The notes beneath the pieces were generated by a model. It did not search any database. It saw only the letters and a list, made by a program, of their open reading frames with translations, and had not been told where the DNA came from. Shown here in pieces: positions 1-64,000 of a stretch of DNA of 64,000 nt. Origin of the DNA: Harmothoe impar (lineage: Eukaryota; Annelida; Polychaeta; Phyllodocida; Polynoidae). Location of the stretch: the NCBI GenBank assembly GCA_947462335.1, contig OX381704.1, positions 44,892,942 through 44,956,941 on the forward strand. The letters run 5' to 3'. Position numbers and translations under genes: made by a program. Within the stretch, counting starts at the first letter, position 1, and each line of letters opens with the position of its first letter.

Positions 1-245
1 ACGCAAAGAATCTGCCCGAAGTTTAACTAGGTCACGGCTATGAGGTACTGAAAGGGCTTTCGGCAAATGTTTAGACAGTCACGCCCGTACGTTCTCGTTC
101 ATTATAAATAATGCAATATTTTGCATATTGAAAGAACATTAAATAATGTCCAAACTGCAGATGGAAGTTCTCCGAAAGGCACAACTCTGTCAAAGACTAA
201 ATTTAATGACGACTTTCTTTGCGTCGCGCACCTGCCCTGATCGCG

Positions 246-260
246 GTTGTTGGTAGTAAC
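246..260 (+). promoter_or_regulatory. candidate RFX X-box upstream of SPATA7
   Basis: The sequence GTTGTT-GGT-AGTAAC fits the RFX X-box pattern of two half sites (RYYNYY and RRNRAC) separated by 1 to 3 bases. It lies 48 bases before the SPATA7 start codon. RFX factors control ciliary genes through X-boxes near the start, and SPATA7 is a ciliary gene, so the position makes sense. A YY1-like ATGGCCGC follows at about 266-273. No TATA box is visible. The motif is seen; its function is inferred. Confidence 0.45.
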
Positions 261-307
261 AAATATGGCCGCTTAGCAGGAATTGAACGACGAAAACAAT
301 CCCTAAA

Positions 308-3300
308 ATGGCTGGGAAAACACGCAGACGAGGTATGAAAAGTTATTATGTAGTCTTGAATAGTTGCATATTATGTCTTGCTTCCCGGAAAGGTAGGCAT
401 GAACTATTATGATCTACTGTGAAGGAGGTTATCAGTGTCTCACTGTGCCCGTATTGAAGTCACAGTGCCACTGGCACTGTCACTGTCACTGTGACTCGTG
501 ATTATAGAGGTGAGTCACACTCACAGAGTGTCACCAAATTGCTGACACTAAGTGACAGTGTCACTGTGACACTGAGTGACTCCCTCATTCAACAATGTTT
601 GAAAAAAAGGTCAGTAGGCAGTCTAGGGGTTAGTACTAGCCTAGGCCTAAGGCTGTAGTAGTTCGACACTTCTACCCCTGTAAGTGAAACCATGTGCCTT
701 TGGGCTAACCAAGTTACTCTGCCAATCTGGCAGAGTAGCTATTTTGGTGGAAGTATTCACTCTTCAGTCTAATGTTTCCAGCCACATGTCCCTCAATGTA
801 TATTCACCTGTTCATCATCCACAAGGTATTCCTAATACATAAATAGATCTGTAATCCTGGCTTTGTTTGATGCCCGGGGGGGCCACTCCCTATCTTTTCT
901 ATAGTCACTATATGCGAACATCACCCAAAATTTCCTACCCTTATCAAGGGGCGAAATTTTCAAAAATCACACCCTTTTCAAGGCAAATTTAGTGAAAAAA
1001 CAGACCCTAATCACAAGTAACCCTTGAAAAATGTACCCCAATCATAGGTGACCCTGAAAAGAAATACGCGAATCAAGGGTGACTCAAACATATCATAGCA
1101 AAATTAAGTTTAATAAACCTTCAAAGAGTGATTATGGTCTGAAAATACACCCCTTTCTCCCAAAATTTGCTCAAAATGTAACCCTTATCACGGGCCCTCG
1201 CGGGTCCGTGCCTAGGACCCAAAAACGGACCCTTTCCCTTGGAATCGTGTTCACACATAGTATCCAATGCTGAGGGAGTGGCCCCCCCGGGGTTTGATGT
1301 CAACTCCACTCCTCTGGGACACCCCTCCCACCACTTCTCCCTGCTGTTGATATCAAAATGTGTGACATACACTAACATTGACATGTTTGCAGCAGTATAA
1401 GAATGCTGGACATGTGGAGTACCTTTTGGGGAACAGGATTGACTATTTTGAGGGAGTGGCAGTGAGTACATTTATGAGAACAACACCCTTTTTACTCCCA
1501 TTATAGTAGCTGCAACTGCGCCAGATGTGTCCGACTAATACTAGGCTATAGGCCCTGGCCTAGGTATACGTGTTAAAACATTCTTACTGTCATCAATGGC
1601 CGACCTATGCAGGTGGCGCTGCGGGCGTAGGCCGCAGTAGTAAGGATGTTGCTGCAAACAATGCAGCTGTGTGCTGTTTTTTCCCATACTGAACAATACA
1701 AAAGATGTAGTAGCTGGCACCCTGTGCCTGTGTATTCAACCTTTGGGGCCCGATTTAGGGCCTTTTACCCCCTACATAGCTTAGATATTTTAACCGAGTG
1801 GCAAGCACTATATGGACATGCATATATGTCAGCCATAGATCCCTAGCTTTTGAAAATTTCGAGAAATCTGAGTTTTAGCAAGATTTCTAGTACTTAAGCT
1901 ATATAGAGTTGGCGGCCACTTTCAGCAGGGTACATAATGGTAGAAATCGTATCATATCTAAGTTAACACTATCAATACAATGGAATATATATGTTATAAA
2001 GAACCTGATGGGTTAATGGTAACATATTTAATCATTTTCCCGGAGAAATTCGGCCCAAACAAGGATTTTTGCAGTGTTTTACTGAAGTACAGTTGCAGTG
2101 AGTGTGGACTCCGGTGTGCATAGTCACGTGACCAGTATCATCGTCCCGACATATGGATATTAAAGATGAGCTGAACTGAGTGGGTCTGAGTTGTTTACAT
2201 GCTCATCCAAGATGGCCGCCGCACATGCGCATATACGATGTATACAAACACACAACATCCTTCCTTTAACGGAAAAGATAATTTCTTATATCTTAGGATA
2301 ATACTATAGCTTATTCAGAGTTAACTTGAGTCTTTGGAATAGTCCTGGGATGTTAAGACTTAAATGATATGCCTCTAGATATTTCATGTATCTTTGTCAA
2401 GTAAGATTTTATGAAAATAGGGTCAGGTAGACTGCCTGACACCCACACGTGAAAGACAGGGATTATTCTGCCCTATGTGTCAATCACGTCTCACTGGTAA
2501 TGCTGTGGCGCTACAACGGCCCTACCAGACCGAGTGGTTACCACTGGTGGTGCAGGCACCTCTGCCGGTTCGGGTGGTACGGTCTGTTCAGCCACCGGTT
2601 CATTCCTACGCCTCTGATGTGGAGTGGCAGGTTTGACGGTGCGCTGTACCTTTGCTGGTGACGTGACTGTTGGAGTGATTTCACTAGGTACTTTACTAAC
2701 ACTCATTTCCTCGCGAGTGTTAGGCTCCTTGGTCTTCTTCAGTTGCTGACAGTTCCTCCTGAGGATGCCAGTCTCCACGGTGTATGACCTTTCGTCTTGT
2801 CTCTCTACCACTGTCCCCTTGGTCCAGGTCTTAGTACCAACCATGTGCTATATGGGCATATAGACACGTATATACCGACATGACTCATTTGTAATCGGAG
2901 AGACCACCCTTGTGAACATTTTGAGAATGATTTCAGGCGACTTTATTGCTGGCCCGGAAAACAATTGCTCGGAACTCTAGGTCCCTTTTTTTTAGTGTAT
3001 TTTAGGGCCTTCATAAATTAAAGAAAAGAGTATGATGAAAATAAGGTTGGCGGGGGAGGTCTATGAGGGTATGTCACCTTGTGCTCTTCAGAGTGCGTTT
3101 AAATTGCTCTTTATTTACTGTTGTTTGTAGAAACAAAAGTGTCAACCCTTGTGATTTCATAACTTTGGTTCTAGTTGGAATATTAAAAAAATTCTTTCAG
3201 TTTTGGAAAGCTTAAGTGCCAGCGGGCGCACCTGTAAGGACTTCTATGCGCCATTAAGGATTTTAATGCGTGAATTGCACGCTGCACGGCCCTGTCAAAA

Positions 3301-6300
3301 CACCTGCAAGTCAACCGCTTCCGGCTTTAGGAGAGCGGGTGCGGTCGGAAGCATTGTCTTGGTGCGTCGGCTCATCAGCCTTTGTGCGGGGCTAGACAGC
3401 ATACCTTGTGATGGCGTATTTCGGTGGTCCAACAAAGCTAGGTATGGGTCGGTTCCGGCCTTGCGGCACTTTCTCATGATCTTCTTAGTGGTCTTTACTG
3501 CTGACTCACCTTTGCCATTCGCCCTACTGTTGTATGGGCTGCTCATCATTTGTTCGATGTCCCATGCATCACAGAAGTCGCGGAATTCTTCGGACACGTA
3601 CTGTAGCCCGTTGTCGGACACTAGGGTGTCTGGGATACCGTATCTGGCAAAGTGTGTTTTTAGTTTGCCGATGATGGTTGTAGAGTCTGTCACAGGTAGC
3701 ATGTCGACTTCCCAGGAATTGCTTAGGTAGTCAACAGTGATGAGGTAGTCTCGCCCGTTTAGGCTAAACATGTCCGTCCCTACTTTGGCCCATGGCCTGT
3801 CAGGTATGTCGTGACTCATTATCGGCTTTTTAGGATTTGCTGTTTCGTACGTCCTGCAGATGTGGCACTTCCAGATGAAATCTCTGATTTCTAGAGCCAT
3901 GTTTGACCAGAAGATGCTTTCATTGGCACATCGTAGGCATCCATCTATGCCGAGGTGCGACGAGTGGATCTTGACCTTCAGGGTCGCCCTGTCGCTCATG
4001 GGGATTATCACTCGCTCACCTCGGAATACCAGTCCTTCATGCACTGCTAGTTCATCTCTGAATGAGAAGTATGGGTGTAGCACCGGTGGTACATCGATCT
4101 TCTCGTTGGGCCATCCTCTTAATATGGTCTCTTTCAGTGCTGTCATTGTTAGGTCGACTTCGGTGGCTCGACGGATGGTCTCAATCCTGGAATCAGATAT
4201 GGCCATGTACTTCGTCGGGTTGACGTTCTCAAATTCTTCGTGATGTCTCTCCGTAGTCTGTCTGTAAGCTCGAGACAGAGTGTTGGCGAGATACATCTCC
4301 GTCCCGGGTGTATATATGACTTTCACGTCATATTGCTGGAGTCGCATTAGCATGCCCTGTAGTCACCTAGGGGCTCTTGCTAATGGCTTCTTCATGATGT
4401 TTTGTAGAGGCTTATGGTCAGACATCACACTGACCTGTCTACCAAACGTGTATTAGTGAAATTTCTCTGCACTCCACACAATGGCAAGCATCTCTTTCTC
4501 TATCTGTACGTAGCGTGTCTCGGTGTTGGTTAAGGCACGGCTGGCGAACGCTACCGGTTGTCCGTCTTGTAGAAGTGCCGCCCCGAGTCCGGTCTTGCTG
4601 GCATCACACTGGATGGTGAGCTCCTTGCTTGGGTCATAGTACCTGAGAACTGGTGCCTCACTCACAAGCTTCTTTACTTGTTGAAGTGCTCTATCTTGGG
4701 CACCCGACCAGTTCCATGGCACGTCTTTCCTCTTCAGTTGCCGGATAGGTTCGATAACATCTGACAATCGAGGTAGGAATCTTGCCAGGTAGTTTATGAA
4801 TCCATTCAGACGCTGGACTCCCTCGACATCAGTTGGTTTCTGCATATCCATCACAGCATCCACCTTTGCAGGATCGAGCTTTAGGCCTTCGTGCGTGATC
4901 AGATGTCCAAGAAACGCTATAGATTTCTGGCGCAGTTTCATCTTCTTAGGGTTCAGTCTGATACCTTTGTCCTGGCATCGCTGACATAGTTGTTCTAACT
5001 TCTTATCGTGGTCCTGTAGGGCTTTGCAGTCGGTCTCGCCAGTGCCGTATACCATCAGATCATCTGCGATACAGATGACTCCATCCAAGTCGTGGATGCA
5101 TTCATGGAGCTTTCTGGCGAATATCTCTGACGAGACGCTTGTACCGAATGGTAATCTCAACCATCGGTATCTTCCGTACGGACTTGCAAATGTAGTCAGT
5201 CTCGATGACTCTTCGTCTAGTTTCACATGCCAGTATCCGGACTTCAGGTCTATCGTTGAGACTATCTTCGCTTTGGATAGTTCTGGCAGTACGTCATCTA
5301 GCGTGCAGAGGGGGAAGTGCTCTCGTTTCAGTGCCTTGTTTAGTGGTCTAGGATCTATGCAGATCCTCAACTCTCCAGTCTTCTTTGTAGCTGTTGCCAT
5401 GGCGCTGACCCAGTCAATTGAAAGGTCTCTCAAATATTAGCTGTAGAACCTTATTGTATATCATCAAACAGGCCGGGGCCTGTATAATTTCCTACAAAAA
5501 AACTGTATAATGCCATCAATGAACCCCCACCCCTGCCTAGGGATGCCACCCATAACACAATGACAAACTTCCCCATGCTAGCTAACAGTGTTATACAGGT
5601 ACTGTGCGGTACTTAGGGTCCCAGACCCCTCTGCCCCACTTTTCTCTATGTGGGAGAGGTACGGTTTGGGAATTATTTGTATATCATCGTAGGTTCTTGA
5701 CATGGCCCGAAAGGGACAGGTCAGAGAGTCCTGAGAGTTGGCCAGTTGTCGTGCAGCCAATAACTCACGCCAATAATCCGTGGCACTCACACTCGAGTGT
5801 GGGCTCTTTGTTCATTTTCTTTTATCAATGGTTAATACAATTTTGACACGTTGTGACCCCTATGCATTAGCATGGGCTGCCCTTATGCGTTCCCCCTGTC
5901 GGCTCACCCCTCTTGGCTCTTCCCCCGAGAGGGGCAGTGCATAAAGGCAGTGCAGGGCAATGCGTAGGGGTCGGCGTTTATTTTAATTTCTTTTTCCTTT
6001 TTTTTCATTTCAAAAAGTGACGTGGGAAAGAAACACACAAAAACGCCGCTGCACCTCCTCTATGCTTTGCCCTTCTCTGTTTCAGTGTTGCCAAAAACCT
6101 TTTATGCACACAGGCCAAGGTGGCCTGTGTGGCAACATCTTACACAGGCCACATCACCTTACTTTGATGTCAAATATAGTAGTATGTGACAATATAGATG
6201 CAAATTCTTTTCAATGGCTTACAAAATTGATGGTTAAAATGTGTAAATTTATTGAATAATGTTTACATGGTCATAGCTCTGCTTCTCATAGAAGTATCAC

Positions 6301-9300
6301 TGTTAAAAAGAAGTCCCTGTTGTAAGGCTGAGGTCATGGCCGGCCATTGTGGCCGGTGTCTGATGGCCTCACATCGGCCATCATGATTCTACATCGGTAA
6401 AAGCTGATGTCCCGCCGTCATTTCGGCAACACTGCTGTTCTTATATCCCAGCTCTCGCCACTGAGCTGTCCTCCAATCAGCTCTCCCCACTTTGCACGTT
6501 GAGACTGATTTAGTTAGTAGAGACCTTTTTTACAGCTAACTGCACACCTTGCTGCCTCGTGCAGAGATGTCCGGCCCACAGTTTAAACTACTATTATTGG
6601 AATTTGGAGTCTGTTTTAATACCGTTTGATATGGCATTTGATTAATATAGACGAAGACAGTCTATAAACAACTGAGCCGTGTCGATGCCCTCCACCACAA
6701 CCGGAACAAATAAAACGGAGATTTTAGCAACTCATCATATTAAAGGTGAACTGGGCTAATTATGGTCTTATTCCTGTTTTGAATCGTGTCTAACGATGTT
6801 TATGAATCCACATTATTGGCAATGTGTTTGAGTAAAATCATCTCAGTCCTAGAAGGATTAGATTTTCTGATTAGTCTCATTGAAAATATGGGAATGACCA
6901 ACAAGCCTTTTTCTGAAGATCCTACTTTGTTGCTAGATTCCTATATGCTAAAGCAAAAGTTGGGGATCTTCAGTCTTAGATCATGTAGAAATGTCAAGGT
7001 TTTCTGTCCATTCCTTTGATGTTTTGCTGAGGTCATCTGACTATTGCATCATATTTGCTCCAAACGGGATGCTGAAGTGTCCCTTATGCTATTCCTGCTC
7101 TGGGATGTGGCTGCAGGGTGTACATAGAGGCGCTAAGGTTGGCATAGCAGGGACCAGTGTACATACAAAGGATACGCTACTCTTTTGCCAAAAACTGACC
7201 ACTGTGACTTGGCTGAGTAATGCTCTCTGAACACGTAATTCTGCTCAACTGGGTCTACTGGGTGAACCTGCCAGTGTTTAGATAAATAAATTTGTTTTCA
7301 TGTTTTCAGATGCTCACCCCTCGTCCCCTAAGAGGCAGGTCGAGATGCCGAAGGGGCACCTCGGACTCAAAAGCAGTCGTAAGTTTAAATAGTCAAAATG
7401 TGTACATTTACAAAAGATAAACTGGAAATTAATGGCCTCATAATGAATCGGACGGCTTTAGAGTAGCTGGAGGTAACTAAGGTACTATTAGAATACTCTG
7501 ATTTAGAATACAGTACAGATATGTAACATACAAATACATGTAGTAAGTGACATACTAGTGCACACTATTCAAGTATATTAACAGAATATTGAGTTCTTCT
7601 GTTTGGCATTTATGATTTCTCTCGCTCCCAGCATTCGCGCCGACGGACTGCAAGCTGACGAGTCAGTTCATGGTAGTAGATCACATGAACGCACATTACA
7701 AGAAAGTGAACAAGGCCAAATGTAAGTATAACACACAACGACATACAAAGATCATCTTATACTCTTTATTTCATACCATTGAAAAAAGAAGATGTATATG
7801 TGTATGATATATACTACATGTATATGTATATATGCCATAAAGTCCTGTCATTGTTTGTCTTATAACATTTTAGGAAAGCTTCTTGGATGTGCAGAAATGT
7901 ATTGCCAGAAAACTATTTCCTCCATTATGCTCATGTTCTAGTGATTTTAATAGGAAAAGTATACAGTGTACATTTTTGACAACTATCGAAAATCCCTCTT
8001 GAGTTATACGAGGACCAGAACCTCACTAGCAGATAACAGGGTTCTCCCATGGTGGGGGTGGGGGTTATACACGAGATGCAAGTTTTACTTTTTCCTTGTA
8101 CTTAGGAATTTACGGTTATTGCCGCTGCCTTGTTTTCCAGCTGCTATTGACAGTGGTCCCCCGAAGGCATGGCTTACGAGTCAGAAAGGTGAGTACACGA
8201 TCACACACAACTCTTCCATTAATTTACATGTATCTTATTTGATGAATTTTTAACCCACGGTAACTTATTGCACGCGGGGACGAATTAACTTGAAACCCTG
8301 GGCATTAGTGCATTAATGCCAGAGTTTGATGTGAATCAGAGCTGCAGTCCTCTTTTTATTTACTACCCTACCAAGTGCAGTATGTTTACCATTGAGTAAG
8401 AAACAACCACAGATCAAATGTCCAGGTCACTCACGTTTTCCTTTGCTAATACTGTATACATGTATGTGACAGTGCGGGACCAGGCCAGGCGGGCGGCACT
8501 CAAATCAGACATGAAGAGACGCGAGGCGTGGGTGTCAGGCAATAACAGGACTGGGTCTCGACCTGTCTCCCGCGCCAGCTCGGATGTAGCCCGCGATGAG
8601 ATGTACGCTATGGTAAGTATTTTACAATTAGATTTTTATTTCAGACTTAATTGTGTTACAAAGGTCCATAGTATAGAAATAAACAAATACACACACATAT
8701 TATATTGATTCAAAAAGTACAGCTATGCCTCCTAGGCTATAGCCCTTTAAGGATAGCAAAGTGCTTCAACAGAACAGCGGTGCCTGCATGGATCATAATT
8801 CTTTTACCATAGCCCTTTGAGGGTGGCATAGTGCTTTTACAGTGGTACATGCATGCATCATACCTCCTAGGCCATAGCCCTTTAAGAGCAACATAAGGCT
8901 TCAACTGGAGAGTGGTACATGCATGCATCATTCATTCTAGGCCATAGCCCTTAAGGACGGCAAAGTGCTTCAAGGGCATGTATGCATCGCATCTCCTAGA
9001 CCATAATCCTTTAAGGACGGCATAGTGCTTCAACTAGACTGGTGCATGCATGTATCATGCCACCTAGGCCATAGCCCTTAAGGATGGCAAGGTGCCTCAG
9101 TGGGACCGTGGTGCATGCATGCATCATGCCTCCTAGACCATAACCCTTTTAACGGTGGCATATATCTTCACAGTGCTGCATGTATGCATCATGCTTCCTA
9201 GACCATAGGCCTTTAAGGGTGCAAGTAATTCTTGTATTTCTTCTTACAGATGGAGTCGCTAGATGACTATGATGAGGTCGATAACATTCCACGTAAGGCG

Positions 9301-12300
9301 GGGCGTGATGCTAACACGACACTCGAGGTGCACATCTCAGACGGGGGTCCTGACGACCCTGAGATGGCGCTCATTGACAAGATTGTCGCTGACCACCAGA
9401 ACTCGCCGAGTAAGTACCACCATGAGCGTCCCGTCCAGCAGTCTACCTATGTCCAGCAACACGCGGCACCCCGCACACCTAAAGGAGGCCACAGTGGCAG
9501 GACGCGCCACAAGGAGCCCCCACGCCCCAACAGTGGACGCATGTTGAATACAGGCGAGTTTGGGGCCACGGCCACACTACAGCGTAACCCATCTACGCCG
9601 CGCAGTGCCGACCTACTGGAGACCCAGTCACATAAGTTCACACAGGAAAAACCCTTCCAGCCACGCATCAACAAGACTAACCGCCAGTCCAGCCTCAGTC
9701 AGTTCAAGTACTACAACGCCCCACCCAAACCCCGCACCTCTAACCGGGCGGCCGGGGGGAGCACCGAGGGGGGGCGTGCTGCGGGAGGGGGAGGTACGCA
9801 GGTGATTAGTAGACAGGGTCCCACCCGGTCCACCACCCCACTCACCGAGAGTGTAGACTGGGCCAATGCCTCGATAATGAGTCGGGACCACGGCATGGTG
9901 CGGACTCCGACCGGCGTCCCGCCCCTCGATATCTCCCTCGACATGGACCACATGCAGTGGCTGAAAGAGCAGTCCAAGATGGCGCACCTCCGCTCTACGT
10001 ACCGCACCGATGCCGAGGGAGGGGACGTGACCAGCGCACCACCGCACAACCCGCTCAACCAGAGCGGGGTCACCAGCAGGATCAACTCTGGGTGAGTCGA
10101 CATTGTCTTCTTCATGTTGGGGTGAAAAGGAAGCAGTTCAGCTATTGTTTTACTTTGCTATATATTAATTAAACTAAAAACGCTGTTTTGTGTACTAAGC
10201 TACATGTGTTTTGCTTGTACTTGTTAACTTTTAAGGCCGGCATGAGGTTCTAGTGTCATGGTCATTTGTAGTGATGATGGACCAATGCAGCGCTGGCGAG
10301 TAATTTGGCAGGTCTGTGTTGGTGCAGGGTGTTGACCCTTTTGGAGTGTATCACCCCTATAGGGTCAGCATAATGCATAAATGCAGCCCTGAAGGGTTAC
10401 TCATCACGACTGATACGTCATGAGGACAAAGGCACATTACGCATTAAATCACTCTGCTGCCATTAAAGGGTTAATACCAGCAGAAAAAACTAAAACTTGA
10501 TTTGATAGTGTGGCAGTAGTCCCATATAGTGATGTACAGAAATATAATTTCTTTGAAGTCTAGCAATAGTTAGGGGTTTCATGTCCTACCCTATTTTTAT
10601 ATTCATTCTTTAAAAAATACAAATATGTAAATGTTTTTACGTATAAAACTCAAGAATTTATGATGGTAATTAATTATGCTCTTGATACTTACTATAAACG
10701 AATAAGTAATAAAACGTCAGATCTAAGGCCGAGAGTTCATATCTATACCAAACCATCGTTTGAAATTTCAATTTCTTTCCCATTGAAAATCTCGTTTATT
10801 CACTAACGAGTAGATTTACACGGTATGTTCAGAGATATTGCTAGAAATTGTTGTCTAGATGTACTTAAAAAAAACAAAATTCATTTTAGCATACTTTTCG
10901 TTACCTAAAATTTCTGCACCAGAATGATTGTTTTGACATCACAATTCTCAATCCTTTGCCAATTTCCGGTTGTTCCACAACAATTTCTTTTTCAAACAAA
11001 ATGACCACTCTCTTTTTATTAATCATTTTTAATAAGCATCCAATTATGTTCATATCTTAACCGCATCATTTTCACTGCGCATTTGACAACACCTTTGTCC
11101 AACTTGAAATAATGAAGGTCAATGGCAGGCAAAAAATGGAACACCATTATTTCTGCTGTACTTATTTTCACCAAGAAAACAAACGCCGGAAGTAATTACC
11201 AAGCTGTGTTAGTTTCCGGTCAGCTGAATTCTTCCACTAACAGTAATTCCCACAACCCCTCCCCCTTCCCGAAAAAAACGCTGATGATCTATGCTCTCAG
11301 TTATCTATACTAGCCATGTCGGTCTTTGTCAAGACTCTCTATGATTAAAATAGCTGTTTCTGATAAGCATCATTTTGACACTTCTTGAAAAACAAGAAGA
11401 TTTGGTCAATGTCTCTTGACTCCGGAAATTCCTCTTTTCCTCAGAGTTTGGGTCTGCCTTTAACTGAATAATATGTGTAAAAATATTTTTTTTTTAAAAA
11501 GGCCCTCAAACTAGTAATCCATTCATGAAGGAATGTAGAAACTGTCCATTTCACTGCCAAGAAAAAAAGGATAAAAATGAAATTCACAGTTAACACGCTT
11601 CATTAGTTTTTAAAGACTTAAATGTCATGGGTCAGTCTCCCCGCCACATAGCACGTCTCCTCTTTCATGTAAACGCCGTAATGAATGCAATTGCTGGTTT
11701 TAAATAACCAACCAATTAATCTGTGCTTTTCTGCGGGTATGTGAACTTCCTTGTGGCTAGTTCTGAGCTGGGAGACAAGTGGAGTCTGCATAGTGAGCCT
11801 GTCCGCGCAGTCCCGGACCGGGCAGGACCTATGTATGTATCATATTCCAGGCATTGTTATAGGACCTGACTTTCACCCATGCAACTCTACAGTGACATAT
11901 GCACCTACCTCAATCCTACAATTCATTCACCACCTCCGGGCTCCCCCACCCCACTCATTGTATGCTACAATTTCACACCAAATCCGTGCCTTTGTGAATC
12001 AATCAGAAAATAGGAATGTCGTGCCTAAAGTTTGAGACTCAGATGTCTTCCATATAATTCGCATGGATAAACATTGCATGCTCATCGTGTTTCGATAAAA
12101 CTTCTAATTTTACATTTTATCTGAAATTTCATGAACTTGTATTAATCATAATGAGTGTTTGAAATGATTGAGTAAATGTATACTTTATATCAAAAGTATA
12201 GACGTCTTACATATTATACAGATCTTCACAGATTTCCTCATCTTTAACACTGAAGAAGTACTTGTCTGTAATCATACTTACTTTTGTTGAGGATTTAATT

Positions 12301-15300
12301 TTGATGCAATACATGTATTATAGTTTGTACAGTGTGGTTGTGTCGTCACTGTGATTGTGTTACCTTTGTGACATACATGTGTGGTGTATTTGTTATTGTG
12401 ACTAGCCGGTACCCCGAGTCACCGACCATGAGTAAGGTTGAAGACCAGTAAGTAACCAGAACTCCTCTTCACCCAAACCACAAGTATCCTTCACTAGACT
12501 TGCCTTTAAGTTGTAGTTTCATCATTTCACCTGTTTCCCATGTTTCCCCTTTACAAGTTGTTAGTTAAAGTAGCCCTATCACGTGTTGGTGTGAGAGCAG
12601 CTATAAGGGCCGGTAAGGTTAATCACATGTTGGTGTGAGAGCAGCTCTAACCCAGTGGGCACAGACCAGCCCAAGAGGCATTATTAAGTGCTCACTAAGC
12701 CCTACAGAGAATATGCAGGGTTATGGTATCGCTTACTAAGTGGTCTCTAAGCAGCTCTAAGGGCTGGTAATGTTAAAGCACCCCTATCACATGTTGGTGT
12801 GAGAGCAGCTCTAAGGGCCGGTAATGTTAAAGCAGCCCCATCACGTGTTGGTGTGAGAGCAGCTGCTAACGTTAAAGCAGCCCTATCACATGTTAGTGTC
12901 AGCGCAGCTCTAAGGGCCGATAACGTTAAAGCAGCCCTATCACGTGTTGGTGTGAGAGCAGCTCTAAGAGCCGGTAATGTTAGAGCAGCACCATCACGTG
13001 ATGGTGTGAGAACAGCAGTAATGTCTGTGTTACCTAGACTGTTTTAATTGTCCAACACCACCCTACCCCACCATACAGTTGGATGCTGCATTGTGGGGCG
13101 GGTCAGGTCGACATGGGGCATTCATGAATACGGCACTGGTGAGTTACTATAGATATTGCTGCATTCTTGTGTCATGCCAACAAAAGGAAATAGCGTATTA
13201 AAGCACTATGCTGCCATTAAAGGGCTAATGTCCTGTTTGTCGATTTTGGCTTGTTCTATTAACTATGGCCGATGGTCAGCACCATGAGCCTCGTCGAAAG
13301 TTACAAAAGAAATTCAAGAATTCATGGATGGAAAGAGATATATTCTTTGGGGGAATCTACCTCTACACCAAATTGTCTCTCTGCCTGTAGCAGATGGTTC
13401 AAGATCATGATGTAATGGCGGAGGGGGGCTCTGTTAATGAGTGATAAAATGGAGCTGTAAAACGTAGTATTCCTCAGAATATCAAATAATAACCTTGTAA
13501 ATATTGCAAAGACTCGCAATCTGAACAATACTCAAACATCAATACTAAACATTTGTTGTCCTTAATATTTCCATCTGTGTCTGCGTGGTGTAAATATCTT
13601 TGTGAAGATTTGTGAAATACTTCTATTCTTTTATGGACACCAGATTTATTATGGAATTCCCGATAATACCTTTAATGTCTTATCATACATAACTATCTGG
13701 GTGTGCAGCCTTGCTATTGCGTGGCAAATCTTAACTGACTTACTTAGAGTTGTACAAAGTTAACTAAACGTTAAACCTAAGCTTAACAAGTTCCTTTATT
13801 TGTACTTTTCAAAATACATTTTGTTAATGCACCGAGCTATGTTTTAGTGCAACTTAATGATTATTGTTTTTGCATGCGTGTTTCAATAGCTTAAACCCAT
13901 CACAAAGAAAACAGCATTTGTGTTAATAACGATTCATGTTTAAGTTTGCTCACATAACAATGAATGAAGAACGTTTAGCACTAATGGCCTTGAAGTTCAT
14001 CCCTTTGTTTTCATGTGAGTGAGCTTAACTGCCTTATTACTGGACATTGATTCTCTGGCTCATTATATCTCTATAGTGATCGATGCCCAGTTTTATACTT
14101 AAGACCCGTGGCTCATTTTGGGTGTTTGTGGCCTCAAAGATTGCTTCTAACTCAAAATCCTGACTAGGTGCCATTATATTCTCTAATACCAATGTGTAAT
14201 ATGATGGTAGAAAACACTGGAGCCTAAGTTAGAAATTTTCCTACTTAACAGTTTTTGAGAAAATTAGGGTTTTGTGGTCTTTTATTGTGTGTTTTAGTAC
14301 ATTTCCTATATAAACTGTGGTCGTCAGCATTTCTCACTTTTCAGGTATTTATAATTAGAATTTGACTTTTATTTTGTTCGCAGTAGGATTCCTGATTATC
14401 CCCGCCCTTCTAGAAAAGCTGTTCTATGGGAGAAAAAAAATCTTTTGATAATGTATTTGGTCTCCGAAATAGAGTTTTGTCATAGTTTAATTGATTGTTG
14501 ACATCCAGTTAAGGGCAATTAAGTTCAGTTCAGTGCAAGTTGCACAAACAAGTGACTTGCACCTTTTGATTTGACCTTATGTCCACTATGTAGGTGTTCA
14601 CTATGCATGGGTCTATCCAGAGTCCATCAAAGGGATCAAGCATGGATGCAGCTTCCGCAGGTTTTGGCAAGTGAGAAGTTTAAAAATGCAAAAAACGTGA
14701 AATGTCCCTTAAAGGGTCAGTATATGCGTGGTTTGTCCGCCATAGCTGGCCGTTTTAGGCGACCTTTGACCCTATTTTGCATAGTAGATCTGGCCCACAG
14801 GTCAGTACAAGTCACGGTATGCAAAGTGGGCAACACTAGCTCATCTGGAGTGGCCTCTGTGCCACACTTTCACCTCACCTCAGGTAGCCCAGGGACCCCT
14901 ACTACCATGTAGGTAGCTATAATTACCCCAAACCCTGTCACTGCTCATTGACCATCCAAAATCAAATCACCCATAGCAGAGACACAGAGGTAAGGGAGTG
15001 ATCAATAAAATCGTTAGCACATTTAATACATGTAACAATGTCCTTTTCAGCTGAAAACAGGTGACAGTCTATCGCACCTCCCCTCCTGCACCAATGTATG
15101 ATCTCCCCTCCTGTCTTCCCTATATTCTGTTTGACAACCACTGCCCTAACCACCCCCCCCCCCCCTTAATGTATAGAAATATCCATTCCCTATGGTCAGG
15201 TTCCAGCCCGGTTCACACTATACTAATAGTTGAGGTGCTGTGGTTGTGGCTGTTCCCTGTCACTGCTATATAATCGGCCCTCTAAAATCAAAATCACCTA

Positions 15301-18300
15301 TAGCAGGTGGTACACAGGTATATATGGGTGGAGGAGGGTCAATATGATTAACAGAAACGTGACTATATGGGGAACTCACTGTAGGGCAAGCACTTGCCAT
15401 GAAGGAAGGAAGTAATCAACTTCCAATCAACTTTCCACCATTATAACCAATACTAAATGTAGAGATAATGGATATTTGGAGCCTATAACCAATGAATATA
15501 AATGCCACATACTGGGGCTAATCCTGGGTGTAAGATTGGTACACAGAGGAAATTCCCTGTTGATTACCTGTTGATGGTCACTTTTGATCAACTCGAGAGG
15601 TACAGGTACTACTGGGTACTATTATGAACCCACATTGTCAGGGCAGGCCACGGGCCTAGACCCATAAATTCGACCTAGACAGACCACTAGAGGTCACAGC
15701 CCAGTGGTCTGTTTGCTCACCGCACCTCCTGTATAAATAGAACAATCAAGTATATGTAACTCGACCTATTCAAAGGTTATAGACGCACTCATGCCTTCAC
15801 ATGTCGTTGCATTTTGTCCCTCCTTATGACACTACTGCTTATGTATATCCTTTGGTGTTGGGAGGGTGGGGGAGGGATTCCCATTTGCTGGTCGTAGTGG
15901 GCAACTTGTGGTTGGCATGATTGACATATCAGGGTCCCCTGGCAGCCTGGTCCTGGGCGGCTCCCTTTAGATTACAGCATTGGGGACCAGTGGCGACAAC
16001 GAGCCAATATACAGCGACATTAAAATGGCTAGTCTGGCGAGAAAAAAATTCAAAATCGCAAAAAAACTTTAAAACTGAAATTGCCCTTAAAACTTGGTTA
16101 ACAAATTTAGTCAGAAAAAAAGTTCAAAATCGCAAAAAAAAGCGAATTTCCCCTTAAAACGGCCAATTTTGCAAGAGAAAAAAGTTCTATAATGCAATGG
16201 ACACAGACACATGTACGTACACCCACACAGACATACACATAGGCATGAACATGGCCTTCTTCTTCATATAGCTACCATTCTGACTCAGTTACATGGATGT
16301 CAATGTCCAGTTTAAGATCTATACCCATATAGTGCCTTGGAGTGCTATAGTGTTGGACTGCTGTATATTTCAATTTTGACGTAAAAGAAAAGAAAAGAAC
16401 CAGCTCATATCGTAGGACACATTTGTGAAGATTTTCATTTCAATGCATTTAAGATTTTACACAGATGTTATTTAATGCTTCAAACGTTTTCACAACCGGG
16501 GTAGTTCTGTTAGGTATGTAAATGACCCAGGCGAAGTTCCCGGAACACACAAACTTTGTAGAACACGAGACAATGGTGATAGACTGGCAGTGTGCTAATT
16601 TGCATCCGCTGGAGCACCGACATGGGCGACGAGGAATAGCCCATAGGAATATACCATAAGGGACGAGTCATTTATTTCCAGTTTGGAGGAGGGTGAGGGG
16701 AACTTGGTGGATTGATGCAGTAGGATAGAGGGTATGGCGGTAATAACTAAAAGAGGACCATAGTGAGCAAAGAGATGGGGGTGGAGTAAAACGTCATGAA
16801 CCTCAACCAAATTGGTGGGTGGGGAAGAGGTGGGGGGGGGGGGAGTCGAGCCTGGGGGGGGGGGGGTACTCAATATCTTTTTGACACGGGTGTGCGGCTG
16901 GCCCTTTGACAACCCTTACCCTTGGTGAGGGGGATTTTGGTCAAAAGTGACCCTTGCTGAGGGGGATTTGGGACAAAAGTGCCTAGGTTTTAGCAATTTT
17001 CCCCGAGGAGTCGGCCTTGGTGTAAGAATTTTGGTCAAAAATGACCCTTGTTACAAAGAATTTGGGCAAAATGTGACCCTTTTGGGGGGATTTTGTTGAA
17101 ATCTCTGAAAAGTGACCCTTGGTGAGGGGGATTTTGGTGAAAATTGACCCTCGGTGAGTGGGATTTTGGTGAAAAGCAGACCCTTGGTGAGGGGGGTTTT
17201 GCTCAAAAAGTGTCCTTCCCAGCCGCACACCTGTTTATACAAAATATATGAAGTGCCCCCCCCCCCCCCCGGGGAGTCGAGGTAATGAGGCCTTCCTCAC
17301 GGCTTATTGACCCAGGAGTACGCTGTGAGACGGTTTTCCTACAAAAAATGTAGATTGGTCAGCTGACTTTGAACGTTCGCCCTGCCTTTGTTTTTTGGTT
17401 TTTCTGTTCAAAATAAAGCTAAAGGTCTACTGTGGAACAATCTGTGTCCCCTCTTTTTTTCAAATTGTCAAAAAATATTCCCCATGAAAAAAGCCCCTAA
17501 AAAAATGTCAAAAACAACCCGAAAATGGAGTCTGTGTGAACTAATGTTGAATAATAGGCCTGTGACCTTGAATCTACCCTTTAAAAGAGTCATGTTCACA
17601 CAGACACCCATAGAGCTCAGTGTTGAAAGGAGGGTGAGACGGTTTTGTGAGACACTTTGTGGTAGAACAGATCGTCTTCCATTGGTACCCACAGACATTT
17701 AAAGGCCTGGCCATTGCAGGGTTGGGTGTTGGTCGCCGGTCGTCGGTGGTAGGGGGTTGGGATAGTTGGGACATGAGTGTTGGGACATGAGTTGGGACAC
17801 TGCCAATCTTGGAAAAGCCCTGGGTCACTTGTGATGTATATCACACAATTCATCTTTAATTTCAGAGGAAGTCAAAAGCAAATTTGTTGTCCGGAGAATT
17901 ATCAAGACTGCAGAAGATGTAGATAGTTGAGCCCAGTCAAATGGTTCAACTTGAGGAAATCCAAGCCCTCTCCCCCTCCAACTAGTAATGCTCGTCCCTT
18001 TTGCTGCCACTAATGCATTAGGTACAGCGGCCTACATATTCCGACGGGATAAAGAGAAAACGGACCACCACATGTTATTGACAGATTGCTAATCATCTTT
18101 CCCGGATACAGGAAAGCTAGAACTCATTCGATTCATATAAAAGCTGTTAACTAGTTATTTTGTGTAATGACACTTTTACCTCACAGTTACGGTGAACTCA
18201 TATTTTCTTTGTCTTCATCCTGTCTTAAATTTATTCATAGGAAACGAAAATAATAAAATGAATTTCGTTGGTGTTCCAGGGAGGAGGAATTAAAATACCT

Positions 18301-20780
18301 GGAGTTCATTACGGAGGTGACAAATGACGTCCTAGACCGCGGCATCTTTACCAACAGGTGAGCTGGGCGTCGTATTTAGTTTAGGTCATGTATATTTCAT
18401 TAAACTGATCACGCAGGTGTCTAGTGAACAATTGTTGTTGCTAACCCAGTATTCAAACAAACTGCTTTGATTTATCATGGAGCAAACGAGCTCAACCCTA
18501 GGCACAAAGCGACCGCTGAATGCCATTTGGGGCGATTTTTTTATGTGACGTCACTCACCACTGCTGCCATGTCAACAATTTTATTCAAAATCATCACAAA
18601 TTTCTTTAGTAACAATACTATAATAGTAAAATTTTAATAAGAGAAAATACTTAAAGTTAAGATATTTACTACGGTATAAAGCAGTCAAGACGACCAAACC
18701 AACAAGCTCTCTCATAAGATTCAATTTCTAAATTCTAGATTTTAGCTTTTTGTTTTGACCTTGAACAAACATTTTACAAATGACTGGTTTTTTTTTGTCG
18801 AGTGAGATGAGCGAATTTATGACTGAGCGGTAAGTCTGAAATCCCTGGAAATATTTTGCAAGTTTATAGTGTGTTCAGAGTTGGTTACTATTATTGTGTT
18901 TTAATGAGAATCATTTGAAAAGGTCCGAGGCTGCGTTGCTCCGTTCATCCTAAGATGCTCTCCTTACCCTGAGCACCACCCTCTGTGAGCTGCTCTCCCT
19001 ACCCTTAGCTGTTCCCCACACCCTGAGCTGCTCCCTTCAACCTGAACCACTCCCCGAATGCCCCAAACTGAGCTGCTCCCCATTCCCTGAGCTGCGCCCC
19101 TCACACTGAGTCCTCCCACCCCTGATCTGAACTCTGCCCCCGGAGCTGATCTCTCCTCGAAGTGAGTTGCTCCCTTCCCACGAGTTGCTCTCCTAGCCTC
19201 CTTAAACTGAGCAGATCCCCTCTCATGAGCAGCTCCCCCAGCCTCCTCGGGGTGAGCTGCTCCCTTCCAATAGCTGCTCCTCTCCCATGAGCTGTTCTCC
19301 TAACCTCGAAATGCCTCAACTGCTTTTCCCATACACAGGACTGGGGAATATATGAAGAGGTGAGATGTACAAATTGATATAGTGGATAATGATTGAAATC
19401 TTCATTGACCAGGGTGCTGAAACAAGTCTTCCATTCACACATCCAGCGCAGGAAACACGACCTTAAAGTGGTAAGGATTTACATCACATTTTAGTTCAAT
19501 AAAATCATTTGTTGCGTACAATTGTATGCAGAGATATGTATTAAAATGTTCAGACGTACGTTGTAAGTTGAATTAAGATATCGATTTTGTAGAGGGAGTT
19601 TGTGTGTATTTAATATGAAAAGTCAAGCAGAAAGGGTGATCGGCGCAACCTTTGGTTATAGCATCCTTTCTGCTGGGTCATTGTATGTTGAATAAAATTA
19701 AGAGGACAAAGGACTAAAATCCTCATAGGATCACCATTGAAATGCGTCTACTCTTGCCTACAGAGTCGAATGCGAGAGCTGCTGGATGAGTTACGGTCGG
19801 ACCTGGGAGTGCCGAGTACAGACGAGGATCACGAGCCAGGAGTTGGGCTAACGAGTACCTTCTCACGTCCAGCAGATGACAGCGTCAGCCACAACAACAA
19901 CTACAATGCCACCAAAACACTAAAGTTTGCAGACCCTCCATCCACCTACTCAACTAATAACAACCACCGCATGCTTGACGACATGAATGATTTAAGTATT
20001 AACGATTCAAGGGTGTCTCACAAGGTGGATAAGGCACCTGCAGGGCTAAATGGCACCATTGGTGGAACCTTCGACCCACTGATGATGACCACTAAGAAGT
20101 TTGACATGGCCACACTGAGACAGGCGAGCCGCTCAGTAACTCTCCCCCGTAGCCGCTCCCCGTCCCCGGGGACCGGCCGACCACCCATCCCCAAACGCTC
20201 TGGCCGCCTGCGTAGCACCTCCAGGGAGAACTCATTGGAAGATGACGACTTCAATACAAGTATAAATCCAGAGGTAGACGATAATCGGTCTCTTGGCTCA
20301 AGACAGGACGAGGATCTAACCGCCTACAAGCAACCTCCGCCGGCGCCGTCAGCAGCGACAAACTTCAGCGTCTCGCGGGAGATCGAACCCATCCAGGAGC
20401 AGAGTGAGACAGCGAGGACGGACGCCACCAGCGTTGTTAACTACGACGAGGATTACGAGGATGATGTGGAGGAGACCGCCCGGCGGTCACCCTCCCCGCC
20501 ACCCAAACCAACCCCCCGGCGGCGGCAGAGCACAGCAGCATCTAGTGCCACCGGGAGTCCCCGATCACCGGTAAGATCTACAGCCCGCTCCTCACCCCAG
20601 TCCACGGCCAGGTCAGTAGTTGACTCAGCACGCTCAGCAGAAGACACATACAGGTCAGGTGAGGAAACCGTACGGTCTGAAACAGCCCGCTCACTAAACG
20701 AAACAGTTAAATCAGATATTGACACCGTCCGTTCTGAGATAAGCAAGAAAGACGCCAAAGACGATGATGATGACTTTTAA
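308..20780 (+). CDS. SPATA7: SPATA7 orthologue, 11 coding exons, 809 aa
   Basis: SPATA7 is a ciliary transition-zone (photoreceptor connecting-cilium) protein that partners RPGRIP1; human mutations cause Leber amaurosis and retinitis pigmentosa. I read the coding exons as 308-332, 7310-7378, 7632-7721, 8141-8188, 8473-8612, 9250-10091, 12406-12447, 18280-18357, 19339-19359, 19413-19470 and 19764-20780. Every junction has GT-AG and all phases agree, giving 2,430 nt ending in TAA. Family marks are KGHLGLKSS near residues 22-30, a PFQPRINKT...SLSQFKYY block near 256-275, and EEELKYLEFITEVTNDVLD followed by IFTNR at about 420-445, then a basic helix through exons 9-11. Human SPATA7 is about 600 residues. 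The extra length here is a low-complexity, disordered exon 6 and a long acidic/Ser-Arg tail in exon 11. The first exon is only 25 nt and intron 1 is about 7 kb. The start is chosen because it gives MAGKTRRR in phase with exon 2. Upstream non-coding exons cannot be excluded. Confidence 0.93.
432..586. repeat. CACTGT/ACAGTG simple-repeat cluster
   Basis: The short words GTCACT, CACTGT and their complements recur many times here, in both orientations, so the stretch can fold on itself. It sits at the 5' end of SPATA7 intron 1. No coding content is seen. Confidence 0.6.
865..1299. mobile_element. MITE with poly(G) inverted ends, copy 1, 8-bp duplication
   Basis: The element runs from 873 to 1291 (419 bp). 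It begins CCCGGGGGGGCCACTCCCT and ends with the complement. The flanks 865-872 and 1292-1299 are both GTTTGATG, a perfect 8-bp target duplication. The interior is a degenerate array of 30-odd-base units around ACCCTTATCAAGGGG / TGACCC. A second copy (16851-17273, 423 bp) sits in intron 7. An 8-bp duplication is typical of hAT-type insertion, but the ends are not classical hAT, so the superfamily is open. Confidence 0.85.
1300..2440. other. SPATA7 intron 1 sequence without a gene
   Basis: I see no supported gene. The only notable spot is 2207-2232, where CCAAGATGGCCGCC (a strong YY1-type site) is followed by CACATGCGCAT (NRF1-like). This pair is common in TATA-less housekeeping promoters, so an internal SPATA7 promoter is possible but unproven. 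Confidence 0.4.
2207..2232 (+). promoter_or_regulatory. YY1-like plus NRF1-like motif pair in intron 1
   Basis: AAGATGGCCGCC closely matches the YY1 element, and it is followed within a few bases by an NRF1-like CATGCGCA core. The two together resemble a TATA-less promoter core. No transcript or exon can be tied to it from sequence alone. Confidence 0.3.
2491..2844 (-). pseudogene. gypsy integrase C-terminal tail
   Basis: The 117-codon fragment reads through WTKGTVVERQDERSY, which is typical of the module after the gypsy integrase core. A Pro/Thr-rich tail follows, ending VVTTRSGRAVV, a common ending of animal gypsy pol. It belongs with the integrase at 3295-4353 but is separated from it by about 450 bp of unrelated DNA. 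Confidence 0.75.
3295..4353 (-). pseudogene. gypsy RNase H end plus integrase fragment
   Basis: This is the same reading frame as the upstream reverse-transcriptase fragment, after two stops. It begins with the RNase H end (YTPGTEMYLANTLSRAY). An H-H-C-C zinc module follows (HSSHLG ... CHIC), then the integrase core with Asp in VGTDMF, Asp in VSDNG and Glu in NGKGESAVK, so the DDE triad is kept. The fragment stops after PEAVDLQVF, before the C-terminal module. It is a relic, not an active enzyme gene. Confidence 0.9.
4453..5433 (-). pseudogene. gypsy reverse transcriptase / RNase H fragment
   Basis: The 326-codon fragment carries the reverse-transcriptase sequence RICIDPRPLNKALKREHFPL, motif A (STIDLKSGYWH) and the catalytic IADD (about residues 122-125, in place of the more usual FADD or YADD). 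It then runs into the RNase H domain, where QCDASKTGLGAALLQDG supplies the first catalytic Asp and YVQIEKEMLAIVWS the second acidic residue. A stop at 4453-4455 ends it inside RNase H. The codons upstream of 5433 contain a stop, so there is no genuine start here. Confidence 0.9.
5855..5972. repeat. imperfect fold-back repeat
   Basis: The left arm starts GACCCCTATGCATTAGC and the right arm is the complement of GACCCCTACGCATTGCC, so a 118-bp imperfect hairpin forms. The middle is pyrimidine-rich. It may be the remains of a small MITE; no target duplication was recognised. Confidence 0.55.
6083..6434. mobile_element. hAT-like MITE (CAGTGTTGCC ends)
   Basis: The ends are CAGTGTTGCCAAAA and the complement of CAGTGTTGCCGAAA, giving a 352-bp element. 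The CAGTG start is typical of hAT ends. The flanking octamers CTCTGTTT and CTGTTCTT agree only partly, so the duplication is decayed or absent. Inside is a perfect 10-bp stem at 6108-6130 (ACACAGGCCA ... TGGCCTGTGT). No coding capacity is seen. Confidence 0.5.
6435..7309. other. 3' part of SPATA7 intron 1, no feature
   Basis: No gene or clear repeat is seen. Short open frames here lack splice and homology support. A polypyrimidine tract and TTTTCAG mark the acceptor of coding exon 2 at 7310. Confidence 0.5.
8728..9225. repeat. ~80-bp tandem repeat in SPATA7 intron 5
   Basis: About six to seven imperfect units, each with CCTAGGCCATAGCCCTTTAAG, a G(G/C)CATAGTGCTTCAA block and a TGCATGCATCAT block, fill the intron just before exon 6. 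The same words occur in the dispersed 'CCCTTTAA' family elsewhere in the window, so this looks like a tandemly amplified fragment of that family. Confidence 0.8.
10230..10475. repeat. dispersed CCCTTTAA/GCATGAATGCAGC family copy (intron 6)
   Basis: It contains GGACCAATGCAGCGCTGGCGAG, CATAATGCATAAATGCAGCC and ends CTGCCATTAAAGGGTTAA. The same building blocks recur at 13070-13235, 22050-22275, 23795-24008, 24180-24262, 35095-35285 and 57230-57365, so it belongs to a short non-coding interspersed family. The rest of intron 6 (10476-12405) shows nothing I can name. Confidence 0.65.
12570..13030. repeat. ~57-bp minisatellite in SPATA7 intron 7
   Basis: Units read roughly GTTGGTGTGAGAGCAGC, then TCTAAGGGCCGGTAATGTTA, then AAGCAGCCCTATCACGT, repeated about seven times with one interruption near 12650-12740. 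A repeat-born open frame (12799-13047) has no other support as a gene. Confidence 0.8.
13070..13235. repeat. dispersed CCCTTTAA family copy (intron 7)
   Basis: It shows TCATGAATACGGCACTGGTGAG and ends GCACTATGCTGCCATTAAAGGG, the same words as the other copies of this family. No coding content is seen. The following 13240-14160 holds nothing recognisable. Confidence 0.6.
14165..16372. mobile_element. 2.2-kb repeat, long copy of a deletion-derivative pair
   Basis: The first ~325 bp (14165-14490) and the last ~175 bp (16197-16372) match 28130-28440 and 28482-28698 respectively, in the same order and orientation. Shared landmarks are CCAATGTGTAATATGATGG, TGGTCGTCAGCATTTCTCA, GGACACAGACACAT and GAGTGCTATA.TGTTGGACTG. 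Here the two parts are 1.7 kb apart; in the second copy they are about 50 bp apart. The simplest reading is one transposon family with an internally deleted copy. No transposase frame is visible in the 1.7-kb interior, which lies in SPATA7 intron 7. Confidence 0.65.
16843..17281. mobile_element. MITE with poly(G) inverted ends, copy 2, 8-bp duplication
   Basis: The element runs from 16851 to 17273 (423 bp). It starts CCTGGGGGGGGG and ends CCCCCCCGGG, and GAGTCGAG flanks it on both sides (16843-16850 and 17274-17281), a perfect 8-bp duplication. The interior is a tandem array of ~33-bp units around GTGACCCTTGGTGAGGGGG and ATTTTGGTCAAAA. It has nearly the same length and architecture as copy 1 in intron 1 (873-1291). 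The remaining intron 7 (17282-18279) shows nothing recognisable. Confidence 0.85.
18950..19310. repeat. GAGCTGCTCCC minisatellite in SPATA7 intron 8
   Basis: About 15 irregular units of 20-27 bp, each centred on CTGAGCTGCTCCC, fill the intron upstream of the 21-nt exon 9. No coding content is supported. Confidence 0.8.
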
Positions 20781-22616
20781 ATTATTTTAATATTTTGAAT
20801 TTTATTTCTAAAGTTTTAACAGATTTCAAGCTGAAAAAGCCCTTGTGAATGTATGTTTGTGGTGTTTGTTAGTGTGTCAATGTTAACCGTGCATAGCACA
20901 GTGAGTTTTTATTCCGTCCATGTAAGTGATAAAAATACATATATCATGAGGAGAAGACACAATCAACAGCATTCCCTAGTCCGTGATAACTCATCATCCT
21001 TCACGAAGGTTGTGTGACAAAGAACTTTAACGTGATGATTTTCATTACTTGATCTCTACCAAGTTATGTAGCTATGATTGCACCAGTTTCTGTTGCCACG
21101 GCAACTAATTAGCACTCTTTCCACGATGTCACAACCATCTATTAATGTTGCTAATAGATGTTGGTTACCGTGTGATAATTGATACATTCCTTACTGCTGA
21201 GTAACCGTATGGAAAGCCCTAACGCTAACGAGCTATAGAACAGATAGATTAGGATCCACTGGTAGATATAACGTTTATATTTTACACTATCGCTTCTATT
21301 TGAACATATCACTGGTATTTGTCAAGATTGTTTGATTTTGTCGCATCAAGGTTTTACTTTGCTGATAAGTATAATCGATGCAAAAGCTTTTGTGCTAACA
21401 CTGACTTTACTCTCGTGTTTATGTATACATCACAGTTCACTGTATACATTACATATTGCATAGTCAAGCACTTCTTCACTGTGATAACTGTGCATACACA
21501 TGTATCATGTGAAATCATTTGTCTCAACCTTTTACTGTTTGCATATGACACGTTTCTTTAATTATTATCCTGATGAGAGAAACAGAGTAGGGAGATGGTG
21601 CAACAATACATTTGGAGTTGTGCCACTTCTTATCCGGGCGGGAGATCTTCGCAGTTTGTGATAGTATGGGAAATAAAATCAGGAATTGGTATTGATATAT
21701 TAGTAGGTTAGATTTTCGTAACCGTATTTTAGGTAGTGTTAGGCTGGAAGTTTAACGAGACAATGGTGCATAAAAAGAAGTTGTTATACGGGAACATACC
21801 CGTAATTCATTTAAGATAAATTGCTTTATATTTGGGTGTATGATTAAGAAGTCTGTACATTTTGAATCTAAATCTATGTGCTGAACGTTTCAATCACAGG
21901 AAAGGTCAGTCTTCATATTAAAATACCCCATATATGACTATTTGAGCTCGGCAGTTCTCGTACACGAAACGAATATATTTATAAATTGTAACCTTGATGC
22001 ATAACTCTACAAGTGCAGCACAGTAATTTGATGCACTATATTATTTTGCCGTCATGATGAACAGCAGCGGGAGGTCAACCCTCATCCTCGTTTCCCGAAA
22101 TTGCCATGATGAATGAATGCAGCCCTGGGGAGTAACTCGCCAGTGCGTCATTTATGTATCATACCGACCCGACAGTTTGTACACTTTTTGAGGGTCAACA
22201 TGATGCACCATTGCAGCACTGCGTATACATGTGCATCATGACGACATATGAACCTGAAGCCTTGGGGCATTAAGGTTTATATATGCAGAAGTAGCAATAA
22301 CTGTATTCCCGCACTTTGTGATATCGTGATATTTTTATATATACATGGGGTATAGGAGCCATGTAACCATCAGCATTGAAATTTATTTCCTCAATTTTCA
22401 CATATATAGTTGAGACTGCTGTCTATAGGTCGTGTAATACTGCTGTTTAGAACATAGCAATAGGAATATAACATAGAAGTGTAAGAGCATTTCACTGTCA
22501 AAATGTATCCTCTCCTGGTGAAAATCACATATCATGATATGTTTTTCAATTGTTTATTGTAACTCACAAAGTGATATTCTGTTACAATAGTGAATAAAGA
22601 TAATATGATATATATA
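20781..22616 (+). other. SPATA7 3' flank with candidate poly(A) signals
   Basis: After the TAA at 20778-20780 the sequence is AT-rich without a supported gene. AATAAA occurs at 21672-21677 (about 890 nt of 3'UTR) and 22593-22598. Either could end the SPATA7 mRNA; the sequence does not decide. Confidence 0.4.
22050..22275. repeat. dispersed CCCTTTAA/GCATGAATGCAGC family copy
   Basis: It contains ATGAATGCAGCCCTGGGGAG, TAACTCGCCAGTGCGTCA and ATGATGCACCATTGCAGCACTG, in the same order as other family members. It is non-coding. Confidence 0.6.
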
Positions 22617-22669
22617 TATACGACTTGTGTGTTTCTGGTTGATGGTGTACTACTAGGAGGCCTTTTCGG

Positions 22670-22820
22670 TAATCAGACTGTGATAAGTTGGATAAGGCCA
22701 AACCAAAAAAAAGTTGGTCCATGGATTTCGCGCACATTATTTTCGGAAATCAGACTGTGATAAGTTGGATAAGGCCAAACCAAAAAAAAGTTGGTCAATG
22801 GATTTCGCTCACCTCACTTT
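22670..22820. repeat. ~75-bp tandem duplication of a MITE arm
   Basis: The unit with AATCAGACTGTGATAAGTTG and GGCCAAACCAAAAAAAAGTT occurs twice in tandem. The second part of the unit matches the left arm of the fold-back element at 41806-42156 (GGCCAGACCAAAAAAAG...GTTGGTCTACGGATTTC), so these are duplicated solo arms of that family. Confidence 0.7.
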
Positions 22821-23478
22821 TTTCAAAATCGAGAATTTAAAAAAAGGAGAAGTTTTCTACTATTTCCCCCAGATCAACCAATAAATGTTTATGTTACGGG
22901 TCCACACAGAACGTTTTGACGGAGGCTGGGTAAAAAAGAAAAGAAATTGTCGGACGCACCACTTTTCCACCTTCAAAATTCATTGACAAAAAATTATTTT
23001 AAAAAAAAATTAAGAATTTGAAAAGTGAAATTTGTTTAGTGTGGCATATGGAATGGGAAGTATGATCAGACGGCAAACCGAAAGGGGCAGTCAATGTAAT
23101 AAGTACCATATTGAAAACTGCAAACAAAATCTTAAGCAGAACTCATTCTTATGTCATGACTCGAGAACGTTTTCTGTACATATTATTGTGTCATATTCCC
23201 TGAAGGCTGAAATCTCTTTCTTTTTTGAATGAGTAAAACTAGAAATACTAGTCATACTTCTGCTTGTGGAATTTCTTATTATTTGCATGAGTAAAACTTG
23301 GGAAATACACATCGCCATTGAACATGTCACTAAGAATGTTCATTATGCTCGAGAACCTCCCATTCTATCTTGTGTATACAGCTTGTGCTTTTCCCGAAAA
23401 ATGCACACGTTACTAACTTGTATCATTCTTGAGTTCTTGAGGGCAGGCATATACTACATCTATATGTGTAGGTTGGAC

Positions 23479-23517
23479 ATCTCTCTCTCTCTCTGTCTCT
23501 CTCTGTCTCTCTCTGTC

Positions 23518-23595
<78 letters not shown>

Positions 23596-23664
23596 TGTCT
23601 CTCTGTCTCTCTCTCTGTCTCTCTCTCTGTCTCTCTCTCTGTGTCTCTCTGTCTCCTTCCTATC

Positions 23665-23749
<85 letters not shown>

Positions 23750-23784
23750 GTCTCTCTCTCTGTCTCCTTCCTATCTCTGTCTCT
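23479..23784. repeat. (TC)n/(TCTCTG)n microsatellite
   Basis: About 300 bp of CT dinucleotides with interspersed CTCTGT and one TGTC run. Long open frames through it on both strands are repeat artefacts and are not annotated as genes. Confidence 0.95.
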
Positions 23785-23794
23785 GAATTGTTTA

Positions 23795-24008
23795 TTTGTC
23801 GTCATGATGCACCAACGTAATGCTGACAGGTAACTCACTGACACTGCGCTGGTATATAATGGTAACGCTTCGGGAGTGTCTCAACCCCATTCAGTCGGCA
23901 TGATGCATGAATACAGTCCTGGCGAGTTGTTATAGACCACAGGTGATGCATCACGGCGGCGAAAGGCCATCGTGAATAAAGCACACTATGGCTGCGACTA
24001 AAGGGTTA
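23795..24008. repeat. dispersed CCCTTTAA family copy
   Basis: It contains CATGATGCATGAATACAGTC and CTGGCGAGTTGTTATAG and ends GGCTGCGACTAAAGGGTTAG, matching the other copies. A shorter piece lies at 24180-24262 (TGGTGCATGAATGCAGCCCC). Confidence 0.6.
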
Positions 24009-24331
24009 GATATGGCGTAGAACTATACTCCACTGGCTATGGTATTACTATAGCCTACTTTTGAGTTGTACGTAGAAGATAATTTCCTACTGTGGGTCTT
24101 CACCTACGTCATAAGATACTAAAGATAGTAGGCTAATTAAATGAATTCCGTGATGTGCTTTACTTACACACGATGCATTTCTGTTGGACCTGTTGTGGTG
24201 CATGAATGCAGCCCCAGGCTTATGGTCGTGGGGACGAATTCGCCAAGTGACTAGACGCGGTGCATGTTTCCCATAATCTTAAAAAAGCATATTTCCAGCA
24301 TGAAATACTTAGATTTAGGGTGTTAGTGTCA

Positions 24332-27300
24332 CAAATAATGGCAAATACTGGATAGCTCTCTCAGGTGAGAGGACAGACGTTCAGAGCGTTATCTTAATCT
24401 AAGTCTTAAAGTCTTAATTCAGTGTCTTACCCAGGGCCGCTTTCATCATCAAAAATAAATCATTTCAAGCCGGCAACCAGCTCAGAGGAACTCAGGATGT
24501 CTCTAATAGAAGAAAAAGAAGAAAAAGAAACGGGGGTTGGGGGGCAGAGCCCCCCATTACATACTACGTAATAGTAGGTACCCCAGAGGAGCGCTGCGCT
24601 CCCGTGAAAAGGACCAAATGTCAGAGCATAAGAGCAATCTTTACATGCTCTTCACAGCCAGACCAATGATCATACAGGAATAGCAGACCACTCACCAGAA
24701 AGATATGGATCTCCTGGTGATATCTATTATCAATGCTCTGAATTTTGAGCAGCCTTAGTCTATAAAAATTGGTCTTTACTGAAGGCTGATTTCCTATCAG
24801 TTAGACACTTTGTCACCTGTTTTCTACCAGGCTATTTTCCTACCTTTCCTTTCCAGTGGTCTTGCCATTCCACCATGGGTTGGACCTATACAATATAGGC
24901 ACCGTTGGATAGCTATGATTCAAACCTTTATTTGTATCCCCGGCACAATTATGAATAATTTTTTTTGAAATTATGGCTGCATTAATAATAATAAAACATC
25001 TTAAATAGACAAGTAATTCTCAAAAGAATTGATTGTGCCGCACCATGCCATGAAGCTCGAATTCTCTAGAATACCCATGTTGAAACAGCTATGCAATTCT
25101 ATGGATGGGGCCGATGTGAGACTAAATCTAGGAAATAATCTTTGTAAAATAAGTATGATAACCCCTTGGCCATGTCCTAAATTGAGTAGGTGTATGCGCT
25201 GTAAGTATATGGGAGCACAATTAGGTACAGGCACTCAATACAGACCCACATTCCAGTAAGTGAAGGGAAGAATATAGCTTAGAGTCAACAAAATTGCAAG
25301 AAAATGTTTCTTATATGTGACCCATCTAGGGTAAAGACCACTTCAGGCGGGATTTTTAGCTCTGGTTTTGGACACTAGGAGGCACCATAGTTGCAAAAGA
25401 GTGTTAAATACATGAAAAAATCCCATCAGTTACCCAAAACTGAAAACAGAAAGCAGAAATTCCCTCTAGAATCAAATTTAGATTTATAAATCCAATTTTA
25501 CTTGGTTATTTTAAAATAAAACTGATTTTTCATGATTATCATCATTTACTATGGGATACAATGCAATCAGAGCTTATTTATCATTTTCAATTAGTGATAT
25601 GTATTAATGTTTGAAAAGCAATTCCCACAATACTACCAGGATTTTTTTTAGCTCATGATATCTCATTTTAAACATTATGACACCAATTTCCCCTCGCCTG
25701 GTCACATATGTTTCTTAACTGTTTCACACCTTTGCTTGACAGAAAAAAATATTCAGCACCAGATTACTGTTGAGAAAGTGGATTAGATATGACATGGCCA
25801 CCAGTGATACAAATATGGATGAACCTTCTGTGGTTCCTTTACCATGGACTGGAGGAACAACGTGGCAGCCCATGCATAAGGAAAATAATCATTCTCCCAA
25901 AGGCAGACCCCATTAAATAACTCACTAGCTCTGAGGATTATATTATAATTATATGATATGATCATTCATTTGGAATTCCATGGAAGTATATGTTATCAAT
26001 ATTTTGAATATTGCTATTTCACATGCTATGGATCTTCATTGAACATACAAACACCCCTTTTCACTTGAAAAATCCTGGTACCAGGTGTTTTGACTCTAGT
26101 ACATGAATCTCAAAATGTTGATAGAATAAATCCTTCCATACATATCCATATAGATGAATTAAATGGAGATTATGATTTATCCCATACATGCATTATTCTC
26201 TCACTTTGACTTTTGTTGTGGGCATATTGGTTTTGGAGGCACTCCTAGGGATGAATGTGGTGTATAATTTTCTTGCTGCATACTCATTTGAAGTAGGTGA
26301 TAACCAATGATCAAGCTTTCTTTGCAATTAGTTTGAATGCAATACCTTTATTTACTGGACTTACAGCTGGGGCCAGGTGTACTCATGCATGGCAGAGGAC
26401 AGGTGAGTGGGGCTAGCAGCCACCACCACTCCACTCACACTACCTGTGTACATATATGTTTACCATAAAACCAAGCTAAACACCACTTTGTGATCTATAT
26501 TATTTTCTATAGTTTAAGCAGTGTATACTAACCCTGCTTTCATTATGATCTAAAATAGACTCCTAAGATATGATTATGTGCTGACTTCCATGGTAGAGTA
26601 AGGGAATAGAACAGATGGTAGAATCTCAATACAACTCTTCCCCTTCCTCAAAAAGGGGGATCTGCCCCCAAAAATGCAAAATTTATTTGTGTTCCCTTAT
26701 CTATAGAAATATATAGGCTTGTCTCTGAGAAATTTGGGAATTTTTTTTTTTTTGGGGGGGGGGGGGGTGGGGGGTGAATTTTTCTTGGGTCCTCTCCCAA
26801 AATCTTTTTTCAAGATACTCTACGCTTCGAATTTCAAGAGAATCCGACCACTGGTTGTGATTCTATTGCCCTTTATATGGGATGGGCCTGCAGGTGACCA
26901 CTGGCTTATGACTGGGACAAGGCTATAAATAAGTGATTTTGTCATTTTTAAACATCAGTAGGTCACTAAATCTCGATGGGAATGTGATGAAAAAAAATTC
27001 AAGACACTCTATACCAGTTGTACATATGTTTTCCACAATATAAAGGTGCTCAACCTAAAACCCTTGAAGTTGTATATGGCCTGAAAATGGAAGAATGCCT
27101 ATTTTCACTAGCCTTTCCTGTGCAAAGTAGGATTTTGAGGGGCATATTATGTCAATTTGTGTGCAAATATATGTTATACCAAGATCATTTCCCAAAGGGA
27201 GCATATGGTTTATCATGAATTAGCTATCAAGCACAATCTGGCTGTGTTATATTTGATGTATGAACAACCTAAAAATGCTCAATTGGCCCATCAGGAAAAA

Positions 27301-27627
27301 AAGACAAATATAAGGTAAAACTTTTTTTCTTGAAAAAATCATAATAAATCAACCATTCAAAGGATTTCAACATAACTGATGTCCTTCCTTCACATTCTTT
27401 TCAAGCTTTCTAACGATACTATTGCCGAATCTTTAGGCTATTTATCTTCAAAATACCTGTGGTACCTAGTAATAGTAATACTTTCAAAATATTATTTATT
27501 TTTAATGACATAAGCAGCCTCTACTAAAGTTAAGACCAATAAGACTGTCTTAATAGTCTTAATAAGATAACGATCTGAACGTCTGTCCTCTCACCTAGGA
27601 GAGCTATCCCGTGCGTGCCAAATAATG
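24332..27627. mobile_element. 3.3-kb DNA transposon, 9-bp duplication, non-autonomous
   Basis: The element runs from 24341 to 27618 (3,278 bp). Its ends are inverted: the left has GGATAGCTCTC, then AGGTGAGAGGACAGACGTTC, then GTTATCTTA, and the right has the complement with few changes. CAAATAATG flanks both sides (24332-24340 and 27619-27627), a perfect 9-bp duplication. Subterminal AGTCTTAA words recur inside both ends. A 9-bp duplication fits Mutator-like (MULE) insertion. No transposase frame is visible; the interior is AT-rich with a T/G homopolymer block near 26740-26777. It is most likely a non-autonomous copy. Confidence 0.75.
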
Positions 27628-28129
27628 TGGATGTAAATGGAAATCTTACACTTGTGCCACGCGCCATCCTGGCACGGAATAGCACTTCATCACTATGACA
27701 TTGAACTGAGTTTTTGTTGGGTTTAGACAGTCCCTGTGGTTAGCTTGGAACCAACAAACTGTTTAAAAGGAACCGGAACCAGAAAGAATGATGGAACTAC
27801 TGCCATCATAGTTTCTGATTCCTGTCTACTGGTTCCAACCTACCAGCAGGGATTGCCCAAACGCAGCAAACTGCATGCTCAAGGTGGAAGGCTCTCTGCC
27901 ATCCGACCTGGTGGCTCCAAGAGTCCAACTGTATAATGTGAAGAGTTGCAACCAATATTGTATCAATATAAGAACCATTATGATCCATTATAACTACAAT
28001 ATTTAATGTACAATGGATGTACGGATAAGGACAGTATCATTAGGGTTGTTGTTTACTGTAGTCATAATATTGGTCTTGAAGGATATCATTTTGGTTCTAA
28101 ACTATAACATAGTACATAATATATATTCT
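27628..28129. other. intergenic, no feature seen
   Basis: Single-copy-looking AT-rich sequence. A short open frame at 27736-27936 has no splice or homology support. Confidence 0.4.
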
Positions 28130-28698
28130 CTATGCCAATGTGTAATATGATGGTAGAAAACAGTGGAGTCTAAGTTGGACATTTTCCTACTGAACATTTT
28201 TGAGAAAATTTGTGTTTTGTGTCCCTTTTTTGTGTTTTAGTACATTTCCTATATAAATATATTATGGTCGTCAGCATTTCTCATTTTTAGGTATTAAAGA
28301 ATTAGACTTTTTAAAATTCACAGTGGGATTTCTGAGTATCCCTCCCCCCTTCTAGAAAGGCTGTTCTTTGGGAAAAAATCATTTGATAATGTATTTGGTC
28401 TCTGAAATAGAGTGAGTTTTGTCATAGTTTAAGGTGGGTCTATCTGATGCCAATTCTGTTTACTGCGCCGTTTTCTGCACTCATGGACACAGACACATTT
28501 ACACCCACACAGACCTACACATAGGCCTAGGCATGAACATGGCCTTCTCCAGCTACCTGGATTTCTACTTTGATGAGATAGCTTTCTGTTGGTGCACCTA
28601 AGGACTCAGTTGCATGCATGTCAATGTCCAGTTTTAGATATGTACCCATATGGTGCATTGGAGTGCTATAATGTTGGACTGCTCTATATTATATAATT
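28130..28698. mobile_element. internally deleted copy of the 14165-16372 repeat
   Basis: Its 5' part matches 14165-14490 and its 3' part matches 16197-16372, but only about 50 bp lie between them instead of 1.7 kb. The two copies look related by internal deletion, as in non-autonomous DNA transposons. No coding capacity is seen. Confidence 0.65.
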
Positions 28699-28772
28699 GC
28701 AGCCGGCAGGTCGGATGGCCGACAGCGTCTTGCTTTTTGGACTTAGCGACAAAGGACAGGAGGAGAAACTAG

Positions 28773-28961
28773 ATAAGCTGGGACTCCACTACCCGATTTT
28801 TTCTTCTGATCGGACCTATTCTCACAAATCGGACCCAAACAGATTGTAAATATAAACAAACCCTGAAGCATAGGGTTGTTTCTATTTACTTCTGTTTGTG
28901 TCCGATTTGTGAGAATGGGTCCGATCTGACGATAAAATCGGGTAGTGGAGTCCCAGCAATA
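28773..28961. mobile_element. 183-bp MITE, 3-bp duplication (copy A)
   Basis: The element spans 28776-28958. The ends are AGCTGGGACTCCACTACCC and its complement, and the two arms pair along almost the whole length. The flanks are ATA on both sides. A second full copy at 45242-45423 has the same length and a TAT/TAT flank. A 3-bp AT-rich duplication suggests a PIF/Harbinger-type element. Confidence 0.8.
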
Positions 28962-28974
28962 GGGACATGGGGCA

Positions 28975-29035
28975 TTTATTAGAATCGATATAGCGACATG
29001 GGCATTTCTTAAAAGCGACACGGCGATATGCCCCG
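28975..29035. repeat. CGACATGGGCATTTCTTAAA-type repeat
   Basis: Two units of a roughly 30-bp word (CGATATAGCGACATGGGC, CATTTCTTAAAAGCGACACG) that also occurs inside the giant element at 37808-37900 and 38120-38165. The downstream 29036-29867 has no gene; near 29785-29870 it holds a 21-bp AACATTCCAAATAAG duplication next to the giant element's target site. Confidence 0.5.
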
Positions 29036-29873
29036 CTGCCTACCAAGGACCCCCACAGACTCACCTCTATAGAGAGAATTATATCCATCATAGATCTATA
29101 GGATAACTGCACACCTGTCCACTCCATGTTATTATCCATCATCTGAGTCATTGCCAAGGTCACCGGCCTGTCACTATTTAGCCTACACTAATACCAGGAA
29201 TGTGAGGCAATGGACCTTTGCGCTAATTGCAGGAATCTGAGAAGTACAGGTGTATATGACTAGACACGTCTAAGAATGTGATACATTCAGACGTATACAT
29301 CAATCGCGTTGTTATTAGATCTTTAATTAAGCACGGGAGGGGGGGCATAGAGGCCTACATTTTATATATGTGACCAGGAACGTAAAAGTGGTACTGCGGG
29401 GGGATTATATCATCTAAGTTTAAGTTTACTATTTAAGATTTTTAAAACGAGACATCATAAATAAAAACGATAAAAGTAATAGGCTCTAAATTCACTGTAT
29501 CCCATAACTACTACTAAGATTATGAAAAAATCTGATTTACTAAAAACATAACCCAAAAAGAATATTAATTGTAGAATTTTAGTAGGAATTTTCAAGATAT
29601 ATGTAAAAAATATGTAAGATATTTTTGGCAAACTTCATGAGATGGTTTTGTCCATAAATTCCATTATAGAAGAGATATTTATATGCTGATTTCAACGTTA
29701 GGTGCCTGATGGATCCCTTTATTGACCTGAATTACCTTTATTACATTTTAGAATGAAAGAATGGTTTCCATGGCGACCAGAAACATCAATTTAGGGGGAA
29801 AACATTCCAAATAAGATTTAAAACATTCCAAATAAGGATATATTCTCTCAGAATGGAATGTTCTAATAAGAAT

Positions 29874-30262
29874 AGTAGTATAGTATGTATCAGAACGGGA
29901 CTATAGTTAACTACTGTTTATTACTCAATCGACATGCAGCCAATCAGAGGCCTCCATTTGGTCACGTGACCCCCTCATTTGCATAATTACGTAATAGGCC
30001 ACGCCCCCTCATTTGCATAATTACGTAATAGGCCACGCCCCCTTGATCACCAGCCAATCAGAGGCTTCCATTTGGTCACGTGACCCCCTCATTTGCATAA
30101 TAGGCCACACCCCCTTGATCACGTGACCCTTTCATTTGCATAATAAGCCACGCCCTCTTGATCACCAGCCAATCAGAGGTCGCCATTTGGTCACGCGACC
30201 CCCTCATTTGCATAATAGACCACGCCCCCTTGATCACGTGACCCCTTCATTGACATGATAGA
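29874..30262 (+). repeat. left terminal inverted repeat, motif array
   Basis: After the unique outer ~60 bp comes an array of ~70-bp units, each carrying AGCCAATCAGAGG, CCATTTGGTCACGTGACC, CCCTCATTTGCATAAT and GGCCACGCCCCC. I count five exact ATTTGCAT octamers, four CACGTG and three CCAATCAG in it. These are textbook sites for Oct, USF/MYC-type, NF-Y and Sp1/KLF factors. TACGTAATA occurs twice. A minus-strand AATAAA lies at 29917-29922 and could terminate transcripts leaving the element. Confidence 0.85.
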
Positions 30263-30415
30263 CCACAACAACATCACGTGACTATCTTTGTTTGTAAACA
30301 ACACCACGTGGCTCTCTTTGTTTGTAAACAACACCACGTGGCTCTCTTGTTTGTAAATAAGACCTACTAAGTTTAGGCATAGGTAACAGCAGTGTTTGTA
30401 AATAACGCCTACTAT
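30263..30415 (+). promoter_or_regulatory. CACGTG plus forkhead-site repeats inside left end
   Basis: Three units of ~31 bp each pair CCACGTGGC or TCACGTGAC with TTTGTTTGTAAACAA, a strong forkhead (FOX) core. Two looser copies (GTTTGTAAATAA) follow. The array lies directly beyond the 3' end of the alanine-rich gene. Confidence 0.5.
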
Positions 30416-30419
30416 GTTT

Positions 30420-31751
30420 TCAGTCATAGGTGTCTAGAGCAGCAGCAGCAGCAGCATCTTCAGCAGCAGCAGCAGCAGCAGCCGCGTCATAAGTGTCTAG
30501 AGCAGTAGCCACGTCATAGATGACTAGTGCAGCAGCAGCAGCAGCATCTTCAGCAGCAGCAGCAGCAGCAGCAGCATCATAGGTGTCTAGAGCAGGAGTA
30601 GCAGGAGCGTCATAGGTGTCTAGAGCAGTGGCAGCAGCAGCAGCAGCAGCATCATAGGTGTCTAGAGCAGGAGTAGCAGGAGCGTCATAGGTGTCTAGAG
30701 CAGTGGCAGCAGCAGTAGCAGCAGCGGCAGCAGCAGTAGCAGCAGCAGCATCAACAGTATCTTCAGCAAAAGCAGCAGCAGCCGCGTCATAGGTGTCTAG
30801 AGCAGTGGCAGCAGCAGTAGCAGCAGCGGCAGCAGCAGTAGCAGCAGCAGCATCAACAGTATCTTCAGCAAAAGCAGCAGCAGCCGCCTCATAGGTGTCT
30901 AGAGCAGCGGCAGCAGCATCTTCAGCAGCAGCAGCAGCAGTAGCAGCAGCGGCAGCAGTATCTTCAGCAGCAGCAGCGTCATAGGTGTCTAGAGCAGCAG
31001 CGTCATAGGTGTCTAGAGCATCAGCCGCAGCAGCAGCAGCATCTTCAGCAGCAGCAGCCTCATCAGCAGCAGTAGCAGCAGCAGCAGCAACATCTTGAGC
31101 ATCAACAGCAGCTTCAGCAAAAGCAAAAGCCCGTAACTTAGCATCATGGGCATCAGCTATAGCCGTAACAGCGACACTGCGACTAGCAGAAGCAAAACAG
31201 GCTATTTGTTTAGCAGCTGTACAAGCATTAATAGCATTAGCCCTAGCAGCAGCCGCAACAGCGGCACTTTTAGCAGGCGTTGCAGCATCAGTAGCAGCAG
31301 CATCGGTAGCAAGAGCGGAAACAGTAGCAAAAAGATTAGCAGCACGAGCAGCAGCGGCGAGAGTAACAGCAACGTTGTTAGCAGCATTGGCAACTTCGTA
31401 TGCTGCATGTGTAGCACGAACAGCGATACGAGCTTCACGTTTTGCACGAGCAGCAGCATTAGCTGCAGAAGTAGCCCTCACACTTTCCAGCCACCCGTAC
31501 GAATCTTGATAAAAACCAACTTCCACCTTACGAGCTTCACGTTTTGCACGAGCAGCAGCATTAGCTGCAGAAGTAGCCCTCACACTTTCCAGCCACCCGT
31601 ACGAATCTTGATAAAAACTAACCTCCACCTTGCTACTTGTTGACTCATCAGTAAACATGGACGTCTCCTCATGTGGTGTTGTCGCGGCTCTGTAGTAGTG
31701 TTGGGATTGCTCACATTCGGTAGAACGTAGAGTGATTCCTGATGACGCCAT
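30420..31751 (-). CDS. alanine-rich repeat protein, element cargo, 443 aa
   Basis: I do not recognise this protein. The frame starts at an ATG (31749-31751), is open for 443 codons and ends in TGA. Residues ~1-40 are ordinary in composition. Residues ~42-109 are two near-identical 34-residue units (KVEVGFYQDSYGWLESVR then ATSAANAAARAKREAR). From ~110 the chain is alanine-rich with regular Arg/Lys, as in amphipathic helices. From ~230 it is a degenerate array of AAAAEDAAAA and ALDTYDAAA units, encoded by GCT/GCA-rich repeats. There is no signal peptide or membrane segment. The non-repetitive start, the frame held through 1.3 kb and the duplicated 34-mer speak for a real protein. The triplet-repeat tail could also stay open by chance. 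No TATA box was found upstream, and the only downstream poly(A) signal seen is in the inverted repeat. Confidence 0.6.
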   Translation of the reverse strand: MASSGITLRSTECEQSQHYYRAATTPHEETSMFTDESTSSKVEVSFYQDSYGWLESVRATSAANAAARAKREARKVEVGFYQDSYGWLESVRATSAANAAARAKREARIAVRATHAAYEVANAANNVAVTLAAAARAANLFATVSALATDAAATDAATPAKSAAVAAAARANAINACTAAKQIACFASASRSVAVTAIADAHDAKLRAFAFAEAAVDAQDVAAAAATAADEAAAAEDAAAAAADALDTYDAAALDTYDAAAAEDTAAAAATAAAAAEDAAAAALDTYEAAAAAFAEDTVDAAAATAAAAAATAAATALDTYDAAAAAFAEDTVDAAAATAAAAAATAAATALDTYDAPATPALDTYDAAAAAAATALDTYDAPATPALDTYDAAAAAAAAEDAAAAAALVIYDVATALDTYDAAAAAAAAEDAAAAAALDTYD

Positions 31752-32044
31752 GCTGAAGGTGGTTGAAGAAGTGTGTGGGACTCATGTTTCACTCTCGCTT
31801 ATGTACTAGGCTCCGAGATAAGCTTCTTAACTCAGGAGGAAAACTCTCACTAGGAAGGCGACCGGCTGTCTACCTGTGTAGGCGCGGGTTCGTTACATCT
31901 TTAATCCTGTTCGACCCTCCGAGGAAATACATGAAAAAACAAAAGACTCGAATCCGCAGACAGTAGGAAGCTATAAGGAGCTTAACTCGTGTTTGATTTA
32001 AGCTGTCTACCACACGCACGCGCTTGTAGTCACAGCTAGAGTGG

Positions 32045-32560
32045 CAGACTTCTGTCCGCCCGCTGGCGCATGACAATCGACTTTAGACACCCCCTGTAGT
32101 TTGTTTTTTTGCATACACAGTTGACTAGCATCTTAAGCTCTTACTCAGCTATAAGCCCATATACATGTAACGCGCATTACTCTTCTCTATGGTAATTATC
32201 AGATCGATTTAAGGGTGGAAAGGGCTTAGGTGATGTAGATCCCTCTCTAGCTGAAAACAGGCTTAGACTATAGTATGTAGGCAGCTGGCCGCGTTAAACA
32301 CCCCTGTAGTTTTTTGTATACACTCTCGATCCCCTCTCTAGGTGAAAACAAAAGCTTAGAAGATGAGGTGATCCGGCCACTGGCTGGCGCGTCACACCTG
32401 GCGTTAATCACCCCCTGTAGGCTTTGTATACGCTCTCTAAGTGAAAAACAAAAAAGCTCCCTCCACGGGCTGGCGCGTCACACCTGTCGTTAAAACGCCC
32501 CCTGGAGTCTTAGTATACACAGGTGCCCCGCCTTATCTATTCACCAGCTATAAGCCCATA
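32045..32560 (+). repeat. four to five ~100-bp promoter-like modules
   Basis: The modules share GGCTGGCGCGTCACACCTG, CGTTAA..(C)ACCCCCTG(T/G)AG, a GTATACAC/GTATACGC block and CTCTCTAGGTGAAAACA. GCTATAAGCCCATATAC occurs at 32151 and 32547, and a better TATA (CTATATAAAG) follows at 32646. They look like repeated upstream elements of a plus-strand transcription unit. Confidence 0.55.
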
Positions 32561-32646
32561 TACGCGTACATGCGATTTTTGATACCCTCTCTGGAATAGG
32601 GTGGGGCTCAAGGTGAAAACAAGATTAGTCCATTCGCTCTCTCAGC

Positions 32647-32761
32647 TATATAAAGAGCCTCAATTGTTCTTGCAACAGCACTTCACCACCGGTACACTAT
32701 CAGTCACGAGGCAGATGTTTGCGGCATGGGTCATACAGGTTACCTACTAATAGCGGTTTGG
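32647..32761 (+). promoter_or_regulatory. TATA box and candidate first exon
   Basis: TATATAAAG at 32647-32655 is followed by an ATG in very good context (GCGGCATGG, 32726-32728). The frame MGHTGYLLIAVW runs straight into a consensus splice donor, TGG|GTGAGT, at 32762. The hydrophobic start could be the head of a signal peptide. I could not find a convincing second exon, so this is a candidate only. Confidence 0.3.
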
Positions 32762-33321
32762 GTGAGTAGATCACTTTTTTTCCCCTAAAAAACAAAAAAA
32801 AAAACCCACTTATGACTCAGGTATGTATATGTAGCACTGTTAGTGTAAGTACACAGTAGAATCTACTGTACTATAGACTCGGCCCTCTGAAGACGGCGGA
32901 GCGCGTTAATGCGCGGGTCTGTGGCGGCGTCACTTGTTTTTTATTCTAACTAAAAAGTCAGAAGTCGATCTACGACCTATCAAAGACAAATTTGTGATAA
33001 GTTCAAACTAAATAAGACAGTTTGAGCGTCTCTTAGTCGCTGTCAAAGATGCGAATAACGAACGCGCTGAGGGCGGGGTTCAGGTCACGTATAGTTCCTT
33101 GCTCTTTCGTCAGATGGCGCCACAATAGGGGATTTGTACATTCCTACGATGCTCGCGAACATTTCAACGCATAATGAGCTATATAGGCAACAAAGTGTGC
33201 TTCTGAATATATTAAAATATAAAAACAATTCAATATTGTGTATTTCTGATAGAAATGAGGCAGTTTCTTTGAATACCAACTAAACTATAGCGAGATGAAA
33301 AATACCACACCATATCTAAGG

Positions 33322-33555
33322 CTTTATAAAAGATACATAGGCAGAAACTCTCGCCGAGTAGGTAATCTGAAAAACGAACCAACTCGTTGTGCCACAAGGG
33401 CCCCCACTCAACGGGGGCCTTTTGAGCTCAGGCATGTTGTTTCTCAACACTAGGTGTAATTAATTACGCCCATGTTGAGTAGCATCTACTAACCAACTGA
33501 CAGTGTCAGTTGGTTGGCCCCTCTTTAGGGGCCACACAATAAATAAAGAATAGAG
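33322..33555 (+). ncRNA. candidate structured RNA: TATA, four hairpins, poly(A) signal
   Basis: CTTTATAAAAG (33321-33331) is a good TATA box. Beyond the expected start come four hairpins: GGCCCCC-ACTCAAC-GGGGGCC (~33399-33419), CTCAACA...TGTTGAG around GGTGTAATTAATTACGCC (~33444-33480), CCAACTGACA-G-TGTCAGTTGG (~33492-33512) and GGCCCCT-CTTT-AGGGGCC (~33516-33533). ACACAATAAATAAAG follows at once. The last hairpin plus ACACA resembles the replication-dependent histone 3' stem-loop, though its stem is 7 bp rather than 6 and no histone frame is present. No open frame is found between TATA and AATAAA. The hairpins are seen; the RNA is an inference. Confidence 0.4.
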
Positions 33556-33769
33556 ACCTAAGGGAACGTTCACAAACGTCTCCCCTTCCTACGGGGTGGG
33601 TGGGTCTTTGGGTTTAGTGACAAAACAGCGACATGTCAGTTCTCTTTTTTTTTCCAAGTCTACATATTATTTATGATTAAAAAAATTTAAAAAAAAACCA
33701 CGCTAATAAAGTGCGCTGATCAAAAACTGAATAGAAAAATAACCAAAAATAGGTTGGTAGCTGATCGGT

Positions 33770-35055
33770 CGTTGTCACACGGTGCAGAAAATTTACTGCA
33801 TATCGGACCAGGGGATAGTCTGGCAGCGACCCGCCACCCCGTCCACAAGCTGTGTACAGCACCCCGTTTTTCTTTGTCCATATTGGCTAAAAAAAACGGG
33901 ACATTGTTGACTTGGCTATTTTACCCGTCTGGGTCTTATTATTTAAACACCTCGTGTTGACCCTGTGGGGCAGCGGGTACATGGAATAAACGTGTCCAAG
34001 TGCACGCTATCTAACACATAACCGAAGGTTACTGAGTTATGTAATAATAGTTATGTAATAATAACTGACCTATGAGGTCGCCAGTCAGTTTGCCGTGATT
34101 ATTTTGACACACTCTCAGTTACTCGTAGCACATCTAATACATAATTAGACTCAGCCTCATATAAGACAGTCTCGGCCACGCAGGCTGCATATCGGACCAG
34201 GGAGATAGTCTGGCAGTGACCCACCAGCCCGTCCACAACCTGTGTACAGCACCCCATGTCTCTTTGTCCATATTGGCTAAAAAAAAAACACAAAAAAACA
34301 GGTCATTGTTGACTTTGGCTATTTTACCCGTCTGGGTCTTATTATTTAAATCACCTCGTCTTGACCCTGTGGGGCAGTGGGTATATGGAATAACCGTGTC
34401 CAAGTGTACTCTATCTAACACATAACCAAAGGTTACTGAGTTATGTAATAATAACCACCCTATGATCCTATGAAGGCGCCAGTCAGTTTGCCGTGATTAT
34501 TTTGACATACTCTCAGTTACTCGTAGGGTATCTAATACATAGTTAGACTCAGCATCATATAAGACAGGCTCGGCCACGCCGGCTGCATATCGGACCAGGG
34601 AGATAGTCTGGCAGTGACCCACCAGCCCGTCCACAACCTGTGTACAGCACCCCGTGTCTCTTTGTCCATATTGGCTAAAAAAAACCCCAAAAAACAGGTC
34701 ATTGTTGACTTTGGCTATTTTACCCGTCTGGGTCTTATTATTTAAATCACCTCGTCTTGACCCTGTGGGGCAGCGGGTATATGGAATAACCGTGTCCAAG
34801 TGTACTCTATCTAACACATAACCAAAGGTTACTGAGTTATGTAATAATAACCACTCTATGATCCTATGAAGACGCCAGTCAGTTTGCCGTGATTATTTTG
34901 ACATACTCTCAGTTACTCGTAGGGTATCTAATACATAGTTAGACTCAGCATCATATAAGACAGGCTCGGCCGCGCCAGCCGCATATCGTACCAGAGGGAT
35001 AGTCTGGCAGCAACCCGCCATCCCGTCTACAATCTGTGTACAGCAGTCTGGACCA
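33770..35055. repeat. ~397-bp tandem repeat, about 3.25 copies
   Basis: Anchor CGTGATTATTTTGACA recurs at about 34095, 34491 and 34887, and GCATATCGGACCAGGG recurs at about 33798, 34185 and 34583. The two later intervals agree at 396-397 bp and the oldest unit is slightly shorter. Each unit holds an ACATAAC...GTTATGT stem. A minus-strand open frame of ~100 codons reappears in the units. It has no recognised domain and may be chance. Confidence 0.85.
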
Positions 35056-35094
35056 GACCACCAACTCTGGGTATAGCATTCTGGATGCCTGTAG

Positions 35095-35285
35095 CAAGAC
35101 TGGATCTAACCCTTTAATAGTCGCATAGCGCTTTAATGTGCAGTGCCCGTTGTCGTCATAAGTCATGAATGCGGCACTCAGAGTTCCTCACCAGGGCTGC
35201 ATGCATGCATACACTGGCATATCGACAAAGGGCGTAGCGCATTAAAGCACTATTGCCACCTTTAGCATTAAAGCGCTGAGGGTTT
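35095..35285. repeat. dispersed CCCTTTAA family copy inside the giant element
   Basis: It starts AACCCTTTAATAGTCGCATAG, contains AAGTCATGAATGCGGCACTC and GCATGCATGCATACACTGG, and ends GCATTAAAGCGCTGAGGG. It matches family copies outside the element, so it either was inserted into the element or was carried by it. Confidence 0.6.
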
Positions 35286-35556
35286 GTTTGTTTTTTTGAT
35301 AGTGTAGAAACCAATATCTGTCTAATTAAACCCCTTATCAGTGCTGTTTTTTTTTGGGTTTTTTTCACATACAAAAAGAATTAGGTAATGGCGCTGCAGT
35401 ACTCTGAAAAGCGGTGGCGGTGAATTTCCATTTAGATCCTGAAAAGGGGGGCGGTCAGATGTCGTCAAGGCTCTGATAAGTAGGGCAGTTAAAATCATAT
35501 GATTACATTGAGCTAATTTTCTTGCTGAAAGGAATGAATAATTGTATTTGTATAAA

Positions 35557-35708
<152 letters not shown>

Positions 35709-35939
35709 ACACCTGATGATCTCCACACGATGACCTGATTGCTCTTCCTAAAAAAAAAAATGCCCAACTCGATCTACCTACTCAACAGGGTTTCAGTGTA
35801 TAGCGTATTAGGGGTTTTTCTGATGCGTATATTATATTGAGATTGATTTTCAACTTTTGTGATCAGTGGTTGGTCCTTAAAAGGACCGTTTGGTAGAGAG
35901 AGGGTCGCAGGGACCTTGCTGCTGAAGCGGAGGGCGTGG

Positions 35940-36293
35940 TCATAACGCGTGGCAGTCTTTCAGCAGCTCCTCCAGCACGGCGGGCGGTAGTCCTTCTTCC
36001 ATGCAGACTTGCTGCTTGACCTGCTCCACGCACCGGCGGATGAGTTGATCAGCGACGTTCTCGATCAGCTCATCCACCACACCCTCTGCTTCAGCAGCAG
36101 TCCGCTGTCTCTCCTCTCTCTGTAGCGAGGCAAAGAACTGCTTCTCCACGGCCGCATCGATCATAGATCGAGAAACGGCCACGAAGTTCTGTCTCTCCGC
36201 CTCCTCTCTCTGTTGCACGGCTACGAATTCCTTCTCCACGGCCGCATCGATCATAGATCGAGAAACGGCCACGAAGTTCACTCCGTGAGCCAT
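35940..36293 (-). CDS. small charged helical protein, element cargo, 117 aa
   Basis: I do not recognise this protein. The first ATG in frame is at 36291-36293 in strong context (AAAATGG); the frame itself stays open further up to 36338 without another ATG. A 30-residue unit starting NFVAVSRSMIDAAVEK is present twice in tandem, each followed by a QREE-type charged stretch. The C-terminal half (VVDELIENVADQLIRRC, then VEQVKQQVCMEEGLPPAV, then LEELLKDC) is predicted by eye to be helical and amphipathic, so a coiled-coil or oligomer role is plausible. There is no signal peptide. A minus-strand TATA box and a CRE lie upstream (36330-36489), which favours a real gene. It is 4.2 kb from the alanine-rich gene, on the same strand. 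Stop is TGA. Confidence 0.55.
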   Translation of the reverse strand: MAHGVNFVAVSRSMIDAAVEKEFVAVQQREEAERQNFVAVSRSMIDAAVEKQFFASLQREERQRTAAEAEGVVDELIENVADQLIRRCVEQVKQQVCMEEGLPPAVLEELLKDCHAL

Positions 36294-36329
36294 TTTGTCG
36301 AACTGACTTGCTAGCCGCCTGAGAGATGC

Positions 36330-36489
36330 TGACGTCACACTATTTTCGACGACGCTATGACGCGCACGAGGTAGACAGACGACGTCGTTTCACTTCCTTA
36401 TTTGGAGTTTGGGATCTTTTGACACCGAAGTCATACCGTACGGTCGCGATAAAGCAACTAGTGTTGAAAAGCGTGCCGGTCTTTTATAA
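36330..36489 (-). promoter_or_regulatory. TATA box and CRE upstream of the 117-aa gene
   Basis: On the minus strand TTATAAAAG (36481-36489) is a near-perfect TATA box about 190 bases before the ATG. TGACGTCA (36330-36337), a perfect CRE, falls in the presumed 5'UTR. Start of transcription is expected near 36455. Confidence 0.5.
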
Positions 36490-37807
36490 GCGCTGGAGTA
36501 TAAGAGCCTCCAAATGTTTTTTCTCAAGCACTAAAATCGCGACTTTGAATAAGCGCCAGCGCCTGGCTTGTATATAGCTCCTGAGTAAGAACTTCACCGA
36601 ATTGAAAAGCCCTCCCTCAGAGCTCTTAATCGCGACAGTACGGTACAAATCTGATGTCAACCCGCGCCAAAAACAAAAAAGGTGTTCCGGTCACACGTAC
36701 CTACGACGAGCGACCTTCAGCTATCACCACGTGAAGAGTGGGAAATAAATTTTGTACGGCAAGAAAACTGAAAACTGATAACGATTCCATTAGATAAGTA
36801 TTTGGTTCCAATCTATGGCGAGATATTTCCACCAAAGCGATTGATTTATATGTCTGTAAGGTTCAGCTCTCCAACACTCTCCAATGTCCGCCGGTGCACG
36901 ACGGTCGCCGCCCATCATTAGTCACAACTAAACTTCTGCTGGAGAGTGAAAGTTACGTTGAGTCTTGAGGTGCGCAGAGATACTATCTGCCGCAGCCTGA
37001 TTTTAGTTCCACGCTATTTAGATAACCGCCCCATTTAAAATCTCTCTCTCGATCCTAGTAAAGGAAAAAAAAAGGCTAGAGTTTATCATGGACGCGTCTC
37101 AGTTTCAGTCAAGCCGTAAAGTGAAGAACCAGAGCTTGTACATATTCCCACGTGGTGAGGGGTGACCCCGCGGGGCGTTCAGTTAGTACTGAGTCTATAG
37201 TACTGAGTCTATACTCAAGGTCAAGTTCCACTCTCTAAACAGAGCTTTAGCGACTCCGTCATATAGACTAGACCGCGCGCGCGATTTTTTTTTGCTGAAG
37301 CAGCTAATCGATGGAAGAGTAGAGAACAGGTGCTCGACCAAAAATCTGCTTCAGAGGCTTGTTATCAGGTATTAACAGTTAAATCAAAATATTTCAAAAC
37401 ATCCAGAAAAGCAGAATAACATGTCCTACGGGCTACAGCCGGGCACTGACGAGCAGACGGCGCTGACGTCATTTCAATCAGGTCACAGGGCTCTTTAGAC
37501 ACCTTTTCTGTAAGACCCGTCTCATACCTTAGTATATAATACCGTAAACACCGGTGATTAGTATATGATCACATTGGAGTCGCGGATCCACGAAGAGGCT
37601 GAATAAGCCTCGCGCGGACCCGCCACTTGAAAATGTGACATAATCTTACCATGCGCTTTGTTTTGTTTTTGTTTCTATTTACAACAGCAAACATTTCAAA
37701 CAACCTATTGTTTTTTTAAAATGATGAAAAATCAGCCCAAAAAAAAAGTAAACATTTTAGAGCTAAATTTGTGGAGGATAGCCGGACATGCTGATGTCAC
37801 TAGACCC

Positions 37808-38165
37808 CTAAATTCGATATGGTGACATGGGCATTTTCTTAAAATTCGATACGACGACACGGGCACGGACATCTAAGTGACATGGGACATGTGGCATTTC
37901 TTGAGTCCCACATGTGCCATGGACCATAGTGACATGAGGAAAAAAAAAAAAAAAATGTTCAAAGAGTGCATCAGAAAAGTGCCATTTCAAGCCTAAACAT
38001 TTCGCCAAATTTTTTTTTCTCTTGGATGGTACTCGGTTTTGCAGTGTCTGGGTCCTTAAAAATGTACCAGAATGCTCAAATTCGGGTTCTAAATATTTTC
38101 AAAAAACGTTTTCTCCCTTAGTGACGTGTGACATGGACATTTCTTAAATTCGACATACGGCTGCA
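37808..38165. repeat. CGACATGGGCATTTCTTAAA-type repeats inside the element
   Basis: AATTCGATATGGTGACATGG, GCATTTTCTTAAAATTCGAT and, at 38120-38165, GACATGGACATTTCTTAAAT share words with the repeat at 28975-29035 outside the element. A palindromic CACATGTG pair lies at about 37887-37917. Confidence 0.5.
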
Positions 38166-38558
38166 TGGGGAGGACCCACCCGTCAAGGGCCCCATGATGA
38201 CTCATACCCGCCGCGTTCAAACTAGCGTGGTGGTTATAGGTAGACCTTCTTTCAGTATCCACGTGACCAGATCCATCGCCGTCTCTTGAGCAACAGTAAC
38301 CGAGGTAACTAGGGTTATTGTTATCCGGTCCGTAAGACGACAGTCTAAGACGGTGTGTAGTCGCGTTTTGCTCTCCCTAATACTCTAATTCAAGTCGAGT
38401 TACCGCTAACCCCTACAAAAAGAGGGTCATTTGTGTAATTCAAAAGGCGTTCCTTTGTTAGCAATGAGGGGGTCGTTCTATTCATTGATTTTTTTATTTT
38501 ATTTTTTATTTTTTATTTTTTTGTTTACAACAACAAGTCAAAGTACAGTCAATCAACC

Positions 38559-38596
38559 GAGATCCTTTCTACTCCGTGGGGGTGTAGAAGGATCTC
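38559..38596. repeat. 13-bp-stem hairpin
   Basis: GAGATCCTTTCTAC pairs with GTAGAAGGATCTC (one bulge) around CTCCGTGGGGGT. It is followed by CCCCCCTGAGG and repeated AAGTCACAAAGTCGC words (38600-38700). A C-rich tract with CCCCCCTCCCCCCC units fills 38877-38998. No gene is seen between 36500 and 39050. Confidence 0.6.
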
Positions 38597-39059
38597 CCCC
38601 CTGAGGTTACAAAGTCACCTCTTTATTTAAAGGGTTACAGGTCGCAAAGTCGCTTTCGCTTTCGCTTACAAGTCACAAAGTCGCATGAAATATTCAAGTC
38701 AAAAAGTCAAATTCATCAACTATCAGCACAGTCGTTTGAAAAGCATCAAGTCACCGAAAAACTCCTCTACAGTCACCTCCGACTCGCCTCCTCCCTACCC
38801 CCCTAAAGGGGGGGTAGAGAGGAAGCGATTCCCTAGAGATCAGATAATTTTTTTTTTTTTTTTTCTCCCGAGCAGACCCTAAAAGCCCCCCCTCCCCCCC
38901 AAGTGCCCGCCCACCCCATAAATAGTGCCCCCCTCCCCCCCCTCCCCTCCCCATGCATCTTAAAGTGCCCCCCTCCCCCCCTCCCCTCCTCCCCTCGCCC
39001 CTTATAGAAACCTCCCATTAGCTAGTCCAAGTCATGTGACCAAAAGGGAGGCGTAGTCT

Positions 39060-39560
39060 GTCTATTGTCTATATTATGCAAATGAGGGAGGGGGTCAGGT
39101 CACGTGACCAAGGGAGTGTGGCCTATTTTCTAAATAAAGAGCGCTTCCGGTCACGTGACCAAGGGGTGTGGTCCTATTATGCAAATGAAAGAGTCACGTG
39201 ATCCATGATTATGCAAATGAGGGAGTCACCTGACCAAATGGAAGCCACTGATTGGCTGGTGATCAAAGGGGCGTAGTCTACTATGCAAATGAGGGGGTCA
39301 CGTGATCAAGGGGGCGTGGTCTATTATGCAAATGAGGGGGTCACGTGGGGGTCACGTGACCAAATGGTGGCCCCTGATTGGCTGGTGATCAAGGGGGTGT
39401 GGCCTATTACGTAATTATGCAAATGAGGGGCGTGGCCTATTACGTAATTATGCAAATGAGGGGGTCACGTGACCAAATGGAGGCCTCTGATTGGCTGCAT
39501 GTCGATTGAGTAATAAACAGTACTTAACTATAGTCCCGTTCCGATACATACTATACTACT
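39060..39560 (-). repeat. right terminal inverted repeat, motif array
   Basis: It mirrors the left end. I count seven ATGCAAAT octamers, seven CACGTG and three CTGATTGG (inverted CCAAT) in about 490 bp, with GGGGCGTGGCC boxes and two TATTACGTAATTATGC blocks. The outer ~130 bp match the left end almost exactly; farther in, unit number and order diverge. A plus-strand AATAAA lies at 39512-39517, so both ends carry an outward poly(A) signal. Confidence 0.85.
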
Positions 39561-39566
39561 AAGAAT

Positions 39567-41404
39567 AATCAGAGGCAGCATAAAGAGTTCACCCAAGATA
39601 AATTTTACTTTAAGTATTTTTATCAATATCTCCCATCATTCATGGACACCCCCCCCCCCCCCCCGAGCAGACAAGAGGAGAGAGGATTAAAGAACAATGT
39701 TTTAATTGGAGGAATTATATGAGTTAGGCCCTATACAATATTGAAATTATACCTGATTATAATTATGAAGGTCAAATGAAATATTGTAGACCCGTATGAC
39801 TAGTGCTCGCCATATCCTTTATCTATTTGGCCCTCATCGAGATATAAAATGATCTTCCAAAACCAATTCATATAATGGGCCCTGGAATGGGCCCAATCAT
39901 GTACGTGCGTCTGCTTGCTGTCCTAACTGCAGAAATTGTCATTCAATTGTGTGTAGGTGGTATCCATTTATAAAGTTCCTTCTCAATGTCGTCAATACTG
40001 TAAATACATGTAGGCAATCAGATAAGAAAATCCCCATTATCATCTCTATATAGACTAACTCAATCATAATGTGTTTTTTCCTGTCATTATTACCGGTACA
40101 ATAGATTCAATATAGGGTCAATGGTATTGCACTTACAGGTATAAATGGAAATAGATATGAGTGATTGTCGTTGGAAATAGGTCCTCCGGCCTAATAACAA
40201 TTTTACATTCATAAACGCCATCAGCTCCCCGCAATTCATAGCAACCTAATAATTTGTTTATTTATCGGCATACTGTTGGGGGAATTGAGTATGGAGTTCC
40301 ATCCCGGGGTTCCATCAATGTAATGTACGGACTGAGTTAGGTTATAGTCAGTGGCTGATCAAAGAGTTTGAGATGGGGGGCGTCAATGGAAAAAGTCTCT
40401 CTCCCCAACCGTTGGGCCAAATTTTACATTTAAAGAACATAAATTTTGTCCGAAACGATCGCCCCCTCTAAATACTCCACTGATAGTGAAATCCAAGGCA
40501 TAATGAATACTGGTAACCATAATATGGACTCAGAGGTGAGTAGCGGCAGCAGTAAGAACATTTCCCATGGTGTGTAAAAATCTCAAAAGTAAATTTTAAA
40601 GAAACAACTACGTGTATCATATATTTCGTATCAAATAGGACCTACAACGGAGCCGGTCACACAGTACATTAAGGTATTACGCCTTTACTTTTCTTCCTTA
40701 TTGATTAAGGGCATGTGGGCCAAAGTCTGGCGACTGCGTCACTATTTTCTATACCTCCGTTATCATGAAGTCAGCGACGAGTGCCGTGCAGACTTGGGTA
40801 GCCCCAGCTGACAAATGACTTTACCTCTCCTTCAAACTGGATAAAACCAGGGTTATTGATATTAAACCGTGAATTATTATCAATAACACCCCTCCTCTGT
40901 TCCTACCTACTCACCTTTACTGCATTATCAGTCTGGTTGTCATAAATGGGAAGAAGTTGTCAGGACATTTCCTTTTTGGTAATCCATGCCCTGTTTGCTG
41001 AAACTGGAAGTGCCCTCTGGGCATGTGAAAAGAGAGTGACAAGATGTAAACAGGGCCATGCTGCCATGGTCAATGAAGCATGACTGGCACTGACATAGAC
41101 TGTGCACTGAGCTTCTTTTCCTGGGAAACACTGTCTGGGAGACAGTGCATCTGTCCTCCTTTCTAGATCATGTTATGCATCTTTGGTCCCACATGGCCTG
41201 GCCTTGTTTACACCCAGAGGGCCATACAGGGCACATCCCCTGCATTTGTGCAGACACACTTCCTATAATGGATGCCAAAACATTTGGGGAGGGAAAGCCC
41301 AGTTCACAGTGTCAAAAGCTGGATTATTTATTCCAGAGGCTACCCACCCTCTAGTTATGTAGCCCACCCCATATTCAACAAGTCAGCTAGTGAACTACAT
41401 CCTG
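39567..41404. other. intergenic, no gene seen
   Basis: Nothing coding is supported. There is a C homopolymer at 39650-39664. Short open frames at 40940-41131 and 41145-41354 lack any family resemblance. Confidence 0.45.
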
Positions 41405-43610
41405 GGCATCCATCGCACTCAGATGGAAAAAGTATATCAAGCGCTTTGAAATAAGAGCAAAATCACTTCAGTTAACCGGACCGACCACAAAATGAATCTA
41501 TTCCCGATCGCTAAAAGCGCTAAATGAACACTTCGCACCACAAGTAGAAGTTGAACTAGAAAGGTTCAATTTCATCGAAGCAACCCAAGATATACGCACT
41601 TGGATGTATTTTTTAAAATGGTTACAATATATTTTGTCTGGAATCATGTGATAGAGCACATTGACCATCGCTCAGAACATTTGAAATTATATTTGTATCC
41701 TAAGTAGAAGTGAAGAAATCAACCAGAACATGCATAGGCTGCAGAAGCAAGCTGGTGCTATACAAATGTACACAGCCTGGTGTGGCAAATTGGCACCAAC
41801 TACTAGGGCCAGACCAAAAAAAGAAGTTGGTCTACGGATTTCCCGCACCATATTTTCGAAAATGCAAATATCTTCTTTCTTTTTTTTAAAGTCTACGGAT
41901 GCGCCTGCATCATTTTCTAAGAAATTGGATTATTATTTTCTTTTTTTTGGTGGTACTTTTTCTGACTAAAAGCCAGATTTGGAAGTTTGCAAAAAAAACT
42001 TTCCGCAGAAAAAATTTTAATGTTACCTGCTCAACTTGATTTAAGGTCTGCAGATAAAAAAAAATATTGGGAGATAAAAAAGAAAAAATTTCGCTCGCAT
42101 GCACCATATTTAAAAAATGAAAATCCGCAGACCAACTTTTTTTATTTGGTGTGGCCTAGAGACACTCTGTTCTCTCTTTAATTGCAAGGTAACATAACAT
42201 ATCAGACTTGCACAATGTTACAATGTTACTTGTGTAAATATATCTCACTGACTAAACCAGAATCCTACAGTATGTGACCTGTATAGCACATTCTTTTATT
42301 GATTTAAATGAACAGTGATACCAGACATAGGTGGTGAAACCACAGATTAGATCTCAACCATGACTCACCAGTGACATCTGGTGTTGGGATCTAACATCTT
42401 GCCAGTAGGCTTACATAGGGATATGAAGCAGTGCCACCTGCACCAGTTCTATAGCACTAAATCATCAAGGTGGACATACATGTAGATGTACATACATTGT
42501 ATGGTATATGTGGTCATATAATTCCTTTGTTCCAAAGCCAATCCATACTACAGACCCATCATAGTTATCATAAAGATAGCTGGTCAATAAAGGACATACT
42601 TGTGTTGTTAAAGGAGGCATGTCCACTGTGCTATAGCCTACCCAGACTGCTTAACACTGGTATTTCAAGACAGAACATGTCGACTAATTTAGGGGAATGC
42701 AGGAAACCTCTTGGGATTCCACGCAAGAGGTTGGAAACAGACATGTAGCATACTATTGATATGTAGAAAGAGTGCTGCATGTTAATAGAAAGGGGCCATG
42801 AATATTTCAATGAAATTCGCTTAGTTAAAGTTGACCTTCACATTTGGATAATTGCCATATTAGGACTTACAATTAAATATTATTCCCAATGATAAGAAGT
42901 GGATAGCCGGCTAAAAGAGCTTTCCAATAAGCTAGTGCATGCACTGTTATCTCTAATAGGGGCTGAATAGGAGCAAAAACGAATAGGGTCATTTCAGACA
43001 GGCACTCATAAAGGTGCCAATTTTAGTGTGCCACCTGTGACTGCTGGTTTGAGCCCTGCAGTGCGGTTCTTCCAAGTGCCTACCCAAGGAGAGAGCAAGA
43101 CCCTCAACGCATTTGCAGCCAGATTGCAACGCCTAGATCTAACGTGCGATTTTGTGGACAAAGACACGGAAATCAAGTCGCAGATCATCCGGAGAGGCAA
43201 ATCATCTAAACTCCGTACCTGGTCACTCGCAAAAACGCAAACCTTGAAAAAAGTTCTTGATCAAGGCACAGTGATGGATTGATCCGTCAAGCCAAAACCA
43301 TCAAGAAAAAGATTGTCAACCGCATGTCTTATACCAAACCGCCCGATCAGCATCATGGTCAGAATCAAGGTCAAGGTCACTTGGACAGAAATCGTCACAG
43401 TGGAAACTGCAACTGCAACCATGGTAAGAAGAAATCACCGACCAATGAATGCAGACTTTGTGGAGGTCAGTACCCACACGAAGGGGGCCGTGAGAGCTGC
43501 CCTGCCTTCCAATCTACCTGCCACAACTGTGGAACCATGGGACATTTTGCCAAGAAGTGTCGCAGTAAGAGCTTCCATGAATCATCTCTAAATCTAGTTG
43601 ATCTGACGTG
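41405..43610 (+). pseudogene. Ty3/gypsy gag relic with inserted DNA
   Basis: A first piece (41420-41595) reads RWKKYIKRFEIRAKSLQL, a stop, then LNEHFAPQVEVELERFNF, typical of gypsy capsid. After about 1.45 kb of other DNA (including the fold-back MITE at 41806-42156) a second piece (43060-43270) reads TQGESKTLNAFAARLQRL and the rest of capsid. A frameshift leads to a nucleocapsid part with a Cys/His knuckle (CRLCGGQYPHEGGRESC) and a canonical one at about 43530-43571 (CHNCGTMGHFAKKC, C-X2-C-X4-H-X4-C). Stops, frameshifts and the missing pol show a dead copy. Confidence 0.8.
41804..42158. mobile_element. 351-bp fold-back element, TA flank
   Basis: The element spans 41806-42156. Left arm GGGCCAGACCAAAAAAAGAA and right arm complement GGCCACACCAAATAAAAAAA continue into matched GTTGGTCT(A/G)CGGATTT. 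TA lies on both sides, compatible with a Tc1/mariner-type target. Solo left arms occur at 22670-22820. Confidence 0.65.
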
Positions 43611-44454
43611 GACTCTAAAACCTGGTAATCATATTACCCCCTCTTTGTATCCAGTAACTCCTAACTACAGGCATAATATTAGGTCTTTTTTGAATTACAT
43701 TGACGCATTTAAGTCTCGTTGTTATCAGTGGGTAATATGAATTGTGTGCCCAGTTCACAAAAGGGGCCGACATACATTCATTGTAGCTAAGTATCCATGA
43801 CATTTTATCACTCCACACAGATACCAACTTTAAAGGGAGTATAGTATGCACTTTTTTTCAACATACATCTGCAGTGTGGCCTTAGACAACCATGCACCAC
43901 CACACCCTGTTCAGGTACAGCTGCATCCGATCCAACGTCATCTAAAATATATCTGCGAGGTAAGTATGTCATCATTAACATCTACACTGTATTCATCTTT
44001 GCTCGAGTCGCTAATTTAACTTCGACAAGTTCAAGGAGAATGGTGTCTGAGCGTTGGCTACCAATTTGCCTTTTTCCTAAATACATTGATTAAGTCTGAC
44101 ACATGAACACTTCACTTTTGTACACATTTGCATTTACCTGTCCTTGATAGTATACAGAATTCCATACTGAATGCAGTACAGTACAGTGCTTAAACAATCT
44201 CTATATGTGGCGTAGGGGAATGTAGTGATGTGATAAACGGTCAGGGTTGTGATGATGGTGGAGGGTTGTTGTTGTTGTTGTGAAATTTTATTTTGGCAAA
44301 GTAATCTGATTACGGCGGGATGAATTTTGACAATCTTGAATTTTGAGTGTTTTCGAATATTCCAACTGAACCCCAGTTTTTTTCGAACCACCCCATCAAA
44401 GTGGTGGAATTTTTTTACCCCCCCCCCTCCTCATGATGTGACTCAACCATATGG

Positions 44455-44640
44455 GCATCTGGAGGGGTGGATGTCCCCAAGGGTAGAAGTCCTAAGGGGG
44501 TAAAGATTCAGGGGGTAGAAGTCCAGGGGGGTAAAAGTCCTAGGGGGTAGATGTCCTAGCGGGTAGATCTCCAGAAGGGTAAATGGCAGGGGGTAGATGT
44601 CTGGGGGTAGATGTCAAATGGGTACTTATCCTAGATTGAG
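44455..44640. repeat. G-rich ~18-bp minisatellite
   Basis: About ten units of the form GGGGGTAGA(T/A)GTCC(T)A. The plus strand carries many GGGG runs and could form G-quadruplexes. The surrounding 43611-45238 shows no supported gene. Confidence 0.8.
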
Positions 44641-45238
44641 AACCATTACCTATATATTGCATGGACACTATGGTCAAACATAAATGCCAAAATTAGGCTT
44701 GTTATAACAAACTGTCCATCCGAGCCATCACAATCACCATTAGTGATGTTCCAATGGTTCTGCACTCCACCTCCACTAATATCGTAATTACATAGCAGAG
44801 AGTCCATTATACTGGGAACCTTGCAGCCCCCCCCCCACCCCCCACAAGCATCGTTCAAAACGCTCAACGATGCCAGCTGGGCATCCTCAAGATTCTGGGT
44901 ATATGACGTGGTGCATGACGTCTCTGCAAGGTTGACATAGCTGGCTGCTGGACCTCCCCACATTCCGCGCCATTCAACCACGCCATTCACTTCTTTTTTT
45001 CAATTAGCCAACCACCCACTTAACTCCTTATATCTCTATCATCTCACATGCGTTATCACCAAATTCGATATCATTACGACCTTGATGTTATCATTATACT
45101 ATCTTGTCCTTTATTACTCAATATTTAAATGATTAGTTTATTGATACTTTTGAATGCAACAGAATTGGCTAAAATTGTGGGGGAATCGAAATAACAGACC
45201 TGTGCTCCCAATACATTTTGGATGGTATAGTAAACTTA

Positions 45239-45426
45239 TATAGCTGGGACTCCACTACCCGATATTCTCATCTGATCGGACCTATTCTCACGAATCGGAC
45301 CCAAACAGATGTAAATATAAACAAACTCTGACGCATATGGTTGTTTACATTTACATCTGTTTTGGTCCGATTTGTGAGAATAGGTCCGATCAGATGAGAA
45401 AATCGGGTAGTTGAGTCCCAGCTTAT
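45239..45426. mobile_element. 182-bp MITE, 3-bp duplication (copy B)
   Basis: The element spans 45242-45423, starts AGCTGGGACTCCACTACCC, ends with the complement and is flanked by TAT on both sides. Sequence, length (182 versus 183 bp) and 3-bp duplication match copy A (28776-28958). A solo right half lies at 45583-45677 (…GGTGCTGGAGTCCCAGCT). Confidence 0.82.
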
Positions 45427-45582
45427 GGTTTCATGGTATGCAAAGCGTTGGCGACGATTTTATGGAGCGTACAGAGGTTGATCTGGTGAACAGTCGGGTC
45501 AACAGTCAGGGTTATGATATAGGCTGAGGCTCCCCTAAGAAAATGTGTTCGATAATGGTAACATGGATGATCAGATTATAAG

Positions 45583-45677
45583 GTTTGTTTATATTTACAT
45601 CTGTTTGGATCCGATTCGTGAGAATGAAAATAGGTCCGATCTGACGACAAAATCGGGTGCTGGAGTCCCAGCTAGAA
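45583..45677. mobile_element. solo right half of the 182-bp MITE
   Basis: GGTTTGTTTATATTTACATC, then a TCCGAT...GTGAGAAT block and GGTCCGATCTGACGACAAAA, match the right arm of copies A and B. The left arm is missing or decayed. Only 160 bp separate it from copy B. Confidence 0.65.
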
Positions 45678-45898
45678 TAGCCCTGCCCATTATCCTGATT
45701 GTCTATTAGTGATGGCATAGAGTTCGGATTGTGGTCAACAAAGATTGCAGATTGTTGTTTTTGTATATTACATTATAGAAAAACATAGAGGGGAAAACAT
45801 TTAGTTCTACAAGAACTGATATCACACATATTGTACCTCTGTGCACAGGCATTATAACACATGGAACCTACTGGCATTTATGCTAATCCCTTTTGACG

Positions 45899-48895
45899 AT
45901 GGATAAAGTGAAACAAGCAGATATTAAAACTTTAGGGGTGAAGGATATATGTAGAGTGAAGGGGTTGAAACTGGTACATTTGAATTGTCGGAGCTATAAT
46001 CAGAAGACAAGGGATGAAGTCCAAATTGTGATGGATGGATTTGACATAATATCACTTTCTGAAACATGGACTCACAGGTTGTACGATGATGCCTTACTAA
46101 ATTGGACAGGTAAGGATTATCATAGACTAGATAGGCCAAATAAGGTTGGCGGTGGTCTTTTATGCTACTTGAATGCAGAATTCTATGAGCACTCAGAGGT
46201 TGTGCCACATCTTACACGTATGACAAAAGACATTGAATGTTTAGTGGTATCGGTGCACAAACCGGGAAACAAGGCCATGATGATAATTAATGTGTATAGA
46301 CCAAATGGTACTGATGCTGACATTGATGCATTCTTTAAAGAATTGTCAAAAATTGTAAAGAGTGTAAAGAAAAAGGAGATTTTTGTCATGGGTGATTTCA
46401 ATGTCAATGTCCTGGAGAGGTCCAATCAACTGAAGGAATTCTGTCGTAAAAATAATGTTAGGTGGCTAATAAATGAGGTGACGCGGCCCTATCATGGGGG
46501 TACAGCGATCGATAACATTCTGACCAACTCAAGGTTTGTTTCACAGACTGGGGTAAGGGGAGATTTGATAAGTGATCACTTGCCTGTGTATGTAGTTAAA
46601 AAGAAGGACAGGAATAGGACCTTCAGGAATTCCTTTCAGGGTCGGTCATATAAGAGTTATTGTAAAGATGAGCTTGAAGATATTTTGACCGAAGTTGATT
46701 GGGAAGAATTCTACTCTCTAGACTCAGTTGACAAAAAATGGCTTTTTATTGAGAATACTGTTACAGAATATTTAAACAACAAATGTCCTGTAAAAGAATA
46801 TGCATTCAGGGATTCTGGCAACCAGTGGCTCACAGCTGAAATAGTCTTTGAAACGCATGAACGGATGGATATGATTAAGAGGTATAAAATCACCAGGAGG
46901 GAGGTCTTCCTCTTGAGGGCGAAAGAACTCAGGAGGAGCATCTCTAAGAAAGTGAGAAAAGCCAAAGTGGCCTATGTACGTGGAAAACTGGAGGAGTCGA
47001 GGGGAAATCATAGAAAGTTCTGGGCGCATATAAACAAAATTATTAATCCTCCTAAAGAGAGAGAAACGGTAAGGTTATTTGACCAAGAGACAGGAGATAA
47101 AATTGAAGATGTGCCGAATCATATAAATGATTTCTTCTCAACAGTTGGAGATGATCTGTTCTCAAAATTGAATGATGTAAATGACCAGATAAGGGTACCA
47201 CTGTTGAATGATGCATGGAATGAGGCATCCTATGTACAAAAAATGCCTGATTTTGCTAATATTGATCAATGTGTAGTGAGGGAACTGATAAGAGATATTG
47301 ATGTAAATAAGCCTTCTGGGCTACACTGTATTAGTGCGCGAGTATTGAAGGATGTTCTTGGGTTTGTAACACCACACTTGACACACATATACAATGAGTC
47401 TGTTACCACTTGTATTTTCCCCAAATCATGGTCTGTTGCTAAGGTTACCCCAATACCGAAAGGTACAAAATCCAAATATGTAGGTGATTGGCGACCAATT
47501 TCAATATTACCCCTACCAGGTAAATTATTGGAAAAGTTAATACAGGGGTACATGATGTGGGTTTTGGAAGAAAAAGGCTTCTTCTCAGAGCACCAGTATG
47601 GGTTCAGATCTGACAGGAGCACAACAGAAGCAGTCCTAGACTTGGTGGAGGATTTCTTCCTAGCCAAGGACAAAAGTTTGATAACGGCAGCAGTCTTTGT
47701 GGATGTGGCCAAGGCCTTTAATTCAGTCCACCACTCAATTCTGCTGGAGAAAATAGGGGAACTGGGTTTTCCGGCTAAGATTTTTGGATGGTTGGCTTCC
47801 TATCTGAAAGATAGAAAGCAAGCCACTTTTGTCAATGGCAAACTGTCAGAGTTGAAAGATGTACGTTATGGAGTGCCTCAAGGATCAGTTCTGGGTCCTA
47901 CCTTGTTCACAATATTTATTAATAACATTGCTAAAGATACTAAAAATGTGAAGGTTAAGCTCTATGCTGATGATCTGGTATTATACACGTCACATAAATC
48001 ACCGCAGGTAGCATGTATGAATCTACAAGCGGGTTGCGATACACTTTGTATGAATTATAGAGAGCTGGGTCTGACTGTTAATATAGCCAAGACCAAAAGC
48101 ATCTGGTATGGATCGAGACAGAAATGTGCTACTGTGCCAAAGCTGGAGATATTTATGAATGGTGAAATTGTAAAACAGGTAGTTTCCTTCCTATATCTTG
48201 GTACCATGTTGGATCAATGTCTCACTATGGAGGATCAGATACATAGAGTCCTAAATAAAGGCAATCAGTTGGCGTTTAAACTTGGAAATATTAGATACCT
48301 AACAGGGGCCGAGATTGCTATCATCATTTTCAAGCAAACTATATTGCCCAGATTTGATTACTGTTCTCACCTCTTAGATATTGCCTCTCAAGATAGTATA
48401 AAGAAGCTCCAAAGTGTACAGAACAGAATCTTGCGGTCCTGTCTCATGATAGGGACAATGGATGAGTCTACGGATGCGGTCCATCTCCTGTGTGAGACGC
48501 CAAAGCAACAGGTTAGAAGGCAAGAGTTATTGCTGTCATGTATGTACTCTAAAGCCAAAAAACTTCCTCCCCCTAAAAAAGGTGATGAAGCTAGAACAAG
48601 GAATGATGTGAAAAGAAATTTCCCTATTGTTACGTCCAAATTACATGGATATGATAAAAGCCCATACCATAGAGGGGCGTAGCTCTGGAACAGTTTGGAC
48701 TTTGAAGTCCAGATGGCTCCAAACAAAATGATTTTCAAAGAGAAGATTAAGAAAAAACTAGGTACTAACCTGAAAGGGGCTAGGGAGAAGTTTTTGGCGG
48801 TTAGAAGAAACAGGAGAAATGATGGGAGGCGAAATGTACAGCCAAACCTCTATTTTGATGTCTTCCCAGTGAGGAGAAGAACAAAAGAACAATAA
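45899..48895 (+). pseudogene. LINE endonuclease/reverse transcriptase, one nonsense codon
   Basis: This is the retrotransposon's nicking endonuclease fused to reverse transcriptase. The true ATG is 45899-45901. The AP-type endonuclease has LVHLNCRSYN, SLSETW, GDFNV (~165) and SDHLPV. The reverse transcriptase has DWRPISILPLPGKLLEKL (~530), FVDVAKAFN, GVPQGSVLGP and the catalytic LYADD (YADD ~689-692). The frame stops at TAG 48680-48682, yet the same frame continues past it with LWNSL and a basic tail to 48895, as in intact relatives. The only visible break is therefore one nonsense codon. The otherwise undamaged 2.8 kb points to recent insertion. Confidence 0.9.
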
Positions 48896-49381
48896 CATGA
48901 ACTGATAAGAATGTATAAAGTATGTATTTTTATGATATATAGACTATTTGATATTCTCTGGTGTGGTATATATATCAGTGCTCTGATACTGTTTGTTGGA
49001 TGTTGATGTTAAACCAGTTCATCTTGTTGGATTGTAGCAATGACTTTTAATGTACCTCCCCCCCCCCCCCTTCCCCCTCTACACCCTAACCTCTACGTAA
49101 ACCTACTCGGTATTGGATACCAGCAGTTAAGTCGTCAATCGTTGTACCACCTCATTCATTTGTAAATATCATCTATGTGTATGTAGTTTAGTAACAGACT
49201 GTCACCTAAGCAGCAAAACCGGGTGGAGCCAAAAGGTTATCTAAAATTGATAAAGCGTATGTTAAACTATGAGTATCTACTTTACTGGATGGATTACCCC
49301 CGCAAAATTAACCGGGAAGACCTTCATGTATCACTTGTTGTATGTGATGATCGGTTAAATAAAAAAAAACAAAAAAAAAAC
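45899..49381 (+). mobile_element. CR1/jockey-type LINE, nearly full ORF2, with A-rich tail
   Basis: A non-LTR retrotransposon: one long endonuclease/reverse-transcriptase frame (45899-48895) followed by ~480 bp of 3' sequence ending in a TTAAATAAAAAAAAACAAAA tract near 49356-49380. No gag-like first frame and no clear target duplication were found, so the 5' end may be truncated. A C homopolymer lies at 49058-49070. Confidence 0.75.
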
Positions 49382-52300
49382 CTAGGCTTAGAGACCATGC
49401 AGAGTGTATACATAGGGATATCCCAATCTGGACATCCAGGTTTGTAAATCACAAATTAGTCATAACTATATAACATGATAAGGCTCTATAATTGTTAGCT
49501 TTTTTTTTATTTTACCTCCTTTTCAGCTGCATCATTGGCACTGTGTTACAGGGCAACAACATGAAATTGCCATTTTCTCACTATTTCATGGGAATTACAC
49601 TGAACGATCAATTGATATAGGCCTAGGCTTCCTGGATGCATATACAGAATTACGTAAAAAGTCGACTATGGGCCAACTGCGCGGTCGGACCTTTCAATAC
49701 ACATTTTCAGCGGTCTGACTAATAGTAAGAGAGTGACGCATATCATCAAAATATATATTGCATAGTTATGGTTCTATGATAGGATTCTCTTTGCACTAAA
49801 ATCATTCTCTAAAAGCCCACCCCCGCTGTGGCTGTGATTTACAGCACATCACCATCTAATCCATACTCATTCATAAATTACAATGCCATCTGCGCTGTGT
49901 AGCATCATATCCCATTTCCAATGTGACCAGTAGAAACCTCCATTGGTGACATACAATGTTCCTATCACCTATATTCTGACGGTAAATGGTCCAGTGGAAA
50001 GAGATGACCACCGCTATGTGATTTGTTTCCACATGATCCCATGTGCAAAACAGAACCAACCCATCTGTCAAATGTAAATGCTCTGGGTGGTGTTACTAAT
50101 GTAAGGGTCAAACTTCAGCAACTTTGAGTCAATACTGATTTACCCAACGTAATCTTTTCATTTCCAGGAATGATAGGGATAGTCATGTTGACTGATCCCA
50201 ACCTTAGTCATGTTGACTAACCTAGTTAATCATGTGTTTTTTTTGTTGCAATTAAGGATGTAATTGTAATTTTCAGTAAACATAATATTTACCCACACAC
50301 AGTGCTCTTTTGGGAAGCGCATCAAATGCTTTATGTCACATATGTTTACAACCCATGTGCTAAGTTACTCTAGGATCGTTCCAAAGCAGCATTTGTAAAA
50401 GTATGGATACATGCATATTTCACTTTGATATCACAGAACATGTGTTTATGTTTCTGGAACTACATCCTTCAGAGGATTATCAAATTACATGGTATATTTC
50501 TGTTTGATCTCATGTAAATTTTAGTTGTAAAATCGCAAATGTGAGAACTTACGATTATTTCAACATGACTGTGGGCAGACGAGGAAAAAGGGTCCTCCAA
50601 CTTTAAACCTAATATTTAAAATTGAAGTTTAAGCTGTCCAATGAGGTATGAGAGTCGCAGATCTCCCTTCTAGTTCTTTAGCAATTGCTTCACAAATATG
50701 GTTTATTGTTGCCTTACAGAAGTGGGCATTACGCTATAATCTCTCATTGTTTGAATTATTTCTATAGTTAATGAGCATAATTGTGTAAAATCAAAATACA
50801 CAACTGACCATGAACCTTATTTTTTTTACACAAATATTCAGTTTTTGATGGAACATCCTATCCATGGTTTTTGACAAGTAAGACTAAACAACCACCCTGC
50901 TGTCATTTCATAATCGAATGGCATTTTACATTCCACAAAAGTTGTTTGGTACCAGTCTCCAGGCATGCACAATGTAGCACCTGTTGTATTATGTCAATGT
51001 TGACGTCATACACTGCATCAGAAAACCTACTTTCCACATTTTATATGAACATAATGTATGTTAGAATCGTGTTAATTGATACCAGTTTTATTCATAGAAG
51101 ACAGAAAAGATCCTATGCAAATTCCAAGTATTGCCATCCCATGCAGCAGGAGTCTGCATGGAGCGAGGGCCGCTATTCCGCATTAGCAAGATGATCACTG
51201 TGCAGCACCTTTTTGTCTGGTAGCAGTGCTCTTTTCTCTGTAAACTATAGCAGCCAGCTAATTAGCTGAAGCTGATTCCTGTCAATATTTGGAGTTTTAA
51301 GGGCCATAACCTTTCTGTTATACCCCTCTATTATGAGTCCTTATGCCATCTGTACAGGTTGGGGAATGGTCAGGACACTGGCCTACCAATACATAGGTCA
51401 TGACTTCAAATCCATGTCAAGGCTATACACACAATTGTATTTTTTGGTAAGTCAAAATCATGATCTAAAATGGTTGTGTATTGTTATGTTTTTAAGTTTT
51501 CTTTGTAAATACTAAAACTATTTTTGACCAACTAAGAATAACATGTAGCAACTTATGACCCCTGCCCACTCCCCCAATCCAAACAGATGACCTAAAGAAT
51601 GTTCAACTGATTCAAAAACTCCGATTTTGGACATGTCAGGAACCAGCTTCAGCTAAAGGTGGAATAGTGCGCCCATATATAGCACTTGAGATATACGTCC
51701 AACCTTAATTGCTATTATAATTTCTGAATCAAATAACTAGTCAGTTGTTTAAATTGTTCAAGTAAAGAAAACTAGTTGTTCGATTTCAATTATAGATGTA
51801 CGATTCAAACAACTGTGACCCGTTCTGAAAAAAAGACAGCCTCCGCAGGGGATTTTAAATACCGGTTTTGGCCACTACAACACATTATATGCGGCACCAC
51901 AATGGCAAAATAAAGGCATAATTAGCTACATCCACCAGAGGCATCGAAACACGGACCTGTTATGTCAACTCATACCAGATGTGGTGTAGCAATATAAAGA
52001 GAGCGTTATCATAACTGAGCTAAATCAAATAATTGCTTCTTCAGGTCACAGAGTTCGATATGAGAACTCCACCTATCGCCTCAAGGGATAAAGATTGACA
52101 AGGTGTGGCCATGTCCTGTCCTTTTATTCATTGGATTCCTTTTTTTGTTCTCCCAAATGTTCTTCTGAACTTAGAAATGGTTTGAACATCCATCTCTCAC
52201 TGTATTGTAAGGTGTGGCTCAGTCCTACTTTTTGTCTGCAGGATCTGGCCTTCAGCAGAATATCCCCCCTCAGATCTTAGGTCAGAGACAAAGATCAAGG

Positions 52301-53640
52301 CCCACGAGGACACACCTAAAATAACGGCTCATTCATTTACTACCATGCTTGACATCTGAGTATCCTTCAGTTTATCCCAGAGGCCATTACCTCTATAGAA
52401 TGCCCGCTTTTGCATTCTTGATTTTCACAAGATTTACACAAGATTCTATCAATCCTTGATCTACCCAGCTCTTTCATGTTCTCTGATCGCACACTTCAAT
52501 TGCATGCAATGTACTGACGCTTTATGAGTTTCAACTTGGTTCTTATCTTTCAGTTTTCATAAAGTATTAGTATAAGTATTTCTATTCATGTCGGATGGTT
52601 AACTAAGAGGGTGGGGGGGGGGGGGGGTAGAGAGAACCGGACTACGCCCACATGAGGATTGTCAGAATTAGTGATAATAATGATAATAATCTCAACAACT
52701 CTTTACTGGAGAGGTTCATCCAGCACTACTCACCAGTCACCGGTATCTGATGTCTGGTGACGGGTTAGCAGCTATACAGTTTCCACTAACGTGCTGCCAG
52801 TAAGCTGCATTGTACCACTATAGGATAGAGGTGCATGAGGTATGGACCATATTCTTACATTACCAATTATTGGAACGGCCAGACGCCTGGTCACTTACCT
52901 CTTGTATACATGTGCACAGACCCTTTCTCTTTTAGCCTGTGGTAAATTCGATTGTAATCACTCAATATCTTCTTTGAAACCTGTGTGACTGTTAATGAAC
53001 CATTTGTACAGCTTAGTTATCAATCAATGAAGGATGTCATCTGCATATTATGTCACTGCTGCACTGCTGGACTCACATCATTAAAACAAACTCCACTCTA
53101 GGAGGGTATATTTATTTTCATTCTATACATCTAATGAGGTGTATCAATTAACTATGATGCAATTATACATGTAAATTCCATGTGGTAGCTACCTGAACAG
53201 CTTCTATAAGATCCCGAGCTTACCATGACGACATTGTCACCCGCCTACATAGATACTTTACAAGTTCTCAAATGTTCTGGAAGCCAGTACCTGACTCCCT
53301 TAAAGAGCCCTGGTATTTCCTCTAAAATGACCCCCTTTCATGACTCCCGTCACAAACAAAGTCCATGCCATGCCTAAACTCCATTAAGAAAGGGTATATA
53401 CATACCTCCTTCATGACTCGGTGTCTTCTCTCTGTGTGGTTACCTGTTCTCCATTGCCTACATTTATATGTTTGTACCCATTTTAATTATTTCTTACTGG
53501 ATTTTAGAACACCTCATTTATGTAATAGTGTTTGGAGCCATGCACAAAGCATATGCTAACATATTTTACGAATGTCCATTTCCTCACAAAATTAATAATC
53601 TACTGATGGATTGAAATAACAAATAAACAGACATACCCTA
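49382..53640. other. intergenic, no gene seen
   Basis: No coding region is supported. Notable items are a tRNA-like SINE head at 51361-51425 and a G homopolymer near 52610-52627. The AT-rich stretch just before 53700 is the presumed upstream/5'UTR region of the receptor gene. Confidence 0.5.
51361..51500 (+). mobile_element. tRNA-derived SINE fragment
   Basis: GGGGAATGGTCAGGACACTG, then GCCTACCAATACATAGGTCA and TGACTTCAAATCC, line up with tRNA layout: an A-box-like start, an anticodon-arm-like middle and a B box (GACTTCAAATCC against GGTTCRAATCC). No acceptor stem closes, so it is not a functional tRNA. It resembles the head of a tRNA-derived SINE with a short tail. Confidence 0.45.
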
Positions 53641-53732
53641 CTAAAAATTCATGTAGATTCATGTACGGCTGAGAATTCTACAAGATGCAAGTAATCTTTT
53701 ATCTTGCAGAGTGTCCAGCTAAGTACACAACG

Positions 53733-56700
53733 ATGCTGAGGTATCTTCTGGTTGCCCACTTTGCCGTGGCAGTGGCAGTGTTCAATAATGAGGAGTTGCC
53801 TAATAATGACTTGTTCAAACCTGGAGACCTGGTCATTGCTGGTATGTTCCCACGTAGTCTGCGGGAACCTGGCCAGGTCTGCGGTAAATTCAAATTTAGA
53901 CTTGCTATACAGGGGGCCGCTGCCATGATGCATGCTATTGAGCAAATCTCAGCAAGCCATTCGATCCTGCCCAATATCAGCCTTGGGTACCTGCTCATGG
54001 ATGACTGTGCTAGTGAAGCTGTTGCCGTGGTCAAGGCCTCACAGCTTATACCAATAAAACAATGTGTAAAGGACGGTTGTGGAATTGGACTTAATCCAAC
54101 ATCTCATGTGCTGACTTCTGGGACCAATCCACAGTACGATGTGGTTTGTCTAATTGGACCAAATACAAGCACTATGCAGATGCGAACAAGTCTACTTCTC
54201 AGCTTATATGAGATCCCCCATATAGGCTGGATAACGACATCTGATGCCCTGAGTGACAAATGGCGGTACAAGTACTTTACAAGGGTCATTCCACCTGACC
54301 GCTACCAGGCCAGAGCTTTGACAGACATTATCAATCATTACAACTGGACATACATCTCCACATTGTACAGTGCGGGTTCATATGGGTCTACAGGAATCAG
54401 GTAAGGTGGCAAGAATAAAGATGATGGAGTGTGTGTAATGATTACTATTATTGATATATACAATGATCAAACATGGCTGTGTAGTTCGAGTATCAGGAAA
54501 TCTATGCATCATGAGCCTGGGCATTAGAGCCTCCAGTGTATGCTGCACTTATTTACTGCTGGTTATTTAACTCTTCACAGGAATACACTCAAGTTTTATT
54601 AAGCGGTCAGTCCTAGAACTTGACAAATATTTCTTTTACACATTTTGATGGGAAAACATGATAATAATGGACAAATATCAAATTAAAGCTTACAGTGCTG
54701 CAAATGCGATGGTATAAAGAAAACATGCATATTCACAACTTGGGTAGATCATTGATTTCTTAATTAGTAAGACATGTCTTTAGTTTGCCGAGAGCCTAGG
54801 GTCCCCATCTCATTTAGCCCTCAGCAAAGAAAAAAGCAAAAAAAAGCACCCTCGTCATATTTCTAATGGCTTGGTGATAAGAAACAAGTATATCATTTGG
54901 AGTGATCTTACTTTCACGATTTAAAACTAAAGGATTTTCGATTGATTTCAGATATGTGCGCCAAGCAACTAAAGCCCTTGGAGTGTGCATTGCCTTCTCT
55001 CTGGAACTTCACAATGACTTCACAGATAGTGACTATGACTGGGCAGTTGCCCAGCTAAGAAAGAATGCAAAAGCTAAGGTGGTGGTCTACTTTGTTGTAG
55101 CACGCCACGGAAAACGTATGATGACAGCCATAGAGAGGGCTAATGCTGAAACTGAATTCATAACTCTGTCGGCTGATGGCTTCTTGGCCCATACTGTTAG
55201 TCATCTCACACATGCTAAGAAGAACTGGTTAGCACTTCAAATCTCTGGAGGGGAAGATCCTGTATTTAACAGTTACTACAAGCAGCTACGCCCCTTTGGA
55301 ACAGGTGATAAGATGTGGACTGGTGAATATAACGAGAACTTAGCTGACCTTAACTGCTCCTGGAATGTGCCTAACGACAACAAGAACTCCTGTCACAGAT
55401 TTAAGACATATAATGAAGTTGAAAGTCACATCATGACCAATGCAGCAGTTCTCATTAAGGATGCGATAGACACAACAGGACTGGCCCTGCACAACCTTAT
55501 ATCAGATACTTGCCCAGATGCTTTTAGAAATAAAGCCCTTCTCAAGACCTGTGTCAATGGTCCACTTCTCCTGAAGTATATCCGCAATACTAAATTCAAA
55601 GGGTTATCTACAAACATAGAATTTGACTCATCAGGTGATTTGGTTGATGGTTCTTATGATATTATGTCATATTCCTGGGATGTCAAAAACAGGTGGGTAG
55701 ATAAGATAGCAGGCACATGGCAGGTAAAAACTGGAGCAGTTGAAATAGACGAGAATAAGATAACATGGTGGCGAAAAACACCTGATGGCAACTATGTTAG
55801 CACTGGTGAGATACCTGAATCAGTCTGTGCCAAACCTTGCCAAGTGGGGGAATTCTACCTCATGGGAGAGCTATCCTGCTGCTGGGAATGCCGAAGATGT
55901 CGTAACAACGAATACCTGAGGTCCAATTTGTTGGGATGCGATATCTGTCCTCTTAAAACCTGGCCCGATCAAGTCAACTTCACTACTTGTGAACCTATAC
56001 CACCCTCATATATGCACTGGTCTGATCCCATAGCTATTGGTCTCATATCAATGGCTGCAGCCATGATTCTTACAACCATCATCATCACAATTATTTTCAT
56101 CAAGAACAGAGAGAAAAAGGTAATTAAAGGATCAAGTCGTGAACTCATGGTACCAATTATTATAGGGTTGTATCTGGCATTTGCTACTGTCTTCTTCTTT
56201 GTCGCAAAGGCTGATGACTGGATATGTTATGCAAACTACCTTGGCTTCAATCTGAGCTGTACACTCATTTTTGGACCACTCTTTGTGAAAACACTACGCA
56301 TTTACAGGATCTTTGCAGCTGCTGAGAGATGTGAGATTAGGGTACGTCATGTGGATGCAAAAACGCAGATCTTCGCAATGCTCATTATATTCATGATCCA
56401 GGTGAGTGTTTTCATGATAAGAATGCATTGACTCAAATATAATACCTAAAATATTCAAATTATTTTGACCCCTCTAGATTTGTGGCAAAGAAAATCCATC
56501 CTATTTCAGCAAAAATAATAGTGCAAACAAAAGGAGTTGAGGTTGAAATCTTCTGATCACTTCCCAAAATCCTAACCTGTTTTGTAAGAATAAAGACGGC
56601 TCCCGAGGGAATTCTTTAATTTTACATACAGTAATCAAGATTTCCCTTCCATTCAAAATCATTTATAGAATACAAATTTCTTCTCAATTTGTTTTCCTGA

Positions 56701-57175
56701 TACTCACCTGATCACAACAATTCTATCTTGTTAACAGGTGGTTATCAACATTGTGATGTGTCTCTACAACGCCCCTTCTGCAGAAGAAAGGATGCCTGTG
56801 GTCACTAATAAACATCTTGAGCTGTCCTGCCTGCTACCAATCATCAATCTCGTCTCACCTCTCAGCTACAACATCCTTCTCCTCCTTCTGTGTGCTGTCT
56901 TTGGGTTCATGACTAGGAAGCTACCAGATAACTTCAATGAATCATGGTACATCTTCATTTCTGTTACCACAACTCTCTTTGTATGGATAGCCTTCCTGCC
57001 GACCTACTTCATGGCATTCTACGCTTATCACAAATCGGCACTTCTAGGCTTTGCTCTCATACTTAATGGGGTAGTTACTGTCATGTGTCTATTTGTCCCT
57101 AAACTGTATGCATTATACTTTGTAGATGAAAATAAGATCCAGGTTACTAATTTTGGTAACGAATTCAATAATTAA
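53733..57175 (+). CDS. metabotropic-glutamate-like class C GPCR, 851 aa
   Basis: A seven-pass plasma-membrane receptor of the mGluR/class C family that would bind an extracellular ligand with its Venus-flytrap domain and signal through G proteins. Coding exons are 53733-54400, 54952-56401 and 56738-57175, with GT-AG junctions and agreeing phases. Residues 1-18 (MLRYLLVAHFAVAVAVFN) are a signal peptide. The flytrap spans ~30-490 (LSDKWRYKYFTRVIPPDRYQ, NYNWTYIST-type signature as HYNWTYISTLYSAGSYG). The cysteine-rich NCD3G domain is ~515-570, with CCWECRRCRNNEY. The seven helices are ~583-832, with SSRELMVPIIIGLY and KTLRIYRIF. The tail is only ~20 residues, with no Homer or PDZ motif. The ATG at 53733 is chosen over 53685 because TCTTGCAG at 53701-53708 looks like an acceptor and the 53733 start gives a clean signal peptide. 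The mGluR serine cluster before the ligand site is GPNTST here, so glutamate binding is uncertain. A poly(A) signal lies at 57346-57351. Confidence 0.92.
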
Positions 57176-57229
57176 CAGAGTCATTCATAGTCCAAGTATC
57201 AGACAGAATGTGGTATCTGTAGCTTACAG

Positions 57230-57365
57230 TTAACCCTTCAAGAGTGACATGATCCTCAAGGCTTCACTTTCATTTGTTGGCAGCGTACACCAATACAATG
57301 CCACAAAGTAACTCACCGGCGATGCATTGTTGCATCACACCATCAAATAAACATGAAGCCTTATA
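57230..57365. repeat. dispersed CCCTTTAA family fragment and poly(A) signal
   Basis: TTAACCCTTCAAGAGTGACATG and GATGCATTGTTGCATCAC belong to the dispersed family. AATAAA at 57346-57351, 171 bases after the receptor stop, may have been supplied by the repeat. Confidence 0.45.
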
Positions 57366-59817
57366 TACTTAAGGTCAATGAATAATCCATCCTACAGTAT
57401 GCATAGATCATTATGGGAGTCTTTAGCATAGATTGTCGATTCAGCCAAAAGTTCCTCAGAGAGGACCCAGACAACAGTGGTAGCCCAGATGGGCTTAGCC
57501 CCCAAACCCCATTGTTTAAATTACATTGCAAATACTTCAAAACCAACTCATGTGTAATTATTCTCAGAAATGACAATTTAAAGTATAATTTCCACAGTGT
57601 TTTGTCAAAGCAGGTTAGATCTGGGCTGGATCTGGGCACTTTAAATCTAGGCAAGCTTATATGGGCTAGTAGCCCTGGACAGAAAGGGCCAATTAAATCC
57701 CAGTGTTTGCTCGGTTGCTCGACAGTCAACCGGTAAAATCATATGGGTCCCATTAAACAATGCTGTCTGGGGGTGTATCTCTCGACCAATGGTCATAGTT
57801 ATAATGGCAATTTCAGATTAATTAAATTCATAAGAATGACATGGCTATGGACAACATGTTCATTGAACCACTCTGCTAGGGATATGTCAGGAATGTGACA
57901 AAACAAGTATGACTTGAAGATAAACAGTAAACTCTTTATTATAGTACAGCAACATAATGCATCGGGGTCATTCTTCATAGAATGTATAACACTTAATCAA
58001 AAGGTCAAATCACAGAATTGAGCACTTGGTTATTTGGAAGAATCCTTGTTCGGCCAAGGTCTGATAGTTCCAAGAGGTTGCTGTTGTGTCTGTTTCGATG
58101 ACAACTAGCTCAAAACAGAACTGATAATTAACAAACGATAAGTTTAATGTACCGGGGTAGTTTTGTACCAGGACAATTACATATTGGAATGTATTATTGC
58201 ACAGGTGTTCTCCCACAGGTTAGTATATACATGTATAATGACTCTCATGTTCACCATGTATTAGATGATAATTATGATAGGTTGTAAGATTACACGATTT
58301 CTATTCAGACAATGTCACGGTTTCCACTGCGATTTTTAAAAGTTGATCAGTTATATAGGTGTATACTATGGTAGGCTTGATGTAATATATTCTAATGGTT
58401 CAAATAGGCCTACACTGCTACAGGGGATATGAAATAAACATTACATTGAAGCATACACATTGAATTTCCCAGCTGACTAGAAAATAGTAACGGTTGATAT
58501 TCATGTAATTGAAATACCCCGGTAGTAATATTTAGTTATACACAGGGCTGTATCTGAGATATAACTATGAGGTGAGTTTAATTTGTATTTGAGTCTAGGC
58601 AATGGGCCGCAACTGACGCTATGTATAGCATTCCCCTAACCCACTAATTAGTAGGAGGAGGGTGTGTCACTCCTTGTGCTACACTGGCGACCTGTGCATG
58701 GTTCTCTGCATTATTTTAGATGTATGTGTTGGGAGAAGTTGGGAAAATCGTAAGAAGAAGAGAAAAAAAAAGATAAGTAACTAATTTGAATGACTTTCTG
58801 TTTGGTACAAGCACACATAGCTCTGTGTTGTTTCATAAATCAATATTGTTATATGCGGGTGACATTCCATTGCTTCTTGATCCTGTGAATCTAGGGCCCT
58901 GAGTCCTGACAAGAGTTACTGTTCGTAATCATCAATTAGAGTAAAGGGCACAAGGAGGAAAACATCAAGACTCGATGGAATTGACATTGCTGAGATATAT
59001 TTTATCTACAATTATATACCAAATCGTGTTTAGCTAATGTATCATGAAATTGTTATTGTATTGCTTTCAGCCCCATGTACCTTAGGTGCATCTGCAGTAC
59101 TTTATGTCTGGTTTAGATATACGTATAAAACGTCTGATGTTTTGAAGTTTTGGGTATCATTTTGGGCATTTTGAATTTAGTCTGGTAAACTATGCACTGT
59201 ATCAATACTAAATGAGTGTTAATGTATCACATGCTATTCTATGTAACTATATTATAGGTTTGTGATATCTTCTCGATTACACAGAAGAGAGTATACATCC
59301 ATCATTTGATGACAATGTAATTGCGGCCTAGCAAAAGTAGGCAACCAAACTCTGTAAAGTATTAGTAACTACCCACTGCATGTAACTGTAAGGACATAAG
59401 TGGCAATATACATGGTATATGGTATTCCATTATTTCTTGATTCTGTGGCCCCGATCTGTCAATCCTGACATTTCTGGATTGGCGCATTGGTTTATTTGGT
59501 GTGGTGGCGGCAGATCGGGTGGGACATTTTTGGACCCCTCGGGGAGAATTTTAAGGTATACACTTAATTAGGTTTCCATAGATGGAGGAGGAGGGGGGAC
59601 TGGACCCCTATAGATAGGGGTGCACTGCGCAAGAAGGATTACCTGTCGATCCGTGCCAACGAGCAAAATCTACGGCCACACATATAGTTAAATAGGATTA
59701 GTTAAATAATGGACGTATACTCTTATTATAAATTGGAAGGAGGAAAACATAATTGTGTGCACATTTTTTACAAGATATTAGTATGGGTATAAGCACAACA
59801 CCACATCTATTAGATTA
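57366..59817. other. intergenic, no gene seen
   Basis: Single-copy-looking sequence downstream of the receptor. Short open frames at 57361-57736 overlap on both strands and lack any support. Confidence 0.4.
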
Positions 59818-59818
59818 T

Positions 59819-59900
59819 AATGTTCTTATGTAATAGACCATTTCCATCTGATTTTAGAATAAAATGTTCTTATGTAATAGACCATTTCCATCTGATTTGT
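59819..59900. repeat. 44-bp tandem duplication
   Basis: AATGTTCTTATGTAATAGAC, CATTTCCATCTGATTT occurs twice, 44 bp apart. It creates a repeated short open frame that I do not consider a gene. Confidence 0.85.
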
Positions 59901-60764
59901 CAAATTCAATTACATACCATAACATATGCAAAGGAGAGGAGAACGACAAACAGAAGAAAAAAAACGACGGTTTACGCAAAGTTTCTTGCATTGGTAGTGC
60001 CACTGCCTTTAATCAGTCCGTGCAACATTAGCCTTAGTTATTTATTATGTATTAGATATAACACCTTCTGGTGTCTATTCATTCATGTTGTTTACACATG
60101 TCAAATTACAATAAAAGAAATGCACAAACATTTTGTTTTATACTTCCATATGTGTTACTCTTCAAAGTGCTATACAGCTGATGTAATCTTTCAAATGTTT
60201 CCCCCGCTTGGGTGATTGAATTTAAACGTCGTGGATACCTAGAAAAATATTACTTATGAACTGGCAACACAATTCTCATTTCCAACAAACCTTGATGTAG
60301 ATAGAGCCCTCTAATCATTATGGAATTAATAACCTTCTGTGTATGTAATGCAACTTAGATAACTTAGAACTAATTATGCTGTTCCAGTTTTAACCTCTAC
60401 ACGTAATACTCAATATTGGTGATCGTTTTAGCTGATTCAAATGTATTCGATTGACTATACTATATACAAGTAGCATGTAAGCACTGAAATGCACTCGGTT
60501 CTACCAGGGCCTAGTGACAATTCTGCTATTACACAGTACACAAAAGACCATGATGGTTTGACACTTTCATACAAAAGATTGTACTTGAATTCATCCATTT
60601 GAGATGTGATGCTAGCACTGCAGTTAGAAAATATATGCAGGCGCCGCAGGCTACTCACAGCACACAGGTGCCACCTTGTGTATTGTGGGAGAGGCATTTT
60701 AGTTCCCAGGACTTTTGTCTGCCAAGCTCATGTTCAAAGCTGAAAATCTTGTGACTTACTCTGA

Positions 60765-60948
60765 AGGTGGGACTCCACTACCCCATAGTTCTTTGTCAGA
60801 TTGGGCCTATTCTCATGACAAATCGGCCAAAACAAAGGGAAATATAAACAAAACCTAAGGTCTGATCGTCCATGTTATCATGATCTGACAGATTAACCGT
60901 TGTGAGGTTTGACGAGAAGATCGCTTAATGGAGCCGCAGCATATTGTA
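60765..60948. mobile_element. diverged copy of the 182-bp MITE
   Basis: GGTGGGACTCCACTACCCCA, then GCCTATTCTCATGACAAATC, AATATAAACAAAACC and a degenerate right arm ending GGAGCCGCAGC match the family at 28776 and 45242, with much more change, so it is an older insertion. Confidence 0.55.
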
Positions 60949-61705
60949 CTTCTCTGTAAGCATATTGTTAAAAGAGGTTCAAAGGGATCCATTTTGATAT
61001 ACAAACAGTTTTCTTTATAATCAAGTAATAGAACCTGAAAGACGATGCTTCATAGGAGCATATTTTGATATCATTGGCATTTGTAGATAGGCCAAACTTG
61101 GGGAATAGCTTATCTATTCAACAGTTTTCTAATTTTTGAAGGATTTACCAACAATACCCTACCCAGACAAACCATTCAGATGTATGCTAGAGGAGAGATC
61201 TACCAATAAAGTCCAACCAAAGTCATGTGAACGTGGAATCATTATGCACATTCGCCGAGCTCAATAGGCGACAAATGAAACTCTACACCAGTATCCTTAT
61301 TGTTTCACCAATTAGGGAGACCATGCACAACAAAAGCTTCACTAGCACTGGTGTATCTGGGTACTTCATTACATACTATAGTAATGTTACTGCAATTCAA
61401 GATTTCCGGACCAACATGTTTCCTTGTGCATATACAAGTTTCGGTATTTAAAAAAAAGCAGACTTCGACTTATATAATTTTGATATAGAATATTGGGGCG
61501 ATAACCCGCGGATAAATAGTAGGCCTAGCGCAAAAGTGACCTGACACTCTTTTGAACATCACATAAGGAGAAGACATGCAATATCGCGCTTACTCTGTAC
61601 TGTGCAAATCAAAACGCTTTCTTGACCGCTATCTCTAAGTATTTGAGTCCAATGTAACCGAAATGAACTTTATTGACATGAACTTTATTGATTATTGAAT
61701 AACAA

Positions 61706-61963
61706 CTCCAGGGTCCTGTTTCTCCACAAATCTGCGGAGGTCCGCAAATTTGCGGAGAAATTTGCAGAGGTCCGTAAATTTGCTTCCATAAATTTGCGGA
61801 GGTCCGCAAATATATATGGAGCTCCGTATTTGTATGCTTAAGTACTAAAAAACGCTTTCCATATATATATTTGCAGACCTCCATAAATGTATGGAGAGTG
61901 TATCTACGGACTTCTGCAGATTTGCGGACCTCCGCCTATTTTTGGAGAAACAGCATCCTGGGC
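61706..61963. mobile_element. ~250-bp fold-back MITE with nested GCGGAGGTCCGC words
   Basis: The ends are CCAGGGTCCTGTTTCTCC and the complement of CCCAGGATGCTGTTTCTCC. Inside, GCGGAGGTCCGCAAATTT and its complement recur five or more times, so several alternative hairpins are possible. No target duplication was recognised. Confidence 0.65.
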
Positions 61964-62876
61964 ACTAATGATTCCCTGTCTTGATTGACGACATAGATTC
62001 ACATTGTGGTATTCATAGTGTATCATTACCTATAATAAACGTTTCAGAAATATGACAGCATTGCGTCTATAACTTCTTACTGATTATGCATTGATGTTTT
62101 AATACTAGCTGAGTGGTTACATAGGCCTACACATGAATATACCGCTAGTCAAAGTCCCATGTCCATCTCTTTGGTAATACAACATCTTACAATGATATAG
62201 TTAATAATCCTATTACATGAACAAATACTCATAATTCGTACAATGATCAAATACATATTTATGAAGCACCTCGCAACTTAACATGTGAACGCTACATTAC
62301 TTATACCAGTTATATCAAGGTCCGACCTAATAGCTAATAGCACACAACGCGTTCGAAGTATATCTTTGTTACCCCCGAGGGTACTAGTTATATAATTGCA
62401 TCAGCAAATGTTGCTGGAAACTTCTCTTCCAGTAGATGTTGCTGTAGGTATACAGCAGCTGACGTGTTGTTCACTTTTGAATCCGTTCTGCGAGCCCTCT
62501 TCGCCGTTAGTAGTACATGAGAGCCGCGGTTTGATGCAGGCGTAAGGAGTAATAGTAGAGGAAGCTCCAGAGGAAGCTGCACTTGCCGGTTTGCAGCAGA
62601 CTATTCATTTTATTGAGTTGAGTTTGAGTTTGAACAAGTTTTATTGTAGAAAATTCACGCTAGTGGTCTTCCTGTACAGGACAATTCGATTGACCAGTTC
62701 CTCGGTTGTCATATATCTTACAAATTATAAGAATAATGAACAATATCGTATTCGGCTGTCTAACGATAACTATATATAATCCTTAGAAATGGTCACGTTA
62801 TTAATTCGCGCTACGTATCATAATTATGCTGCTACATTTTCGCCCTTGAGAAGGCTAGTTGATGCTAAAGCATCCC

Positions 62877-63232
62877 CGCCACAGAAGCGTAGGAAGCAAA
62901 TCTTCATTGGGGGGGGGGGGGGCCCAGGGGGGCCCACTCCAACCAACTTTATGTATCGGTTTTTACGCACGCTGCATAATATACACACTTATATTAGATT
63001 GTATGGAAAAGTAGTATTTGAGCCCCCTTTAGTTCTAATTTGGGGGTCCAGGCCCCTCTGCACCCACATTTCCCTATGTGGGAAAGGTCAGAATTGGAAA
63101 TTATGTGAACCATATGACACATTTGGGGGGGGGGGGGGGGCAAACATATTCAGGCCCCCCCTCCTCAGTGATTGGGGGGGGGGGGGCCGCCCCCCCCCCC
63201 CCCGGCCCCCCTTTTCCTACGCCACTGCGCCA
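62877..63232. mobile_element. hAT-like MITE, CAGTGGCGTAGGAA ends, 5-bp duplication
   Basis: The element spans 62882-63227 (346 bp). The right end is the complement of CAGTGGCGTAGGAA and the left end is CAGAAGCGTAGGAA. CGCCA flanks both sides. The interior is dominated by G and C homopolymers. Its middle (GGGGTCCAGGCCCCTCTGCA, TATGTGGGAAAGG) also matches 5600-5670, an apparent fragment in SPATA7 intron 1. Confidence 0.6.
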
Positions 63233-64000
63233 GGTCAAGGGGACACCGTGGAGCCCGAGCTCTCTAATCAAATCTAAAGGGAGGCCACACATTACAACTC
63301 TAAACAAATCCAGTAGGTTCATCATATTATTTCATATTCATCATTTCATGTAACCTCTCGTACTTCTTTTGACCATGTAAATACCTGATTTCTGACGATG
63401 AGTCTGATGATTAGATCTCAAGGATAATTGAAATGTCAAAGGTATCAGTTTATATTTTTCTATACACATTGTTATTATGACATACTGTTTTGTCTCTTGT
63501 CGCCCCATGACTTTGCTGGAAGATCGTTTTGATTCATATGATATTTTGCCAATAAACATATTAGAATGGGTCACATGACTATGGGCCTCCCCAGTACATA
63601 ATTATATGCCCATTTTTCATGATTGACATTAATCATAACCAACCAGAACACCCGTACACTTCAGGCATGGCCAATGCAAGGCCACCTAGAGATAGTGTAT
63701 AGGAACCATATGTATCTTACGATGCAGCTGTAACTCATCACCCCATCAAAGAAAGAAAGTATAATATTTAGACAAGAAAAGTTTCACTGTTTGTTCTGCA
63801 CAGCTCTTGGAACTATTTGTTATTGTCTCACTGATCATACCTGTCCTGAGGAGATCTTCTCATCTCCTTTGGTTTGGTTCCAGACGTGCGTCTTTCTCTT
63901 CTATTCGCGCCGTTAGTCATCAGATTGCAAATCCTTTGTCTTCGACATCTTATCTTTTGGGTAGGGCCATATAGACCTACAAGTTATCTGCCTGACTAAG
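63233..64000. other. intergenic window end, no gene seen
   Basis: Nothing coding or repetitive is supported here. Confidence 0.4.

What the first reader, a model, noticed from the sequence alone, without database searches (positions are those of the whole stretch)
29868..39566. A 9.7-kb cargo-bearing element with Polinton-like ends but no Polinton genes
Directly seen: perfect 6-bp AAGAAT flanks, inverted ends that start AGTAGTATAG and are nearly identical over the outer ~130 bp, and an interior with two candidate protein genes and several arrays. Established: Polintons/Mavericks have 6-bp duplications, long inverted repeats and AG termini, and protein-primed replication prefers short terminal repeats such as AGT-AGT. 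Inference: this is a non-autonomous, possibly recently moved, element mobilised in trans by a Polinton-type machinery, with its own cargo. Its near-identical ends argue for recent movement or end-to-end copying.
Basis: partly seen in the sequence, partly recalled or inferred. Interest (0 to 1): 0.9.

Follow-up and report, generated by a model that had tools for sequence, protein, structure and literature searches.

The report
Segmented Polinton-like mobile element family
The 9.7-kb element is one of five different kinds of separately inserted DNA segment that share the same ends; the genes of a virus-like transposon (DNA polymerase on one segment, coat, packaging motor and integrase on another) are divided among the segments, so it looks like a segmented relative of Polinton elements that has spread in thousands of copies through an animal genome.

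Summary
Observation confirmed: element 29874-39560, flanked by AAGAAT, ~394-bp inverted ends starting AGTAGTATAG. Its site is uninterrupted in 39 other copies of the surrounding host repeat. The tip 33-mer occurs 10,509 times in the genome. Elements sampled with it fall into five classes of 8.7-10.5 kb with different interiors but the same outer ~86 bp: W (this one; 1,020 marker hits), P (2,561), M (1,527), Q (1,132), R (641). Of 24 two-ended copies, 22 have an exact 6-bp duplication. M carries a double-jelly-roll capsid protein, packaging ATPase, adenovirus-type protease and integrase; P carries a family-B DNA polymerase. So the Polinton gene set is split across separately mobile segments. 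Other Polintons here keep capsid and polymerase close (28 of 41 capsid hits; class M 0 of 54). Best reading: a segmented Polinton-like virus or transposon, W being an accessory or satellite segment mobilised in trans. There is no expression or functional evidence.

The parts
29868..29873 (.). left target-site duplication AAGAAT
   Evidence: single uninterrupted site in other copies of the host repeat
39561..39566 (.). right target-site duplication AAGAAT
29874..30267 (+). left inverted end (~394 bp)
39167..39560 (-). right inverted end (~394 bp)
29874..29959 (+). outer 86 bp shared by all five classes; inferred protein-primed replication origin and integrase end
39475..39560 (-). outer 86 bp, other end
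29937..30364 (.). tandem arrays of CCAAT, CACGTG, ATTTGCAT, TTACGTAA and GGGCGTGG-type sites (factor names recalled); inferred promoter/enhancer
   Evidence: counts against shuffled sequence for the first 400 bp of ends
30420..31751 (-). 443-codon Ala-rich open frame, no relatives found
   Evidence: dN/dS 0.70-1.47
32827..32859 (+). class-W 33-mer used for counting (1,020 genome hits with up to two mismatches)
33796..35045 (.). ~396-bp tandem array, 3.2 units
35940..36293 (-). 117-codon frame; two relatives (92% and 79% identity) on short ENA contigs; model is one long helix plus a short one
35848..35892 (-). histone-type 3' UTR stem-loop (RF00032, 33.4 bits, curated cut-off 34, E 1.2e-6), 47 nt after the stop of the 117-codon frame; 16-nt stem-loop identical in 6 of 6 W copies

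Best explanation
The element is segment W of a segmented Polinton-like virus or transposon integrated in thousands of copies in an animal genome. Shown: five segment classes share the outer ~86 bp and make 6-bp duplications; P encodes a family-B polymerase; M encodes capsid protein, packaging ATPase, protease and integrase; in W, Q and R none of these was recognised; behind the common tip each class has its own array of transcription-factor-like sites (R has one R-type and one Q-type end). Inferred: P's polymerase starts protein-primed copying at AGTAGT on every segment, M's proteins package segments of about 9-10.5 kb, and M's integrase inserts each with a 6-bp stagger. W is carried in trans and may express a small protein from an mRNA with a replication-dependent histone-type 3' end, which would tie it to S phase; whether W helps the others or rides on them is open.
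For: Tip copies and clean control. All 100 tips listed for C1:0-5.22 Mb fit M, P, Q, R or W: of 41 tip pairs, 38 by class marker and 3 by sequence (1 M, 2 R); of 18 unpaired tips, 8 by sequence, 9 by marker position, 1 by geometry. Complementary genes: P has PF03175 (E 8e-7, above cut-off), a PC4 match (1.2e-4, below cut-off) and Death (1e-7, above); M has Adeno_IVa2 (1.7e-5), rve (3.2e-13) and Peptidase_C5 (6e-5), all above cut-off, and a capsid model (pLDDT 87) matching PBCV-1, Sputnik and mavirus capsid proteins. 22 of 24 duplications exact. A P copy sits inside an M copy with duplication ATGGTG; the joined flanks match an uninterrupted M copy 194/194 without gaps. Empty places for the window's own site. 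Class-M capsid hits have a listed polymerase within 20 kb in 0 of 54 cases against 28 of 41 for the other Polintons. dN/dS of the P polymerase 0.19-0.21 between sub-lineages. (AGT)2//(ACT)2 ends and 6-bp duplications are the published vertebrate Maverick pattern (PMC8097293, passages).
Against: No expression, virion, excision or polymorphism data. W's frames show little constraint (W117 0.50-0.92 between sub-lineages; 0.13 and 0.16 for two close pairs, 0.72 for another, on few changes; W443 0.70-1.47, one copy with a broken frame left out). The histone-type signal is 0.6 bits under the curated cut-off (33.9 in a second W copy) and was not found in six copies of P, M and Q, two of them lacking their last ~600 bp. 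L018 has no duplication and L021 matches at 5 of 6. Copies were taken by place from the start of C1, not at random. The class-P polymerase is divergent, 23-27% to three other Polinton polymerases here. A rare full-length parent elsewhere is not excluded. Capsid profile and W117 had no relatives in viral contigs (short patterns, limited reach).
Confidence: 0.8

Rival explanations
1. Ordinary Polinton with deletion derivatives: M, P, W, Q and R are shortened descendants of one full-length Polinton that still exists and mobilises them.
For: Conventional Polintons are present in this genome; internal deletion derivatives are common among DNA transposons (recalled).
Against: M and P carry complementary genes; capsid, integrase and ATPase frames are open in 3 of 3 M copies and the polymerase frame in 4 of 7 P copies; classes differ in their inner ends; of 41 tip pairs none carried two class markers, and only two, both W with later inserts, exceeded 10.6 kb. 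Four conventional polymerase loci lack the tip decamer in the ~4.5 kb read, but their true ends were not read.
Confidence: 0.12
2. W (and Q) are pure satellites: they keep only the replication and integration ends and have no role for the rest.
For: No recognisable genes in W (22 frames scanned); no ATG frame of 110 codons or more in four Q copies; weak constraint on W frames.
Against: W keeps the 117-codon frame in 6 of 6 copies, with two relatives elsewhere, and a histone-type stem-loop identical in 6 of 6 copies although the two W sub-lineages are ~90% identical. This rival is compatible with the best explanation, which leaves W's role open.
Confidence: 0.4
3. Host-tamed particle system, like polydnaviruses, in which the host makes particles carrying these segments.
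For: Segmentation and integration recall bracovirus proviral segments (PMC1919376 and PMC8549517, search listings only).
Against: Thousands of dispersed copies with target duplications and a nested insertion; integrase and polymerase genes lie on the mobile copies themselves.
Confidence: 0.03

Closest known systems
Polinton/Maverick elements (e.g. vertebrate Mavericks, PMC8097293, passages and section 8)
   Same: (AGT)2//(ACT)2 ends, 6-bp duplications, inverted ends, family-B polymerase, retroviral-type integrase, double-jelly-roll capsid protein, packaging ATPase, adenovirus-type protease.
   Different: Those carry the genes in one element and average 22 copies per vertebrate genome, 287 the highest named; here the genes are divided over separately inserted segments with 6,881 marker hits in all.
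Bidnaviruses, including Drosophila Vesanto virus
   Same: Polinton-derived polymerase and a genome in two to possibly twelve linear segments, many with similar terminal repeats (PMC4061559 and PMC8363768, passages).
   Different: Single-stranded DNA, parvovirus-type capsid, segments of 3.3-6.5 kb; the passages seen do not describe thousands of germline insertions.
Adintoviruses
   Same: Animal viruses related to Polintons; adenovirus-like gene set (recalled).
   Different: Listed as single genomes of 13.3-14.6 kb in Drosophila (PMC8363768, passage).
Bracoviruses (polydnaviruses)
   Same: Several dsDNA segments with integrated forms.
   Different: Nudivirus genes and segments packaged as DNA circles (PMC8549517, abstract start in listing); clustered proviral loci instead of scattered target-duplicating copies (recalled).

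Membership tests
Polinton/Maverick (whole system M+P) | protein-primed family-B DNA polymerase | tested here: met
   PF03175 E 8e-7, above cut-off; DTDS motif. Protein priming itself not tested.
Polinton/Maverick (whole system M+P) | retroviral-type integrase | tested here: met
   rve E 3.2e-13; weak Chromo match below cut-off
Polinton/Maverick (whole system M+P) | double-jelly-roll major capsid protein | tested here: met
   AF2 model and Foldseek; 41 relatives; no PDB match by sequence profile
Polinton/Maverick (whole system M+P) | packaging ATPase and adenovirus-type protease | tested here: met
   Adeno_IVa2 1.7e-5 and Peptidase_C5 6.3e-5, both above cut-off
Polinton/Maverick (whole system M+P) | minor (single-jelly-roll) capsid protein | tested here: inconclusive
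   372-codon frame resembles it from memory; no Pfam match
Polinton/Maverick (whole system M+P) | 6-bp target duplication and (AGT)2 ends | tested here: met
   22 of 24; tip
Polinton/Maverick (whole system M+P) | all core genes in one contiguous element | tested here: not met
   41 tip pairs and gene neighbourhoods; a sample, not every copy. It works like a Polinton but is not filed as an ordinary one.
Polinton/Maverick (segment W alone) | Polinton core genes | tested here: not met
   no Pfam match for 22 frames, including every start-to-stop frame of 120 codons or more on the minus strand; the other frames were not scanned
Bidnaviridae | parvovirus-type capsid and NS1 helicase | tested here: not met
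   double-jelly-roll capsid instead; no NS1-type helicase match among the M, P and R frames scanned

The most novel reading that the evidence does not exclude
A true segmented double-stranded DNA virus/transposon of animals: five linear segments sharing one protein-primed origin, each with its own host-factor control array (Oct/KLF, ETS/CRE, E2F, RFX types; names recalled), replicated and packaged separately, inserted separately into the germline, and exchanging ends by recombination (class R has one R-type and one Q-type end), with a histone-type S-phase mRNA on at least one segment.
Probability: 0.55. Interest if true: 0.95.

Novelty: new variant of a known kind. Interest (0 to 1): 0.92.

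Why it matters
Segmentation is common in RNA viruses and rare in DNA viruses (recalled). A self-synthesising transposon whose replicase and integrase/capsid genes lie on different mobile units, each apparently unable to move alone, raises a concrete question of how such a system is kept together over generations, and thousands of copies in one genome make it testable. It also suggests a route from Polintons to segmented bidnavirus-like genomes. I found no report of a segmented Polinton in the held open-licence library; most subscription papers are not held there.

Tried and rejected
The 18-mer tip in viral contigs gave six hits; the one read (L006) looks like a phage contig by my reading of its frames, with the match inside a frame; the other five were not examined and are taken as chance. 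W443 had no relatives; W117 none in viral contigs; the capsid profile none in viral contigs and none in PDB sequences. Rfam at curated thresholds found nothing in the window; isrG, Afu_254 and miRNA matches at relaxed thresholds are taken as array or chance matches. The two oversize W copies are not autonomous elements: one holds an insert with a LINE-like 1,003-codon frame, the other an insert of repeated short frames (my reading). The W117 model is a long helix and says nothing about function. Dating by end-to-end identity was rejected. Papers on non-autonomous Polintons, echinoderm Polintons and histone stem-loops in viruses were searched without use (listings only). Host species was not identified.
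Full report
What was seen. The element runs from 29874 to 39560 between two AAGAAT hexamers. Its ends are inverted copies of ~394 bp beginning AGTAGTATAGTATGTATC. No Polinton gene was recognised in it: its two main frames on the minus strand (443 and 117 codons) have no Pfam match above cut-off, nor have 20 further frames of 56-131 codons (22 of the 48 stop-to-stop frames printed, which showed at most eight per reading frame). The 443-codon frame has no relatives, the 117-codon frame has two, on short ENA contigs.

It is a mobile family. The genome holding the window has 1.51 Gb in 736 contigs. The tip 33-mer occurs 5,232 times forward and 5,277 times reverse, its reversed control never. I fetched copies from the first 5.2 Mb of contig C1, chosen by size from the 100 tips listed, so they are not a random sample. 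Counting the window, 24 copies could be read at both ends: 22 have exactly matching 6-bp flanks, none match at lengths 4, 5, 7 or 8 or in registers shifted by up to 5; L018 has no duplication and L021 agrees at 5 of 6. The duplicated hexamers lean to NAYRTN (A at position 2 in 14 of 22, T at position 5 in 11 of 22), a weak palindrome. The window's own insertion point lies in a host repeat: joined flanks with a single AAGAAT match 39 other places across the junction at 83-89% identity; the site itself and two partial matches make up the 42 rows, from 40 of 99 candidates scored. Three of the 39 were read: each has one hexamer (AAGCAT in two, ATGCAT in one) at the junction and no gap there; their small gaps lie elsewhere.

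The copies are of five kinds. Interiors compared by BLAST fall into classes; M, P and W share almost nothing but the tips, Q shares short stretches with W and R, and R resembles P in part. Class W is the window type (8.7-9.8 kb, two longer copies with inserts). Class P (9.0-9.7 kb) has a family-B DNA polymerase frame of 1,372-1,375 codons, open in 4 of 7 copies, a ~526-codon frame with a sub-threshold PC4 match and a ~248-codon frame with a Death domain. Class M (10.3-10.5 kb) has an Adeno_IVa2-like packaging ATPase, an rve integrase, an adenovirus-type protease and further frames; one of them, 435 codons, was modelled (pLDDT 87) and matches double-jelly-roll capsid proteins of PBCV-1, Sputnik and mavirus; it has 41 relatives, three with names from a sea urchin, a sea cucumber and a limpet. 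Class R (9.8-9.9 kb, two copies read whole) has a 524/525-codon frame with a Death domain (E 1.5e-10) and two related 283/285-codon frames. Class Q (9.2-9.7 kb) has no ATG frame of 110 codons or more in the four copies read. In the 41 tip pairs of C1:0-5.22 Mb each contained one class marker or none (P 11, W 10, M 9, Q 8, none 3); the three proved to be one M and two R. Of the 18 unpaired tips, 8 were assigned by their own sequence, 9 by a marker at the expected distance and 1 by geometry; all fit the five classes. Genome-wide marker counts with up to two mismatches, reversed controls zero: P 2,561, M 1,527, Q 1,132, W 1,020, R 641, 6,881 in all. At ~9.7 kb each that would be about 67 Mb, some 4% of the genome; this is an estimate, as marker hits include partial copies.

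The ends. The outer 86 bp are as alike between classes (mean identity 0.956, 704 comparisons of 43 ends) as within them (0.958, 199), while bases 101-400, in a random half of the comparisons, are 0.83 alike within and 0.51 between classes (truncated tips bring the minimum of the first measure to 0.59). So one short sequence is kept, or kept uniform, on all segments, and classes differ behind it. The first 400 bp hold far more transcription-factor-like sites than first-order shuffled sequence: W Oct-type 5.3 and KLF-type 3.0 per end, P ETS-type 5.9 and CRE-type 2.2, Q E2F-type 3.9, M X-box-type 1.8, E-boxes 3.5-6.0 in all; shuffled means are 0.18 or less. The factor names are recalled and the motifs were chosen after looking; no binding was tested. 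Both R copies have one R-type end and one end that matches class Q at 98-99% over 500 bp, which suggests end exchange between segments.

Genes divided between segments. A class-P copy sits inside a class-M copy with the duplication ATGGTG, and the joined flanks match an uninterrupted M copy over 194 of 194 bases: P inserts on its own. As a contrast, other Polintons in this genome were listed with a sea-urchin capsid protein: of 95 capsid hits scored among 2,675 candidates, 41 are not class M and 28 of these have a polymerase hit within 20 kb (median 3.5 kb), against 0 of 54 class-M hits. A limit: one search lists only the best-scoring polymerases and does not include class P, so this shows that class M lies apart from conventional polymerases; that M and P lie apart from each other rests on the tip pairs and on exact-match markers on C1 (54 M, 100 P, listings capped), where only one pair lay within 11 kb, the nested case.

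Selection and age. The P polymerase shows dN/dS 0.19-0.21 between sub-lineages (three copies against one), PC4-like 0.31-0.37, Death 0.22-0.34; M copies differ too little to say, with single ratios from 0.1 to 3.6 on a handful of changes. So P copies descend from lineages in which these proteins worked. W's frames show weak or no constraint (W117 0.50-0.92 between sub-lineages; W443 0.70-1.47). Against that, the W117 frame is followed by a histone 3' stem-loop match (33.4 bits; cut-off 34; E 1.2e-6), and that stem-loop is identical in 6 of 6 W copies although the two W sub-lineages are about 90% identical. The same kind of search found no such signal in six copies of P, M and Q, and found it (33.9 bits) in the one further W copy tested.

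How it most likely works. From the anatomy: polymerase from P starts on a priming protein at AGTAGT of any segment and copies it end to end; M's capsid, protease and ATPase package copies near 9-10.5 kb; M's integrase inserts them with a 6-bp stagger. The published account of Mavericks links the repeated end motifs to the jumping-back step of protein-primed replication (PMC8097293, passages). All of this is inference from sequence. W, the finding, would be an accessory or satellite segment served in trans.

What is known. Ends, duplications and gene set are those of Polintons/Mavericks; what is not met is that the genes form one element. Segmented relatives with a Polinton-derived polymerase exist: bidnaviruses, with Vesanto virus perhaps of twelve segments with partly similar ends (PMC8363768, PMC4061559, PMC11071296, passages). 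Exact phrases for segmented, bipartite, multipartite or split Polintons, segmented Mavericks or segmented adintoviruses gave no paper, and wider searches showed none describing this (listings only apart from the passages named; PMC11071308 seen in passages).

Noticed in passing
G000, e.g. C2:58138257-58142338 and C7:1193988-1198066: The genome also holds conventional Polinton families with capsid and polymerase genes side by side.
   Followed up: partly
L062, L063: Class R has one R-type and one Q-type end, and parts of its interior resemble class P at 71-86%: recombination between segments.
   Followed up: partly
window 30420-31110; L020:1571-1735; L035:781-1111; L019:6127-6389; L062:5148-5609: Each segment class read has a GCN-type triplet array (seen as isrG matches or as Ala-rich frames); reason unknown.
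   Followed up: no
window 33089-33351; L020:3462-5535: A ~263-bp stretch of W occurs three times in class Q at 83-92%; it holds a TATA-like sequence and may be a promoter unit.
   Followed up: no
G000:C1:0-5.22 Mb: Tips look denser near the start of C1: 100 in 5.2 Mb against ~36 expected from the genome mean.
   Followed up: no
L016:1149-1892, L062:4181-5752: Death-domain proteins on segments P and R, perhaps acting on host cell death; unusual for Polintons as far as I recall.
   Followed up: no
window 3298-5433, 45893-48679: LTR-type reverse transcriptase/integrase frames and a LINE-type frame.
   Followed up: no
window 9232-10092, 54902-56428: Host genes: an HSD3/SPATA7 match and a class C GPCR; the host is taken to be an animal, species unidentified.
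   Followed up: no
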